Assembly (NCBI GenBank): GCA_900696575.1
Contig: CAADHD010000024.1
Location: forward strand, 1 to 64,000
Direction: 5' to 3'
From: an uncultured Bacteroidota bacterium
Lineage (GTDB): Bacteria; Bacteroidota; Bacteroidia; AKYH767-A; OLB10
Length of the DNA: 64,000 bases
Notes under the pieces: generated by a model
Seen by the model: only the letters and a program-made list of their open reading frames with translations
Databases searched by the model: none
What the model was told of the DNA's origin: nothing
Position numbers and translations under genes: made by a program
In this document: positions 1 to 64,000 of the stretch, piece after piece
How positions within the stretch are numbered: the first letter of the stretch is position 1
How the letters are laid out: each line of letters opens with the position of its first letter

Positions 1-503
1 GTTCCGGCTGAAAGGCTGCCGATGTTCTGCGTGGTCGCTCCGTTTGACCATAAAAACTGATACGGCTGCGTTCCGCCTGTAATGTTCACATTGACCGCTC
101 CGTTACTTCCGCCAAAGCAGCTTACCGTTGCTGATGATTGAAGTGAGGCAATCAGTTCGCTGGGTTCTGTAATTTGAATGGTAGCAGTAACTGTATCCTG
201 ATTAGCATCTATTACCTGAACGGAATAAAATCCGGCCGTCAGTCCTGAAATATCTTCCGTTGTTTCATTATTCGACCAGAGAAAATCAAAGGGTGGCATA
301 CCTCCGGTAACAGTAAGATCAACAAAACCATCCGAGGATCCGAAACAACTTACTCCAAATCCATTGTAATCAGAAGCTGACCAGGAAAGGATTGGCTGTG
401 CTGAGGAGTGAAATGAAAAAAAGAATATGCAGCTAACCGTTAAAATCCTATTTAAGGAAATACGGAAAGTCCCTGACAACCAATAAGGAAGCGATTGGAT
501 CAT
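1..503 (-). CDS. SprB-repeat-containing secreted protein, N-terminal part (runs off the left window edge)
   Basis: Minus-strand reading from an ATG at 501-503 gives MIQSLPYWLSGTFRISLNRILTVSCIFFFSFHSSAQPILSW (signal peptide), then repeats such as VSCFGSSDGFVDLTVTGGMPPFDFLWSNNETTEDISGLTAGFYSVQVIDA (SprB repeat pattern). No stop before position 1. Confidence 0.8.
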   Translation of the reverse strand, partial: MIQSLPYWLSGTFRISLNRILTVSCIFFFSFHSSAQPILSWSASDYNGFGVSCFGSSDGFVDLTVTGGMPPFDFLWSNNETTEDISGLTAGFYSVQVIDANQDTVTATIQITEPSELIASLQSSATVSCFGGSNGAVNVNITGGTQPYQFLWSNGATTQNIGSLSAG

Positions 504-612
504 AAGGTTGGCGAATCGCTTTAGCTAATGGGTACAAAAGTAAACAGAATCAAACGATTAACAAACATTGATGTAAATGAAAAAAATCAATAAAGACAAA
601 ATTTATTTTTCT

Positions 613-646
613 CAAAAAAAGCCGTCCCCTTTATGAGACGGCTTAC
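613..646 (-). terminator. Rho-independent terminator of the giant adhesin gene
   Basis: Minus strand: aagccgtc-tcataaagg-ggacggctt followed by a T-run, immediately downstream of the stop at 671. Confidence 0.7.
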
Positions 647-670
647 AAGTTTAAGCCAAATCGAAATACA

Positions 671-3600
671 TTAAATTGTACGCTGAACGATTATTCGCTT
701 AGTCAGAATAACTTCAAGGTCATTGGAAATTATTAAGAAATAAACACCGCTGACCAGATTGTCAAGAATTAGCACGAAATGGTTTTCACCTTCAGCTACA
801 TCAATTTTTCTTTCCAAGACTATCCTGCCTGTAGCATCCTGTATTAATACTCCACTGGTGCTGATACCCGCTGAATTAAATACAATGTTCAAACGATCAT
901 TAGCAGGAATAGGATAAACAGAAAAGTCATTTGAAAAACTGTTTGCCGGAGGTTCATCAAGGGTACGGCATCCGAGATTTACATTGATATTAATAGTTCT
1001 CCAAGGTGAAGAACTGCAACTGTTATTTGCCCGAACAGACAATACAGCTAAACTTGAAGTGGCAGTTGTGAACTTTACTTTCACGGTTTTTCCGGTAGTC
1101 GATCCAACAAAGGTAGCGCCTCCAGTTATAGTCCATGAATAAGATGTAGCTCCAGTAACTGTGGAAATGGAATAAGTAACAGAAGTATTTGATTTACACA
1201 CTGATGTATTGCCACTTATATTTCCGGGCATGGAAGGTGCGGCACTTACTGAACGAATACTTGCTGCACTAGCTCCACAAGCATTATTTGCTTTTACAGT
1301 GATGTTTCCAGTTCCTGTAAACGATGAACTGAAATTGACCTTAATGCTGGTTCCGGTTGCTGAACCTGAAATTGAAGTTCCAGTTGGAGTTGTCCAGGTA
1401 TATGAACTGGCACCATTTACAGAAGAAATGCTGTAAGTCTGATTCGATTTGTTACAAAGATTTACAGTTGGTCCGCTAATAGCTCCAGGTGCTGAAGTCA
1501 ATGAGGAAATGGAAAGTGAAGCTAGAGGGCTGTTGCCACATGAGTTTGATGCAAAAACCGAAACACTACCCGAACTAAAACCGGATGGGAAAGTCACCTG
1601 TACACTGCTTACAGAGCTGTCAACCGTGATTGGGTTTCCTGAAAGAGTTCCGCTTACTATGGTGGCTCCGGAAGGTGCACTCCATGTATAAGAAGTAGCA
1701 TTGGGAAACTTCAATATAGAATATGTTTTGGTGCTTCCTGCGCAAACTGCTGCTGTTTCATTATTTCCAAAAAATACAGGTGCAATCACCAACTTTCCTA
1801 ATACAAGTTTAAATCTTTCATAACTGCTGCCGATACAATTGACAGCCTTAACTGATACGAATGCGGCAATGAACCCCGAAGCGAAATTTACTGTAATGGA
1901 ATTAGTTCCCTGACCTGAAACAATGACAGGAAATGTACCATCTAAGTTGTAAATTTTCCAGATATAAGAGGTTGCATTCGTAACAGGATTGATGGTATAT
2001 ACGGCCGTTTGGGAACCACAGATGGTATTAAGTCCAGAGATGTAGCCTGGAAAGCCAGGAGAGGCTGTAAACCTGATTAGGTTCTTAATGCTGACAATGC
2101 TGCTTCCGCAAGAATTATTTGCCTTAACGGTTATGTTTCCTCCGCTGAATGAATTATCTAATGCAACAGTAATGGAAGTAGTTGTTGATGACCCGGAAGC
2201 ACCGGAAGGCAATGTCCATGTGTAAGAAGTTGCTTCCGGAACAGCAGAGATACTGAAAACAACTCCGGTTTGATTGCGGCATGCTCCATTTGGACCGTCA
2301 ATTAATCCGGGAGCTGCAGGCGGTATTCCACTATTGCCTATTGAAGCCGAGGCGGTTTGGGTGCATCCATTAATATCGGTAACGGTAACTGTGTATGTTC
2401 CTGCGGTAACACTGGAAATGTTTGATGTCATTTGTCCGCTTGACCAGACATAATTGTAAGGCGCAAATCCATTGCTGGCAGTAGCCTCTGCTGAACCATT
2501 ACTATTAGCGCATGTCGAATTAACAGTAGTAATGTTGATATTGATTGGCAGCGGTTCTGTAAGTGTAACGGAAGCACCTGCCTGACATCCGTTGCCATCA
2601 GTAACTGTGTAGTTGTATGTTCCGGCAGTAAGGTAGTTGAATACTCCTGTTCCGCTGTAAGGGAATGTACCACCGCTGGCCATTACTTCAATGGTACCAA
2701 GACTTCCAAAACAAGGTATGTTACCGAAAGCATTAACAGTTAAAGGTGATGCAGGTTGCGAGATACTGCCGGTAGCTTGCGCTGTACACCCATTCTGATC
2801 GGTTACAGTGAATGAATAAGGGCCGGCACTCAATGTCTGAAAACCGGTTCCTGCATAAGGTGAAATCCCACCAGTTGCTGAGATTTCAATTGTTACCGTT
2901 CCCCCATAACATGCAATACTGCCGGTGCTGCCGGATGCAACAAGTAGATCTGGTTCTGAAATTACTATGGATGTTGACGAAGTACAACCATTAGCATCCG
3001 TTACAATAAATGAATACGAACCTGCGCCAACAGTTTGGATTCCGATTCCTGAATAAGGTTCAAACCCTCCTGTTGCTGCAACCACCACGTTTGTAGTCCC
3101 TCCATTACATAAGATACTACCTGCCGAAGAACTTGCCTGTAAACTGGAAATACTGCTGATATTACCGTTCACCTGATAAGAACATCCTCTTGCATCAGAT
3201 ACGATAAATGAATAGGGACCGGCTGGTACCATAAAAACTCCTTCTCCGGAATATGGAGGCACACCGCCAGTACCTGAAACAGAAACCTGAGCTAATCCGG
3301 AGGCACAATTAAACGATCCTTCAGAAACATTTGCACCTATTACATCATACACAGTAAGTGTTCCGTTCACATAGGTGACATTATAGTTTTCCGGGTTTTC
3401 AATCTGAATGAGGTCAGAAGGAACAATTTGGTAAGTCCCGGCAATCAGATTTCCACTACCGGCATTCTGGTTCAACGAATTCAGTATGGTGAAAGATGGG
3501 CCTGAATCAACCACATTCGAGTCGGCATCTTCATAAACATAACCGTGAATTGTTGCGGTGTAAATTGGCTGTTCACCCTGGCATCCTCCTATGGTATCAT

Positions 3601-6600
3601 CAGCAGTAACTGTTAACTGGGCCGGAGTTATTTCAAGCTCACCCATCTGATATGTAACATCATAATTCTCATTCATAAAGGCGGGCGGAACAATAAAATG
3701 AGTTCCAACGGTAGTCCCGGTAATCATACTGATGCTGTTAAATTCCAATGAATCATTAGCAGGCGCATTGATGTCATCTTCATCAACAATCACTACAGTC
3801 TGATCATTGCTTTCATCATCCACGGTTTCTCCATTAACCAAAGCGCGGCCATTCACCAGAGCGCGGGCATTCACTAACGCTCTTCCATTGACGAGCGCTC
3901 TTCCGTTTACTAATGCTCTTGCATTGACAAGTGCACGGCCGTTTACTAAAGCACGGGCATTAACCAAAACCGTTGTATCAGGATTGTCCTGATAATTGAA
4001 AACCGAAGCAACAGCCAAATCAACAAAATGAGCAGTTGCCGGCTCATAAACGCCATTCACCAATGCTCTTGCATTGACTAATGCTCTTGCATTGACAAGC
4101 GCCCTTGCACTGGCAATACAACTGAGATTTGCCAAATCAGAATTTACCAATGCACGTCCGTTTACAAGTACCCGTGCATCAACCAGAGCAATTTCGCTTG
4201 CTATATCTTCCAGGTATAGATCTTCAAGGTCATCCTGAAAGTCTGATAAGTGTGCCGGACTGATGTTTGAAGTGTTGTATTGGTAGTCATATTCAAAGCC
4301 ATCAATGCGGACTCCATAAGTTAAAGTCGTATCTCTCGGCTTGATTACCACAGGCATACGTTCAATAATTAGTACACCATCAACAAAAGAATAATTGAAA
4401 GATTCGGCTAACTGCTGGGCAAGAGGATTATTCAAGTCTGTAACATCAGGGCATGAAGGACGGATATAATAAAATCCGATATTACTGTTTTCATTGGCCG
4501 GTGTGGTGTAAAGAATATTGGTTAAACCAAGATCGCTTAAAGTAAATCCTGATGACGCTAATGGAATTCCGTTTACAGTTATTGAAGGAGTAAATGACGG
4601 ATTCATTTCACCATATTTTCTTGTTGCATTATTTGCGGTTACCACTACATTCATTACCGGTGAACTTAAAAGGTAAAGAGAATCTGAAACTCCGCCATCC
4701 AATCCGCTGGGAGTAATCGGGTAATTATAAACCGTAACCGGAGGATTACCCACAAAGGCAGGAATGGTAGCTGTCAATTGAGAAGATGAAATAACATTGG
4801 CAGGAATAGTATCATATTGAAACAGTACTACTGCATTACTTCCGAAATAAGATCCATAAATAGTGATATCCACAGGCTGCTGACCGGGCGTAAGTAACGG
4901 GTTGGTAAGCGTGAGTGAATCAACCAATGGACGCGGACGGGCAAACGACATCAACGCAGAATCCGCATGGATAAAACCATGGCCTGAGAGGTTATCATAT
5001 CCCGCAGTGTACATATCCATGGCTGTTGATGTGAGTGTGGTTCTGACAGCGGATGGTGTCATGATTTCGTTAAAAAACTTCCTTTTGCCTTCAATCAGTA
5101 AAGCGCCAACAGCAGCTGCATGCGGAGCAGCAGCAGAGGTTCCGAAGAAATTGGGAAATAAATCACCGTCTATATTTACTCCGCCCATATTGACTGTGGT
5201 GTTTACGCCATTAGGTGCACAGAAGTCAGGTTTAAACCGATCTACCCCGTCAATCAAAACACCGCCTCGTGATGAGAAGGATGCTACGGTAGGATTGTTA
5301 ACCCCGAAAGCCGGAGTGTTGGTATAAAGAACTGCACCGACCGAAATGGCACCTACAGCATTAGCCTGTCCCACACACGTGGTTGCTCCTGATTGATATT
5401 CGTTGATGGTAATATCTCCTCTGAAAACAATATACTTGAATCGTGAATTGCCGGTTCCTGATTTGCGGGTAATCATCAGGTTGGCATTGGTATTTCCACG
5501 AACAACAAATGAAAGTACTTCATTTGGATCTTCGCCAATGTTGTTTCTGTTGAATCCGAAAAGGAGGCTGCCTGCTGTGTTGAGCAGATAAATATCATAA
5601 TCATTCGCAGCGCCATCCAGCTGACCGAGTGAATAGACATCATCGTCCCATTGCAGAACAATAGTATAAACACCTGGCTTGAGGAAAACACTTTGGTAAA
5701 TATCTCCCCCACCGAAATCATGGGCCATCCCTGTGAATCCTGAAGGCGCAGGAACGGGATTGAAAGTTGACTCATACGAAGCAGTTCCATAATTACCCGC
5801 TGCCGAGAAATACGAAACGCCCTGAGATGCAACATAATCAACAGCATTGGCTATCACACCGTCTTTAAAGAATGGCTCGTTGATGTAGGTAACATCATCT
5901 ACAATAACATCACAACCTGCAGCAGCAAGCCCTTTGATTTGCTCAGCCATGTGTCCTGCAGTAATAAATCCTGTGGCAAATGCCTGTTTTGCTTTAGGCG
6001 CAACGTCATAAACAATCTGCATCATAGCACGGCCCTCGTCAGACAATGCACCGTAAGGGTAATCCTGAAGTACTTCAACCGGATTAGTGTTGTATGGATT
6101 TCCCGAACCGGGCAAATCGCCATTGTTAACATCAATCAATGCCTGATTTCCGAATTTGGTATTATAACTGTTCGAAATAGTTCCCACCTTCACTCCTTCT
6201 CCTTCCAAGCCAAAAATGTTGCGTGCTATATCCGATCGCATGGAAATATCTCCTTTACTGAACGTGATTCCCTGATTGGCGGTATTATTCAATGGTCTGC
6301 GGTTTACTTCGGCAAAGCGCATCAAGGCAGGAAAAAGATTATTCAACAAGGGAATATTATTTACGGGGTAATATCCAGTAATGACCAAGGTATCATCTCC
6401 GGTGGGAAAAATGCTGATCATTCCATACACTGGGGATTCGAGGAGTGCTTCAAGAGTTGTACGCTGACCTTCAACGGCAAAAACATCTATCAACACATAG
6501 CCATTGTCGTACTCGAAAGAATTACCCGGATTGTTAGTCGTATCGGTAACAATCGTGGAGTCATTGGTAACCTGTGTCAGCATGGTACCAATGGGTTCAT

Positions 6601-9600
6601 TGGTATTTCCGCTCGCTGGAGGAGCAAAGTCAGGAATGATACAGTCACCGGGTGCAAGCTGAGTTATGGTTACTAAAACCGGATTATTTGAATTCAAACA
6701 ATTGCCATCATCCACCTGAGCCTCATAAACACCGGCAACAAGATTTTCAAATACTCCTGATCCGTTTGTTTCATTGTAGCTGTTTCCTGTTAAATGATAC
6801 ACATAACCGTTTTGGCTGGGATTGCCGCCTGCTGGATTGGTAATGGTTACCGAACCGTTACCGGGCAATTCGCAGGATTCGGAATGTGTAACATCAAATG
6901 TAATGGCTGCATAGCAAGCACTGCAGTTTGTGTTGAACACAGCCTGAGGATCCACATTAGAAGCCCAGGTATTAATCATGTATGTTACATCATCTACCTG
7001 AATGCATGTTAAGAGAGGAACACCGATAACAAGAAACGAGGTGAGAGCAGTGTTGTTACCGTTTTGAATATTCAGCGAGGTTAGCGTAGTATTAAATGAA
7101 CCATCAAATTCCAAGAGGTTCACATCCAGGGACAGGTCTAAGTCTGTTATGGAATTATAAGAACAATTAAGATTTGTCAGTACTGCGTTGGCAGAAGTGT
7201 TTAGTGCGGTAAGCTGGTTGCTATGGCAATCTAATAAAGACAGAGCAGCATTTTGCGAAAGATTCAAACTTGAAAGCTGCGCATTGTTACAGTATAGTTC
7301 AACCAAATCCGGATTGTCAGTAACATCGAGTGCGGTAAACAGATTGGTACCGCAATCAAGATACTGAAGTAAAGTATTGGCAGATACATCAAGCGCTGTG
7401 AGTTGATTGTCATAGCACCATAGCCCGATTAAAGATGTATTGTTTGATAAATCAAGAGAAGTTAATTGATTCACATCACAACTTAAATATTCGAGTGCAG
7501 TGTTGGCAGATAGATCAAGCGATGTAAGCTGGTTTGCCGAGCAGACCAGTGCTGTTAATGCTGTATTCGCTGATAAATCAATCGAAGTGAGCTGATTGTT
7601 GCCGCAGTTTAATGTTGTCAGTGAAGTAAATGCTTCTATTCCTGTTAAATCGGAAATGGATAAAGAGAACACATTTATAAAGCCGGTAAAAGCAGTTGCT
7701 TCCGAACATTGAATTTCTCCGTCACTGTTTGTGTTGATGGATGCATTGGCGAGCAAGGCATTTTTAAAGTTTAAATCGGGGATGTTAACAGTACAAAACG
7801 GTTCGCCAATCTGAATAATACCCAAATCAGAACCTGTATAACTTAAAGAAATAGAATTTGTGGTAAAACCATCCACGGTTAAATCAATCCAGTTGGAGCC
7901 GTTGTACATTTTGGCAACGCAGTTAGAGAGATTAACTCCGGCATCCACATCAGAAGAAAGGAAGTTAAGCGTGGTAAAAAATCCGGAGGTGGTTGCTCCG
8001 GCTGAGGCAACAGTCCAGTTTCTGTTTATGCTTTTTGTTTCATCTATACCTGAAGATGAAATCTGGGAAGCATTACCATCATCGGTTCTTATATTGATTC
8101 CTCCCTGCGTTGCGATAAGAGCAGTAAACTGTACCGGCAGGTAATTATCATAGTTTCCGACAGGAAAGGTAATCCCCAGACTCATCGGGTAGTAAATTTC
8201 GAGTGTTCCGTCAATATAGTTGTCATTGCCTCCGTTAATCAGGATGGCCCCATCAGCCATTACCACTTTGCTGGCTGGACCTACGGTTCTGATTTTTCCG
8301 TAGTTAAAGGATAACTGGCTGCTGATGGTTTGAATACCGTTAATAAAAATTCCGGCTGCATCAAAGGTAAAAGGAATGAAAGTGGCAATACTGCCGTCTC
8401 CGAAAATGGTTTGCGGAACTCCTGCCCCCATAATAAAGCTGCTGTTATGAATACCGCCATTGTTGGTCAATGATTCTCCGTTATAAAAAATGCTGGATGA
8501 ACCCACTATGGTTGCATTACTATTTAAGGTCAAATTGCCGCTCATCCAGTCAATTGTACCATCCAGAATCAAATCATCGCCCGGTCCGTTGTTAACGGTA
8601 ATATCACCGGAGGAAAACACTTTGAGCGTTCCGCCATTTTCAAGCACTACTTCATCAATAGTAATACCGGTAAGCACGTTTACTTCATGGCCACTCCTTA
8701 TGGTGATGGTCGAATCCAAATAGGAAGGAGGGTTTGCAGCCTGAACCCAGTTACAACCGTCATAAGTTTCCCATGTTGTTTCACTATCCCAGTCGCCACT
8801 TAATGCAGTGCGGTATTGATTGGTTGGCACACAGGGAACCTGGGGTTCCCCAATAACAAATTCACCAAAGCTTTGCAGATCAAGAGTTGTAAGGCTGGTG
8901 GCAGTGGTATTAGCTACCGTTGGTGTACTCCAAAAGTTATTGTGAAGCTGAGCCAGAATTAAATTCGAAGTATTCACACCGGCATCCACATCGGCAGGAT
9001 CCCAATTGAAGGTTATATCGCATTCACTGAATGTTAATCCGTTATTTTTAATGAACCATGAACGGTTTATACTTTTATTCTCATCAACTCCGGAGTTGGC
9101 AATATCATTAAAATCACCGGCCAGAGTGCCTGCTTCCACCGGCCCCCCAATGGTAAAGCTGGGATCAAGGATGATTGGTGCAAAATAATCAGCATCACCC
9201 ACTGGATACGTTTTTGCTCCCGGCACACTAAAGTATTGCTCTAAACTTCCAATAACATAACTGGATGCAGAAAATGAATTAATGACTGCATCTTGAGCAA
9301 GAATTACAGTATTTGAGTTGGTAATAAGTTTTCCCTGTGAGAGATCAAGCGTCTGCGTAATGGTATGATCTTCATTGAGTAAAACGTTAAAAGGATTATT
9401 CACTGTCAAATGTTCAATACTTCCCATGCCCGAGATCTGTTGCTGGTAAGTATTATTTGTCATGGAAAAATCTCCTTTAATCAAACCATTATTGTTAACA
9501 TCGCCTGTAAAGGAAACCGGAAACTGAAAATTGACCTGAGCGTTAACGTCAACACTTAACGAACCGCTGAAGTAAGAAGGGCTGTCATTAAGTTCAAAAT

Positions 9601-11881
9601 TAGATCCTTCAAGAATAGTTGTAGTTCCGGAGTTATTGAATATAAAGCCGGCATCAAAAATCACATCACTGAAGTCAACCGTAAACGTGCCGGAATTATT
9701 CAGCACACATTCTGAAGATCCGTCTACTGTTTTAAAATGGATGCCTTCCACAAAAGTCATTATACCTTCGTGAGTAATCAGGTTTTCTGCGCCTTGAGCA
9801 TAGAAATCGCTTTCATTGCTCCATTCCCAAACAGCGCCTGAATAAATATGTAAATGCAATCCATCCTGAATAAATTTATCTCCACCACCCGAAATTCCTC
9901 CGGTACTTCCTGCAAACATGTTGAGAGTTCCGGGTCCTGCCAGCCGGCTTAAATTGGCCATGGTAATTTGACTTCCTGTATTAAAATCTACTTGACCATT
10001 AACTACTAGTTCTCCTCCTGAAATATACAATGAGCCATTACACGTTAAGTCAACTCCCAATCCATCCTCAACAAGAAAAACAGCGTTATTTATGTTAAGG
10101 TCTGCGCCTTGTTCTATAACTAACTGGTCAGCATCAGTTCCTAAAATTACTTCCACATTATCTCCGGTTCTAATGGTAATCAGTGAACTGTTTAAACTGT
10201 TTGGCGGATCAATGGCCGGAACCCAGGCATTGCCATCAAAAATTTCCCATGTAGAACTATTATTCCAGTAGCCGGATGCAGCAGAACGATATTCAAACGG
10301 ACCGGTAAGGTTGGGTTCGCCAACGCTATATTCCATATTATTCTGAACGAAGCTGAAGTTAGTGCCGGTTATGGAGAGTGCAGTAGGGTTGGCCACCGTA
10401 CCCAGAGGCTGCCAAATATCAAAAGCAGCCTGATATTCTCCCACTTTCATGTTAGCCACATTGGTTCCGAAATCAAGATAGCCGCTTGTCCAGTTTAAAG
10501 TAATATCATACGATGAAAAGTTTGCCGTACTAAAGTTAGCTTTCCAATAACGGTTAACGGATTTCAAATAATTTAAAGGTGAAGTAAGAATGGCATAATG
10601 GTCGCCACTTTCCGAAATCATAGTAACCGAAAGAGGGCCGGAAACGCCATTAATGTCAAGAGTTGCCGGTGCGTAATAAAATTTACCAATAGGAAAAAGA
10701 AGTGAATTGAAACCGATGGAACAATCTCTTTGCAAGGCTCCGTTTACATAGCTGTTATCATTACCACCGACTATGGTAGTGCCGGCATTTAAAATTAATG
10801 TATTGGGGCCTGTATTGATAATTCCATTATTAAGATGCAGAAAATAAAAAACCTGCTGATTAGCTGTTAATTCAATACCGGAGGAACTGTTTATTCTCAG
10901 CGTTTGCATCAACCCGTCTCCCGCAAGCATTTGCAGACTGCTGCCTGCAAAAGCAACCTCACTAGTGGATACGTATCCGTTATTGGTAAACTGACTACCG
11001 GTAAAGTTTAATGTGTTTCCGGTTAATTCGGCACCAGACGAAACGGAATAGGTTCCGTTTTGAATGGCTCCGAAATTCTGAATATTTAATGTTCCTGCTA
11101 ACAGACTGATCTGCCCTGAATTATTCACGGCTATCACACCGGGAATATTAGTAGTGGAAGCATCGGTTTTCAGTAAAATGCCTGAGCTCATATTGTTAAA
11201 GGAGGGAGCTGTCGGAGATCCGTTTAATCCAAAACTTGCATTGGTGCTAATGGTAAATGATCCGTAGTTATTAAACTGAACGCTGTTGGAAAACAATAGT
11301 CCAAAGGTGCCGGAACTCCAGTTCAGCGTTCCATAATTATTTATGGTCCTTGTATCGCCAATAATGCGGCTGCCTCCACCGCTACTCAGGATAATATTGG
11401 ATCCCGGCTGAAAATTAGTCGTTCCGCTACCTCGCATATTTCCATTGGTCCATGTAAATGTTCCACCGCTGGCTATATCAATTTGCCCGTCACCTTCAAT
11501 AAAGCTTCCTGAAAAGGTCATTGAACCTTCAACCAGCAAATCCACTCCGGGACCATTGGCAACCTGTAGAGTGCCGTTGCTGATTACAAGAGATCCACCG
11601 CTATTCACAATAACCTGGTCGGCAAGAACAATGGTATTCACTGTAACCGAATGCGGGTTTTGGATGGTAATGACTCCGTCAGTTGCATTAGGCACCACTG
11701 TAGCGGGTATCCAGATGGAACCATTAAAGGTTTGCCAGATAGAGGTTGTTGTCCAGTTGCCGGACGCTATGGTGCGGTAGTCGCCAACGCTTTGCGCAAA
11801 AAGCGTTTTTATACTTGCAAACAGAATCAGTAATGTCAATAATAGTTTGGCAGCCAATGGCTGCAAACAAGATGTTCTCAT
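671..11881 (-). CDS. Giant multidomain T9SS-secreted adhesin/protease-like protein: signal peptide, 3x N-terminal modules, LRRs, subtilase/S53-like domain, IPT, MBG, LVN[G/A]RA repeats, SprB repeats, PKD-like repeats, T9SS type A sorting domain
   Basis: Single uninterrupted ORF. The more plausible start is the internal MRTSCLQPLAAKLLLTLLILFASIKTLFAQ (ATG at 11879-11881), not the extended ORF start at 11944. Motifs seen: LTSLDLSANTALEYLSC (LRR), DEGRAMMQIVYDVAPKA and FFGTSAAAPHAAAVGALL (peptidase), and C-terminal DFSVYPIPANDRLNIVFNSAG...GVYFLIISNDLEVILTKRIIVQ (T9SS). Confidence 0.9.
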   Translation of the reverse strand: MRTSCLQPLAAKLLLTLLILFASIKTLFAQSVGDYRTIASGNWTTTSIWQTFNGSIWIPATVVPNATDGVITIQNPHSVTVNTIVLADQVIVNSGGSLVISNGTLQVANGPGVDLLVEGSMTFSGSFIEGDGQIDIASGGTFTWTNGNMRGSGTTNFQPGSNIILSSGGGSRIIGDTRTINNYGTLNWSSGTFGLLFSNSVQFNNYGSFTISTNASFGLNGSPTAPSFNNMSSGILLKTDASTTNIPGVIAVNNSGQISLLAGTLNIQNFGAIQNGTYSVSSGAELTGNTLNFTGSQFTNNGYVSTSEVAFAGSSLQMLAGDGLMQTLRINSSSGIELTANQQVFYFLHLNNGIINTGPNTLILNAGTTIVGGNDNSYVNGALQRDCSIGFNSLLFPIGKFYYAPATLDINGVSGPLSVTMISESGDHYAILTSPLNYLKSVNRYWKANFSTANFSSYDITLNWTSGYLDFGTNVANMKVGEYQAAFDIWQPLGTVANPTALSITGTNFSFVQNNMEYSVGEPNLTGPFEYRSAASGYWNNSSTWEIFDGNAWVPAIDPPNSLNSSLITIRTGDNVEVILGTDADQLVIEQGADLNINNAVFLVEDGLGVDLTCNGSLYISGGELVVNGQVDFNTGSQITMANLSRLAGPGTLNMFAGSTGGISGGGDKFIQDGLHLHIYSGAVWEWSNESDFYAQGAENLITHEGIMTFVEGIHFKTVDGSSECVLNNSGTFTVDFSDVIFDAGFIFNNSGTTTILEGSNFELNDSPSYFSGSLSVDVNAQVNFQFPVSFTGDVNNNGLIKGDFSMTNNTYQQQISGMGSIEHLTVNNPFNVLLNEDHTITQTLDLSQGKLITNSNTVILAQDAVINSFSASSYVIGSLEQYFSVPGAKTYPVGDADYFAPIILDPSFTIGGPVEAGTLAGDFNDIANSGVDENKSINRSWFIKNNGLTFSECDITFNWDPADVDAGVNTSNLILAQLHNNFWSTPTVANTTATSLTTLDLQSFGEFVIGEPQVPCVPTNQYRTALSGDWDSETTWETYDGCNWVQAANPPSYLDSTITIRSGHEVNVLTGITIDEVVLENGGTLKVFSSGDITVNNGPGDDLILDGTIDWMSGNLTLNSNATIVGSSSIFYNGESLTNNGGIHNSSFIMGAGVPQTIFGDGSIATFIPFTFDAAGIFINGIQTISSQLSFNYGKIRTVGPASKVVMADGAILINGGNDNYIDGTLEIYYPMSLGITFPVGNYDNYLPVQFTALIATQGGINIRTDDGNASQISSSGIDETKSINRNWTVASAGATTSGFFTTLNFLSSDVDAGVNLSNCVAKMYNGSNWIDLTVDGFTTNSISLSYTGSDLGIIQIGEPFCTVNIPDLNFKNALLANASINTNSDGEIQCSEATAFTGFINVFSLSISDLTGIEAFTSLTTLNCGNNQLTSIDLSANTALTALVCSANQLTSLDLSANTALEYLSCDVNQLTSLDLSNNTSLIGLWCYDNQLTALDVSANTLLQYLDCGTNLFTALDVTDNPDLVELYCNNAQLSSLNLSQNAALSLLDCHSNQLTALNTSANAVLTNLNCSYNSITDLDLSLDVNLLEFDGSFNTTLTSLNIQNGNNTALTSFLVIGVPLLTCIQVDDVTYMINTWASNVDPQAVFNTNCSACYAAITFDVTHSESCELPGNGSVTITNPAGGNPSQNGYVYHLTGNSYNETNGSGVFENLVAGVYEAQVDDGNCLNSNNPVLVTITQLAPGDCIIPDFAPPASGNTNEPIGTMLTQVTNDSTIVTDTTNNPGNSFEYDNGYVLIDVFAVEGQRTTLEALLESPVYGMISIFPTGDDTLVITGYYPVNNIPLLNNLFPALMRFAEVNRRPLNNTANQGITFSKGDISMRSDIARNIFGLEGEGVKVGTISNSYNTKFGNQALIDVNNGDLPGSGNPYNTNPVEVLQDYPYGALSDEGRAMMQIVYDVAPKAKQAFATGFITAGHMAEQIKGLAAAGCDVIVDDVTYINEPFFKDGVIANAVDYVASQGVSYFSAAGNYGTASYESTFNPVPAPSGFTGMAHDFGGGDIYQSVFLKPGVYTIVLQWDDDVYSLGQLDGAANDYDIYLLNTAGSLLFGFNRNNIGEDPNEVLSFVVRGNTNANLMITRKSGTGNSRFKYIVFRGDITINEYQSGATTCVGQANAVGAISVGAVLYTNTPAFGVNNPTVASFSSRGGVLIDGVDRFKPDFCAPNGVNTTVNMGGVNIDGDLFPNFFGTSAAAPHAAAVGALLIEGKRKFFNEIMTPSAVRTTLTSTAMDMYTAGYDNLSGHGFIHADSALMSFARPRPLVDSLTLTNPLLTPGQQPVDITIYGSYFGSNAVVLFQYDTIPANVISSSQLTATIPAFVGNPPVTVYNYPITPSGLDGGVSDSLYLLSSPVMNVVVTANNATRKYGEMNPSFTPSITVNGIPLASSGFTLSDLGLTNILYTTPANENSNIGFYYIRPSCPDVTDLNNPLAQQLAESFNYSFVDGVLIIERMPVVIKPRDTTLTYGVRIDGFEYDYQYNTSNISPAHLSDFQDDLEDLYLEDIASEIALVDARVLVNGRALVNSDLANLSCIASARALVNARALVNARALVNGVYEPATAHFVDLAVASVFNYQDNPDTTVLVNARALVNGRALVNARALVNGRALVNGRALVNARALVNGRALVNGETVDDESNDQTVVIVDEDDINAPANDSLEFNSISMITGTTVGTHFIVPPAFMNENYDVTYQMGELEITPAQLTVTADDTIGGCQGEQPIYTATIHGYVYEDADSNVVDSGPSFTILNSLNQNAGSGNLIAGTYQIVPSDLIQIENPENYNVTYVNGTLTVYDVIGANVSEGSFNCASGLAQVSVSGTGGVPPYSGEGVFMVPAGPYSFIVSDARGCSYQVNGNISSISSLQASSSAGSILCNGGTTNVVVAATGGFEPYSGIGIQTVGAGSYSFIVTDANGCTSSTSIVISEPDLLVASGSTGSIACYGGTVTIEISATGGISPYAGTGFQTLSAGPYSFTVTDQNGCTAQATGSISQPASPLTVNAFGNIPCFGSLGTIEVMASGGTFPYSGTGVFNYLTAGTYNYTVTDGNGCQAGASVTLTEPLPININITTVNSTCANSNGSAEATASNGFAPYNYVWSSGQMTSNISSVTAGTYTVTVTDINGCTQTASASIGNSGIPPAAPGLIDGPNGACRNQTGVVFSISAVPEATSYTWTLPSGASGSSTTTSITVALDNSFSGGNITVKANNSCGSSIVSIKNLIRFTASPGFPGYISGLNTICGSQTAVYTINPVTNATSYIWKIYNLDGTFPVIVSGQGTNSITVNFASGFIAAFVSVKAVNCIGSSYERFKLVLGKLVIAPVFFGNNETAAVCAGSTKTYSILKFPNATSYTWSAPSGATIVSGTLSGNPITVDSSVSSVQVTFPSGFSSGSVSVFASNSCGNSPLASLSISSLTSAPGAISGPTVNLCNKSNQTYSISSVNGASSYTWTTPTGTSISGSATGTSIKVNFSSSFTGTGNITVKANNACGASAASIRSVSAAPSMPGNISGNTSVCKSNTSVTYSISTVTGATSYSWTITGGATFVGSTTGKTVKVKFTTATSSLAVLSVRANNSCSSSPWRTININVNLGCRTLDEPPANSFSNDFSVYPIPANDRLNIVFNSAGISTSGVLIQDATGRIVLERKIDVAEGENHFVLILDNLVSGVYFLIISNDLEVILTKRIIVQRTI
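3825..4195 (-). repeat. LVN[G/A]RA hexapeptide (18-nt) repeat array inside the giant protein, in three blocks
   Basis: Translation: LVDARVLVNGRALVNS...ARALVNARALVNARALVNG...VLVNARALVNGRALVNARALVNGRALVNGRALVNARALVNGRALVNG. There are 14 LV[N/D] units in total, 8 of them contiguous. Confidence 0.95.
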
Positions 11882-12104
11882 TTGTTTTTGTTTTTGGGGT
11901 TTATGAACTCGTGCAAATAACGACTTTAAAACAACACCAGTCAATGGGTGAAAATACCCCTAAGAGGGCTTGTTTTTTTGAAAAAAATAATGCTGGTGGT
12001 GAAATTAAATTGCTGATTACTGGTTTACAGGGAAGTGCATCTTCTTTAAACCGGCTATCATGAGCGATAATTCAGCAAATACTGTTAATGAGGAGCAGCC
12101 TCTA

Positions 12105-12578
12105 TCAACTTTTGTTAACCAAAATATAAATTACCAAAGCAAGGATAATCAGAATTAAACCGGCAATCACCGGGTTTTTTGAGTCTTTCTTTTGCGGTTG
12201 CAATTTTTGATTGAAAATCCTTGATATGCTGTTTTCAATTTTATTAAATGCCTGTTGATTCTTAACCACATAATCAAAAGCACCGGCTTTAATGAGGTTG
12301 GCAGAAACTTCGGGCTTCTCCTGAGCGGAAAGACATATAACATGAGCAGTAAACTTCTTCTTTAACTGCATCAGTATCTGCATACCGTTTAATGCACCGG
12401 GATTAAGAGTATCAAGCTGGTAATCGAGTATGATCACATCGGGAATAAAACCGTTTTGCTCAATAGCTTTCATGCCATCATTGAAAATGGAAAATTGGGC
12501 ATCGCTGAACTTTTGAGATAAATGATCTTTAGTCATTTCGGCCATGGGCACATTATCATCAATAATCATGATTTTCAT
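12105..12578 (-). CDS. Response regulator receiver domain with C-terminal transmembrane helix
   Basis: MKIMIIDDNVPMAEM...PDVIILDYQLDTLNPGALNGMQIL...VICLSAQEKPEV (CheY-like), then a linker and VIAGLILIILALVIYILVNKS as the C-terminus. Confidence 0.85.
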   Translation of the reverse strand: MKIMIIDDNVPMAEMTKDHLSQKFSDAQFSIFNDGMKAIEQNGFIPDVIILDYQLDTLNPGALNGMQILMQLKKKFTAHVICLSAQEKPEVSANLIKAGAFDYVVKNQQAFNKIENSISRIFNQKLQPQKKDSKNPVIAGLILIILALVIYILVNKS

Positions 12579-12666
12579 AGGGCTGATTTCATTTGCAGGT
12601 TAACGCGGTAAATGTAAAACGAATGGTGTAATGAAGTAGCTGAAGTTTCCTACTGCCTTCCGGCCA

Positions 12667-14658
12667 TCAGGTACTGACCGTCATCGGCTTCTCTACCCAA
12701 TCACCATGCTCCCGAATCAGATCAATCAATGCTTCCACGGCTTCTTCTTCAGGTATATTTCTTTTCACTACTTCTTTTCCTTTATAAAGTGTAATGCGTC
12801 CGGGTCCGGTGCCTACATAGCCATAATCGGCATCAGCCATCTCGCCCGGTCCGTTAACTATGCATCCCATAATTCCGATTTTCACTCCTTTTAAATGATC
12901 CGTTCTGGAACGGATACGTGCGGTGGTTTCCTGCAAATCAAAAAGCGTTCGCCCGCACGATGGACAACTGATGTACTCGGTCTTTGAAATGCGTGTACGT
13001 GTTGCTTGCAGAATACCAAAGGAAATTCGGTTGATAACGGCCGGTGAAATTTTATCGGCCTGAATAAATATACCATCACCCAATCCGTCAATCAGCAATG
13101 CGCCTGCATCGGTGGCTGCATAAAGTTTTAATGCCTCCTCATTAATTTTTTCATACTTTCTATGAATGATAACCGGGCAATTGATTTCATTTAGTCTCAT
13201 TTCCAGAAAAAACCTCCTCTGCTCGGCCATGCCATGAGGATTATCTGTTGATAGTATTAGAACCGCTGTTGGATTTTCAGTGATTGAGGAAACAAAGATT
13301 TCATTTATTAAATCATTCATACTGCATTGAACAAAATTCAACTCAGGATGATGATCTTTTTCTATCCAATCTTTTATGGTCATTAACGGATACGTTTGCT
13401 GACGGTCTTTGACGGAACACCAAACTGAATAAGGATGAATAATACCAAGCGTTCCGGGTATATCAAAATCAACTTGTTTATCTCCTGCATAAATAAAATC
13501 GCAGGCCTGATCGCTGAGGTTCCATTTATCAAGAGGAACGGAATAATTGTATCCGCAGGCAAAAAGCGAAGACGGTGTAATTTTTTCTGAATGGCTAAGG
13601 TCCATGATTATCCTCGGTACATTTTTGCCCCCGGTGTTGATTACTCCGGCAGAAACTCTTCTGTCATATTCAAAGGCATTGTAGTACTTCTCAGGCGAAT
13701 ACATTTCGGGAATTTCCTGCTGTATGGCTTCACGGTTATCATAACGGCTGACAAGCATTCGGGCAACAGGTAATTCATACTCAGGCTCCTCTGTCAAAGA
13801 AACACGGATGGTATCACCCAATCCATCTTCCAGCAATGTGCCGATGCCGACAGCAGATTTAATTCTTCCGTCTTCGCCATCTCCGGCTTCAGTAACTCCC
13901 AGATGTAAAGGATAACAGACAGGAATTTCAGATTTGTTTTCAGGATTATCAACCGGCCCGAATTCTTCCAGCATTTGTTTTACAAGCAGCCTGTAAGCAT
14001 GAATCATCACCTGCGGATTGCTTGCTTTCATTGACAGCACAATGTTGTGATAATTTTCATCACGGCAAATCCTCAGAAATTCCATGGCGCTTTCAACCAT
14101 ACCGAGAGGAGTATCACCATAACGGCTCATGATGCGGTCGCTGAGTGAACCATGATTGCAACCGATGCGCATAGCAGTGCCGTATTCTTTGCAGATTTTA
14201 ATTAAAGGCAGAAACCGTTCGCGGATTCGCTCCAGTTCCTCACTATATCCTGCATCGGTGTATTCTATGTTTTCAAATTTTTTTTTGTCGGCATAATTAC
14301 CGGGGTTCACTCTCACTTTCTCAACAATGCGTGCAGAAAGTTCAGCAGCATTGGGGGTAAAATGAATATCGGCAACCAGCGGGGTATTATAGCCGCGCTT
14401 TTTCAATTCATACTTGATGTTTTCAAGATTTCGCGCTTCGTTAATGCTGGGTGCAGTAATACGGACAAGCTCACAGCCGGCTTCAATCATCCTGATGCTC
14501 TGCTCTACCGTAGCCGGGGTATTCATAGTATCAGTGGTGGTCATGCTTTGGATGCGAATGGGATACTTACCCCCCATCATCAGACTACCTATGCTAACCT
14601 CACGCGTGGGCAGCTTTTGATAACGGAATAAGTCAGCGCAATAAATTCCTTTCAGCAT
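12667..14658 (-). CDS. ispG: (E)-4-hydroxy-3-methylbut-2-enyl-diphosphate synthase, long three-domain form
   Basis: 663 aa; PIRIQSMTTTDTMNTPATVEQ, VADIHFTPNAAELSA, VRVNPGNYADK, and C-terminal ISCPSCGRTLFDLQ...KIGIMGCIVNGPGEMADADYGYVG. Confidence 0.95.
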   Translation of the reverse strand: MLKGIYCADLFRYQKLPTREVSIGSLMMGGKYPIRIQSMTTTDTMNTPATVEQSIRMIEAGCELVRITAPSINEARNLENIKYELKKRGYNTPLVADIHFTPNAAELSARIVEKVRVNPGNYADKKKFENIEYTDAGYSEELERIRERFLPLIKICKEYGTAMRIGCNHGSLSDRIMSRYGDTPLGMVESAMEFLRICRDENYHNIVLSMKASNPQVMIHAYRLLVKQMLEEFGPVDNPENKSEIPVCYPLHLGVTEAGDGEDGRIKSAVGIGTLLEDGLGDTIRVSLTEEPEYELPVARMLVSRYDNREAIQQEIPEMYSPEKYYNAFEYDRRVSAGVINTGGKNVPRIIMDLSHSEKITPSSLFACGYNYSVPLDKWNLSDQACDFIYAGDKQVDFDIPGTLGIIHPYSVWCSVKDRQQTYPLMTIKDWIEKDHHPELNFVQCSMNDLINEIFVSSITENPTAVLILSTDNPHGMAEQRRFFLEMRLNEINCPVIIHRKYEKINEEALKLYAATDAGALLIDGLGDGIFIQADKISPAVINRISFGILQATRTRISKTEYISCPSCGRTLFDLQETTARIRSRTDHLKGVKIGIMGCIVNGPGEMADADYGYVGTGPGRITLYKGKEVVKRNIPEEEAVEALIDLIREHGDWVEKPMTVST

Positions 14659-14666
14659 ACTTTGTA

Positions 14667-16529
14667 CTACTGTTCAATCAACAAACGGAAAACCGAGCTG
14701 TTTACTCTCAGAACATAAATCCCGGAGGCAAGCATCGGTAAATTTAACTGAATGCTTTTCTCATTCTCAGAATCCGCCCCTGCTAAGAATACATTTCTGC
14801 CATAAACATCTTCTATTGCCAGGTTCAGAATCCGGGTTTGGATATTTCGGGCTTCAATAGTAACCTGCTCTTTAGCCGGATTAGGATAAATATGAAATTC
14901 TGCACTGTTTAAAGCCTCCTCCATTCCGGAGCATGGTTCCACTAAAATTGATTGTACAGCCGTTGACTTACATCCCTGCGCATTAATATAGGTGTAAGTA
15001 ATGCAATGCGTACCCACCCCTGCTGTTGGCGGATTGAATGAATTTCCGGTAATGCCATGTCCGGTAAACACTCCTCCGGCAGGTACGCCATTCAGGTTAA
15101 TTGGCGGATAGTTAACACAGGAGTTGGATGGTAATCCGGTAAATCCTGTTGTTGTGGGAATACCGAAGCGAACGTACACATCTGATGATTGAGACTGACA
15201 GGTTGGTGAAGCCATTACTTTTAATGAATAATTGCCGGGCTGAGTAACTATCAATGTATCGCCATTGGCACCATTTATCAGGTTTCCGTTGAGGTACCAT
15301 TCATAACTTAACAATACTGCGCTTTTTACCGAACGAAGAACATAGGGAGCCACACCACAAAAGGTAATTGTATCGGTTAAGCTGAAAGAAGCAACCGGAT
15401 TGCAATCGGTTGATTCAATTTTTAAAATCTGTCCATTTCCATCAATAGAAGTATAAAGTTCACCATAAACATCAATACCAAAACAGGCATAAGTGCCGAT
15501 AGAAAACGCACCATGCGGAACAGTAGCAAGGGTATTTACATTGGTACTGAATATTACCCCTGAACAATAATCACCGAAAAAGTAACGCCCGAACATGTCG
15601 GCATGTCTGGCGCCTCTGTAAACATAACCTCCGGTTACACTGCATCCGCCAAGAGGACCTGTATGAGGATATTCATAAACGGGAGGTACATAAGCGGACT
15701 GAGGCTGGCAACCGGTAGTATTGTAAACCAGCGTTCCCTCATAACAGCGCCAGCCGTAATTTTCGCCTCCCAATGAATTAACCGGCTGTAAGTTTACTTC
15801 TTCACTGGCCCCCTGACCTACATCGCCAATCCAGTAATCACCGGTCATGCGGTCAAAAGTGCAACGCCACGGATTTCTTAAACCCCAAGCCCAGATTTCG
15901 GGAAGGTATGCAGGATTATTGTTGAAAGGATTGCATTCGGGTATAGCATAAGGAAATGCTCCGTCCACATCAATACGTAAAATTTTGCCAAGCCGGCTAA
16001 GTTTATTTTGAGCAAAATTCTGCGGATCGCCACCTGCTCCGCCATCGCCTGTGGAAATGTACAGATAACCATCAGGTCCGAAATTCATACTGCCACCGTT
16101 GTGATTGGTGTATGGTTGATTATATGTCATCAGTATCTGCGCACTGGTTGCCATTGCGCTGTCAGGGTTTGTTGCACTGGTTTGATAACGAGCCACCACA
16201 CTGTTGCCGGCAAGGTTGATGTAATTCAAATAGAAGTATCTGTTGCTTTTATAATTGGGATGAAAGGCAAGTCCAAGTAATCCTTGCTCATTTCCCGAAG
16301 ATTCAACAATAGAACTGATATTCAGAAAGGGCTGAGCATTTAAGACACCGGAGAGGTTTGAGATTTTAATGATGCCCGATTTTTCTACCAGAAACAACCG
16401 TTCATCACCTGCATTCTGAATATCCACCACACGGTTCATTCCTGAAATAAAAAGCGATGTAGTTAATGTTTGGGCATTCACAGCAGTGAATACAATGGAG
16501 ATTAAAATAAAACAAGAAAATTTTTTCAT
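14667..16529 (-). CDS. PQQ-dependent sugar dehydrogenase (glucose/sorbosone dehydrogenase-like) with T9SS sorting domain
   Basis: VEKSGIIKI, GLLGLAFHPNYKSNRYFYLNY, NHNGGSMNFGPDGYLYISTGDGG, WAWGLRNPWRCTFD; C-terminal EFHIYPNPAKEQVTIEA...GIYVLRVNSS. Confidence 0.85.
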   Translation of the reverse strand: MKKFSCFILISIVFTAVNAQTLTTSLFISGMNRVVDIQNAGDERLFLVEKSGIIKISNLSGVLNAQPFLNISSIVESSGNEQGLLGLAFHPNYKSNRYFYLNYINLAGNSVVARYQTSATNPDSAMATSAQILMTYNQPYTNHNGGSMNFGPDGYLYISTGDGGAGGDPQNFAQNKLSRLGKILRIDVDGAFPYAIPECNPFNNNPAYLPEIWAWGLRNPWRCTFDRMTGDYWIGDVGQGASEEVNLQPVNSLGGENYGWRCYEGTLVYNTTGCQPQSAYVPPVYEYPHTGPLGGCSVTGGYVYRGARHADMFGRYFFGDYCSGVIFSTNVNTLATVPHGAFSIGTYACFGIDVYGELYTSIDGNGQILKIESTDCNPVASFSLTDTITFCGVAPYVLRSVKSAVLLSYEWYLNGNLINGANGDTLIVTQPGNYSLKVMASPTCQSQSSDVYVRFGIPTTTGFTGLPSNSCVNYPPINLNGVPAGGVFTGHGITGNSFNPPTAGVGTHCITYTYINAQGCKSTAVQSILVEPCSGMEEALNSAEFHIYPNPAKEQVTIEARNIQTRILNLAIEDVYGRNVFLAGADSENEKSIQLNLPMLASGIYVLRVNSSVFRLLIEQ

Positions 16530-16548
16530 GCTTGATTTGGTTGAACGC

Positions 16549-16556
16549 CAAAAGTA
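16549..16556 (-). promoter_or_regulatory. Candidate Bacteroidota -7 element TACTTTTG
   Basis: Reverse complement of caaaagta matches TAnnTTTG, 20 nt upstream of the 16529 start codon. Confidence 0.4.
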
Positions 16557-16604
16557 ACCAATACAAAAAGTAATCAGATTTAATTTTATTCACTTTTGCA
16601 AAAC

Positions 16605-17177
16605 ATGATTTTGACTGAATCTTTTTACGTAAATGAAAATGTGGTTGAAACAGCAAAAATGTTGCTGGGCAAAATGCTTTTCACAAAAATAAATGGAACG
16701 ATAACGGCAGGAATCATCTCCGAAACGGAAGCATATAACGGAGCTAAAGACCGTGCCAGCCATGCATATAATTACAGACGAACAGCACGAACGGAGGTAA
16801 TGTTTTCTGAAGGAGGAGTGGCCTATGTATATCTGTGCTATGGCATTCATTCGCTGTTTAATGTGGTAACCGGTGCAAAAGGAAATCCGCAGGCTGTTTT
16901 AATAAGAGGCATTTCGCCAGCCATCAACATAAAGAAGATTGAAAAACGTCTTGGAAGAAAAGTTAACGAAGCGCTTCATGGGCCGGGACTGGTGAGTAAA
17001 GCTCTGGGCATTCATTACCTGCACAGCGGCACTTCTCTTCTATCGCCTGAAAAAATTTGGATTGAAGATCATGGTATTTCCTTCAGCCGCAAACAAATTA
17101 AAATTACACCCCGAATCGGTGTTGATTATGCCGGTAAAGATGCTTTGCTGCCCTACCGCTTTGTCGCTGAAATTTAG
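16605..17177 (+). CDS. DNA-3-methyladenine glycosylase (AAG/MPG family)
   Basis: LLGKMLFTKINGTITAGIISETEAYNGAKDRASHAYNYRRTARTEVMFSEGGVAYVYLCYGIHSLFNVVTG. ATG at 16605 preferred over the TTG at 16596. Confidence 0.9.
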   Translation: MILTESFYVNENVVETAKMLLGKMLFTKINGTITAGIISETEAYNGAKDRASHAYNYRRTARTEVMFSEGGVAYVYLCYGIHSLFNVVTGAKGNPQAVLIRGISPAINIKKIEKRLGRKVNEALHGPGLVSKALGIHYLHSGTSLLSPEKIWIEDHGISFSRKQIKITPRIGVDYAGKDALLPYRFVAEI

Positions 17178-17200
17178 TTTTCTTTGGTTCGGAAATTAAG

Positions 17201-17998
17201 ATGCTCGAACTTTTTAAAATCGGTTTTCTCGAAGTACGTTGGCTGGATGTGATTGATGTACTTATTACCGCCTTTCTTCTTTACAAAGTATATGACCTGC
17301 TGAAAGGAACCGTTGCCATCAACATTTTTCTCGGAATCATTGCCATTTATATCCTATGGTGGCTGTGTTCGCGGGTGCTTGATATGAAATTACTCGGAGG
17401 AATTTTAGGGCAGTTTATCGGAGTGGGGGTGCTTGCACTCATTATTGTTTTTCAACAGGAAGTAAGACGATTTCTCATACTGCTCGGCTCGAAAAACATT
17501 TTTAAAAACAGCCGTATTGCCAGAAGATTTTTTATCAAAGGATTTCAGTTTGACAGCGAATCAAAAACCGATCTTAAGCCCATCCTGAAAGCGTGCACCA
17601 GCATGTCGAAAACAAAAACAGGCGCCATCATGGTTATAGAACGCAAAACCGACCTGAACTTTTATGCCGAAACCGGAGATGTGCTTAATGCCGATTTATC
17701 TAAGCGTGCTATTGAAAGCATCTTCTTTAAAAACAGCCCGCTTCACGATGGAGCCATTATCATCTCCGGAAATAAAATAAAAGCCGCACGCTGTGTTCTG
17801 CCGGTTACCGATAACACCGAATTACCTGCTCAATATGGAATGCGCCATCGTGCAGCGTTGGGTATAACTGAGCAAAGCGATGCCGTGGCCATTATCGTAT
17901 CAGAAGAAACAGGCGCTATTTCTGTTGCCGTTGACGGTAAAATCCAGACCAATATAGAACCCGAAGACCTGGAACAGCACCTCCATGAAATTTTGTGA
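17201..17998 (+). CDS. cdaA: Diadenylate cyclase, CdaA type
   Basis: N-terminal TM helices, then NSPLHDGAIIISGNKIKAARCVLPVT and YGMRHRAALGITEQSDAVAIIVSEETGAISVA (DGA and RHR motifs). Confidence 0.93.
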   Translation: MLELFKIGFLEVRWLDVIDVLITAFLLYKVYDLLKGTVAINIFLGIIAIYILWWLCSRVLDMKLLGGILGQFIGVGVLALIIVFQQEVRRFLILLGSKNIFKNSRIARRFFIKGFQFDSESKTDLKPILKACTSMSKTKTGAIMVIERKTDLNFYAETGDVLNADLSKRAIESIFFKNSPLHDGAIIISGNKIKAARCVLPVTDNTELPAQYGMRHRAALGITEQSDAVAIIVSEETGAISVAVDGKIQTNIEPEDLEQHLHEIL

Positions 17999-18043
17999 TT
18001 CTGTTAACAGAAACTTATTCTGCAATTTCGTGTTTTGCATGTA

Positions 18044-18688
18044 ATGAAATCTGTTTTTGTATTTAGCATGCTGCTGGTTGCTGCAGGTTGCAATGCAAGC
18101 CATCAGCAACCTTATGAAACACTTAAAACCATGTCTGAAAAAATTGAATCAAATTTAAAAACCGATACAGCCACCTTCGGTAACGGATGTTTCTGGTGTA
18201 CCGAAGCCATTTTTCAGGATTTGAAAGGCGTTTTGAAAGTTACTTCTGGCTATTCGGGCGGAAAGGTTAAAAATCCGACTTATAAAGAAGTCTGTTCCGG
18301 TTTGACAGGCCATGCCGAATGCCTGCAGATTATTTATAACCCGTCAGTAATTTCGTTTGAAGAACTATTGGAAGTTTTCTGGAAAACGCATGACCCCACT
18401 ACACTGAACCGGCAGGGAAATGATGTAGGCACACAGTACCGCTCCGTTATTTTTTTTCATGATGAAAAGCAGAAGCAACTCTCCGAACAATTCAAAAAAG
18501 AACTTGATGATTCCAACATTTTCGATAAGCCCATCGTTACGGAAATAACCGCTTTTGACATATTTTATCCTGCCGAAAATTATCATCAGGAGTATTACAA
18601 CCTGAACGGACAGGAACCCTATTGCCAGTATGTGATTCGTCCGAAGGTTGATAAATTCAGAAAGGTGTTTAAGGAAAAACTGAAGTAG
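18044..18688 (+). CDS. msrA: Peptide-methionine (S)-S-oxide reductase MsrA, putative lipoprotein
   Basis: FGNGCFWCTEAIFQDLKGVLKVTSGYSGG, YKEVCSGLTGHAEC, DVGTQYRSVIF. ATG at 18044 gives MKSVFVFSMLLVAAGCNAS, a lipobox-like N-terminus. Confidence 0.92.
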   Translation: MKSVFVFSMLLVAAGCNASHQQPYETLKTMSEKIESNLKTDTATFGNGCFWCTEAIFQDLKGVLKVTSGYSGGKVKNPTYKEVCSGLTGHAECLQIIYNPSVISFEELLEVFWKTHDPTTLNRQGNDVGTQYRSVIFFHDEKQKQLSEQFKKELDDSNIFDKPIVTEITAFDIFYPAENYHQEYYNLNGQEPYCQYVIRPKVDKFRKVFKEKLK

Positions 18689-18772
18689 CCTGCCATCATA
18701 AGTATGCGATGCAAACGCACCCCATGGGGAGATCTGCATTTCTATTGCTCAATTTTCTATTATTCAACTTCC

Positions 18773-19960
18773 TCAACCCTCCTCTCCTTTTTCTTGCTTG
18801 AGGTTATTGGTAAACAAAAATAAAACTGTCCGCAGGAAAATGTAAGCCAGCCAATAGCGAATTCTGGTAAACAGGCCAATGCCTTCATACTCATCTCTGG
18901 TGATAAGGCGACAATGGTTTTTGATTAAATCATCCATTTCCTTTTCAAAATCAGAGGCAAACTGCCTGTCCTGTATATCAAGATTCAGTTCAATGCTGGC
19001 CAGTGCACTGAGGTTGTTCAGGTTATAAGAGCCGATAGTAATGTTATATGAATCGAATACGGCTGCTTTGGCATGCAGTACTGTAGGCTGATATTCATAA
19101 ATGGCGATGTTATGACGCAGCAGCCAGTCGTACAGATAACGCTCTGCCAACTTGGCCATTTTCACATCAGAAATTCCGGCAAGCACTATTCTTATATTGA
19201 CTCCCCTTCGTGAAGCAGCGGCCAGCCGCATTCTGAAAATTCTGCCGGGAATAAAGTAACTGCTGATAAGAAGGATTGATTTTTCGGATTTAGAAATAAA
19301 CTCTGCATAGCTTTGGGTAATCTGGTTGCGTCCGCGTATCCAGTCGTTTCTTCTTATCCTTACCGGTATTAACGACTCGCTGGGCGAGTTTCTGAAAATT
19401 ATTTTTCTCTGTATTAAAGGTAATATCCGCTTTATCTCCGCACGATTCCACAGACGGTTACATACTTCGTGAAGCAAAGCCGATGTCTGACCCTGTGTAT
19501 AAATTGCCAAATCATACCAACCTTTCTTACCGTTTATATCATTGTAGCGGTTAGCAATATTTAACCCACCGACTAAAGAATGAAATTCATCAGCCACAAA
19601 AACTTTGTGGTGCAGTCTTCGGCCGAAATAAAATTTTTCGCTGCTGAACAAGGGTTCGAAATAACGGAAACTTATGCCTGATGCACGTAATTCCTGTACC
19701 AAATCATCCGGAAGCTTGGTGGCATATCCATCGCAGAGTACCAACACTTTCACACCGCGTTGCGCTGCAAGCTTCAATGCATTAATAATTCTCATGCCGG
19801 TTTCATCCGGATCAATAACGTATGTCTGAAGATGGATGCACTGTTTTGCTTTGTCAATCAACTCCTCCAGCAATTCAAAATACTCCAAGCCGCCATGAAC
19901 CAATCGTATTTTATTGTGCGGATTGTATGCCGAAAGCAGTTTAACTCGTCTTAGTCGCAT
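18773..19960 (-). CDS. Phospholipase D-like / cardiolipin synthase-like protein
   Basis: Two HxKx4D motifs: LHHKVFVADEFHSLVGGLNIANRYND and LHAKAAVFDSYNITIGSYNLNNLSALASIELN. Confidence 0.85.
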   Translation of the reverse strand: MRLRRVKLLSAYNPHNKIRLVHGGLEYFELLEELIDKAKQCIHLQTYVIDPDETGMRIINALKLAAQRGVKVLVLCDGYATKLPDDLVQELRASGISFRYFEPLFSSEKFYFGRRLHHKVFVADEFHSLVGGLNIANRYNDINGKKGWYDLAIYTQGQTSALLHEVCNRLWNRAEIKRILPLIQRKIIFRNSPSESLIPVRIRRNDWIRGRNQITQSYAEFISKSEKSILLISSYFIPGRIFRMRLAAASRRGVNIRIVLAGISDVKMAKLAERYLYDWLLRHNIAIYEYQPTVLHAKAAVFDSYNITIGSYNLNNLSALASIELNLDIQDRQFASDFEKEMDDLIKNHCRLITRDEYEGIGLFTRIRYWLAYIFLRTVLFLFTNNLKQEKGEEG

Positions 19961-20065
19961 AATGCAGGTGCGCTAAGTTCTGAAATGTTATGCTGAAGGC
20001 AGGTAAACATTCTGTATGAATGATTTTACCGGTTAACCGGTTTTAGCGTTGAGTCAGTAATAAAA

Positions 20066-20100
20066 TAAAAACCCCTCCGCCAAAGGCGGAAGGGCTTGGG
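20066..20100 (-). terminator. Rho-independent terminator
   Basis: Minus strand: cccttccgcc-ttt-ggcggagggg followed by tttttatttt, downstream of the 20132 stop. Confidence 0.75.
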
Positions 20101-20131
20101 TTGTTTAGTTTAGGTTAACCCGGGGCTTATG

Positions 20132-23050
20132 TTAATTAACTGAAAAGCGGTGGGAGTGGTTGGTCATGTTTCCTTTCAGATTGAGTATGTACATGCCTTT
20201 GGAAACATCTTTCAGCGGCAAAGTAACAGAATTAAAACCTGCATTGCCGGTATGAGAGAACTCATATACTTTACGTCCGGCCATGTCAGTAATGGAGAGC
20301 GTGATATTATCCTGCTGAGTCATGCTCCAGCGGATGTTAAGTTCATCTTTTGCAGGAACGGGAAAGGCATTGAAAAAAACAACATTCTGCAGTGAGTTAA
20401 CCGAAAGCGGAACGCCATCCCATAATTCAAGATCATCTACCAGTGCTTCTACTAAACTGCCCTGGCCGGCATCTTCGCCAATAAACCGGATTTTGACATT
20501 GGCTGTGGGTGTAACATAATCAGCCACACGGAAGGCAAACCTGCGCCAGCTATGATCGCTTACATTGGTGTTTTCTATGTCAGTCCATGTATTACCTCCA
20601 TCATTCGAGATAGCCACCTGCCAGTAATCAGTTCCGGGAGTAGCACCCTGATCGTTGGTGTACCAGCGCCAGTAGGTAAATGCTGGATTTACATAAGATG
20701 ACAGATCATATGTTGGAGAGATGAGGGTTGTTTTTCCTCCATCAATATCATCTGTACCGGCACCTGTTGCAGGATTATTACCGGTTACAGCACAGTTCAC
20801 ACCAGGAACAGGAGTATGGTCATCACCGGGTTGCACCATGCCTGAAGTACCGGTTAAATAAGTCGGATTGGGATTGGCAATAACCCAGATTCCGGTGGTG
20901 GCACCATCGCCCGGAGCGCCAAGAGTCCATCCGGTTGAGTTTTCAACAAAGTTGGAGTTAAGCAGGGTGTAATCATTCAAAACATAAAAAGGAATGTTGG
21001 GATTGGTAGCATCATCGGCTCTTAGCGGAAGGCTTCCTATGGTAGTATTGAATCCCTGGCATGAATACACATAGTCAATATAATAATGGGTAATGCTGCC
21101 GGGCACCTGCGGAGGAATGCTGCCTGAGAAGTTAAGCCCACCGGTGTTATTCATAGTAAAAGGAATCCATGATCCGTTGCCATCAGGTTTGTAATATCCG
21201 CTGAGTACGGTGTTGGGAATAAGCCCTCCGGTAGAAGCCGATAGAGTGATAGGATTTTGAGAAGAAGCAACGAGCGGCTCTGTATGCAGTACTTCGGAAA
21301 CAAAACCACCGTCAAAAATTCCATGTCGGGCAAAAGCTGCTGTTATTTCACAATAGCGGGGAGTGCCGTTGGTTAAATCGCCATCGTTATCATCGGCAAT
21401 CAATGCCGCAACCAGTATCTGTTCAAAAAGAAACCCTTCATTGCCGTCACTGGCATCACAGAGGGCTGCGTAGGTTTCCCAGAGCAAGGCCATGCGGTCT
21501 TGCTGACTTCCGAAATTAATACCCGTATCCCACCAGGCTCCGGCTATAATCTCACCATCGGCATGCACCTCGCCAACAAGATCCTGAGGATATACCTTAG
21601 GATTAATATCATACCTGCGTACAAAACCGGAAGGATTGTTCTGAAAGAATCCAATACCCAGAACCGGATCTTCGGTAATGGCATTTGCCCACAGGTCGGC
21701 ATAACCTTCGCCCATGGCGCCATTGCTCCAACTGCCGCCATAAGTACTGTACACATCGTAGTTTATTCCATGTCCGTATTCATGATAAACTACATCAGGA
21801 ACCAATGAAGTAGCATTACATCCACCTCCCTCAGCAAAAAAGTTTATGCTGGTTCCGCTGTAAAAGGCATTGCAGGAACCGGCCACATCCACATTGGTAG
21901 TCATTACAAAATCCATGGTATTTTCTGCAGGACTGCCCGTTGCCGTTGCTTTATAATAATCATGCACTTCCTGCACTGCCCAATAAGCTGTTAATTCTTT
22001 GATGTTGGCAGAAAGATCGTAGTCAACTGTATTAGCTCCCGGATTGAGATTTACTGTTACTGTTGGTGTATTGTTTCCGGTGTAAACCCTTGCCCATCTT
22101 CCATGTAAAGGAATAGTAGCCGAAACCGGTGAAGTATTTGGTAATGTTACCTGACCATTACCATCGGTGTAATAAATATTTCCTCCAATCACTACGCGCT
22201 GATGCTTCAATGGACGTACGGCTGAAGGGTTGTAAGGATTCAATGGATAAACAGTAGCAGTTATGGAAACATCTGTATTTACCGATGGATTGTGAGAACA
22301 AATCTGAGTTATGCGGTTCTGGCGGTAAAGTACTTCGCCATTATGCGCATCAACCAATGTGTAGTAACGTGCAGGAAAGCCTTCTTCGTTAACAGCATCC
22401 ACAAATACTTCATAGACTAAATGGTAATTGTATTTCCGTTCAGCCGGAATGGGAAGAATCTTTAAGCCCTGCTCTGCCTTTGATTGATTGACGGCATATT
22501 GAATATCGCTGTACGCAGCGCTTTCTGCCTGCTGACGGGTTAAAGCAGGAGTAAGATTAATGTTGATGTCATTCCTGAAATCAAGACTGAAATTTATAAT
22601 GCGTCCGTCTTTGGTCATGGCTACATGGCCTTTGGCCCACAGCACTTCCAATCCCTGATGGACTTGCCTGTAATGAACATAGTAATGTTTCTTATTCGGT
22701 ACGACACTTCGTAATGTGATTTCATTTCGTGGAATAGTAAACCGGTTCAATTCATTGTTCATGAAATGATCGGCAATTTCCTGCGGACCGGAAGCCGGAA
22801 TACCTTTAACAGGTTTTCCATAAGCAAGGCGCGGAAGGCCGGTGCATTCATCAAACGAAGTTTTCCATTCGCCATGTTGCGAAATAAAATGCTGCCATGC
22901 GGCTGAATTTCTAAGCTCCTGCTGAACGGCAGGCTTTATACGGTTTGTTTTACTGTTGACAAAAGTCTTTTTATAAGGATCATGACTGTGTTCATGTGCC
23001 AATACATTTCCAAAAACAAAGACTGTTAAAACAATAAGCAGTTTTTTCAT
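20132..23050 (-). CDS. M36 (fungalysin)-type zinc metallopeptidase with FTP propeptide and T9SS sorting domain
   Basis: VVYHEYGHGINYDVYSTYGGSWSNGAMGEGYADLWANAITEDP (HExxH...E); C-terminal FFNAFPVPAKDELNIRWSM...KGMYILNLKGN. Confidence 0.9.
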   Translation of the reverse strand: MKKLLIVLTVFVFGNVLAHEHSHDPYKKTFVNSKTNRIKPAVQQELRNSAAWQHFISQHGEWKTSFDECTGLPRLAYGKPVKGIPASGPQEIADHFMNNELNRFTIPRNEITLRSVVPNKKHYYVHYRQVHQGLEVLWAKGHVAMTKDGRIINFSLDFRNDININLTPALTRQQAESAAYSDIQYAVNQSKAEQGLKILPIPAERKYNYHLVYEVFVDAVNEEGFPARYYTLVDAHNGEVLYRQNRITQICSHNPSVNTDVSITATVYPLNPYNPSAVRPLKHQRVVIGGNIYYTDGNGQVTLPNTSPVSATIPLHGRWARVYTGNNTPTVTVNLNPGANTVDYDLSANIKELTAYWAVQEVHDYYKATATGSPAENTMDFVMTTNVDVAGSCNAFYSGTSINFFAEGGGCNATSLVPDVVYHEYGHGINYDVYSTYGGSWSNGAMGEGYADLWANAITEDPVLGIGFFQNNPSGFVRRYDINPKVYPQDLVGEVHADGEIIAGAWWDTGINFGSQQDRMALLWETYAALCDASDGNEGFLFEQILVAALIADDNDGDLTNGTPRYCEITAAFARHGIFDGGFVSEVLHTEPLVASSQNPITLSASTGGLIPNTVLSGYYKPDGNGSWIPFTMNNTGGLNFSGSIPPQVPGSITHYYIDYVYSCQGFNTTIGSLPLRADDATNPNIPFYVLNDYTLLNSNFVENSTGWTLGAPGDGATTGIWVIANPNPTYLTGTSGMVQPGDDHTPVPGVNCAVTGNNPATGAGTDDIDGGKTTLISPTYDLSSYVNPAFTYWRWYTNDQGATPGTDYWQVAISNDGGNTWTDIENTNVSDHSWRRFAFRVADYVTPTANVKIRFIGEDAGQGSLVEALVDDLELWDGVPLSVNSLQNVVFFNAFPVPAKDELNIRWSMTQQDNITLSITDMAGRKVYEFSHTGNAGFNSVTLPLKDVSKGMYILNLKGNMTNHSHRFSVN

Positions 23051-23080
23051 AAAGCGTGTTGATTATTTGGTTTGAAGTAA

Positions 23081-23088
23081 CAAACATA
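23081..23088 (-). promoter_or_regulatory. Candidate Bacteroidota -7 element TATGTTTG
   Basis: Reverse complement of caaacata matches TAnnTTTG, about 31 nt upstream of the 23050 start. Confidence 0.4.
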
Positions 23089-23163
23089 CGGAAAGCAAAA
23101 CATCTGTCAGCTTATTAGTAGCCGAATTCAAAAAAAACATAAATAAGTAATAACCTGCCTTTA

Positions 23164-24006
23164 TCAGCCGTAGTAATTCCTTCGCTTGTTGCGCCAGTAA
23201 CGAATCAGTATAAAACCGAAAAGCATACCGCCAAGGTGGGCAAAATGGGCAACATTATCAGCCGGATTATTCTGAAAACCGCTGTACAGTTCATATAGCC
23301 CGAAAATGGCCACAAAGTATTTTGCCTTGATGGGCAGTGCAAAATAGAGATAGATAATCATATTGGGAAACATCATACCGAAAGCGAGCAGCACTCCGAA
23401 AACTGCTCCCGAAGCGCCAACTGTTGGAATATCGCGCTTTACTTCGAACAACCGGTTCAGGGCCGTTACAGACTCTTCGGCTACAAACGGACTTTGGGGA
23501 TACTGCTGCCAGGTGTAATACACATCGCTTAAATGAGTAGCCACTTCGCCACGGGCAAAGGCATTGTATTTTTGAATCATGGCTTCGAAATCAACCAGAT
23601 TGGGTGAAACAGCATAAGCATCAAGTACGCTCTTCATCTGATTCATCTCCCATCCGGTGGCAAGCGTATGAATAAATGCTGCGCCCAATCCGCAAACCAT
23701 GTAAAAGGTCAGAAAGCGTTTGCTGCCCCAAACATTTTCGAGCATGTTACCAAACATCCACAAGGCAAACATGTTCGACAGTAAATGCCAGAAACTGCCG
23801 TGTAAAAAAAGATGAGTAATGAACTGGGTGTAATGAAATTCGGGCGAGGTGAAATAATAAAGCCCGAACATGCTGTTCAAGTCAATCCCGAATTTCGCAG
23901 CAAGCACATTGGAACTCAGAAACACCAGGCCGTTAATGATGAGCAGATTTTTAACAACATCAGGCAACAGTTTAAATGCAGAGGGCCGGTAAGGTTGGTA
24001 GTTCAT
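23164..24006 (-). CDS. Rhomboid family intramembrane serine protease
   Basis: HLFLHGSFWHLLSNMFALWMFGNMLE, TVGASGAVFGVLLAF (GASG), NVAHFAHLGGMLFGF (catalytic His helix). Confidence 0.9.
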   Translation of the reverse strand: MNYQPYRPSAFKLLPDVVKNLLIINGLVFLSSNVLAAKFGIDLNSMFGLYYFTSPEFHYTQFITHLFLHGSFWHLLSNMFALWMFGNMLENVWGSKRFLTFYMVCGLGAAFIHTLATGWEMNQMKSVLDAYAVSPNLVDFEAMIQKYNAFARGEVATHLSDVYYTWQQYPQSPFVAEESVTALNRLFEVKRDIPTVGASGAVFGVLLAFGMMFPNMIIYLYFALPIKAKYFVAIFGLYELYSGFQNNPADNVAHFAHLGGMLFGFILIRYWRNKRRNYYG

Positions 24007-24009
24007 GGT

Positions 24010-25821
24010 TTATAATCGGGAAGGAGATCTGAATTTTTGAGTTAATTCTTCCTGAGAAATGCTGGTCATTATTTTTCTTCCTCCCGGAGTATGATTAGGA
24101 TTTTCAGTATTAAAAAGTTGCTCTATGAAATGTTTAATTTCTTCTTTGTTTTTTGGAAAGGCTGATGCTCTGGCACGTGCATGCGCAAGCCTTCTGGCCA
24201 GATGATGCAAAGGATTTGATTTCAATTCAGGCACATTCTGCTTAACATCATCAAGCAATTGATCCAGTACAGTACGTATGTCGGTTTCTGCAAAGCCCGG
24301 GGGTATGCCGTTAATGATGAATGTGTTCTTCCCGAATTCAGAAATATCAAATCCGAATTTCTTCAATTCTTCGATAGTGTCATTAAGCAAAACAAAATCA
24401 GCAGCATTGAATTCAAGCATTTTCGGAAAAAGCGTTTGCTGGCTGCGATGCCGGTGCTTCGTTTCGGCAATCAGATTGTCAAAATGAACTCTCACCTGAG
24501 CGGCATACACATCCACAAAATAAAGCGTTCCATCTGTTTCGAACATTACATACTTACCTAAAACAGGGGTAAAAACTTCGGCCGGAAGCTCTTCCCAAAA
24601 TCTCTTCTGTACTGTTTTTTCCGGTTGTTCAACTGCTGTGGAAGAAGCCATGGCCGCTGTTTCCTCATGCATTTTAATCCATTCCTTAACAGGAGTGATT
24701 TCCTTACGGTCAGAATTAAATGGATTGTATGATGGATCAACTTTAACAGTTGGCATCTTGGGTGTTTCTTTAAATTTGGACGGAGGTAACTGAAACGCTG
24801 CTTCCTGATCAAAATCGAGCGAAGGCATAATACTGAATTTACCCAATGCTCTTTTAACTGCTGATTTAAGAATGGAATAAACCAGCCGTTCATCCTGAAA
24901 TTTTATTTCTGTTTTGGTGGGATGGATATTTACATCAATGGATGCAGGATCCATAGCCAGATGAATGAAGTAGGATGCATAAGCATCTTTCGGCAGTAAT
25001 CCGGCAAATGCACCGGTAACCGCATGGTGCAGGTAGCCGTCTTTTATAAATCGGCCGTTCAGAAAAAAGAACTGCTCTCCCCTGCTCTTCCGGCAGAACT
25101 CCGGTTTGATGACGTATCCGCTGATGTTAAGCGCAGTGGTATTTTCTTCTACAGGCACTAACCGTTCGTTGTATTGATTTCCATAAAGCTGAATAATGCG
25201 TTGCTTAAGATTGCCTGCCGGGAACTGATGGATTTCATTGCCATCGTGTTGCAGACGATAAGCAATACCGGGATGAGCCAATGCCTGCCTTTCAAACTCA
25301 TCAATCAAATGACGGGTTTCTGCTGCATTCGATTTCAGAAAATTTCTGCGTGCCGGTACATTAAAAAATAAATTGCGAACTGCCAGAGAAGTACCGTTGT
25401 TGCAGGCTGTTTGCTCCTGTGTTTTCAATTCGCTGCCTTCAATAATAAGCAACGTTCCGGTTTCTTCCTCATGCAACTTGGTTTTCAACTCCACCTGAGC
25501 TATAGCGGCAATGGAGGCAAGCGCCTCTCCCCTAAAACCCATGGTACGGATATACGAAAGTTCATCTGCCGTTTTGATTTTGGAAGTAGCATGCCGTTCA
25601 AAACACATGCGTGCATCGTTCATACTCATGCCGCAGCCGTTGTCAATTACCTGAATTAATGTTTTGCCGGCCTCTTTCAGAATTACCTGAATGGAACCGG
25701 CTCCTGCATCCACCGAATTTTCCATCATCTCTTTCAAGGCAGAAGCCGGACGCTGAATGACTTCACCGGCTGCAATCTGGCTGGCTACATGGTCGGGAAG
25801 CAGTTGAATAATATCGCTCAT
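24010..25821 (-). CDS. mutL: DNA mismatch repair protein MutL
   Basis: IIQLLPDHVASQIAAGEVIQRPASALKEMMENSVDAGA, IDNGCGM, TMGFRGEALASIAA. Confidence 0.95.
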   Translation of the reverse strand: MSDIIQLLPDHVASQIAAGEVIQRPASALKEMMENSVDAGAGSIQVILKEAGKTLIQVIDNGCGMSMNDARMCFERHATSKIKTADELSYIRTMGFRGEALASIAAIAQVELKTKLHEEETGTLLIIEGSELKTQEQTACNNGTSLAVRNLFFNVPARRNFLKSNAAETRHLIDEFERQALAHPGIAYRLQHDGNEIHQFPAGNLKQRIIQLYGNQYNERLVPVEENTTALNISGYVIKPEFCRKSRGEQFFFLNGRFIKDGYLHHAVTGAFAGLLPKDAYASYFIHLAMDPASIDVNIHPTKTEIKFQDERLVYSILKSAVKRALGKFSIMPSLDFDQEAAFQLPPSKFKETPKMPTVKVDPSYNPFNSDRKEITPVKEWIKMHEETAAMASSTAVEQPEKTVQKRFWEELPAEVFTPVLGKYVMFETDGTLYFVDVYAAQVRVHFDNLIAETKHRHRSQQTLFPKMLEFNAADFVLLNDTIEELKKFGFDISEFGKNTFIINGIPPGFAETDIRTVLDQLLDDVKQNVPELKSNPLHHLARRLAHARARASAFPKNKEEIKHFIEQLFNTENPNHTPGGRKIMTSISQEELTQKFRSPSRL

Positions 25822-25824
25822 CTT

Positions 25825-26079
25825 TTAAAAGAAAATATACCATGCCATCAGTATCAGGGTAGCAGCAATAACAATAATGCGGATGGACGATTGGCGGGAT
25901 GCATTTGACTTTTTCCGTTTCCGCTCGCGAAACTGCAGTTTCATACGGGTGGAAACATCTGTTTCAACATTCTTTGAGCGATTCACTCTTGCTTCAAAAG
26001 CTTCTTTTTCCGCATCGTAATAACGGGTGCGCATTTCAAACCTTTTCGGTTTGCGTGTTTTGAACAGAGAGGCAATCAT
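25825..26079 (-). CDS. Small hypothetical protein with C-terminal transmembrane helix
   Basis: Start taken at MIASLFKTRKPKRFEMRTRYYDAEKEAFEARV. The extended ORF to 26202 would overlap the divergent gene at 26179. C-terminus IRIIVIAATLILMAWYIFF. Immediately upstream of mutL. Confidence 0.65.
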   Translation of the reverse strand: MIASLFKTRKPKRFEMRTRYYDAEKEAFEARVNRSKNVETDVSTRMKLQFRERKRKKSNASRQSSIRIIVIAATLILMAWYIFF

Positions 26080-26178
26080 TGTACGGCCACAAATGTAAGG
26101 ATAGCCGCCTGAGCAGAAAGGACAGGCTTTTACAATTTCTACTTTTGAGCCGCAGAACTTCACTGCCCTTTCAACCTG

Positions 26179-27099
26179 ATGATCAGAAATTTTTTGTTTC
26201 ACCGTGTTAATCCTAAGCGCGATGCTTTGTGGGACCCCATGGATGTTCAGCTTTTTGACCGTTGCATTGAATTTATCACCCGTAATTTTGAAACCGCTTT
26301 AATTGAAGAACTGGCACTTACTGACAAGTTGAAGTTTAAAAACCGCTTTGCCACCATCATGTTTGATGATGGCTACAAAGACAACATTGAATATGCCGCT
26401 CCCATTCTTAAAAAATACAACTGCAAGGCTTCTTTTTATGTGGTAACCGATTGCATTAACAAAAACTTTCCTACGTGGACTCATCTGCTCGAACATCTTT
26501 TTCAGTTCACTTCTAAAAAAGAACTGGTTATGGATTTTAATTTTCTTCCGGCAGCCCTTCAAATAAAAAAACTGAATGATACAGCCGAAAGATTGAGTTA
26601 CGTAAAAAAACTCAAACCTTTTCTAAAAACCTTGCCGCATGAACAAAGGAATGAGGCTATTGACCGCATTCTTAAAAGTTATGATGACACCGAAATTCCG
26701 GCACTGATGATGAGTTGGAATGATTTGCAGCAACTGCGCAGCGAAGGGCACTACATCGGCTCACACAGTGTAAGCCATTGCATGCTGGGTACCATGAGCG
26801 ATGAACGAGAAATAACCTATGAATTGGTTGAATCAGGAAAAAGGATCAAAGAAATGCTTGGTTATTTTCCAATAACGATTTCTTACCCTGTAGGCAGTTA
26901 CAATGAAGCCACCAAACGATTGGCACGTAAGGCAGGATATAAAATTGGATTAGCTGTTAAGCAAGATATTTATGATCCTTCAAAAAGTGATGAATTTGAA
27001 ATTCCGCGTATTGAACTGTACAATGAGTTCTGGTGGAAAACACGGTTGCGCATTTCCAACTCTCTTGAGAATTTTAAAAAACTGATTGGCTACCGATGA
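26179..27099 (+). CDS. Polysaccharide deacetylase (NodB-homology) family protein
   Basis: FATIMFDDGYKDNIEYAAPILKKYNCKASFYVVT and IGSHSVSHCMLGTMSDEREITYEL. Confidence 0.9.
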   Translation: MIRNFLFHRVNPKRDALWDPMDVQLFDRCIEFITRNFETALIEELALTDKLKFKNRFATIMFDDGYKDNIEYAAPILKKYNCKASFYVVTDCINKNFPTWTHLLEHLFQFTSKKELVMDFNFLPAALQIKKLNDTAERLSYVKKLKPFLKTLPHEQRNEAIDRILKSYDDTEIPALMMSWNDLQQLRSEGHYIGSHSVSHCMLGTMSDEREITYELVESGKRIKEMLGYFPITISYPVGSYNEATKRLARKAGYKIGLAVKQDIYDPSKSDEFEIPRIELYNEFWWKTRLRISNSLENFKKLIGYR

Positions 27100-27908
27100 A
27101 CATTGTACTCTGGTGCGGAAGCGAACCCAACCAGCAGGCGCTGGCGCATAAACTCCATCAGGAATTTTCATTGGCAGGAATTGTTATGGAGAAGAGAACA
27201 TCAGCAAGAAAATTAACCCCGAAAATGATTTTTGAAAAGCTGTTGGAAAAAATATGTATTCCATCGCTTGACAATGCCTGGAAAAATATGATGGAAGAAT
27301 ACAGGAATGCTTTTCTCGGTTTCCCCGCGGTTAGAATCATTACCGTTGAAAACATCAACAGCCATGAAGCATTCCGCTTTACGGAAAAGCTGATGCCTGA
27401 TGTAATTCTTGTTTCCGGAACAAGGTTAGTAAAGGGCAAAATGCTTTCCCTGAATCCGCGCATCGGTATTCTGAACTTGCATACCGGATTATCTCCTTAT
27501 ATTAAAGGTGGACCAAACTGTACCAACTGGTGCTTAGCCACCTATCAATTTCACCTGATCGGAAACACAGTGATGTGGATTGATAATGGAATTGATTCGG
27601 GCAATATTTTAACTTCTGAATTTACTCCGCTAACCGGAGAGGAATCGCTGGCGCAACTGCATTTAAAGGTAATGAATCATGCGCACGATTTATATGTCCG
27701 TGCTGTCAGATTTCTGGCCGAAGGAAAACATCAAAACTTTCCGCAAAAGGAAATTGCCGGTGGAACAACATTTTATACCCGCAATTGGACTTTAAAACAG
27801 AAGATGAATGCCGTTAAAAACTTTAAATCATTTCGAGATTTTTTCAAATCAGGAAATGCAGAAGCCGAACGGAAAAAAGGAAACTTTGTTGAAATTAAAT
27901 TGCCTTAA
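27096..27908 (+). CDS. Formyltransferase-fold protein (GART/methionyl-tRNA formyltransferase-like)
   Basis: RIGILNLHTGLSPYIKGGPNCTNWCL (NxH motif), TVMWIDNGIDSGNIL. Overlaps the upstream gene by ATGA. Confidence 0.85.
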   Translation: MNIVLWCGSEPNQQALAHKLHQEFSLAGIVMEKRTSARKLTPKMIFEKLLEKICIPSLDNAWKNMMEEYRNAFLGFPAVRIITVENINSHEAFRFTEKLMPDVILVSGTRLVKGKMLSLNPRIGILNLHTGLSPYIKGGPNCTNWCLATYQFHLIGNTVMWIDNGIDSGNILTSEFTPLTGEESLAQLHLKVMNHAHDLYVRAVRFLAEGKHQNFPQKEIAGGTTFYTRNWTLKQKMNAVKNFKSFRDFFKSGNAEAERKKGNFVEIKLP

Positions 27909-27960
27909 TCCCTTGTTGCATTTAACTACTCTATGATTTATGTGTTAAACAAAAGAACCA

Positions 27961-28092
27961 TAGACCTTTTACCTAAATGACTGCTTGTATAAATTCAGCC
28001 CCCGCTCACCCTTTATCCCCGAAGGGAACTGCGCACAGGCGCCTGCCTTTTGGCGGGTTACGGGTGATTGAAGAATTTTTACAAAAGGTCTA
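27961..28092. repeat. REP/MITE-like intergenic structured element with terminal inverted repeats
   Basis: Perfect 10-bp inverted repeats tagacctttt (27961-27970) and aaaaggtcta (28083-28092) flank a GC-rich segment, ccccgctcaccctttatccccgaagggaactgcgc...gcctgccttttggcggg. Confidence 0.5.
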
Positions 28093-28121
28093 ATAAAATA
28101 ATCATCAGTAATCATTTTTTC

Positions 28122-30032
28122 ATGCCCTACAAAAACCTCAGAGAATTTATTTCCGCCCTTGAACAAGCCGGTGAACTGGTTAGGATAAAAGAATATGTAA
28201 ATCCTCATCTGGAAATAACCGAAATAACCGACCGCATCTCAAAAGCCAATGGCCCTGCTTTGCTTTTTGAGAATACCGGAACAGATTTTCCATTGCTTAT
28301 CAACGCCATGGGATCTGAAAAGCGAATGTCTATGGCACTTGGTGTAAAACGATTAGATGACATAGCGGCTGAAATCACGGAACTATTCAAAACCATGACC
28401 GCCCCTAAAAACAGCATGATGGATAAATTGAAAATGCTGCCTCTGCTGGGCAACATTTCGACATGGATGCCGAAAATCATAAGCGGCAAAGGAGCCTGTC
28501 AGCAGGTAGTAATGCCGAAACCTGATGTTACCAAACTTCCGGTAATGAAATGCTGGCCTGAAGATGGCGGGCCTTTTATAACGCTTCCTGTAATACAAAC
28601 CCAAGATCCGAATACGGGCATTCGCAATGTTGGGCTTTACCGCATGCAGGTCTTCGGCCCTGAATTAACAGCCATGCACTGGCACCGGCATAAGGTAAGT
28701 GCGCGCCATTTCATGGAGTACAAAAAACTCAGTAAGCGCATGCCCGTTGTCATATCACTTGGCGGTGATCCGGTTTATACCTACTGCGGAACAGCTCCAT
28801 TGCCTGATGGTGTGGATGAATTTATGTTAGCCGGATTTATCCGTAAAAAGCCCGTGGAACTTGTAAAATGTTTAACACAGGATATGTACGTTCCGGCCGA
28901 TGCCGACCTTATCATTGAAGGATACATTGACCCGAATGAAGAATTTATTCTAGAGGGTCCCTTTGGCGATCATACCGGCTATTATTCATTGGCCGATTAC
29001 TATCCGAAGTTTCACATCACCTGTATCACTCACCGTAAAGATGCCATTTATCCTTCCACCATTGTGGGTATTCCTCCGCAGGAAGATGCCTGGATTGGAA
29101 AAGCAACCGAGCGCATTTTTCTTGCTCCCATTAAAATGATGATGGTTCCCGAAGTGGTGGATATGGTGCTGCCGGTTGAAGGCGTATTTCACAATTTAGC
29201 TATTGTTAAAATCAACAAAGAATTTCCGGGGCAGGCTGTAAAAGTGATGCATTCGCTGTGGGGTGCAGGCCAGATGATGTTTACCAAAATGATGATTATT
29301 GTAGATGGCAATGTAAACATTCATAACAATGAAGAAGTGGCTAAATACATCAGCCGTAATGCTGATGCCGGTTTTGATTTTCATTTCACCCAAGGACCTG
29401 CCGATGTGCTGGATCACAGTTGCTCGGCTATGGCCTTCGGAGGAAAATTAGGTATTGATGCTACACAGAAACTTCCGGAAGAATTATGGGGCAGAAATGC
29501 TTCAGAAGAAAAACCAAAAATTGAATCAGCCGTTATCCAAAAAGAAATAACCTCATCCTTTCCCGAAATCAAATCGCTAAATGCTTCGCTGGTTCAAATG
29601 GAAATTCCCATTGTGTTTGTAACGATTCAGAAAAACAGAAAGAATCACGTACGCGAATTGGCAAATGCAGTTTTCCGATTACCCTCCATGCGAGGCATTA
29701 AAATTTTAATCTGCCTCGAACCGGAAACCGAATTGACATTTATTGCCGATGCAGTCTGGCGCTTTGCCAATAACCTTGATCCTAAACGAGACAGTATTTT
29801 CATTGCTGCAACCACAACCGATGAAGTCAATCACCTTGCTTTTGATGCTACACGGAAAACGAAAGAGCATGATGGTTTCGAACGCGACTGGCCAAACATT
29901 CTTGTTTCGGATGATGCAACGATTAAAAGGATTGATTTGCTGTGGAATACACTTGGCCTCGGAAAACTCATCGCCTCCCCTTCTCTTCGTTATAAAAAGC
30001 AGGCATATCAGGGTGGAGCAGTGGCTGAGTAA
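28122..30032 (+). CDS. UbiD family (prenyl-FMN-dependent) decarboxylase
   Basis: MPYKNLREFISALEQAGELVRIKEYVNPHLEITEITDRISKANGPALLFENT, TGIRNVGLYRMQVFG, HWHRHKVSARHF, EGPFGDHTGYYS. ATG at 28122 preferred. Confidence 0.9.
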   Translation: MPYKNLREFISALEQAGELVRIKEYVNPHLEITEITDRISKANGPALLFENTGTDFPLLINAMGSEKRMSMALGVKRLDDIAAEITELFKTMTAPKNSMMDKLKMLPLLGNISTWMPKIISGKGACQQVVMPKPDVTKLPVMKCWPEDGGPFITLPVIQTQDPNTGIRNVGLYRMQVFGPELTAMHWHRHKVSARHFMEYKKLSKRMPVVISLGGDPVYTYCGTAPLPDGVDEFMLAGFIRKKPVELVKCLTQDMYVPADADLIIEGYIDPNEEFILEGPFGDHTGYYSLADYYPKFHITCITHRKDAIYPSTIVGIPPQEDAWIGKATERIFLAPIKMMMVPEVVDMVLPVEGVFHNLAIVKINKEFPGQAVKVMHSLWGAGQMMFTKMMIIVDGNVNIHNNEEVAKYISRNADAGFDFHFTQGPADVLDHSCSAMAFGGKLGIDATQKLPEELWGRNASEEKPKIESAVIQKEITSSFPEIKSLNASLVQMEIPIVFVTIQKNRKNHVRELANAVFRLPSMRGIKILICLEPETELTFIADAVWRFANNLDPKRDSIFIAATTTDEVNHLAFDATRKTKEHDGFERDWPNILVSDDATIKRIDLLWNTLGLGKLIASPSLRYKKQAYQGGAVAE

Positions 30033-30042
30033 TTATATCACA

Positions 30043-31107
30043 TCATCGGAATAGCGAGAAAAAATTTTCTTTGTTGGAATCAACTGAATAATGATTCACA
30101 ATTTTTTCGCGGGTGGATTTACTGAGGTTAAGCAACAGGTTTCTGTCAGTCATACAATTTACAATAGCTTCTTTCCATTCTTCTGCATTGCGGCAGTGAA
30201 AACCGTTTACGCCATGATCAACAATACGGGTATTTACACCTACCGGTGAAACAAGTGCCGGAATACCAAGCGCCATATACTGAAGCGCTTTAAATCCGCA
30301 TTTTCCCTGTGCCCACTGATCATCTTTTAGAGGCATGATGCCAATGGAAAATCCGAGCAGGTCATCAATCTCCGTTTCCTTCTTCCATGGAATGAATTTT
30401 AATGAACGCAACTCTAAGTCAGGTTTCACATCACTGATTACCTGAAATTCAAAATCGTATTTTTTTTCCAGTTCCTCAATAACCGGGTAAACTTCATCAA
30501 GGTATTGAATAGTGGAATGCGAACCGGTCCATCCGATAACAAATTTTTCTTTGTTCAAATCAGCCAAACGATTATGCTGATTTTCGGTATCAATGATGGT
30601 AGGATTGTAAACAACATGGGCATTGTACAAACGTGCGTAATTGCACAGGTAATCGTTTCCGCAGGAAACTTTGCAAGCCCAGCGGCACAGGTTTCTTGTA
30701 TTTGTGTAACGTTTCAGGTAATAAGTAAAGGAGTTATGCTCGGAATAATTCGGAATCCAGATGGCATCGTCAAAATCGTAAATAATTTTTGCCTTACAGA
30801 CCTTTGCCAGCCACCATTCCATTAAGGGAGGGCCTAACGGAGAAAACTCGCGGTGAATGAACACATAATCATATTTACTGCTTCGAAAAAGATCTTTCAA
30901 CCTGCGCATATATCCTCTTGTCAATCCTGAAATTTTACGGAACAGAAAACCCGGTTTATAAAGAACTTCCCAGGTATCAAGATCAATAAAAGAAGAAACA
31001 TCGTAATGAATATTACGTGCCTTTAACTCGTTAAAATAATGTTCGAACCGGAAACGCTGGCTGGGAGCTTTGCCTTCGGGATAGGGAACAATGAAAAGAA
31101 TGCGCAT
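30043..31107 (-). CDS. Glycosyltransferase family 1-like protein
   Basis: MRILFIVPYPEGKAPSQRFRFEHYF, KIIYDFDDAIW, FVIGWTGSHSTIQYL, GKCGFKALQYMALGIPALVSPVGVNTRIV. Confidence 0.85.
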   Translation of the reverse strand: MRILFIVPYPEGKAPSQRFRFEHYFNELKARNIHYDVSSFIDLDTWEVLYKPGFLFRKISGLTRGYMRRLKDLFRSSKYDYVFIHREFSPLGPPLMEWWLAKVCKAKIIYDFDDAIWIPNYSEHNSFTYYLKRYTNTRNLCRWACKVSCGNDYLCNYARLYNAHVVYNPTIIDTENQHNRLADLNKEKFVIGWTGSHSTIQYLDEVYPVIEELEKKYDFEFQVISDVKPDLELRSLKFIPWKKETEIDDLLGFSIGIMPLKDDQWAQGKCGFKALQYMALGIPALVSPVGVNTRIVDHGVNGFHCRNAEEWKEAIVNCMTDRNLLLNLSKSTREKIVNHYSVDSNKENFFSLFR

Positions 31108-31130
31108 AAGCGCTCCAAAAGTAAACGGCT

Positions 31131-31610
31131 TCAGTAACTGATTCGGAATTTGCGGTAAACAAATCCGAGTATCCAGGCCGGACCGATAAGAAGAAATTGA
31201 AGGTCTTTAAGAAAAGAAGGCTTCTTACCTTCCACTTTATGTCCATAAAACTGCCCGCTCCATGCAAGTGCAAAAACAATTAGCGAAAACATCCACACCT
31301 TAATTACGGTAAAGCTGATCAGTTGAATTATTACCAGACATACTACAGAAAAAATCATCATGCCGATTGTTATGGCAACGGAAAGACGCAGGTAAAACAG
31401 CATGACGAACGGAAGCAGAAGTGCACCGAAATGAGCATAAGCAGAAAGCGAATCAGGCAGAAGTTTTAACAGAGATAAACTGGGCACGGAGGAAAGCAAT
31501 CCGATAATGCTGAAATAAATAAGCGGTACACAAATAAAATGAATGGATTTATTCGTTTTGTTTTGGTGGCTTTCGCCATACTCTTCGAACCATTGGTCAA
31601 TGCTTTTCAT
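31131..31610 (-). CDS. DUF962 / Mpo1-like membrane protein
   Basis: MKSIDQWFEEYGESHQNKTNKSIHFICVPLIYFSIIGLL...AWSGQFYGHKVEGKKPSFLKDLQFLLIGPAW. ATG at 31608-31610. Confidence 0.85.
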   Translation of the reverse strand: MKSIDQWFEEYGESHQNKTNKSIHFICVPLIYFSIIGLLSSVPSLSLLKLLPDSLSAYAHFGALLLPFVMLFYLRLSVAITIGMMIFSVVCLVIIQLISFTVIKVWMFSLIVFALAWSGQFYGHKVEGKKPSFLKDLQFLLIGPAWILGFVYRKFRISY

Positions 31611-31838
31611 CCTTTTATATTGCAAACAAAGAAAATGTTTTGCTGAAAAGAGACAATCTGTAAATTGGCACTTTTATGTTAAGATGTTGAAGTCTTTAAC
31701 ATTTTATTATGGTCATTAAACAATCGTTAATTACCTTCGCACTCTTGATTCAACATAAAGACCTGATTTTGAATTTTTTAATGCAGCAAGTTTTGCCAAA
31801 AAGTTTAAATCAAAACCCATAAGCAGCTCCATCGGTTT

Positions 31839-32657
31839 ATGCAAAAGCATTATCGCGATAAAGTTCTCCTGATTACAGGCGGATCAAGTGGCATAGGCCG
31901 TTCGTTGGCTGGTATTGCTGCCAAATCAGGTGCAAGAGTGTGCATAACAGCAAGAACTGAGGACACTTTAAAGAAAACAATTGAGGAGTTAAACATTTCA
32001 TCCAGTACCCGTAAGGATCACTTATATTTTGCCACAGACCTCAGCAATTACAGCAATGCCTGCCGTATGGCAGAATATGTAACCGAGCATACAGGCGGCC
32101 CTGATATTATCATCAATTCGGCCGGTGCCGCACATCCAGGATATTTTGAAGAGTTAGATGAAAACATTTTCCGCTGGATGATGGAAGCCAATTATTTCAC
32201 CACTGTTAATACCATCAAAGCTTTCATGCCTGTTATGATTAAAAAACAAAGCGGGCATATTGTCAACATTTCTTCCGTAGCCGGTTATCTGGGTGTGTTC
32301 GGATATACCGCTTATGGCGCTTCCAAATTTGCGATTACAGGACTTTCAAAAACTTTACATGCAGAAATGAAGAGGCATAAAATTAAAGTCTCTGTAGTTT
32401 ATCCTCCCGATACGCATACTCCGCAGTACGATTACGAAAACCAATTCAAGCCTGCAGAAACCAAAGCCATTTCAGGTACCGCCAAAGCGCTGCATCCTGA
32501 TAAAGTAGCTTTTTCAATTCTGAAACAAATTAAAAACGGTGGATTTAACATTCACCCTTCATTTGATACTGCTTTTTTTTACGGATTGCAAAAAATGCTT
32601 CCCGACTCTTTGATTTTTTACATACTCGACAATCTGTCCAAACCTAAAAAACATTAA
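31839..32657 (+). CDS. SDR oxidoreductase, 3-ketodihydrosphingosine reductase-like
   Basis: LLITGGSSGIGRSLA, INSAGAAHPGYFEE, YTAYGASKFAITGLSKTLHAEMKRHKIKVSVVYPPDTHTPQYDYENQFKPAETKAIS (KDSR/FVT1-like YPPDTxTPxxxxEN..KPxET..IS). Confidence 0.83.
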   Translation: MQKHYRDKVLLITGGSSGIGRSLAGIAAKSGARVCITARTEDTLKKTIEELNISSSTRKDHLYFATDLSNYSNACRMAEYVTEHTGGPDIIINSAGAAHPGYFEELDENIFRWMMEANYFTTVNTIKAFMPVMIKKQSGHIVNISSVAGYLGVFGYTAYGASKFAITGLSKTLHAEMKRHKIKVSVVYPPDTHTPQYDYENQFKPAETKAISGTAKALHPDKVAFSILKQIKNGGFNIHPSFDTAFFYGLQKMLPDSLIFYILDNLSKPKKH

Positions 32658-32668
32658 AACTGCAACTG

Positions 32669-33886
32669 ATGGATTTATTTGAAAAATGCTATAACTACAC
32701 CATTGCGAAGGAAGTGATGAGTGCAGGATTTTACCCTTACTTCAAGCCCATGCGAGGCAACGAGAATAACATGATGGATGATGGCGGCCAGAAACTCATC
32801 ATGTTTGGTTCAAATAATTATTTGGGGCTTACCTCTCATCCCAAAGTAATGGAAGCTGCCATGAATGCCATTAAACAATACGGCACCAGTTGCACAGGGT
32901 CGCGTTTTCTGAATGGCACCATGCACCTGCATGAAGAATTAGAACATGCCTTGGCTCAGTGGCTGGGTAAAGAATCTGCTCTGGTCTTTTCTACAGGTAT
33001 GCAAACTAACCTTGGCGTTATCAGTGCCCTGTGCGACAGAAACGATTATGTCATCATTGATAAACATGCTCATGCCAGTTTGATTGACGGTGCAAGGCTA
33101 TCATGGGGAAAGATTAAACGCTTCCGCCATAATGACACGGAGGACTTGAAAAAAGTTTTGGAAACCATTCCGGCTGAATCAGGAAAACTGATAGTGGTTG
33201 ACGGTGTTTACAGCATGGAAGGCGACATAGCACCCGTGTCTGAAATAATGGCCATTGCCGCTAGTTACGAGGCAAAGGTTTTAGTAGATGATGCCCATGC
33301 TACCGGAGTTCTTGGAAACGGAAGAGGAACAGAAGCCTATTTCGGTATTAATAACGTTGACCTTATAACTTCCACTTTCAGTAAATCCTTTGCCTCTCTT
33401 GGCGGATTTGTTGCCGGCAAGGAAGAAATAATTCATTACATCAAACACATTGCACGCAGCATGATATTCAGCGCAAGCCTTGCTCCGCCCAACGCTGCCT
33501 CTGCCTTGGCCGCACTTAAAATTATGCAACAGGAGCCTGAAAGAATCAAACGCGTGAATGAAATTGGAAGAAGAGTAAAAGCGGAACTTACCGCCATGGG
33601 CTTTGAAACAGGTCATTCGCAAACACCTATTGTTCCTATCATCATAGGCGATAACATCATCACCATGAAAGCATGGAAATTTCTTTATGAGAATGGCATT
33701 TTTGTAAATGCAGTTTTGGCACCTGCCGTTCCTGAAGGCATGCAGTTATTGCGCACCAGCTACATGGCTACTCATACCGATGAACAGGTTACCAGGGCGC
33801 TTGAATTGTTCCATGAAATGGGTAAGCAATTCGGCTTGCTTAAAAATGGCCTGGAACACCGTGTCAAAGTAGCTGATATGAAATAG
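32669..33886 (+). CDS. spt: Serine palmitoyltransferase-like alpha-oxoamine synthase
   Basis: MFGSNNYLGLTSHPKVMEAAMNAIKQYGTSCTGSRFLNGTMHLHEELE, VDDAHATGVLG, STFSKSFASLGGFVAG (PLP lysine). Confidence 0.88.
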   Translation: MDLFEKCYNYTIAKEVMSAGFYPYFKPMRGNENNMMDDGGQKLIMFGSNNYLGLTSHPKVMEAAMNAIKQYGTSCTGSRFLNGTMHLHEELEHALAQWLGKESALVFSTGMQTNLGVISALCDRNDYVIIDKHAHASLIDGARLSWGKIKRFRHNDTEDLKKVLETIPAESGKLIVVDGVYSMEGDIAPVSEIMAIAASYEAKVLVDDAHATGVLGNGRGTEAYFGINNVDLITSTFSKSFASLGGFVAGKEEIIHYIKHIARSMIFSASLAPPNAASALAALKIMQQEPERIKRVNEIGRRVKAELTAMGFETGHSQTPIVPIIIGDNIITMKAWKFLYENGIFVNAVLAPAVPEGMQLLRTSYMATHTDEQVTRALELFHEMGKQFGLLKNGLEHRVKVADMK

Positions 33887-33906
33887 AAACACGTATCCAT
33901 CAAATA

Positions 33907-33937
33907 AAAAAACCGGGCAAAAGCCCGGTTTTTTGTT
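33907..33937 (+). terminator. Rho-independent terminator
   Basis: aaaaccgggc-aaaa-gcccggtttt followed by T-rich sequence. Confidence 0.85.
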
Positions 33938-33969
33938 TTTCTGAAATCTGCTCCGTTCTAATGAGCGAA

Positions 33970-34857
33970 TTATTTCAACACGTAAGATGCTGCAATACTA
34001 AGGCTTCCGTCAATGTAAATTTCAATCAGGTAAGTACCCGGTGTGAAGATGCGTTCGCCTTCTTCCCAATTCATGCACAAATCCTGTTTATTATTGTCGT
34101 AATTGATTTTGGCACTGGTAGTGTACATCACTTCTTCTTTTGAGCCTGAGAGTGTAAAAGTGTTGGATCCTTCACCACGGTTACCCATTGTTTTTCCTCC
34201 CGGTTCCACAATGCGCATGTAAACTGTTTTTTCGCCCGGTTTCGCAATTTTGTTATCAAGCACCGTGAAACAGGCTTCCAGTTTATTGGTTCGCTTAGCC
34301 ATGGCCGTTTCAGAATACTTGCTATTCCCTTTTTTCTTATATGCTTTTACTTTTACATATTCTGATTTAAGCACAGAGGCAACACTTACCGTGTTTTCGA
34401 GGTTTTTAGAAATGGTTTCTACGGTGCTGGTAAGCTCTTCTTTTTCCTTTTTCAGTTTTTCATTTTCTACAAGAAGCTCATCAATTTTTTCGAGATACTG
34501 ATTGCGAAGTTTTTTCAATTCTTCTAATTCCGCTTTGAGTTTGCTGTTGAGCGAGGCTGCATTCTTCTCTTTTTTAGTGAGATCTTCAATGCGCGCCTGC
34601 TGTTCATCCAGTTTGTTGTTTGCTTCAAGAAGAAGGCTGTCTATACGCTGATTGTCTCCGCGGAATTTATTCAATTCATCGCGGGTGGCATCCAGTTCCT
34701 TCTCAATGTCAACACGGGCTGTAACCAATTCCTGGTTTTTAGTTTCAAGCCCTGAAATTTTTGAAGAACTGGAAAACCATTGAAAGATATTGCCGGCAAG
34801 CGAAAGAATAAGCAAAATGATAATTCCTTTGTTGGCGGTTGATTTATTATTGTCCAT
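33970..34857 (-). CDS. Coiled-coil membrane-anchored protein of unknown function
   Basis: N-terminal TM (GIIILLILSLAGNIFQWF), long heptad-rich Glu/Lys coiled coil, beta-rich C-terminal domain. Confidence 0.75.
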   Translation of the reverse strand: MDNNKSTANKGIIILLILSLAGNIFQWFSSSSKISGLETKNQELVTARVDIEKELDATRDELNKFRGDNQRIDSLLLEANNKLDEQQARIEDLTKKEKNAASLNSKLKAELEELKKLRNQYLEKIDELLVENEKLKKEKEELTSTVETISKNLENTVSVASVLKSEYVKVKAYKKKGNSKYSETAMAKRTNKLEACFTVLDNKIAKPGEKTVYMRIVEPGGKTMGNRGEGSNTFTLSGSKEEVMYTTSAKINYDNNKQDLCMNWEEGERIFTPGTYLIEIYIDGSLSIAASYVLK

Positions 34858-34944
34858 GATGCTTTAATTTGTTTTTAGGTTTCCAAAATTAAACAGACTA
34901 CCAGCTCAGCAGTTCTTCCTTTTAATTAATTATTAACAACTGCT

Positions 34945-35994
34945 TCAGAAACCTGTGAACCGGGCAAAAGGGGCGTGCATTTGCGTGGCAAACTCGCCTT
35001 TCAGGAACTTAAAATATCCGGCTACTGCAATCATGGCGGCATTATCCGTACAAAATTCAAAAGGAGGAATAAAAGTTTTCCATCCGTGGGCAACACCTGC
35101 ATCTGTAAGCGATTTTCTTAATCCTTTATTGGCTGACACTCCTCCGGCCAATGCAATCTGGTTGATGCCCGTTTCATCAACGGCATGATGTATTTTGTTC
35201 ATCAATGTCGTAATGATGGTATGCTGAACGGAGGCGCACAGGTCTTTCAGATTTTCTTCTACAAAGTTTTTATTCTCCTCTTTTTTCTTTTGTAGAAAAT
35301 AGAGTACTGAGGTTTTCAGCCCGCTGAAGGAAAAATCAAAGCCTTCTGTTTTCGGTACCGGAAATTTAAAAGCAAGCGGATTGCCCTCGGCTGCATACTT
35401 ATCAATCAGTGGTCCGCCCGGATAAGGCAGGCCCATCAGTTTGGCAATTTTGTCAAAGGCTTCTCCGGCTGCATCATCATTGGTAGCGCCAAGCAGTTTC
35501 ATTTGATACGCATTATCCACCCGGATTAGTTGCGTATGTCCGCCTGAAACCGTAAGACATAAAAAAGGAAATTCAGGTTCATTCTTACTCTCCTTTTTGC
35601 GGTAAGCAAAATGGGCAAGCACGTGAGCCTGCATATGATTTACTGAGATGATAGGTATATTTAAAGCAAGGGCAAATGCTTTAGCAAAAGAGGTTCCTAC
35701 CATAAGCGAACCGATAAGACCCGGGCCACCGGTAAATGCAACAGCATGAAGCTGATGTTTATGAACCCCTGCCTCCTTCAAAGCATAATCCACTACGGGA
35801 ATTATGTTCTTCTGGTGAGCCCGTGAAGCCAGCTCGGGTACTACACCCCCAAAAGCCGCATGCACTTTCTGATTGGCAATTACATTCGACAACACTTTAC
35901 GGTTACACAGTACTGCTGCCGATGTTTCATCGCATGATGATTCAATACCCAGAATATAGACTTCCTTCTTTTCCAAATTCGTTGTTAATTCCAT
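34945..35994 (-). CDS. tsaD: tRNA N6-adenosine threonylcarbamoyltransferase
   Basis: VYILGIESSCDETSAAVL, VNHMQAHVLAHFAY, LTVSGGHTQLI, FSFSGLKTSVL, LAGGVSANKGLR. Confidence 0.95.
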   Translation of the reverse strand: MELTTNLEKKEVYILGIESSCDETSAAVLCNRKVLSNVIANQKVHAAFGGVVPELASRAHQKNIIPVVDYALKEAGVHKHQLHAVAFTGGPGLIGSLMVGTSFAKAFALALNIPIISVNHMQAHVLAHFAYRKKESKNEPEFPFLCLTVSGGHTQLIRVDNAYQMKLLGATNDDAAGEAFDKIAKLMGLPYPGGPLIDKYAAEGNPLAFKFPVPKTEGFDFSFSGLKTSVLYFLQKKKEENKNFVEENLKDLCASVQHTIITTLMNKIHHAVDETGINQIALAGGVSANKGLRKSLTDAGVAHGWKTFIPPFEFCTDNAAMIAVAGYFKFLKGEFATQMHAPFARFTGF

Positions 35995-38900
35995 GATAGA
36001 TTCTGTCATTTTTCGTTCAGGTTTATCTTCTACTTTGCACCGGCAAATTCACAGCAAAATTATCAAACGCCCGTACCGCATACTCATCCTCGTGTTAACT
36101 CTGCTTAGTATTGGTTACATAGCAGTGATTACGGCATTACGCATTCCTGCCATTCAGAAACGGTTGGTGAGGGTTGCTGCTGCATGGCTTTCAAAAGAAT
36201 TAAATACCGAAGTAAGCATAAATGCGCTGCGGTTTGAACCCTTCGACAGGTTAGTGTTACGCGGAGTGTATATTGCTGATCAGGATAATGATACCCTGCT
36301 CTATGCCCGTGTGCTGAAGTTGAATTTTAAAGGCTTGGACAGAAAATCGCATTACCTTAAAATAAATACCATTGAGCTGGCTGATGCTCTTGTCCGAGTG
36401 GTTAAGAATGATGAAGATCGCGGGATGAACTTCGATTTCATTTCAGATTACTTTTCATCACCATCGGCTGATACCTCCACTTCTGTTTCCTGGCGGATTA
36501 CAACAGACAGATTGTCGCTGGTTAATGTGAGATTTATGTACCGCGATTTGAAATATGATGACCTGTCAGAAGGGATAGATTTTGAAGATATTGAAGTAAG
36601 CCGGCTGTATGCCACCTTCCGCAACATATATCAGAGAGACGATTCGCTGAGCTTTGATTTGCGTACGCTCTCTTTCACTGAGAAAAGCGGGTTTGTGCTG
36701 AATAACCTTTCCGCATCCTTCGTTAAGATTATTTCAGATTCGCTTTGTCTTGAAAATATGCACTTGCAAACCGGGAAAACAGATTTGAAGGGAAGGCTGG
36801 CTTTCGGGTTTGAACATTTCAGCGATTTTGATAATTTCATTGAAAGCATTCATCTCCACTCTGATTTTGAAGAATCTCAGATACACTCCCATGACCTTGC
36901 CTTTTTTGCTCCTGAACTAAAAGGTATGAACCGTTCAGTTATATTTTCAGGAATGGTAAGAGGAACGGTAAATCAGTTAAGGCTGCGAAACTTTGCTTTC
37001 CGTTACGGCAATAACACAGAGTTTAAAGGCAGAATAAACCTGAACGGGTTGCCTGACACAGAAGAAACTTTTATTGATTTGATTGTGGAAGAAATGAAAT
37101 CTTCCTCTGCAGATATTGCCACCATTCCGGTTCCTCCTTATGATTCGAATCAGCTTATTTCTGTACCTGAAGAAATTAAACGCTTAGGTAATATCAGTTT
37201 CAACGGAAAATTTACCGGTTTTTACAATGACTTTGTAGCCTATGGAAACATCCGTACCGATCTGGGCTATGCTTCTACCGATATCAATCTGAAGTTTGAT
37301 AAAACACCGGTTTACTCAGGAAAACTTTCTCTGGATAATTTTCAGTTAGGCCGGTTTGTTAGGGCAAATGAGCTGGGAATTCTGAGCATGAACGCATCGG
37401 TAACCGGAAATCATTTTGACCTGAACAAACTGAATGCAACCGTTAAAGGAAACATTGTAAGACTCGACTTCAGAAATTACCCGTATTCCAATATGGAAAT
37501 TAGCGCTAATCTTTCGCGCAAACTGTTCAATGGTTCATTAAATGTAAATGATGAACATATAGACCTTGATTTCAGCGGAAGCATTGATTTTACCGGAAAA
37601 ATACCGGTAATGGATTTCAGCGTTGATTTGAATCACGCAAATCTCACTGCTTTGAATCTGATGAAAAGAGATTCCGTTTCGCGGCTGGCTTTTCATACCG
37701 ATATTGACCTTGCCGGTAATAACATGGATGATATAGCCGGGCTCGTTCAGTTTAAAGATGTGATTTATTCCGAAGGCAGACGTAGGATCTCGATGAAAGA
37801 TATCATCTTGAAATCTGAGTTTATGAATGGCCACCGGAAAATACTTCTTAATTCGGAAGGAGCAGATGCTTCGCTGACCGGAAATTTTGAATTTGAATCA
37901 CTGGTTCCCGCTATTCAGAATATGTTACAGTTGCATTTTCCATTGCCTGTAATGAAAACAACTTCATCGCTGAAACCACAAAACATTACGTATTCCGTTA
38001 CCCTTAAAAACATTCAACCATTGCTGGACGTAGTGATACCTGAATTGAAAATTACTGAAGGAACCGCCATTACCGGAAAATTTTCTTCGCCAAACGATGA
38101 GTTTTCAATTCAGCTTAAAGCTTTAAAGATTGCATGGAATAAAATAGTGTTAAACAGAATTGATTTTAACGGAAAGACCGAAAATGACCAATTCTCTTTT
38201 CAATTTCGATCTCCGGAAACTAGCATACGCGACAGCCTGGTTTTTAAAAATTTTTCGCTGATCGGAAATTCATCATTCAATAAGGCAGACTTCCGGCTGA
38301 TGTTGCACGGGCGCGACTCCTTAAGCGATAACCTTGAATTGAATGGACAAATGGTATTCAGCGGAGGGGGAAAGTCAACCCTGGAACTGGGTCATACCGT
38401 ATTAATGGTTGAAAAAATGAAATGGCAGACCGAGCCGGGCAATCAGTTGCGTTTTGATTCAACAGGAACATTTATCAGCAACCTTAAAATGTATTCTGAA
38501 AACAAGCATATTGCCATTGACGGATATGCTGGCGCTGATCCTGACCGCAGCCTTCGTATGCTGTTTAGTGAATTTCCAATTCAGCCTTTGAACAAAATTC
38601 TGCATACATTCGGAATTACTGCCGGAGGAATCATAAACGGAGAATTGAACTTGCGTGAAGTAACGGTTAATCCTGTGATACAAACAAACCTGCAGATATC
38701 GGAGTTCAGCATGTTTGGCGATACGCTGGGTCATGCAAGAATGAATGTGGATTTCCCTGTCGGGAAGAAAAAACTAACAGCTGATATTGATGTTTCGCGT
38801 GATGACATTAAAAATCTCAGCATAACAGGCAGTTATGACCTCTCGGAAGATAAATTTGACTTCCGTATTCTTCTCAACAAACTGAATGCTGCACCATTCG

Positions 38901-40441
38901 GGCATTACCTGAATGATTTTGCAACCCGCGTTAGGGGCTATGCCAGCGGTGAAATAACCCTTACCGGAAGTTCTAAAAAACCAGCGATAAAAGGTAAAGT
39001 GAAACTGCAGAAAGCAGCTATGACCATAGATTACCTCAACTGTCGTTACAGCTTCAGCGATGAGGTTAACATTACCCCTACCGCCTTTTCATTTAACAAC
39101 ATCACACTTTCCGATTCGCTCGGGAATACGGCAATACTGAATGGTAATATATTGCATAATTATTTCGCTGATTTTAAACTTTACCTGAGCATTCGCACCA
39201 AAAACCTGATGATGCTGAATACCACAGCCGCACAAAACAGTTTGTTTTACGGCAGCGGTTTTGCTTCGGGTCAAATGATTATTTCAGGGCCGTTTGAAAT
39301 GATATCATTCAATGGGTCCATGCGTTCGGAAAAAGGGACGGAAATTTCGATTCCGCTTTCGAATCCTGAAGAGGTAACACCAAGTTCATTTGTTACATTT
39401 TTTACGGCCGATACCACTCAGAAATTAAACCCGGCATCCAAAATTGACTTATCGGGAATATCGCTTAGGCTTGATTTGAATATTACAGAAGATGCGTTGG
39501 TAAAACTGATTTATGATGAAAAAATTGGTGATGTGATGGAAGGCCGCGGAAACGGAAACATTGTTTTTGAAATTCTGAATGATGAAACTTTTACAATGCG
39601 CGGTGACTATACGGCTACCAGCGGAAACTATGTTTTCACATTGCAGAATGTGATTAACAAACGGTTTTACATACAACCCGGAGGAACGATACGCTGGAAC
39701 GGCTCACCTTATGAGGCACTTATTGACATTGATGCCGTTTACCGCACGCGAGCAAGTATGTATGATTTGTTGCAGGATTCTTCGGCAACGGCACGCAGGC
39801 GCATACCGGTACTGATTAATCTTTCGCTGCGTAATCGGTTGCTTAAGCCCGATATTAATTTCAACATTGATATACCGGATATTGACCCTACAACACAAGG
39901 GCTTGTGCAACAGGCCATCTCCACAGAAGAAAGCAAATCAAAACAGACGCTCAGCCTTTTGGTAATGAACCGCTTTTTGCCGGGAGACAACCGCAGTACC
40001 AATTTCGAAGCCTCTTCAAGCGGCTTCAGTGCAAATGCCAGCGAACTGCTTAGCGTACAGCTTACCAACTGGGTTTCGCAATTAACAGACAGGGTTGATG
40101 TAGGTATTAATTACCGCGCAGGCGACAAGCTTAACAGCGACCAGCTTGAGGTGATGCTTGCCACCCGTTTGTTTAATGATCGTGTTGCGGTTGAAACAAA
40201 TGTAGGATTTATGGGAAGTAATTCAGGCAACAGCCAGAGCAACTCTAACCTTGTGGGTGATTTTAACGTGGATGTTAAAATTACGGAAGACGGTAAGTTT
40301 CATTTCAAAGCATTTAACCGCTCTAATAATATTAACTTTCTTACCAACTTCAACTCTTTATATACTCAGGGAATCGGGTTTTATTACAAGCAGGAGTTTA
40401 ATACGCTGCGCGAAATCTTTACTAAACGCAGAGAAGAGTAA
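35993..40441 (+). CDS. tamB: Translocation/assembly module TamB (DUF490) family protein
   Basis: 1482 aa, N-terminal TM, AsmA-like region SINALRFEPFDRLVLRGVYIADQDNDTLLYARVLKL; C-terminus typical of DUF490 (GNYVFTLQNVINKRFYIQPGGTIRWNGSPYEALIDIDAVYRTRAS). Exact start uncertain. Confidence 0.85.
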   Translation: MIDSVIFRSGLSSTLHRQIHSKIIKRPYRILILVLTLLSIGYIAVITALRIPAIQKRLVRVAAAWLSKELNTEVSINALRFEPFDRLVLRGVYIADQDNDTLLYARVLKLNFKGLDRKSHYLKINTIELADALVRVVKNDEDRGMNFDFISDYFSSPSADTSTSVSWRITTDRLSLVNVRFMYRDLKYDDLSEGIDFEDIEVSRLYATFRNIYQRDDSLSFDLRTLSFTEKSGFVLNNLSASFVKIISDSLCLENMHLQTGKTDLKGRLAFGFEHFSDFDNFIESIHLHSDFEESQIHSHDLAFFAPELKGMNRSVIFSGMVRGTVNQLRLRNFAFRYGNNTEFKGRINLNGLPDTEETFIDLIVEEMKSSSADIATIPVPPYDSNQLISVPEEIKRLGNISFNGKFTGFYNDFVAYGNIRTDLGYASTDINLKFDKTPVYSGKLSLDNFQLGRFVRANELGILSMNASVTGNHFDLNKLNATVKGNIVRLDFRNYPYSNMEISANLSRKLFNGSLNVNDEHIDLDFSGSIDFTGKIPVMDFSVDLNHANLTALNLMKRDSVSRLAFHTDIDLAGNNMDDIAGLVQFKDVIYSEGRRRISMKDIILKSEFMNGHRKILLNSEGADASLTGNFEFESLVPAIQNMLQLHFPLPVMKTTSSLKPQNITYSVTLKNIQPLLDVVIPELKITEGTAITGKFSSPNDEFSIQLKALKIAWNKIVLNRIDFNGKTENDQFSFQFRSPETSIRDSLVFKNFSLIGNSSFNKADFRLMLHGRDSLSDNLELNGQMVFSGGGKSTLELGHTVLMVEKMKWQTEPGNQLRFDSTGTFISNLKMYSENKHIAIDGYAGADPDRSLRMLFSEFPIQPLNKILHTFGITAGGIINGELNLREVTVNPVIQTNLQISEFSMFGDTLGHARMNVDFPVGKKKLTADIDVSRDDIKNLSITGSYDLSEDKFDFRILLNKLNAAPFGHYLNDFATRVRGYASGEITLTGSSKKPAIKGKVKLQKAAMTIDYLNCRYSFSDEVNITPTAFSFNNITLSDSLGNTAILNGNILHNYFADFKLYLSIRTKNLMMLNTTAAQNSLFYGSGFASGQMIISGPFEMISFNGSMRSEKGTEISIPLSNPEEVTPSSFVTFFTADTTQKLNPASKIDLSGISLRLDLNITEDALVKLIYDEKIGDVMEGRGNGNIVFEILNDETFTMRGDYTATSGNYVFTLQNVINKRFYIQPGGTIRWNGSPYEALIDIDAVYRTRASMYDLLQDSSATARRRIPVLINLSLRNRLLKPDINFNIDIPDIDPTTQGLVQQAISTEESKSKQTLSLLVMNRFLPGDNRSTNFEASSSGFSANASELLSVQLTNWVSQLTDRVDVGINYRAGDKLNSDQLEVMLATRLFNDRVAVETNVGFMGSNSGNSQSNSNLVGDFNVDVKITEDGKFHFKAFNRSNNINFLTNFNSLYTQGIGFYYKQEFNTLREIFTKRREE

Positions 40442-40586
40442 ACCGGTATTTAATACGACAAAATTGCCCAATTCACTGATGACTTTCTGCCAAAACGTAA
40501 TTCATTTTTACAGAAAACTGTAATACTGGCAGAGACTTTTGGTTGGTACTGTGTTTGAGAAACCGGTAGTAAACACATAAAAACAA

Positions 40587-40603
40587 AAGGAGGTAAATAT
40601 GAC
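40587..40603 (+). promoter_or_regulatory. Strong Shine-Dalgarno aaaggaggt upstream of hsp20 ATG
   Basis: aaaacaaaaggaggtaaatatg; near-complete anti-SD complement at good spacing. Confidence 0.8.
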
Positions 40604-41048
40604 ACTCATTAAATTTAAAAAAGACAACGGAGCAGACCGTTATATGGAACGGCTTCCGCAATTCGCAGAAATGTTTAACGACTTTTTTAACACCTGGCCT
40701 CTGGATTCGCGCAGAAATACAGTTCCTGCAGTGAATATATCCGAGACCAACGAAAACTTCAAAATTGAAGTGGCAGCGCCTGGCATGAATAAGGAGGATT
40801 TTAAACTCAGTGTGGACAATGATCTGCTGACCATCAGCGCTGAGAAAAAGGAGGAAAAAGAAGAAAATGATACACGTTACACCCGCAAGGAATTCAGTTT
40901 TGTATCGTTTTCGCGCTCGTTTAACATGCCTGAAATTGTGGATTCGGAAAAGATAGATGCAACCTACAAGAATGGTGTGATGAGCATCATCTTGCCAAAG
41001 AAGGAAGAAGCCAGGCCGCGCCCACCACGTGAGATTAAAGTGAATTAA
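40599..41048 (+). CDS. Hsp20/alpha-crystallin small heat shock protein
   Basis: VPAVNISETNENFKIEVAAPGMNKEDFKLSVDNDLLTISAEKKEEKEE...FSFVSFSRSFNMPEIVDSEKIDATYKNGVMSIILPKKE. Confidence 0.95.
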   Translation: MTLIKFKKDNGADRYMERLPQFAEMFNDFFNTWPLDSRRNTVPAVNISETNENFKIEVAAPGMNKEDFKLSVDNDLLTISAEKKEEKEENDTRYTRKEFSFVSFSRSFNMPEIVDSEKIDATYKNGVMSIILPKKEEARPRPPREIKVN

Positions 41049-41088
41049 AAGGCTTCTTTGCTGAAGACTTTTGGTTGATGGATTGGTA

Positions 41089-41121
41089 ACCTCTTTCCGC
41101 ATAAAGCGGAGAGAGGTTTTT
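41089..41121 (+). terminator. Rho-independent terminator downstream of hsp20
   Basis: acctctttccgc-ataaa-gcggagagaggt followed by ttttta. Confidence 0.85.
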
Positions 41122-41470
41122 ATTTCACCTTGGCATTTTATCTCTTCTTGGAAACACCATTGGAAGATTTTACCTATTTAATAGGTACATCGCCTGACAA
41201 GTTACAAACTGCTGTAAAAAATAATCTTTGAAGCGTATTTCAGGTACCGGCTGCAGTTATCCGGTTTTCAGAATTTAAGGAGGAAATGACTGGTGGAAGG
41301 TGGGCCGGTTGATTAATGAACACCAGCCTGAGGCGGTTACACATTAATAAGACTGCCTTGCTGCCATTTGACGCGCCTGCCGCTCGCACCAGTAATGACC
41401 ATTAAGCAGGATAGGATTGTTTCATGCACTCCACAAAATACCCACCGTTACTATCTCTCATATTTGCGGG

Positions 41471-42157
41471 ATGTTTACTTATTTGACAATTAATTTAATT
41501 TCGGTGGCGTTGCCGCTGGCTTTCAGCTTTCATCCGAAGATTAAATTTTACAGGGAATGGAAATATCTTTTTCCCGCTATTGCCATCATGGGCGCTTTCT
41601 TCCTTACATGGGATCATTATTTCACGAAATGGGGCGTATGGAGTTTTAATCCGGATTATGTGATGGGGATTTACATAGCGGGTATGCCGATAGAGGAATG
41701 GATGTTTTTTTTGTTTATTCCTTATTCGTGCCTGTTCATTTATCATTGTCTGAATCTTTTTTTCAAACACAGGTGGTGGGATAAAGCAGTACCATTTATT
41801 TCGTGGGCGGTAGTGATTACCTGTGCAGGTTTGATGGCGGCAGGTTTGAACCGGTTTTACACATTTGCCACTGCTTTTTTTCTGGCTGTATTTATACTGA
41901 TGATGATGATTTACAGGCATAGCTACTGGATGGGAAGATTTTACCGGGCTTATCTGGTAAGTAAAATTCCGTTTCTGATAGTGAACGGTGCCCTTACGGC
42001 ATTGCCGGTAGTTGTGTATAACGATAACGAGAATCTTGGCGTGAGAATTAATACCATACCGGCCGAGGATGCATTTTACAGTATGCTGATGCTGATGATG
42101 GTAACGGCAGTTTATGAAAGGCTGAAGAAACGAAGTTCAGAAAGAGGGAAAGTATGA
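41471..42157 (+). CDS. Lycopene cyclase domain-containing (CrtYc/Yd-type) membrane protein
   Basis: MFTYLTINLISVALPLAFSFHPKIKFYREWKYLFPAIAIMGAFFLTWDHYFTKWGVWSFNPDYVMGIYIAGMPIEEWMFFLFIPYSC; second similar half NTIPAEDAFYSMLMLMMVTAVYE. ATG at 41471 preferred over the upstream TTG. Confidence 0.85.
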   Translation: MFTYLTINLISVALPLAFSFHPKIKFYREWKYLFPAIAIMGAFFLTWDHYFTKWGVWSFNPDYVMGIYIAGMPIEEWMFFLFIPYSCLFIYHCLNLFFKHRWWDKAVPFISWAVVITCAGLMAAGLNRFYTFATAFFLAVFILMMMIYRHSYWMGRFYRAYLVSKIPFLIVNGALTALPVVVYNDNENLGVRINTIPAEDAFYSMLMLMMVTAVYERLKKRSSERGKV

Positions 42158-43176
42158 AGAGAATGTTCGCAAAGGTTTTCATAGTGCTGCTTGTCGCAGG
42201 AATTGTTGCGGGAGGTTGGCTTTATTATGCGGTGATGATGCCTAATGTGAAATATGATAATGGCGGATGGCTGTACATTAAAACAGGCAGCAATTACGAT
42301 TCATTGACAGCAGATTTGAAACGAATGGATATATTGAAAGATGACTTTACGTTTCACTTTCTGGCGGAGTTGATGAAACTGAAAGATCGAATAAAGCCCG
42401 GCCGTTACAAGATAATGGAAGGGATGAATAACAATGAACTGATAAGGCTGCTTCGGTCGGGCAGACAAACACCGCTAAAATTTACCTTTACCAACGTACG
42501 GACAGTGTATGAATTAGCCGGAATAATTGACGAAGATTTTGAAACCGATTCTGTTTCTGTTGTTAAAGAAATTTTTAACCCATCCCTGCTCGATTCATTA
42601 AAGCTGGACAGTTTGACAATAGCCACGATTTTCATTCCCAACACTTATGAATTGTACTGGAATGCAAAGCCATCAACCATCATAAAAAGATTGGCGAAAG
42701 AACATACCAATTTCTGGAATGCAGAGCGGAAAGCCAGAGCGGAAACAATGAAATTATCGCCAACGGAGGTTTCGATACTGGCCAGCATAGTAGAGCAGGA
42801 AACAAGGATGAATGACGAAAAACCGGTGATAGCCGGAGTATATCTTAACCGGATTAAGAAGGGCTGGAAACTTGAAGCAGATCCAACTTTAGTGTATGCA
42901 TCAGGCAATTTCGGCTTAAAGCGGGTACTGAATGTGCATAAGGAAATCGAATCGCCATTTAACACCTATAAAAATGCAGGATTGCCGCCCGGACCGATCT
43001 GCATCCCGTCAATTGCTTCTATTGATGCCGTACTTAATAAGATTGAACATGAGTACCTTTTCTTTTGTGCAAGAGAAGATCTGAGTGGTTATCATGCATT
43101 TGCCAGAACGTATCATGATCATTTGATTAATGCCCGCAGGTTTCAGAAGGAACTGAGCCGAAGAGGAATTAGATAG
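42154..43176 (+). CDS. mltG: Endolytic murein transglycosylase MltG
   Basis: LSPTEVSILASIVEQETRMNDEKPVIAGVYLNRIKKGWKLEADPTLVYA, SPFNTYKNAGLPPGPICIPSIASIDAVL. Confidence 0.93.
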   Translation: MKRMFAKVFIVLLVAGIVAGGWLYYAVMMPNVKYDNGGWLYIKTGSNYDSLTADLKRMDILKDDFTFHFLAELMKLKDRIKPGRYKIMEGMNNNELIRLLRSGRQTPLKFTFTNVRTVYELAGIIDEDFETDSVSVVKEIFNPSLLDSLKLDSLTIATIFIPNTYELYWNAKPSTIIKRLAKEHTNFWNAERKARAETMKLSPTEVSILASIVEQETRMNDEKPVIAGVYLNRIKKGWKLEADPTLVYASGNFGLKRVLNVHKEIESPFNTYKNAGLPPGPICIPSIASIDAVLNKIEHEYLFFCAREDLSGYHAFARTYHDHLINARRFQKELSRRGIR

Positions 43177-43258
43177 CACTGAACTTTCCTCGGAAAGGTA
43201 ATTAAACTAGTCAAAAAATCATTGGAATGTTGCTTTTAATTTAAAGCGTAATTTTTCT

Positions 43259-43266
43259 TAGCTTTG
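43259..43266 (+). promoter_or_regulatory. Candidate Bacteroidota -7 element TAGCTTTG
   Basis: Exact TAnnTTTG match 28 nt upstream of the ATG at 43295. Confidence 0.4.
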
Positions 43267-43294
43267 GCACTTCAAACAAAAAAATCTCTGTAAA

Positions 43295-45169
43295 ATGAAA
43301 AGAACAACTACTCTATTCTTTGCTATGGTCATATTGGTAAATATGGCTGCGGTAGCACAAACTACAAGAATGATTCTTGTAGAAGAATTTACAAATGCAT
43401 CCTGCCCACCCTGTGCGGCATACAACCCTGCATTTAATGTGATCCTAAACAATAACCCAAATAACGTGGTGGCTGTTAAGTATCAGGTTAACTGGCCGGG
43501 CGCTGATCCTATGAATGCCCATAACCCGACTGAGGTGGCCAGCATGGTTTCATACTATGGTGTAAGCGGAGTACCCAACGCAGTGCTTGACGGAAATGTT
43601 TGGCAAGGCAACCCTGCCAGCTTTACTCAAACCATGATTAACAACCGTGCACCTGTGGCTTCGCCTTTTGCCATGACGGTAGATCATTCCTTCAGTCCTG
43701 ATTATTCACAAATTTCGATTACCGGAACTATAACTGCAACACAGGCATTTGGTACAGCTACTAATCTGCGCGTAGCAATCATAGAGAGAGATATTTATTT
43801 CTGCTCACCTGCCGGTTCGAATGGCGAAACACATTTCGAAGGTGTCATGAAAAAAATGCTTCCTAATCAGAACGGAACAGTAATGCCTGCAGCATGGACA
43901 CAGGGACAGGTTGAGTATTTTAATTTTACCTGGAATTTGGCCAATGTATACGATAAAACAAGGCTTGCAGTGGTAGCTTGGGTTTACAATCCTCAAACCA
44001 AAGAAGTGCAACAAGCTGCTTTCAGCCCGCAACAAGGCATGCCTGACGATGCCCGTATCACCTGCGCAGGTATTGGAGGTATTCCTTTGGTAAATTGTAC
44101 TAATGTTATTACTCCTACTGTTGAAATTCAGAACAACGGATTGAATGTGCTTACTTCACTTAATATCAATTATACCTTGAACGGTGGAACACCCAACAAC
44201 TATGCATGGACAGGTAATCTGGCGGCAGGTTCAACGGCAGTAGTTACACTTCCAACCATGAATGTAAACCTTGGCGCAAACTCGTTGATGGTTAATGTTA
44301 CCGAGCCGAATGGGACTATTGATTACAATACTTACTATGATCAGGTAACTAAGAACTTTACCATAGCCAACCCTACCGGAACACCTGTTCCTTTGGTTCA
44401 GAATTTCGTGCCTACTACCTTCCCTCCTCCGGGCTGGGTAAGGGATAATCCTGATAACGGAGCTACCTGGACCCGAAATGCTGCAGGATATACCAATGCA
44501 GGATCGGCCAAGATGGATTTTTACAATAGTACAGCAGGAAATATAGATGAACTTTGGGTAGAAGCGCAGGATTTCAGCGGAGCATCAGCCATTCAACTTG
44601 ATTTTGATGTAGCTTATGCTCCTTACAGCTCTACTTTACATGACCGTTTGCAGGTGCAGGTTTCTACTAATTGCGGACAAACCTGGACTACCGTTTATGA
44701 TAAAGCTAATCTTGTATTGGCCACCGTTCCTGCACAAACTTCAGCCTTTACTCCCACATCTACTTCTCAATGGAGGCATGAAACTACAAGTCTAAATGCC
44801 TTTGCAGGCCAATCGCTGGTTTTTGTGAAATTTAAAGGCATCTCAGGATATGGCAATAACTTGTATGTTGACAATATCAACTTTGCAGATCCATTGGGTG
44901 TAACTCAGAATGCCTTCAGTAAAGGCATCAGTCTGTATCCTTCGCCCAGCTCAGGAAAAGTAAACATCAGTATTAACCTTGACAAGGTTTCTCCGGTTAC
45001 AATTGAAGTTTACAGCATAGCCGGTGAAAAAGTAGCTTTCTTTAATGAAGGTATGACTGCCGGCACAGTGTTCAATTACGACCTTACCTCATTGAGCAAC
45101 GGTTTATACACTGTTAAAATCATTGCCAATGATGAAACAGCCGTAAAACAGCTTCAGATAGTAAAATAA
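43295..45169 (+). CDS. Omp28-like thioredoxin-fold secreted protein with T9SS sorting domain
   Basis: ILVEEFTNASCPPCAAYNPAFNVIL...YQVNWPGADPMN (CPPC motif); C-terminal GISLYPSPSSGKVNISINLDK...NGLYTVKIIANDE. Confidence 0.85.
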   Translation: MKRTTTLFFAMVILVNMAAVAQTTRMILVEEFTNASCPPCAAYNPAFNVILNNNPNNVVAVKYQVNWPGADPMNAHNPTEVASMVSYYGVSGVPNAVLDGNVWQGNPASFTQTMINNRAPVASPFAMTVDHSFSPDYSQISITGTITATQAFGTATNLRVAIIERDIYFCSPAGSNGETHFEGVMKKMLPNQNGTVMPAAWTQGQVEYFNFTWNLANVYDKTRLAVVAWVYNPQTKEVQQAAFSPQQGMPDDARITCAGIGGIPLVNCTNVITPTVEIQNNGLNVLTSLNINYTLNGGTPNNYAWTGNLAAGSTAVVTLPTMNVNLGANSLMVNVTEPNGTIDYNTYYDQVTKNFTIANPTGTPVPLVQNFVPTTFPPPGWVRDNPDNGATWTRNAAGYTNAGSAKMDFYNSTAGNIDELWVEAQDFSGASAIQLDFDVAYAPYSSTLHDRLQVQVSTNCGQTWTTVYDKANLVLATVPAQTSAFTPTSTSQWRHETTSLNAFAGQSLVFVKFKGISGYGNNLYVDNINFADPLGVTQNAFSKGISLYPSPSSGKVNISINLDKVSPVTIEVYSIAGEKVAFFNEGMTAGTVFNYDLTSLSNGLYTVKIIANDETAVKQLQIVK

Positions 45170-45188
45170 CAAACTGCTCTTAACAAGT

Positions 45189-45222
45189 AAGCCTCTCTCC
45201 TTTAAAACGGAGGGGGCTTTTA
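45189..45222 (+). terminator. Rho-independent terminator
   Basis: aagcctctctcc-tttaaaac-ggagggggctttta hairpin with T-tail. Confidence 0.65.
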
Positions 45223-45270
45223 TAATCTTGATTTTAATCAACTAAAAGATTTTCGGAAAGAAATTTACTA

Positions 45271-45278
45271 TAAGTTTG
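45271..45278 (+). promoter_or_regulatory. Candidate Bacteroidota -7 element TAAGTTTG
   Basis: Exact TAnnTTTG match 24 nt upstream of the ATG at 45303. Confidence 0.4.
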
Positions 45279-45302
45279 CAAAACAACTCAAATCAGAAAA
45301 TT

Positions 45303-46367
45303 ATGAAAAAACTATTACTTTTTTCCTTCCTCTTCATTACCCTTGAAACACAGGCTCAGATTACCGTAACACAAAGCACCTTTCCTGTTGCCGGAACTGC
45401 CTGGCTTACGCGTTCGGATAACCGGTATAACATGCACACCATCACTGCTGCTTCAGGAACGGCACAAACATGGAATTATGCCAATGCCTTTGTGATTGAT
45501 GACTCGAATGCCGTAGCCTTTGTGCCTCCGGCATCAACTCCTTATGCCTCCAACTTTCCAAATGCCACGCTTGCCGCTTATGATGCACCGAATGACTATG
45601 CCACCTATTTCATCGGCAATACGAACGGATTTTATATTGACGGATTTTATGACGGAATGGGAACCCCTCCGTTTCAGAATGTAAATCCAAACCCGGATTT
45701 GTTAATCTTTCCTGTTCCTTTCACTTACAACAATACCAGAAACAACAATGCAAAAGTGGAAGTAATTCAAAGCGGAACTCCGGCACTTAAAATTGTGCTT
45801 ACGGTTATTCAGCAGTTTGTTTGCGATGCTTATGGTACCTTAACAACTCCGGTATATAGCAACCAGCAGGTAATCAGAGTTAAACAAACTCAATTCACAG
45901 TTGATACCACTTACATTGATGTTCTCGGTAATGGCAACTGGACTTACGTGTCATCAAACCCTCCGTCCGATTCCTCTGTCACTTTCTTCTTTGCACGAAA
46001 TGCTGCTATGCCGCTTTTAATGGAAATTTCTGCCGAACCTGCCGCACAAACTACTTCCATCAGTGCTTCGTATTATATTTCTGTTCTGTCCGGCATTAAC
46101 GAGAATTCCTCTAATACAGGTTCTGTATCTGTATTTCCGAATCCGGTTGCCAGCGGAGTTTTAAAATTCAATATTGATAATCCCTCTGCATCGGAATTGT
46201 TTCTCTATGACCTAACGGGCAAGCAGGTTTACAATACTTCAGTGTCAGGAGTAAATTCACTTACCGTTTACACTTCCGATCTTGCTGCCGGCTCATATAT
46301 TTATAAGGTTACCTCATCAGACAAGAGCCTGATTAAAACCGGAATGGTGATGATTGCCAAAGATTAA
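45303..46367 (+). CDS. Hypothetical secreted protein with T9SS sorting domain
   Basis: MKKLLLFSFLFITLETQAQ signal peptide; C-terminal SVFPNPVASGVLKFNIDNPSASELFLYDLTGKQVYN...SYIYKVTSSD. Confidence 0.85.
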   Translation: MKKLLLFSFLFITLETQAQITVTQSTFPVAGTAWLTRSDNRYNMHTITAASGTAQTWNYANAFVIDDSNAVAFVPPASTPYASNFPNATLAAYDAPNDYATYFIGNTNGFYIDGFYDGMGTPPFQNVNPNPDLLIFPVPFTYNNTRNNNAKVEVIQSGTPALKIVLTVIQQFVCDAYGTLTTPVYSNQQVIRVKQTQFTVDTTYIDVLGNGNWTYVSSNPPSDSSVTFFFARNAAMPLLMEISAEPAAQTTSISASYYISVLSGINENSSNTGSVSVFPNPVASGVLKFNIDNPSASELFLYDLTGKQVYNTSVSGVNSLTVYTSDLAAGSYIYKVTSSDKSLIKTGMVMIAKD

Positions 46368-46387
46368 ATAAACATTCCTGTTTCAGA

Positions 46388-46418
46388 AATGCCGGAGAAA
46401 TTTCCGGCATTTTTTTTT
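46388..46418 (+). terminator. Rho-independent terminator
   Basis: aatgccgga-gaaat-ttccggcatt followed by T8. Confidence 0.85.
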
Positions 46419-46469
46419 AATTTAAGTTAGATTGATTTGCTATACTTGCTCTCCCCAAAAACAGATTCA

Positions 46470-49400
46470 ATGAAAAATTCAATTACCCAACTTCTGGCAA
46501 GTTTATTATTTCTGATCGTCATTCAGAATCAGCCGGCTTCTGCCCAGCAGTATGTTAAAGACGGTGGAGCTACCAACAACAGCACTTTTTGCCTTGGTGC
46601 CACAACCTCATGCAAAAAAGTTCAATTGCTTTATCTGCCAACTAATTTCATTCCGGCTCCACCATCGGGTTCAATTACAACTATTTATTTTATGTATGGA
46701 AGCACAGGAATAGCTCCTGATTATACTATTACCAACCTTACCATTAAAATGGGGCAGACTACCAATACAGGTTTTGTTCCTGCAACTGATTTTTATACTG
46801 GGCTTACTACGGTTTTGAATGAGGCAACTTATACCATACCTGCAGGTGTACAAGGTGGATGGTTTCCTATCACGTTAACCACTCCATTCCCATACGACAA
46901 TACACAAACGCTCATTGTTGAAACTACTCTGGATGCCGGTTCAGTTACCACTTTTGGTTTATTCTGCGGAACAACCATTGCAGGGCAGAAACTTTACTCT
47001 GCTTCAACAACAGCAACTACCGGAACTGTGAATTCAAACCTGCAGAATTTCGGAATGAACATTTCAACTGCAGCGTGCAGCGGCCAGCCCGCAGGGGGTA
47101 GTGCCTCAGCTGCTCAAAATTCGATTTGTGCCAGTAATTTCACTACCGTAACAGTAAGCGGACAAACCACAGACTTGGATATTACCCTGCAATGGAAGCA
47201 ATCGTCTGTATCGGGCGGGCCTTACAGCAATGTTACCGGAGGATCAGGTGCCACAACTGCAACTTACACTACTCCTCCCCTTTCAGCAACTACCTATTAT
47301 GTATGCGAAGTTACATGCCTTAACAGCGGATTGAGTTCACTTTCCACTGAAGCGGTTGTTAACGTTAATAATCCGCAGGTGGCTTCTACCACACCGGGTA
47401 CACGCTGCGGAGCCGGAACAGTAACGCTTGGCGCAACGGCAGGTGGTGGAGCCAATACCCTAAACTGGTATCTTGCTCCTTCAGGTGGTACTCCGTTAGG
47501 AACAGGAACATCTTTTACTACTCCTGTCATTACTCAAACAACCGACTTTTATGTTGGCGCATCCGTTGGCGCTGCTTCTAACGATTCGCTGGCTATTCCG
47601 CTTGCATCAGGCAATACCACCGGAATTTATCATCACATGTTTTTAGTAACCGCCACTAACGATCTTAATGTTACCGGACTTGCGATTAAAGTGAATGCAG
47701 CCATTGGCGCACTTACCAACTGGGATCTTTATTACCGACCTGATAATTTTACTCAAGTGCCCGGAGCCAATACCTCCTCTGCCGGATGGACACTTATTAC
47801 AAACGCAACAAACGTTGTTTCGCTTGGTGCTACGGACTACACATACATCGCTCTTGGGATAAGCATTAACATTCCGAGCGGAGCTACTTACTCGTTTTAC
47901 GTTGCCCCTGCCGATGCCAACTCAACCCATCAATACCTCACCTCAGCAGCAAATACTGTTATAGCATCCAATCTGAGTTTAAGCATTAAAGGAGGTTTTC
48001 GCGGCACCGGCCTGTTTAATTGTGTTACCAGCGGAGGATGTCCCACTGCCAAGGTGCTGTACACTACAGGCTGTGAAGGAGTGCGTGTACCGGTAACAGC
48101 CACCGTAACGCCTTCAGATCCGGTTACGATCAATGCCGGTGCCAATGCCTTATGTCTTGGCCAGTCAACTACATTGACTGCGGTTTCGAACAATTCAAAC
48201 TACACATTTACCTGGTCTCCATCAATAGGACTTAGCGGAACAACCGGCTCAACGGTAACGGCACAACCTGTTACTACTGTTACGTATCAGGTTTATGCTG
48301 ATGACGGGACCTGCGGTGCTTTGGATACCATTACCATAAGTGTAGGGCCAACATCTGTTGCCGGAACTATCGGTATTACTGCCGATACCATTTGTGCCAA
48401 CACTACCACTACTCTGTCGTTAACAGGTACAGTTGGTTCTGTTCAATGGCAAAGCAACACCGGCAGCGGATGGGTAAATGAAACCGGACCGGGTAGCAAC
48501 TCAACAAGTTATGTGGTTAGTCCGCTGGTATTTACAGAATACCGGGCAGTAGTAACCAGCGGAGGCTGCGCACCTGACACCAGCGGCACGGTCAATGTTG
48601 AGGTACTCACCGTTGCCGACCCTGTAGTTCAGGATGATTCTATATGCGGGCCCGGAGTTGCCAATCTCGGGGCAACAGGAACAGGAACCATGTATTGGTA
48701 CACCTCACAAACAGGCGGAACTCCTGTGGCTTCCGGAAATACATACAATCCGAATGTCAGCGCTACCACTACTTTTTATGTGGAAGCATTATCAGGCGGA
48801 GGTACTTATAACATTGGCGCTCCCAATACATCTATTGGAAATCAGTTGGTAAATGCTTCTAATAACTGGGGATTGGCATTCGATGTTCTGAATCAGGCAA
48901 CCATTGAAAAAGTAACCATTGAGCCGGCACAGACCGGAAATGTAACTCTTAACTTACGCGCATTACAAAACGGTCCCATCTTAAATACCACCACAGTGGC
49001 TGTTACGGCATTCAGCATTACAACCATTAATCTTGGATGGATTGTAAACCCCGGCACCGGTTACCGCCTTGAACTGGCTCAAGGTAGTGTGCAGTGTTAT
49101 TACAATTCAACCGGAGCTGTTTACCCTTACACAACTGCAGGATCTCCTGTTACTATTACCGGCTATTGTAACCCGAATTTCAACAACACCGGAACGCTCT
49201 ATCTCTATTTTTACAACTGGGAAATATCGCAGGGATGCCGCAGCAACCGCGTTCCTGTTACGGCTACAGTTCTTGCTGTTCCGCCAACTCCAACCATCAG
49301 TCAAAACGGAAGTCAGTTGACTTCTTCATCACCCGTAAATAATCAGTGGTACCTGAACGGAAATCCGATTCCCGGTGCCACAGGGCAAATTCATAATGTT

Positions 49401-49745
49401 ACACAGGCCGGAAGTTACACGGTTGTGGTTACCGACCCCGTTACCGGATGCAGCAGTGAATCACAACCTGTTATCATGGTAGGCATAACGGAGAACAATG
49501 CATCAGCAGGGATAAGCATTTCACCCAATCCTGCCACTCATTATGTTACGGTTTCCATGCTTAATCAAAAAGAACTCATTCAGAAAATAGTTCTGAAAGA
49601 TGTAACCGGCCGTTTGGTTAAAGAATTTTCCATCATCAGTCCCTCATTAACGCATTTCCTTGCTATGCCTGAAGCCTCAGGAATCTATATGATGGAAGTA
49701 TTTACCAACAAATCCGTTTATACCGGTAAGGTCATCAAACAATAA
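46470..49745 (+). CDS. Large secreted Ig-like/PKD-like repeat protein with T9SS sorting domain
   Basis: MKNSITQLLASLLFLIVIQNQPASAQ signal peptide; Ig-like adhesion segments (CGAGTVTLGATAGGGANTLNWYLAPSGGTPLGTGTSFTTP and CGPGVANLGATGTGTMYWYTSQTGGTPVASGNTYNP); C-terminal GISISPNPATHYVTVSM...SGIYMMEVFTNKS. Confidence 0.88.
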   Translation: MKNSITQLLASLLFLIVIQNQPASAQQYVKDGGATNNSTFCLGATTSCKKVQLLYLPTNFIPAPPSGSITTIYFMYGSTGIAPDYTITNLTIKMGQTTNTGFVPATDFYTGLTTVLNEATYTIPAGVQGGWFPITLTTPFPYDNTQTLIVETTLDAGSVTTFGLFCGTTIAGQKLYSASTTATTGTVNSNLQNFGMNISTAACSGQPAGGSASAAQNSICASNFTTVTVSGQTTDLDITLQWKQSSVSGGPYSNVTGGSGATTATYTTPPLSATTYYVCEVTCLNSGLSSLSTEAVVNVNNPQVASTTPGTRCGAGTVTLGATAGGGANTLNWYLAPSGGTPLGTGTSFTTPVITQTTDFYVGASVGAASNDSLAIPLASGNTTGIYHHMFLVTATNDLNVTGLAIKVNAAIGALTNWDLYYRPDNFTQVPGANTSSAGWTLITNATNVVSLGATDYTYIALGISINIPSGATYSFYVAPADANSTHQYLTSAANTVIASNLSLSIKGGFRGTGLFNCVTSGGCPTAKVLYTTGCEGVRVPVTATVTPSDPVTINAGANALCLGQSTTLTAVSNNSNYTFTWSPSIGLSGTTGSTVTAQPVTTVTYQVYADDGTCGALDTITISVGPTSVAGTIGITADTICANTTTTLSLTGTVGSVQWQSNTGSGWVNETGPGSNSTSYVVSPLVFTEYRAVVTSGGCAPDTSGTVNVEVLTVADPVVQDDSICGPGVANLGATGTGTMYWYTSQTGGTPVASGNTYNPNVSATTTFYVEALSGGGTYNIGAPNTSIGNQLVNASNNWGLAFDVLNQATIEKVTIEPAQTGNVTLNLRALQNGPILNTTTVAVTAFSITTINLGWIVNPGTGYRLELAQGSVQCYYNSTGAVYPYTTAGSPVTITGYCNPNFNNTGTLYLYFYNWEISQGCRSNRVPVTATVLAVPPTPTISQNGSQLTSSSPVNNQWYLNGNPIPGATGQIHNVTQAGSYTVVVTDPVTGCSSESQPVIMVGITENNASAGISISPNPATHYVTVSMLNQKELIQKIVLKDVTGRLVKEFSIISPSLTHFLAMPEASGIYMMEVFTNKSVYTGKVIKQ

Positions 49746-49768
49746 TTCATTTAAGATCCTGATTATTT

Positions 49769-49797
49769 GGCGGGACTTGCATCCCGCCTTTTTTTTT
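49769..49797 (+). terminator. Rho-independent terminator
   Basis: ggcggga-cttgca-tcccgcc followed by T9. Confidence 0.88.
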
Positions 49798-49817
49798 CCA
49801 AATAATTTTACCAGCCT

Positions 49818-49846
49818 GTAACAACAGCCATCCTTCAACCGTCCTA
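49818..49846 (+). promoter_or_regulatory. Candidate ECF-type promoter, copy 1 (GTAACA-N15-CCGTCCTA)
   Basis: gtaaca acagccatccttcaa ccgtccta, 26 nt before the GTG start of the sigma factor gene. Same motif and spacing as 51515-51543. Confidence 0.7.
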
Positions 49847-49872
49847 TTCATAAATACCCATACTTTTACCTT

Positions 49873-50358
49873 GTGACTGTAGCTGATTACAACCGTTGTG
49901 TGGATGATTATTCCGATGGCGTTTACCGTTTTATCCTTCATCATTACCGCGATAAAGATGAAGCCAAAGACATTGTTCAGGATGCCTTTGAGAAGTTGTG
50001 GATCAACCATGAAGCCGTGAATGGAGAAAAAGCAAAGTCGTACTTATTTACAACTGCTTACAGAACCATGATTGACAGGATAAGAAAAAACAAACGCAAA
50101 GCAGATTTTGACGAAGTTAATGAACATGAGTACCTTCATGAACAATCTTACTCAGACATAAAATCAGCCGTTAAAAAAGGGCTTCAACGTTTGCCTGATA
50201 TTCAGAAAACAGTAATTACGCTGCGCGATCTGGAAGGCTACACCTATGAAGAAATCGGAGAAATAACCGGATTAAACGAAACACAGGTGAAAGTTTACAT
50301 CTACCGCGCCCGTACGGCTTTGAAAAATTTTATCGGAAGCATTGAAAACTTAGTGTAA
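49873..50358 (+). CDS. ECF-family RNA polymerase sigma factor
   Basis: YRDKDEAKDIVQDAFEKLWINHEAV (region 2), LPDIQKTVITLRDLEGYTYEEIGEITGLNETQVKVYIYRARTALKNF (region 4). GTG start. Confidence 0.93.
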   Translation: MTVADYNRCVDDYSDGVYRFILHHYRDKDEAKDIVQDAFEKLWINHEAVNGEKAKSYLFTTAYRTMIDRIRKNKRKADFDEVNEHEYLHEQSYSDIKSAVKKGLQRLPDIQKTVITLRDLEGYTYEEIGEITGLNETQVKVYIYRARTALKNFIGSIENLV

Positions 50359-51503
50359 TGAACATTAACAGAAAAAACTACGAAGCCTATCTGCTTGACC
50401 TGTTGGAAGGCAACCTTTCGGATAAAGATATGTCAGCATTGATATCCTTTCTCGAAGCCAATCCTGATTTGAAAGAAAATGCTGAACTAGCTGATGCCAT
50501 TAAGCTGAGCACAGATACAGTTCCATTTGAGAGTAAACAAAGCCTTTACCGCGGTGAACTGAATGAACAAAACATTGAATGGTATCTGGCTGCACAGGCT
50601 GAAGGCGATACTACAGAAGATGAAAATGCAGCTATCGGAAAATTTATCCTGTCAAATCCTGTATGGAAAAAGCAGCAACAGTTGTTTTCATTGGCCAGAC
50701 TTACTGACGATAAATCCTTACGGCTTGAGGATAGAACTTTACTTTATAGAACAAAAACCGTTTCTGTATTTCAGCGGTGGGCTTTTTACTATGCAGCCGC
50801 TGCCGTTATTGCTGTTTTGCTGATAACCGGATTCCTGCTTTTCAAAGCCAATCAGCCCGCAGAATTCACCGCACAGAATGAAATTCCATCTATTGAATTT
50901 AAACCTGATGAACCGGTCAAATACCTCAGCCATCCTGAAGATTCGCTGCAACCATCCGTAAACCCTGAACAGGCAACTCCAAATGAAAAAACGGAAAAAA
51001 CAAATCCGCTCAATGCTAAACCTGTAAAGCCGGTATATCGCATTATGGAAAACCGTCCATGGATTGCTGAAAACACTAACCAGGAAACTGATGAGCAAAC
51101 TAATCTTTCATCAACAAAAAACAATGTTACTTCTGAATCCGAACTACAAAAATCAACTGAACAATTTCAGAAGCTTGAAACGATGCGTAATGAAATTGCA
51201 CAGTTTATTGCCGAAAATTCTTCTGCCTTTGTTCCGGAAGCACTTGACAAACTCATTGAACGTATGGCTGACGGTGAAACAGAAATTTCACAGACTGAAC
51301 TTCAGCAACTATTGGTAAAACCGCCAACCTTGCAAGCGAGTAATCCTGCCCTTGCGAAAACACCTTTGCTTGATGCCCTGGCATGGTCACTCAATAAAAT
51401 TTCAGGAAAGAATGTTTCGCTTGAAAAAAAATTCAACGATGATGGCCGCCTCGTAGCGTATGAACTGGATGCCGGCCTCTTTAAAATCGGAAAAGAAGAA
51501 TAA
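50358..51503 (+). CDS. Single-pass membrane protein, putative anti-sigma factor
   Basis: TAATG overlap with the sigma gene; N-terminal cytoplasmic EAYLLDLLEGNLSDKDMSALISFLEANPDLKENAEL; central TM WAFYYAAAAVIAVLLITGFLLF; disordered then helical C-terminus. Confidence 0.7.
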   Translation: MNINRKNYEAYLLDLLEGNLSDKDMSALISFLEANPDLKENAELADAIKLSTDTVPFESKQSLYRGELNEQNIEWYLAAQAEGDTTEDENAAIGKFILSNPVWKKQQQLFSLARLTDDKSLRLEDRTLLYRTKTVSVFQRWAFYYAAAAVIAVLLITGFLLFKANQPAEFTAQNEIPSIEFKPDEPVKYLSHPEDSLQPSVNPEQATPNEKTEKTNPLNAKPVKPVYRIMENRPWIAENTNQETDEQTNLSSTKNNVTSESELQKSTEQFQKLETMRNEIAQFIAENSSAFVPEALDKLIERMADGETEISQTELQQLLVKPPTLQASNPALAKTPLLDALAWSLNKISGKNVSLEKKFNDDGRLVAYELDAGLFKIGKEE

Positions 51504-51514
51504 TTTTTTCCGGA

Positions 51515-51543
51515 GTAACATCAGCATAATCTCATCCGTCCTA
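51515..51543 (+). promoter_or_regulatory. Candidate ECF-type promoter, copy 2 (GTAACA-N15-CCGTCCTA)
   Basis: gtaaca tcagcataatctcat ccgtccta, 14 nt before the ATG at 51558. Confidence 0.7.
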
Positions 51544-51557
51544 CTAAAAAACAAGCA

Positions 51558-52967
51558 ATGAAAAAAATATTTTTAGCAGGCTATATGGTAGCCATCACCT
51601 TCAGCGCCTTTGCTCAGGAAACAGAAATTCGGCAGGCATCGTTCAGCAAAATTGTCATTAACGGAAAAGCTACTGTCATCCTTAAACAAGGAGAAGTATC
51701 GCAGTATTCATACAGCGATGAACGAGTAAAGCCGGAAATCAAAAATGATAAATTGGTTATCAATGGCGGGCCTGGAACCGTTGAAGTAACTGTAAAGGAG
51801 CTTTCTCTCATTGATATTCCGGGCGATGGCACAGTGATAAGTGAAGAATTATTTTCTGCCGGCAATTTAAGATTTGACATTTCAGGTTCAGGAAAAATTA
51901 CATTCAACAATCTGCAAACCGGTGAACTGAAAGCAAACATCAGCGGAATTGGGAAACTTAAACTAAGCGGAGAAGCCAAACTCGTTGAGCTCAACATCAG
52001 CGGATCAGGTAAAGCAGATGCCCTTGCATTCAAAACAAATACTCTCACCACCAACATCAGCGGTGCCGGTAAAATTTCTATGGATGTAACCGATGAACTG
52101 AATGCAAATATCAGCGGCTCAGGCTCTGTTAACTATGTAAATACACCGGCTAAAATCACACGAAGTATTTCAGGCATTGGAAAAATAGGATCTGCTTCTG
52201 GCAGTGAGTCATCATCCAAAAGCGATTCTGTTGAAGTAAATGTTGGCAATAAAAAAATCACGGTTGTTGATAATGACGGCAGCACCACGGTAAATGTTAA
52301 TTCAGGAAATAAAAAAGTGGTTTCCTATTCTAAAATTCAAACCGTGCAGCCTCATTGGGGAGGGTTTGAATTAGGATTCAATCAACTGTTTTCAGAACCA
52401 TTTAATACTGATATGTCTTCCGGCTATGAATACCTTGAGCTGAACAGCGGTAAATCCATTGCCATAAATCTGAATCTCTTTGACCATGGATTTAAAATTT
52501 CCAGGCATCATCTTCAATTGGTAACAGGCTTAGGAATTACCTGGAACAACTGGCGTTTTCAAAATGATGTTTACTTGGTTCCCAATCAAACACAACTTAC
52601 CGGTATGATTGATTCGGTTTCTATGCGCAAAAGCAAACTTACCGCTTCGTATGCTACCCTTCCTCTTTTGATTGAATTTAACTCGCATGAGATGGAAAGA
52701 AAATCCTTTCATATAGCCGCAGGTATTATTGGCGGATACAGAATCGGCACACACACTAAACGTGTTTACACTGAGAACAACAAAAAACGTAAGATTAAGG
52801 ACTATGATGATTTCAGTCTTGATACATTCCGTGCTGACGCAACTGTAAGAATCGGTTACCGCGGTTTTACACTTTTTGCAAGTTACGGCCTGATGCCGCT
52901 GTTCAAAACAAGCCAGGCTCCCGATTTGAAACCCTTCACAGTGGGTGTTGCATTGCTGAATTGGTAA
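51558..52967 (+). CDS. GIN-domain (DUF2807) protein fused to an outer membrane beta-barrel-like C-terminus
   Basis: FDISGSGKITFNNLQTGELKANISGIGKLKLSGEAKLVELNISGSGKADALAFKTNTLTTNISGAGK; C-terminal HWGGFELGFNQLF...LVTGLGITWNNWRFQ...FTVGVALLNW. Confidence 0.8.
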   Translation: MKKIFLAGYMVAITFSAFAQETEIRQASFSKIVINGKATVILKQGEVSQYSYSDERVKPEIKNDKLVINGGPGTVEVTVKELSLIDIPGDGTVISEELFSAGNLRFDISGSGKITFNNLQTGELKANISGIGKLKLSGEAKLVELNISGSGKADALAFKTNTLTTNISGAGKISMDVTDELNANISGSGSVNYVNTPAKITRSISGIGKIGSASGSESSSKSDSVEVNVGNKKITVVDNDGSTTVNVNSGNKKVVSYSKIQTVQPHWGGFELGFNQLFSEPFNTDMSSGYEYLELNSGKSIAINLNLFDHGFKISRHHLQLVTGLGITWNNWRFQNDVYLVPNQTQLTGMIDSVSMRKSKLTASYATLPLLIEFNSHEMERKSFHIAAGIIGGYRIGTHTKRVYTENNKKRKIKDYDDFSLDTFRADATVRIGYRGFTLFASYGLMPLFKTSQAPDLKPFTVGVALLNW

Positions 52968-52996
52968 ACTATTTCTGACTCCGGTTAGGTGAATTC

Positions 52997-53020
52997 CTCC
53001 GGTTATTGACCGGAGATTTT
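52997..53020 (+). terminator. Candidate Rho-independent terminator
   Basis: ctccggt-tattg-accggag followed by attttt. Confidence 0.6.
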
Positions 53021-53041
53021 TCATTTACCACCTTTGCGCAC

Positions 53042-54937
53042 ATGTGTGGAATTAACGGCTTTTTTAATTATTCAAATCAAAACATAATAGATGCTGATGC
53101 GCTTATTCAGAAAATGAATCGTTGCCTTACTCATCGCGGCCCTGACGGAACAGGTATATGGAAGTATGAAAAAGACAGGATTTATCTCGGCCATCAGCGC
53201 CTGAGCATTATTGACCTGAGTACCGAAGCTGCCCAACCTATGCTTTCTGATTCAGGAAATGTAATTGTTTTTAACGGAGAGATTTACAACTACAAAGAAC
53301 TGAGGAAGCATACCGGCCGTAATCATTTCAAAAGCAAAAGCGATACGGAAGTACTGCTTTACTTGTACGAAAAATACGGGACAAATTGCCTGCAACTGCT
53401 TGACGGCATGTTTGCTTTTGCATTATGGGATAACGCAAGAAAAGAATTATTCATTGCACGCGACCGAGCCGGTGAGAAACCGTTTTACTATTCGTTGCAA
53501 AACGGGATTTTTTCTTTCTCTTCCGAAATAAAATCATTGCTTGAGCTTCCGTGGATGAAACCACATCTTGATGAAACTGCTTTCTATCACTTCCTCACCT
53601 TTAATCAGCTTGCTCCGCCCTTTACCATGTTTAAAGGAATTGAAAAGCTGCCTCCGGCCTCCATAATGACGGTGAAAAGCAACGGAACTTTTGACATCAC
53701 ACCTTATTGGGAAGTGAGTTATGAAAACCGTAAGACAAAGACAGAAGAAAACTGGGAGATTGAAACTTATCAGGTTTTTGAACAATCGGTAAAAAGCCGG
53801 ATGGTAAGTGATGTTCCTGTAGGCGCATTCCTGAGCGGAGGTGTTGACAGCAGCGCAGTGGTAGCTCACATGAGCCGCATCAGTCCTTACAAAATCAAAA
53901 CCTACAGCATTGGGTTCGAAAATCAGCCGGCTTATGATGAATTGGAATATGCCCGAAAAATTTCTGCCATGTTCAATACAGAACATTTTGAAAAAACCGT
54001 AACCGCTCAGGAGATTGCTGATTTTGTTCCTCGCATGGCCGATATTTTTGATGAGCCGCTGGCCGATCCGACCTGCATTCCGATTTATTTCATTTCGCAG
54101 AAAGCGCGCAGCGAAGGAACCATTGTGGTCTTGACAGGAGATGGCAGTGATGAAATTTATGCCGGCTATCGAAATTACCTTCGTTATCTGAAATTCTATC
54201 CCGCATATCACCGATACATGAAGCTGCCCGGGTTTATAAAACGAATTGCAGCGCATATTTCACAACTTAAAGATGAAACTTCACCGGTGGGTGAAATGCT
54301 GAGCCGGGCAGCATTGAATCAGGAATTTTTCTGGGGCTCGGCACGCAGCTTTAAAGAAAGCGCTAAAAAGAAATTTTTAAGTAAAAATTTCCGAGAACGT
54401 TCGCATTCACTAAGTTCATATCAGCTAATTCAGATGTACAGGAGTATGTATGAAAAGGTAAAGCCGGTAAATGCCACTGACCTTGACTGGATGTGTTATC
54501 TCGGTTTTAAAATGAATGACCCGAACCGTTATCTTACACGTGCTGATAAACTCGGTATGGCTAATTCTGTGGAAACCCGCGCTCCGTTTATGAGCCATCA
54601 TGTGGTGAATCATGCCCTGAACATTCCCGCTCAATTGAAAATGAAAAACGGTGAGCCTAAATACATTCTTAAAAAATCATTGGAAAAAATTCTGCCTCAT
54701 GAAATCCTGTACCGTAAAAAAATGGGATTCTCTGTACCACTTCGCGAATGGGCCGGAGGATATATGAGTGATTATGTGGAACAGAATCTGAAAAGCTTTG
54801 CTTCTGACACCGGACTGTTTGATGCCAATGGTCTTACTGAATTAATCCGGCAGATTAAAGCCGGCAGTAAAAGCAATGTGAACGATTTATTTACGCTCTA
54901 CTTTCTGATGGCGTGGTTCAGGAGGTGGTTAAAATAG
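53042..54937 (+). CDS. asnB: Asparagine synthase (glutamine-hydrolysing)
   Basis: MCGINGFFN (N-terminal Cys nucleophile), LTHRGPDGTGIW, VFNGEIYNYKELR, VPVGAFLSGGVDSSAVVAHMS, ETRAPFMSHHVVNHAL. Confidence 0.95.
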   Translation: MCGINGFFNYSNQNIIDADALIQKMNRCLTHRGPDGTGIWKYEKDRIYLGHQRLSIIDLSTEAAQPMLSDSGNVIVFNGEIYNYKELRKHTGRNHFKSKSDTEVLLYLYEKYGTNCLQLLDGMFAFALWDNARKELFIARDRAGEKPFYYSLQNGIFSFSSEIKSLLELPWMKPHLDETAFYHFLTFNQLAPPFTMFKGIEKLPPASIMTVKSNGTFDITPYWEVSYENRKTKTEENWEIETYQVFEQSVKSRMVSDVPVGAFLSGGVDSSAVVAHMSRISPYKIKTYSIGFENQPAYDELEYARKISAMFNTEHFEKTVTAQEIADFVPRMADIFDEPLADPTCIPIYFISQKARSEGTIVVLTGDGSDEIYAGYRNYLRYLKFYPAYHRYMKLPGFIKRIAAHISQLKDETSPVGEMLSRAALNQEFFWGSARSFKESAKKKFLSKNFRERSHSLSSYQLIQMYRSMYEKVKPVNATDLDWMCYLGFKMNDPNRYLTRADKLGMANSVETRAPFMSHHVVNHALNIPAQLKMKNGEPKYILKKSLEKILPHEILYRKKMGFSVPLREWAGGYMSDYVEQNLKSFASDTGLFDANGLTELIRQIKAGSKSNVNDLFTLYFLMAWFRRWLK

Positions 54938-55011
54938 TTTAGGCCAGCTTGCGGCTGACTGAATTTATCATGCGAAAAACTGATTACTGCAAATCCCGGT
55001 ACAATTTTTAA

Positions 55012-58000
55012 TCAGGCAAGCTTTTGAATTTCGTTAGCTGTTTTATTGAAAATATCATCCAGTTGTTCAATCAGATTTTTTAAACCTGCAGCATTCTTTT
55101 CAAGACATTGCTCTTCAATCTTTTTACAAAGTGCAGCTATTTTTGCTGCTCCCAAATTAAGGCTACTGCCTTTCAGCTTATGAGCGGCATTTCCTGCTGC
55201 TTCCAGGTTAGCTGATTCGATATTTTGCCGAATGGCCGTTAAGAGAGAAGGAGTGAGTTTCATGTACATTTCGGTAAGCTGTCTGAAAAATTTCCCACTG
55301 TCATCACCTCCAAGTTTTTTTAGCTGAGTTATTACTTTCATATCAAGTAACGGTTCTTCTGTTATTTGAGAAGAAGATATACCGGAATTCTGCAACAGTT
55401 TCTTTCCTTTCCATTTGGTGATGACTGTTTTCAAATCGCTCATACGTACCGGCTTGGTAATATAATCGTCCATACCGGCTGCCAGGCATTTCTCTTTATC
55501 ACCTTGCAAGGCATAAGCCGTCATGGCAATGATAACAGGCTGCTCTTTGTCATTTTGTTTACGGATTTCAGCAGTGGCCTGCAGTCCATCCATTTCAGGC
55601 ATCTGCACATCCATAAAAATCAAATCGGCTTTTCGGTATTTTATAAAATCTACAGCAGCTTTTCCATCGGCAACCATTTCGGGTTCATAGCCAAGCTTGC
55701 CGAGTATGGTTTTTACTAACAGTTGATTTACCTCATTGTCTTCGGCAACAAGAATACTCAGCGGAATATGCTCCCATTGTGTTTCATCCATGCCGCTGCT
55801 GCCTGAAAAATCTTTTTCGGGCTTTTCGGAAATGGTGAGACTTTCAGTTAAATCAAACTGAGCGGTGAAATAAAACACAGAGCCTTTGCCCGGCTCGCTC
55901 TGCACCCATATTTTTCCGTTCATCAATGAAACCAACCGTGCGCTGATAGCAAGTCCTAAGCCCGTTCCGCCATACTTACTGAATGTACTTGCATCGGCCT
56001 GAGAAAACTCCTGAAAAAGATTTCGCTGCTGCTCTGCTGTCATGCCAATGCCTGTATCGCTTACGGCAAACTGGAGAGTAGATTTCCCACCGGAAAAACT
56101 TTCCGGCTTTACCATGATAGCAATTCCACCCTCATGGGTAAACTTAATGGCATTGCCTGTAAGATTGATAAGTATCTGCCTAAGACGGTTCTTATCGCCA
56201 ATAATCTCTGCCGGAACAGAGGAATCAAGTTTATAGCTGAGTTTCAGGTTTTTCTCCTGCGCTTTTGCGTAAAGGATATTGAATGTTTCTTCTATACACT
56301 GCCGTATGCTGAATACTGACTTTTCAAGCTCTAATTTTTCAGATTCTATTTTGGAATAGTCGAGCACATCATTGATTATCTGCATAAGCGTTTCGCTGCT
56401 TAGCTGCAGTGACTGCACATAATTTTTCTGCTGTTTGTCAAGTTTGGTATCGTTAAGCAAATCAAGCATGCCGATAATGCCTCCTAACGGAGTACGAATT
56501 TCATGGCTCATAGTAGCAAGGAAGCGTGATTTGGCCAAATTGGCACGCTCTGCTTCTTCGCGTGCACGGTTAATCTCTTCTTCGTTCAGAATTTGCTTTG
56601 TTACATCACGAACAAACATGGAAATGCCGGTAATCATGCGGTTATTGCCGGCTACAGGCCGCAATGACCAATCGAAAAAAACTGTTCGGTTATCCGTTAA
56701 TGAATACTGTTCACGAAAAAACAGCGATTCACCTTTCATCACTTCGCTTAATCGCTGTTGCCATTGCTGTTGTGTATTCAGAGGAAAGGCCGAAAGAAAA
56801 TTTGTATTTGGCAAAGGAGGTTTGCCTGTTGCTGTCTGTATGCTTCGCACAAACGGCTCATTCAATATGCGTATGCTGAAATCGTAATTCAATGAGCAAA
56901 TGCCATCATCAGTACTTTCAAGAAGGAGAGTAAGGTCGGTAGAAGATTGACGCAGCGACTGCTCAAGATTTTTTTCACGGCTTATGTCTTCTACCATGAT
57001 AATAGCTCCCGGCTCCTCATTGTCTTTAAAAGCCGATGCGCTGAAAATGGTGTGCACTACAGTTCCGTTTTTTCGAAGCAACTTTAATTCTTCTTTAAAC
57101 GGCCCGCCATTTCCCTGTATCAGTCCATTCATTTTATTCCGGAAGGCATTGGCTTCGTTCGGATGAATCAGATCAGGAAGTTTTAACTGACTCAATTCAT
57201 CGGATGAATATCCCAGCATGGAAACCATGACATGATTGGTATGCAGGATCTTTGCAGACGAATTGATAAAAGTGATTCCTGTCTGGCTTTCATCCAGAAT
57301 TTTTTTGAACACCTTTTGCCTCTCTCCTACTTCGGCTAAACGATGGCGAGTAACATTGCTGGCAATCCATAAATAACAAGCCGATTGATTTACCGGGCTG
57401 ATGACTTTCCGTCCTGTCATCTGCAACCATAATTCATTACCTATTACATCCAGCGTTTTTACCTGAACACTGTGCGAAGAGTCCTGATTCAATAAAGGAT
57501 TGGCATGAATCAATTCTTCCAGAAAAGGATGGGTTGTTAAAGTAGAATCGCTTCGCAATCCGGTGAGTTCGGAAAAGGAGCGATTCACCATTACCGGATT
57601 GCCGGATTGGTCAAGAATAAGAATGCCATCGGTAATTCGATCAAAGAAATGTCGAAGTTCCAATGCATTGGTTTCGCTTTGCGAAAGCTGATTCCGGAAA
57701 TGAGTAACCTCTACCAACTCAACGGATACTAAATTGTTTCCCGGCTGCAGTCGGCTCCATAAAATCTGAATGAAGCAATCCGTGCCGTTTTGCTCAACAC
57801 TGATTTCATCGTGCAACACTTCAGTAGAAAACTCATGTTTCATCCGTTGCCATACACGGTTATCAAAAAGTTGATCAGCATAAATTTTATCTTCCGTTTT
57901 ATCTGAAAAGAAATTTTTAGCTGCTTTACTCATATATGTTATCCGGCCATCCTTCATATCAACAACAAGATGCATTCCCGGCAAATTCATTTCTGACGAA

Positions 58001-58506
58001 CCTGCTGTTTCATTAAATCTGCCTGCTGCCAGCAACAGGGCAGCCATCAGAAAATAAACAATAAAATAAGCTGCTTTGAACGATAAAGAAGCATGGTTAA
58101 GAACTATTAAAAGCAGAACTGAGAGTAAAAAGGTAAACAACAAACCGTAAATCAGTTTTTGCCGGTCTATGCCCGAGAAGAAATGTAAGGCAATGATTGC
58201 CCATGCTAATGAAATATATTCAGGGTTGTAAAAGATAATTCCGCAGAGAAACAACGCCATGAATTTTGAGAATGTATTGAACAGAAAATTCAGTTTTTCA
58301 TAGCCGCTTATCATCGAATAAATAAAAATAGCTGCCGGAAAAACAATCAGCACGGCTCTCGGAATGATAAATTCCTTTACCGAATGGTCAGTAATCTGCC
58401 AAGCGAATAACAAAGCAGCATACCCCGCAAGCATAACTTTTAAAACAGCCGGTTGCCCTAGGCGATTTGTCAGGCTCAAATAGTTTATGAAAAAACCGGA
58501 GGTCAT
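55012..58506 (-). CDS. Hybrid sensor histidine kinase/response regulator (multi-TM, PAS repeats, HisKA-HATPase, REC, Hpt)
   Basis: [78 protein letters not shown]. Confidence 0.93.
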
Positions 58507-58599
58507 CAGAATACAGTTTGGAAGCCTTTGCGAAGGCTTAAGAACTTATACTCTGAAAATAGCAAAAGGTTAAGCAAGAAATGGCATTGTTTTAAAAGG

Positions 58600-59022
58600 C
58601 TAATGAGGAGTATTTTTTTCATTTCCTTCAGTAGTTTTTTCTCCGGTTTCTTCCGGAAGATCTTTCAGTATCAGGTACCAGGAAACTAATTTTTTAATGT
58701 CGGAGGGATAGACTCTTTCGCGGTCAAAATCAGGAACCACCTGACCTAAAAATTCAATAAGTGCTTTATTATCAGACTTTGGGCTGACAGGTAATTCGTT
58801 TCCGAATTTTTCTTTAACCAGCTTTAAAATTTCAGACAGCGGTTTGTCTTCACTGGTGGTGAACATGCTGATTTCGCTCAGGCGGCTGATGCGTTCCGAA
58901 GCATTAGCCACAGTGCGTTTCCCATTTGTTAACGATTCAATAACCACCCCGTTTTTTGCCTGAGAAAGCAACCGGTACAAACCGGGTTTACCGGAAATCG
59001 AAAGTATTTTTTCAATATTCAT
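58600..59022 (-). CDS. DUF5606 family protein
   Basis: MNIEKILSISGKPGLYRLLSQAKNGVVIESLTNGKRTVANASERISRLSEISMFT...PLSEILKLVKEKFG. Confidence 0.8.
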   Translation of the reverse strand: MNIEKILSISGKPGLYRLLSQAKNGVVIESLTNGKRTVANASERISRLSEISMFTTSEDKPLSEILKLVKEKFGNELPVSPKSDNKALIEFLGQVVPDFDRERVYPSDIKKLVSWYLILKDLPEETGEKTTEGNEKNTPH

Positions 59023-59143
59023 AACCTGTTAAAATTCATACAGGGTGCTAAGGTGAATAAAAATCAGCACAGATTAACGTGTACTGAATCTTGTTTTTAA
59101 CTGCCTTGAATTAACTATTATTGTAACCTGTAAATCCATCACT

Positions 59144-60388
59144 ATGCCGTCAGTTTGCTTTTATTTTCAGGTGCATCAGCCCTACCGGCTTCGCAGGTAT
59201 TCTTTTTTAGAATTAGGCAAAAATCATTTTTACGAAGACGATGAAAAGAACAGGGCCATTCTTAATAAAGTTTCAGATAAATGCTACCTGCCTGCCAATA
59301 CTTTGATGCTTGAGCTGATTAAAAAATACAAAGGCAAGTTCCGTATCAGTTATTCCATCAGTGGTGTAGCCCTGGAACAGTTTCAATCCTTCAGGCCTGA
59401 TGTACTTAAATCCTTTCAGGAATTAGCCAAAACCGGTTGTGTTGAATTTCTTTCGGAAACATATTTTCACTCATTGTCTTTTATTTTTTCACAGAAAGAA
59501 TTCAAACGGCAGGTTGAATTGCACCGTACTGCCATTGAAAAACATTTCGGAGTAACACCTGATGTTTTCAGAAACACAGAATTGATTTACAGCAATGCAG
59601 TAGCTGCTGTTGTGGAGAAGATGGGATACAAAGCCATTCTTTGCGAAGGGGTTGACAGAATACTCGGAAACCGTACTCCCAATTTTGTTTATAAACCACA
59701 GGGGTCAAAAAAGATAAAATTGCTTTTGAAAAATTATCGCCTCAGTGATGATATTGCCTTCCGTTTTTCAGACCGCAATTGGAGCGAATGGCCGCTTCAT
59801 GCCGATACGTTTGCTTCATGGGTTCATAAAGTTGCCGGAAATGGCGATACTGTCAATCTGTTTATGGATTATGAAACATTCGGAGAGCATCAATGGGAAT
59901 CAACCGGCATTTTTGATTTTATGAAATACCTGCCCGGTGAAATTCTTAAACATCAGGATTTCGGATTTAAAACTCCTTCTGAAACCATCAAGGCTTACAA
60001 AGCGCGCGATGTGTATGACGTACCCGAATACACCTCCTGGGCCGATGCCGAACGCGACCTCTCTGCATGGCTTAGCAACAGCATGGAAAAAGAAGCTGCA
60101 AAAAGATTGTATGCTATGGAAAAAGCCGTCTTAGCAACAGGCAATGAAGAATTTATTCATACATGGGGTAAACTCCAGACCAGCGATCATTTCTACTATA
60201 TGTGTACCAAATTCTGGAGTGATGGCGATGTGCACAAATACTTCAGCCCGTATGATTCCCCTTACGATGCCTATATTTTTTACATGAATGCTCTCAATGA
60301 CTTTGAGGCCACTCTGAAAAAAATGAAACCTGCCGCACCGGTTAAAATTGTCAGAAAAACTGCTGCTGCGAAAGCGAAAACTGTTTGA
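59144..60388 (+). CDS. Glycoside hydrolase family 57 (alpha-amylase-like)
   Basis: VCFYFQVHQPYRLRRYSF, FSETYFHSLSFIFS-like segment, VFRNTELIYSNAVAAVVEKMGYKAIL, FMDYETFGEHQW. Confidence 0.9.
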   Translation: MPSVCFYFQVHQPYRLRRYSFLELGKNHFYEDDEKNRAILNKVSDKCYLPANTLMLELIKKYKGKFRISYSISGVALEQFQSFRPDVLKSFQELAKTGCVEFLSETYFHSLSFIFSQKEFKRQVELHRTAIEKHFGVTPDVFRNTELIYSNAVAAVVEKMGYKAILCEGVDRILGNRTPNFVYKPQGSKKIKLLLKNYRLSDDIAFRFSDRNWSEWPLHADTFASWVHKVAGNGDTVNLFMDYETFGEHQWESTGIFDFMKYLPGEILKHQDFGFKTPSETIKAYKARDVYDVPEYTSWADAERDLSAWLSNSMEKEAAKRLYAMEKAVLATGNEEFIHTWGKLQTSDHFYYMCTKFWSDGDVHKYFSPYDSPYDAYIFYMNALNDFEATLKKMKPAAPVKIVRKTAAAKAKTV

Positions 60389-60394
60389 AAACAT

Positions 60395-62809
60395 TCAACG
60401 CAGAAGCGTTACTGTTCCTTTCCTGCTGAATTTTTTTTCAGAGCCGTATCCCTTGTAAGTTAAGATATAAACGTAAACGCCTTGCCGGGCTGGTTTGTCG
60501 TTTACGTTTCCATTCCATACAAAGTTTTTTGAATCGGATTCAAAAACAGGCTGACCCCAACGGCTGAATACTTTCACTTCGGCCGATTCGACAAAAGCTG
60601 ATTCCAATTTCCAGACATCATTTTTCCCATCCTGATTTGGTGAAAAAGAATTTGGAATGTAACCGAGCGGTTGCTGGCTTAAAGTAATCTCGTTCGAAAC
60701 GCTCTGCATAGGTAACGGCATAGTATCTTCAATAGCGATGATGCGATAATCAAAATAGCCGTAATCCAAATCAAGCTCATGATCGCCATAGGTTGTATCG
60801 TTGAATTCGGTTGAAGCAACCAAGGCAAAAGGCTCATTGCTTCCGTAAGGTCTGCGGTAAACCTGATACCGGTTAACGCCTTGACTCCATTGCTGATAAG
60901 AATTCCATTCAAGTTTATTAAAAAACATATCACTCTTTCCTTCCAAAAAAACAGTACAGGCCAGGTTGCTTGCCGGGCTTCGGTTATTACAGAGGTCTTC
61001 GTTAATCAGATAGTAACAATAAGAAGTTTTATTGACTTCTACATTGGCATCCAGATAAGTTTCACCGACCGGATGTACCAAGGTGGCAACCGGTTCATAA
61101 GCAGCAAAAGGTTTGTTTTCTGCCCGGTAAATAAAGAATGTAGATGCAGATGCAGCCGGAAATTGCTCCCAGGTAATTTCAATGGCATTGTTATTAACCA
61201 CTGTTGCATTCCTCATCACATTGACCGCGTTGTTAAACTGGGTGGCCGTGCATACGGTGTCTGATGGCAGGCCTGCACCACCACAATCACTGATTAATTT
61301 TACATAGTAGCAATAATTATTGTTCAAATAATCTGTTGCATACAGGTCATCAAAGTGATGTTTGGAATAATCGGGTTGATTTCCTATCAAAGAAAAAAGA
61401 CTGCCGTTCATACTTCGGTAAACTTCCATTTTTTGAAAATGCTTTTGCGGAACGGTTGGCGCCTGCCATATAACCTCCACTTTATCATCGTCCCGAAGTC
61501 CGAGACAAAGTATGTCAGGTTTGTAATCGTTGGCTGATTTAACTTTTATAAAAACAGAATCAAAAGCAGTGAAAGGTAAAGGACAGCCATTATCGCGCAG
61601 CCTGACTACAACCTTATAGGGATCATTTCGTCCATGGCCGCAGTCAGTAACCCAGTAATAAAGGGCAGCGGTATAAAACATTCCACTGTCAGCATTGGCG
61701 GTTGCCAAAGGCGGGGGAATAGCGCCCGGTTGCATGGTTTCGCTGTTTACATCAAGCCACAGTGAATCTTCCGTATCCGATCCGGAAATCAATAATGAAA
61801 TGGTATCCGTTTCGTAAATCTCGAAGTAGTTTGTTCCTGTTTGTTGCACGCTTGAAGATAAACTTAACTGCGGAATACTGCCAAAACAAATAATTACAGA
61901 GAACTCAATTTCGCGCCTGATCATTCCAATCTGCACTCCGTTTCTGAATTCGCGAACATTCACAGCCATAGCATACATTCCTAAATTCTGAACGGTAACA
62001 CTGATTTGTCCGGTTAAAGGATCAACAGTTAACGGCTGAATGCTTTGACAAACATTGGCAAGCGAGTAACCGGAAGCCCATGTTACGGGAGGATAAGGAG
62101 CCGGTAACGGAGTTGGTAAAATTGCCTGAACCGGGGATGTATTCGGAAGTCCGGTATTACCGGCAAGAGGTGTTGAGAGTTCGTAAACCAAAATATCACC
62201 ATCCGGATCCACTGCAGAAAAGCTGTAATTCAATGGTTGATTTTCACAAACAAAAGGCAATGGGTCGTTGCTGAATTGCGGGCTTGAGTTATGAAAAGCG
62301 GGATCGGGCATTTCGGCATAAAAGGCCATACCGGTTTGCAGCGGACTTTGCATGTTAATGATTGTGGAATTGCGGCAACAGCGTTCCCAAATCAGGTAAT
62401 ATCCGTTGGGGTTGTTTGGAATAATGATAGTATCCCTATAGATGGCATACTCTACACACACTTCAGGTGGAATTACACAAGAAGCAGATGGCCCGCTGAG
62501 GCTTACAGAATCCATTTCAACCAAATCCATCAGCAAGGTATCTTGTCTGGCATGCGTAACCTTATCAAAAATTCCAATAAGAATGCTTTGGTCAAAACCG
62601 GCATTGCCCGGCAGGCAGTCGCGGTAAATTTTTACAGTAAGTTCAAACTGATTCCCCGTTAACCAACGGTAGGTAAAATCTCCGCCAACAACGTGGGTAG
62701 CAGAAGATAATGCCGGGAAGAAAAACCACAAAAAAATCATGGAAACTTTACACCATTTCAGAAATGCAACATGGCTTTTCGATTTCATGCCTGCGAATTG
62801 ATTACTCAA
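60395..62809 (-). CDS. Secreted protein with gliding-motility-associated C-terminal (T9SS type B / CHU_C) domain
   Basis: N-terminal hydrophobic segment then THVVGGDFTYRWLTGNQFELTVKIYRDC; C-terminal YIPNSFSPNQDGKNDVWKLESAFVESAEVKVFSRWGQPVFES...GVYVYILTYKGYG. Confidence 0.9.
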   Translation of the reverse strand: MSNQFAGMKSKSHVAFLKWCKVSMIFLWFFFPALSSATHVVGGDFTYRWLTGNQFELTVKIYRDCLPGNAGFDQSILIGIFDKVTHARQDTLLMDLVEMDSVSLSGPSASCVIPPEVCVEYAIYRDTIIIPNNPNGYYLIWERCCRNSTIINMQSPLQTGMAFYAEMPDPAFHNSSPQFSNDPLPFVCENQPLNYSFSAVDPDGDILVYELSTPLAGNTGLPNTSPVQAILPTPLPAPYPPVTWASGYSLANVCQSIQPLTVDPLTGQISVTVQNLGMYAMAVNVREFRNGVQIGMIRREIEFSVIICFGSIPQLSLSSSVQQTGTNYFEIYETDTISLLISGSDTEDSLWLDVNSETMQPGAIPPPLATANADSGMFYTAALYYWVTDCGHGRNDPYKVVVRLRDNGCPLPFTAFDSVFIKVKSANDYKPDILCLGLRDDDKVEVIWQAPTVPQKHFQKMEVYRSMNGSLFSLIGNQPDYSKHHFDDLYATDYLNNNYCYYVKLISDCGGAGLPSDTVCTATQFNNAVNVMRNATVVNNNAIEITWEQFPAASASTFFIYRAENKPFAAYEPVATLVHPVGETYLDANVEVNKTSYCYYLINEDLCNNRSPASNLACTVFLEGKSDMFFNKLEWNSYQQWSQGVNRYQVYRRPYGSNEPFALVASTEFNDTTYGDHELDLDYGYFDYRIIAIEDTMPLPMQSVSNEITLSQQPLGYIPNSFSPNQDGKNDVWKLESAFVESAEVKVFSRWGQPVFESDSKNFVWNGNVNDKPARQGVYVYILTYKGYGSEKKFSRKGTVTLLR

Positions 62810-62829
62810 AAATACTTTATTTGTCGCCT

Positions 62830-64000
62830 ATGAAGCAAGCCCTTTTTCTAAATGACATAAAGATTACCGATATAAGCAATGAAGGAACCGGAATTGGCAG
62901 GTATGAAAACAGGGTTGTTTTTGTGGATAAGGCTGTGCCGGGCGATGTGGCTGATGTAAAAATTTATAAATCAAAAAAAAAATTTTACGAAGCTTCAATT
63001 GTAAAAATAAAGGAAGCCTCAAGCCTGAGAAATGATCCTTTCTGTCAACATTTCGGAACATGCGGAGGATGCCGCTGGCAGCACCTGAAATACGAAGCAC
63101 AGTTACAGTTTAAAGAAAAGCAGGTAAAGGATGCTCTTGAAAGAATAGGCAATCAAACAGGTTTTGAAATGGAAACCATTCTGGCTTCACCTGTTCAAAC
63201 CGCATACAGAAACCGGCTTGATTTCGGATTCAGCAACAAAAAGTATTTAAGTATTGAAGAAATTCGATCTGGAAGAACATTTGAAGATGGCGCGGTGGGG
63301 TTTCATTTGCCGCGGCTGTTCGATAAAGTGGTTGATATTCAAACCTGTTACCTGATGGACGATCTGAATAATCAAATCAGGCTGGCCGTAAAATCATTTG
63401 CCATTGAAAACAAACTTTCGTTTTACGATCACCGTCAGCACGAAGGATTATTGCGTGGCATGGTGGTAAGAAACACCAATCTTGGCGAATGGATGGTAAT
63501 CATGATGTTCGGAAAAGAAGATAACAAAGGAATCGAAATGGTTATGCATTTTATCCGGACACATTTTCCTCAGCTACACTCGCTGATGTATGTAATCAAC
63601 ACCAAACGAAACGATACTATTTACGATTTGCCGGTTCAGCTTTATCAAGGCGAAAGATTCATTACGGCATCCATTGATGATTTGAAATTCAGGATTTCAC
63701 CAAAATCTTTTTTTCAAACCAACAGCGGGCAGGTAGCCCGTTTGTACAAGGTTGCTTTTGATTTTGCGGAAATCAAACCTCATGAACATGTGTATGATCT
63801 TTACTGCGGTACAGGAACCATTTCCTGCATGGCTGCCCGCCATGCCAAGCAGGTAACAGGAATTGAATATGTGGAAGATGCGGTAAAGGATGCCCGGTTG
63901 AATGCTGAATTGAACGGACTGAACAATCTCTCTTTTCATGCCGGTGATTTAAAAGATTTACTGACCCTGGATTTCTTCCTTACTCATGGCAAACCGCAAG
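62830..64000 (+). CDS. rlmD: 23S rRNA (uracil(1939)-C5)-methyltransferase RlmD, truncated by right window edge
   Basis: ATG at 62830: MKQALFLNDIKITDISNEGTGIGRYENRVVFVDKAVPGDVADV (TRAM-like), CQHFGTCGGCRWQHLKYEAQLQFK (Fe-S cluster Cys), VYDLYCGTGTISCMAARHAKQVTGIEYVEDAV. Not in the ORF track because no stop lies inside the window. Confidence 0.9.
   Translation, partial: MKQALFLNDIKITDISNEGTGIGRYENRVVFVDKAVPGDVADVKIYKSKKKFYEASIVKIKEASSLRNDPFCQHFGTCGGCRWQHLKYEAQLQFKEKQVKDALERIGNQTGFEMETILASPVQTAYRNRLDFGFSNKKYLSIEEIRSGRTFEDGAVGFHLPRLFDKVVDIQTCYLMDDLNNQIRLAVKSFAIENKLSFYDHRQHEGLLRGMVVRNTNLGEWMVIMMFGKEDNKGIEMVMHFIRTHFPQLHSLMYVINTKRNDTIYDLPVQLYQGERFITASIDDLKFRISPKSFFQTNSGQVARLYKVAFDFAEIKPHEHVYDLYCGTGTISCMAARHAKQVTGIEYVEDAVKDARLNAELNGLNNLSFHAGDLKDLLTLDFFLTHGKPQ

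Follow-up and report, generated by a model that had tools for sequence, protein, structure and literature searches.

The window, a stretch of 64,000 nucleotides from an uncultured Bacteroidota genome, carries a gene for a giant secreted protein in which one short peptide, [G/A]RALVN, is repeated many times. The locus raises the question of what keeps the peptide constant while its codons vary, and what, if anything, reads it.

The word array and the protein carrying it

The initial annotation counted 14 LV[N/D] units in three blocks inside an MBG-type region. Translation of 671-11944 (-) agrees on both points: the units lie at 3833-4186 (-), and MBG_2 sequence (3593-4351) flanks the insert (Table 1). 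The protein possesses S8-like, MBG_2, LRR, SprB, PKD_6 and Por_Secre_tail regions, and its C-terminal sorting domain (PF18962 and TIGR04183) identifies it as T9SS cargo. Two MBG_2 (PF18676) stretches are present, the split copy aligning through its conserved halves. The array is part of a conserved insert in an MBG_2 domain, and the unit count is only part of the picture: in the homolog alignment the same insert, here termed the module, separates two MBG_2 halves and retains its linkers. Because the entire module of about 125 aa is conserved with its linkers in dozens of genomes, a chance origin of the array is excluded. Searches of Pfam, NCBIfam, PADLOC and PDB yielded no entry that identifies the array. 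Pfam S8 has no match in the window protein itself, and catalytic competence of the S8-subtilase-like region, judged from its sequence, appears doubtful.

Table 1. Features of the giant gene and its word array (window positions)
Feature	Position	Strand	Basis
Giant T9SS-secreted protein, 3757 aa, array carrier	671..11944	(-)	ORF translation, domain searches; homologs match Peptidase_S8
S8-subtilase-like region, upstream of MBG domains, limits approximate	4955..6229	(-)	sequence reading; Peptidase_S8 matches in homologs
MBG_2 (YGX-type) domain, interrupted by the word-array insert	3593..4351	(-)	alignment and MBG_2 matches in the protein
Word-array insert (module), ~125 aa	about 3809..4195	(-)	kept in 23/42 genomes of the order
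Block 1: LVDARVLVNGRALVN	4142..4186	(-)	translation
Conserved linker 1 (SDLANLSCIAS)	4109..4141	(-)	kept across homologs, alignment
Block 2: ARALVNARALVNARALVN, three ARALVN units	4055..4108	(-)	translation
Conserved linker 2 (GVYEPATAHFVDLAVASVFNYQDNPDTTV)	3968..4054	(-)	kept across homologs, alignment
Block 3: LVNARALVNGRALVNARALVNGRALVNGRALVNARALVNGRALVN, eight LVN units, [AG]RALVN	3833..3967	(-)	translation
Por_Secre_tail, C-terminal T9SS sorting domain	689..919	(-)	Pfam E 1.2e-8 (PF18962), TIGR04183 E 4.7e-7

The giant gene is adjoined by the N-terminal fragment of a SprB-repeat protein, cut at the contig start (3-503, -). Directly upstream, at 12105-14658 (-), lie a response-regulator-like ORF (157 aa, starting MKIMIIDDNVPMAEM) and a 663-aa ORF, a possible second signalling link. 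A T9SS-secreted glucose/sorbosone dehydrogenase (GSDH and Por_Secre_tail) is located at 14667-16529 (-).

The repeat had been read as a left-handed beta-helix carrying a ladder of Arg residues. When AlphaFold2 was run on a 15-row alignment, pLDDT across the array was about 24-34; for the insert modelled alone it was 26-46, and neither run yields a confident fold; a PDB profile search found no solved structure matching the array, and no Pfam family matches at it. The beta-helix was rejected on these grounds. The array has the six-residue period of left-handed beta-helix hexapeptides, but lacks their invariant core: in homologs the residues proposed as core are exchanged throughout (RVVTS or RAIAS in place of RALVN). 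Nor is the unit a fixed Arg-containing hexapeptide, since words of seven and eight residues occur and GIPLVN lacks a basic residue. Conservation of the linkers suggests that the insert is probably under structural constraints too.

Codon divergence and selection on the peptide

The 11 canonical [AG]RALVN units of the window all differ as 18-nt DNA, with a mean identity of 70%, and the initial annotation was right that the array is not recent slippage. Codon identity from unit to unit is 0.33, close to the 0.31 that the codon usage of the gene itself predicts; DNA identity was thus lost through ordinary silent drift that randomised synonymous positions. Active avoidance of identical codons, the other half of the original proposal, is rejected, since codon identity inside a locus equals or exceeds the expected value.

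Units of close orthologs show pN of 0.000-0.023 and pS about equal to that of the flanks. In 9 of the 12 closest pairs the units have no amino-acid difference at all, at a synonymous divergence near that of the remaining module. For L018/L036, units have pN 0 and pS 0.71 (rest of module 0.112 and 0.70), and for L093/L094 pN 0 and pS 0.73 (rest 0.160 and 0.74). Near-zero pN with pS equal to the flanks means that peptide identity is selected and codons are merely randomised, which bears out the constraint suspected at the outset.

In closest pairs, orthologous units resemble each other in codons more than other units do (0.85 vs 0.59, 0.94 vs 0.54 and 0.71 vs 0.39), hence no homogenisation took place over those times. 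Pure DNA homogenisation is rejected by this position-specific codon ancestry together with pN near 0. Near-identical DNA units occur at two loci, L025 and L037 (codon identity 0.89 and 0.87); RVLVN units of L029 have CGT..CTT codons in common, a sign of local copying, and neighbouring units are in general slightly more alike in codons than distant ones. Such rare DNA-level copying (L025, L037, L029) may be the source of new words, which selection then keeps.

Distribution of the module and its words

Among 61 relatives searched, 23 genomes possess the module. By profile search it is present in 23 of 42 genomes of the order, 18 of 395 in a class sample and 4 of 396 in a phylum sample; all four carriers of the last belong to the class of the window genome, and other families of this class also possess the module. 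A collection scan with a single protein as query adds named carriers among MAGs labelled Chitinophagales, Bacteroidales, Lentimicrobiaceae and others. The data are mostly MAGs with broken contigs.

Module proteins are T9SS proteins of 1,600-5,100 aa with about 7-14 copies of one word per protein, and the word differs between lineages. About 20 words of six to eight residues were found overall: RALVN, RAIVN, RPLVN, KSIVN, RVVTN, KVVTN, RVVTS, RVITN, RILSN, RAVVS, RAIAS, RVIAS, RALAN, RGIAN, KRSVN, KIVTN, [RK]GLVN, RGIVS, RRVVN, KSIVISN, RGTALVN and GIPLVN. GSRGIAN, KSIVISN and RGTALVN represent 7-mer/8-mer forms, and R or K is present in nearly every word except GIPLVN (G389) and parts of L092. 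Unit cores are 0.95 identical within loci vs 0.55 between them, the former value being somewhat inflated by the pattern-based choice of units. At fixed sites, non-canonical units (e.g. GSPIVN) retain xxx[LIV]VN although all canonical units have changed, and survive between altered canonical units in L022, L023 and L025.

A protein with the same word elsewhere in the genome was rejected, because short-word searches of G000, G031, G036 and G038 returned module genes only, and no description of the word or of a TPR-cyclase/T9SS pair was found in the literature. Family f13 (G339, G359, G412), with a handful of RGTALVN copies, altered linkers and a cyclase still adjacent, is a diverged form of the module. 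L198 (G089:C35) and L199 (G216:C50) contain a second repeated motif outside the module, TGLACW / LACWQT / FNTNTC, in 7-8 copies.

Words follow the genome

The word follows the genome rather than the gene lineage. In a tree of flank sequences, sister genes of different genera often differ in word, and divergent paralogs of one genome share it. At 40-50% flank identity the word is shared by 11/16 same-genome, 16/24 same-genus and 55/633 other-genus pairs; at 60-75% identity, by none of nine other-genus pairs. At least one divergent pair has a common word in 9 of the 11 genomes with divergent paralogs, and permutation of words over loci gives p=5e-5 for word sharing within genomes. Codons of same-word paralogs are mostly near chance (e.g. 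L016-L036, 0.44 vs 0.43 expected); the units of L015-L037 are alike at the codon level.

A TPR-transmembrane cyclase beside the module gene

Neighbourhood comparison reveals a gene of about 650 aa adjoining the module gene. In its product an N-terminal signal segment is followed by TPRs, one TM stretch (about 397-420) and the class III nucleotidyl cyclase domain Guanylate_cyc (PF00211, E about 1e-52 to 1e-56). The TPR region matches TPR_12 (E about 1e-29 to 1e-47), its PDB sequence matches include OGT, KLC, LGN and Rap3T, and residues 166-429 match NCBIfam FimS (NF053520, E 1e-31).

Module-linked cyclases form a single clade (SH-aLRT 100) with 33 members, 32 in the tree plus a truncated G040 copy. 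In 25 of them a same-strand cyclase directly adjoins the module gene in operon-like arrangement (24 downstream, one upstream); three adjoin a giant gene that is truncated where its contig ends, two lie a few genes away and three are unresolved or unlinked. Two or three genes separate cyclase and module gene in G030:C215 (L163) and G018:C82 (L157), which suggests operon rearrangement, and the clade cyclase C333 of G011 does not adjoin a module gene. None of ten related cyclases outside the clade, from the same or related genomes, has a module or giant-repeat neighbour, so that a generic TPR-cyclase linkage is rejected; in ten more distant module genomes the best cyclase adjoins the module gene every time. 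Among 42 genomes, 19 possess module and cyclase, four only the module, one only the cyclase and 18 neither (Fisher p=3e-7). The cyclase-only genome, G013, has a truncated giant gene beside the cyclase; a clade cyclase was missing in G003, and also in G015, G022 and G034 (fragmented or incomplete MAGs).

The window gene has no cyclase next door. The cyclase of its genome (G000) is located at C34:24605-26521, adjoining a paralog module gene with the same RALVN word plus RVLVN variants. A defence system appears unlikely, as PADLOC gives generic TPR/cyclase matches only; its PycC model matches just the shared cyclase domain (E 3e-13), and the TPR-TM architecture differs from Pycsar. G034:C17 contains several tandem TPR-cyclase-like genes of the other clade at about 12112-19299, some matches being joined across in-frame stops.

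Cyclase number and co-variation of word and TPR

A single clade cyclase accompanies the several module genes of each one-word genome (G000, G006, G018, G028, G036, G037, G038, G040), and two-word genomes have two: G031 (C7/RVVTS, C58/RVITN), G002 (C41/RALVN, C44/RALAN) and G282. Cyclase number thus matches word number in 3 two-word vs 8 one-word genomes (p=0.018). G007 is a partial exception with two words, one full clade cyclase and a fragment. A partial second, clade-like cyclase of 281 aa lies upstream of the module gene L150 of this genome (G007:C94, 10797-11639).

Word similarity correlates with TPR identity (rho 0.44) but not with that of the cyclase domain (0.12) or linker/TM (0.11). 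Controlling for cyclase, linker and module flank leaves a partial correlation between word and TPR of 0.40 (p=0.0012) in a Mantel-type test that removes phylogenetic dependence only in part. For TPR residues 76-225, with near-duplicates removed, partial r is 0.53 (p=0.0002) and stays at 0.53 when T4 words are dropped, vs only 0.12 for residues 226-345. The signal peaks at TPR2-4, whose windows are significant after max-statistic correction. It is enriched at TPR positions 2, 5, 9, 12, 13, 33 and 34, which we take to be concave, relative to other columns (p=0.003-0.007).

The strongest site, a column picked post hoc, is TPR3 position 9, the residue after Gly8. It is A/S/G in 18/20 receptors of V4 words and T/V/N in 9/9 others, with Asn for all T4 words and Thr for RAIAS, RVIAS and the RALAN of G002; within G002, Ala pairs with RALVN and Thr with RALAN. 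The site offers about 4.5 concordant and no discordant independent pairs, a number too small to be significant. TPR position 6 is Asn in 29/29 receptors for TPR3, 29/29 for TPR4 and 27/29 for TPR5. Neither the genome-specific word across paralogs nor its co-variation with the TPR groove of a neighbouring cyclase was within reach of the initial annotation.

Interpretation

The array is probably a multivalent, lineage-coded peptide ligand decoded by the TPR cyclase. A T9SS-secreted giant protein would present about 7-14 copies of one word ([G/A]RALVN in the window) from its MBG insert. The cognate receptor would be a protein of its own, with signal peptide, periplasmic TPR superhelix, one TM segment and cytoplasmic class III cyclase; in most genomes its gene immediately follows a module gene. 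From the co-variation we infer that the word would be bound in the concave TPR groove. Class III cyclases act as dimers, and an array of about ten identical words is consequently a plausible clustering device: several words per chain would gather cyclase monomers and, by such presumed dimer-based activation, change cyclic-nucleotide output. All module proteins of a genome would have the same word because they address a common receptor, and a shift in receptor specificity would shift all words. T9SS cargo passes through the periplasm, the predicted location of the TPR domain; words may be read there on cargo awaiting export (cargo sensing), may come from neighbouring cells or may be sensed as peptides after their release. 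A meeting of surface-bound words with a periplasmic TPR domain would be explained only if sensing precedes export. The system may serve to monitor, in the periplasm, the T9SS cargo of the cell itself, or to sense kin or population.

A variant of this reading assumes another form of ligand: the array would be a multi-copy precursor, cleaved at the basic residue that the words conserve, and free hexapeptides would enter the periplasm, bind the TPR cyclase and act as a quorum signal. The usual basic residue favours processing, and in logic the system resembles multi-copy pheromone precursors, since identical copies are repeated with randomised codons, are specific to the lineage and would have a TPR receptor dedicated to them. 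Yet simple spacers would not be expected to show the conservation seen in linkers and non-canonical units, and the conserved linkers favour a tethered array; GIPLVN (G389) and parts of L092 argue that a basic residue may not be essential, and no processing enzyme was identified. We consider release unlikely. That the giant protein is merely an adhesin or protease in an operon including a regulatory cyclase, word and TPR co-varying through co-inheritance, would fit the frequency of operonic regulator-effector pairs and the few dozen genomes sampled. It is distinctly unlikely, because only TPR2-4 co-vary with the word while the protein's cyclase domain, linker and C-terminal TPRs do not, and because unlinked paralogs have a common word and receptor number equals word number.

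Concerted evolution at the DNA level, with units homogenised inside and among paralogs by gene conversion or unequal recombination and then drifting silently, would make the genome word a by-product and the cyclase incidental. The near-identical units of L025 and L037, the CGT..CTT codons of L029, the likeness of neighbouring units and that of L015-L037 speak for such copying. Codons are, however, near random within most loci and about at chance between several same-word paralogs (such as L016-L036), and the closest pairs retain position-specific codons since their split; homogenisation is therefore rare. As it also leaves the absence of amino-acid change over diverged synonymous sites and the TPR co-variation unexplained, it is very unlikely to account for the words. 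Highly improbable is structural self-assembly, in which words would stack in register (beta-solenoid or amyloid-like) within the protein and between paralogs as a self-recognition surface code. Word identity within proteins and across paralogs fits it, as does the xxx[LIV]xN hydrophobic pattern retained at non-canonical sites; against it stand the AlphaFold2 models without confident fold, the want of a solved homolog and the xxx[LIV]VN units persisting among changed canonical ones in L022, L023 and L025. It predicts neither operonic linkage to nor co-variation with a TPR cyclase.

Known systems and biological meaning

With a ligand decoded by a TPR cyclase as the preferred reading, the closest parallel is the RRNPPA family of Firmicutes (Rap, NprR, PlcR, PrgX, AimR), whose receptors have a concave peptide pocket in the TPR (PMC9765709). 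Both systems combine a short secreted peptide with a TPR receptor, ligand and receptor genes are often adjacent and pairs are lineage-specific; the TPR_12 match of the partner and Rap3T among its PDB matches agree with this. RRNPPA receptors, however, are cytoplasmic with an HTH or phosphatase-type effector, whereas the Bacteroidota partner has a signal segment, TM and cyclase output, and their pheromone comes from a small secreted propeptide gene instead of a tandem array in a giant T9SS protein. The word-cyclase pair would thus work like RRNPPA, but the place of its receptor, the output domain and the kind of ligand gene put it outside the family.

FimS, a Bacteroidota TPR-TM sensor kinase, has the same architecture of TPR, coil and TM; the output of the partner is instead a class III cyclase. 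We know of no word-array partner for FimS. Multi-copy peptide pheromone precursors, such as yeast alpha-factor, likewise contain several identical copies per precursor, with paralogs carrying the same peptide and species specificity, but the word array interrupts a folded MBG domain within a giant surface protein and its linkers are conserved. A conserved Asn in successive TPRs also occurs in the peptide-binding TPRs of OGT, where it forms an Asn ladder (PMC10164912), kinesin light chain and LGN; the partner differs in being bacterial, predicted periplasmic and fused to a cyclase, and the matches reflect general TPR similarity.

Taken together, the locus would more probably than not, though with less assurance than the ligand role of the array, belong to an undescribed recognition system of Bacteroidota, in which a lineage word on all paralogous giant T9SS proteins is read by a co-evolving periplasmic TPR-adenylate/guanylate cyclase and a self signal (secretion status or kin) enters a cyclic-nucleotide pathway. 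Peptide quorum sensing is known mainly in Gram-positives. To our knowledge, no T9SS cargo has a dedicated periplasmic receptor, and we are aware of few ligands for the abundant Bacteroidota TPR-transmembrane sensors. If the reading is true, Bacteroidota would possess a peptide code that comprises about 20 words and dozens of ligand-receptor pairs found in nature, with specificity residues that can be tested. It would constitute a natural data set on the joint specificity switching of ligand arrays and receptors, and may provide a possible ligand class for these sensors.
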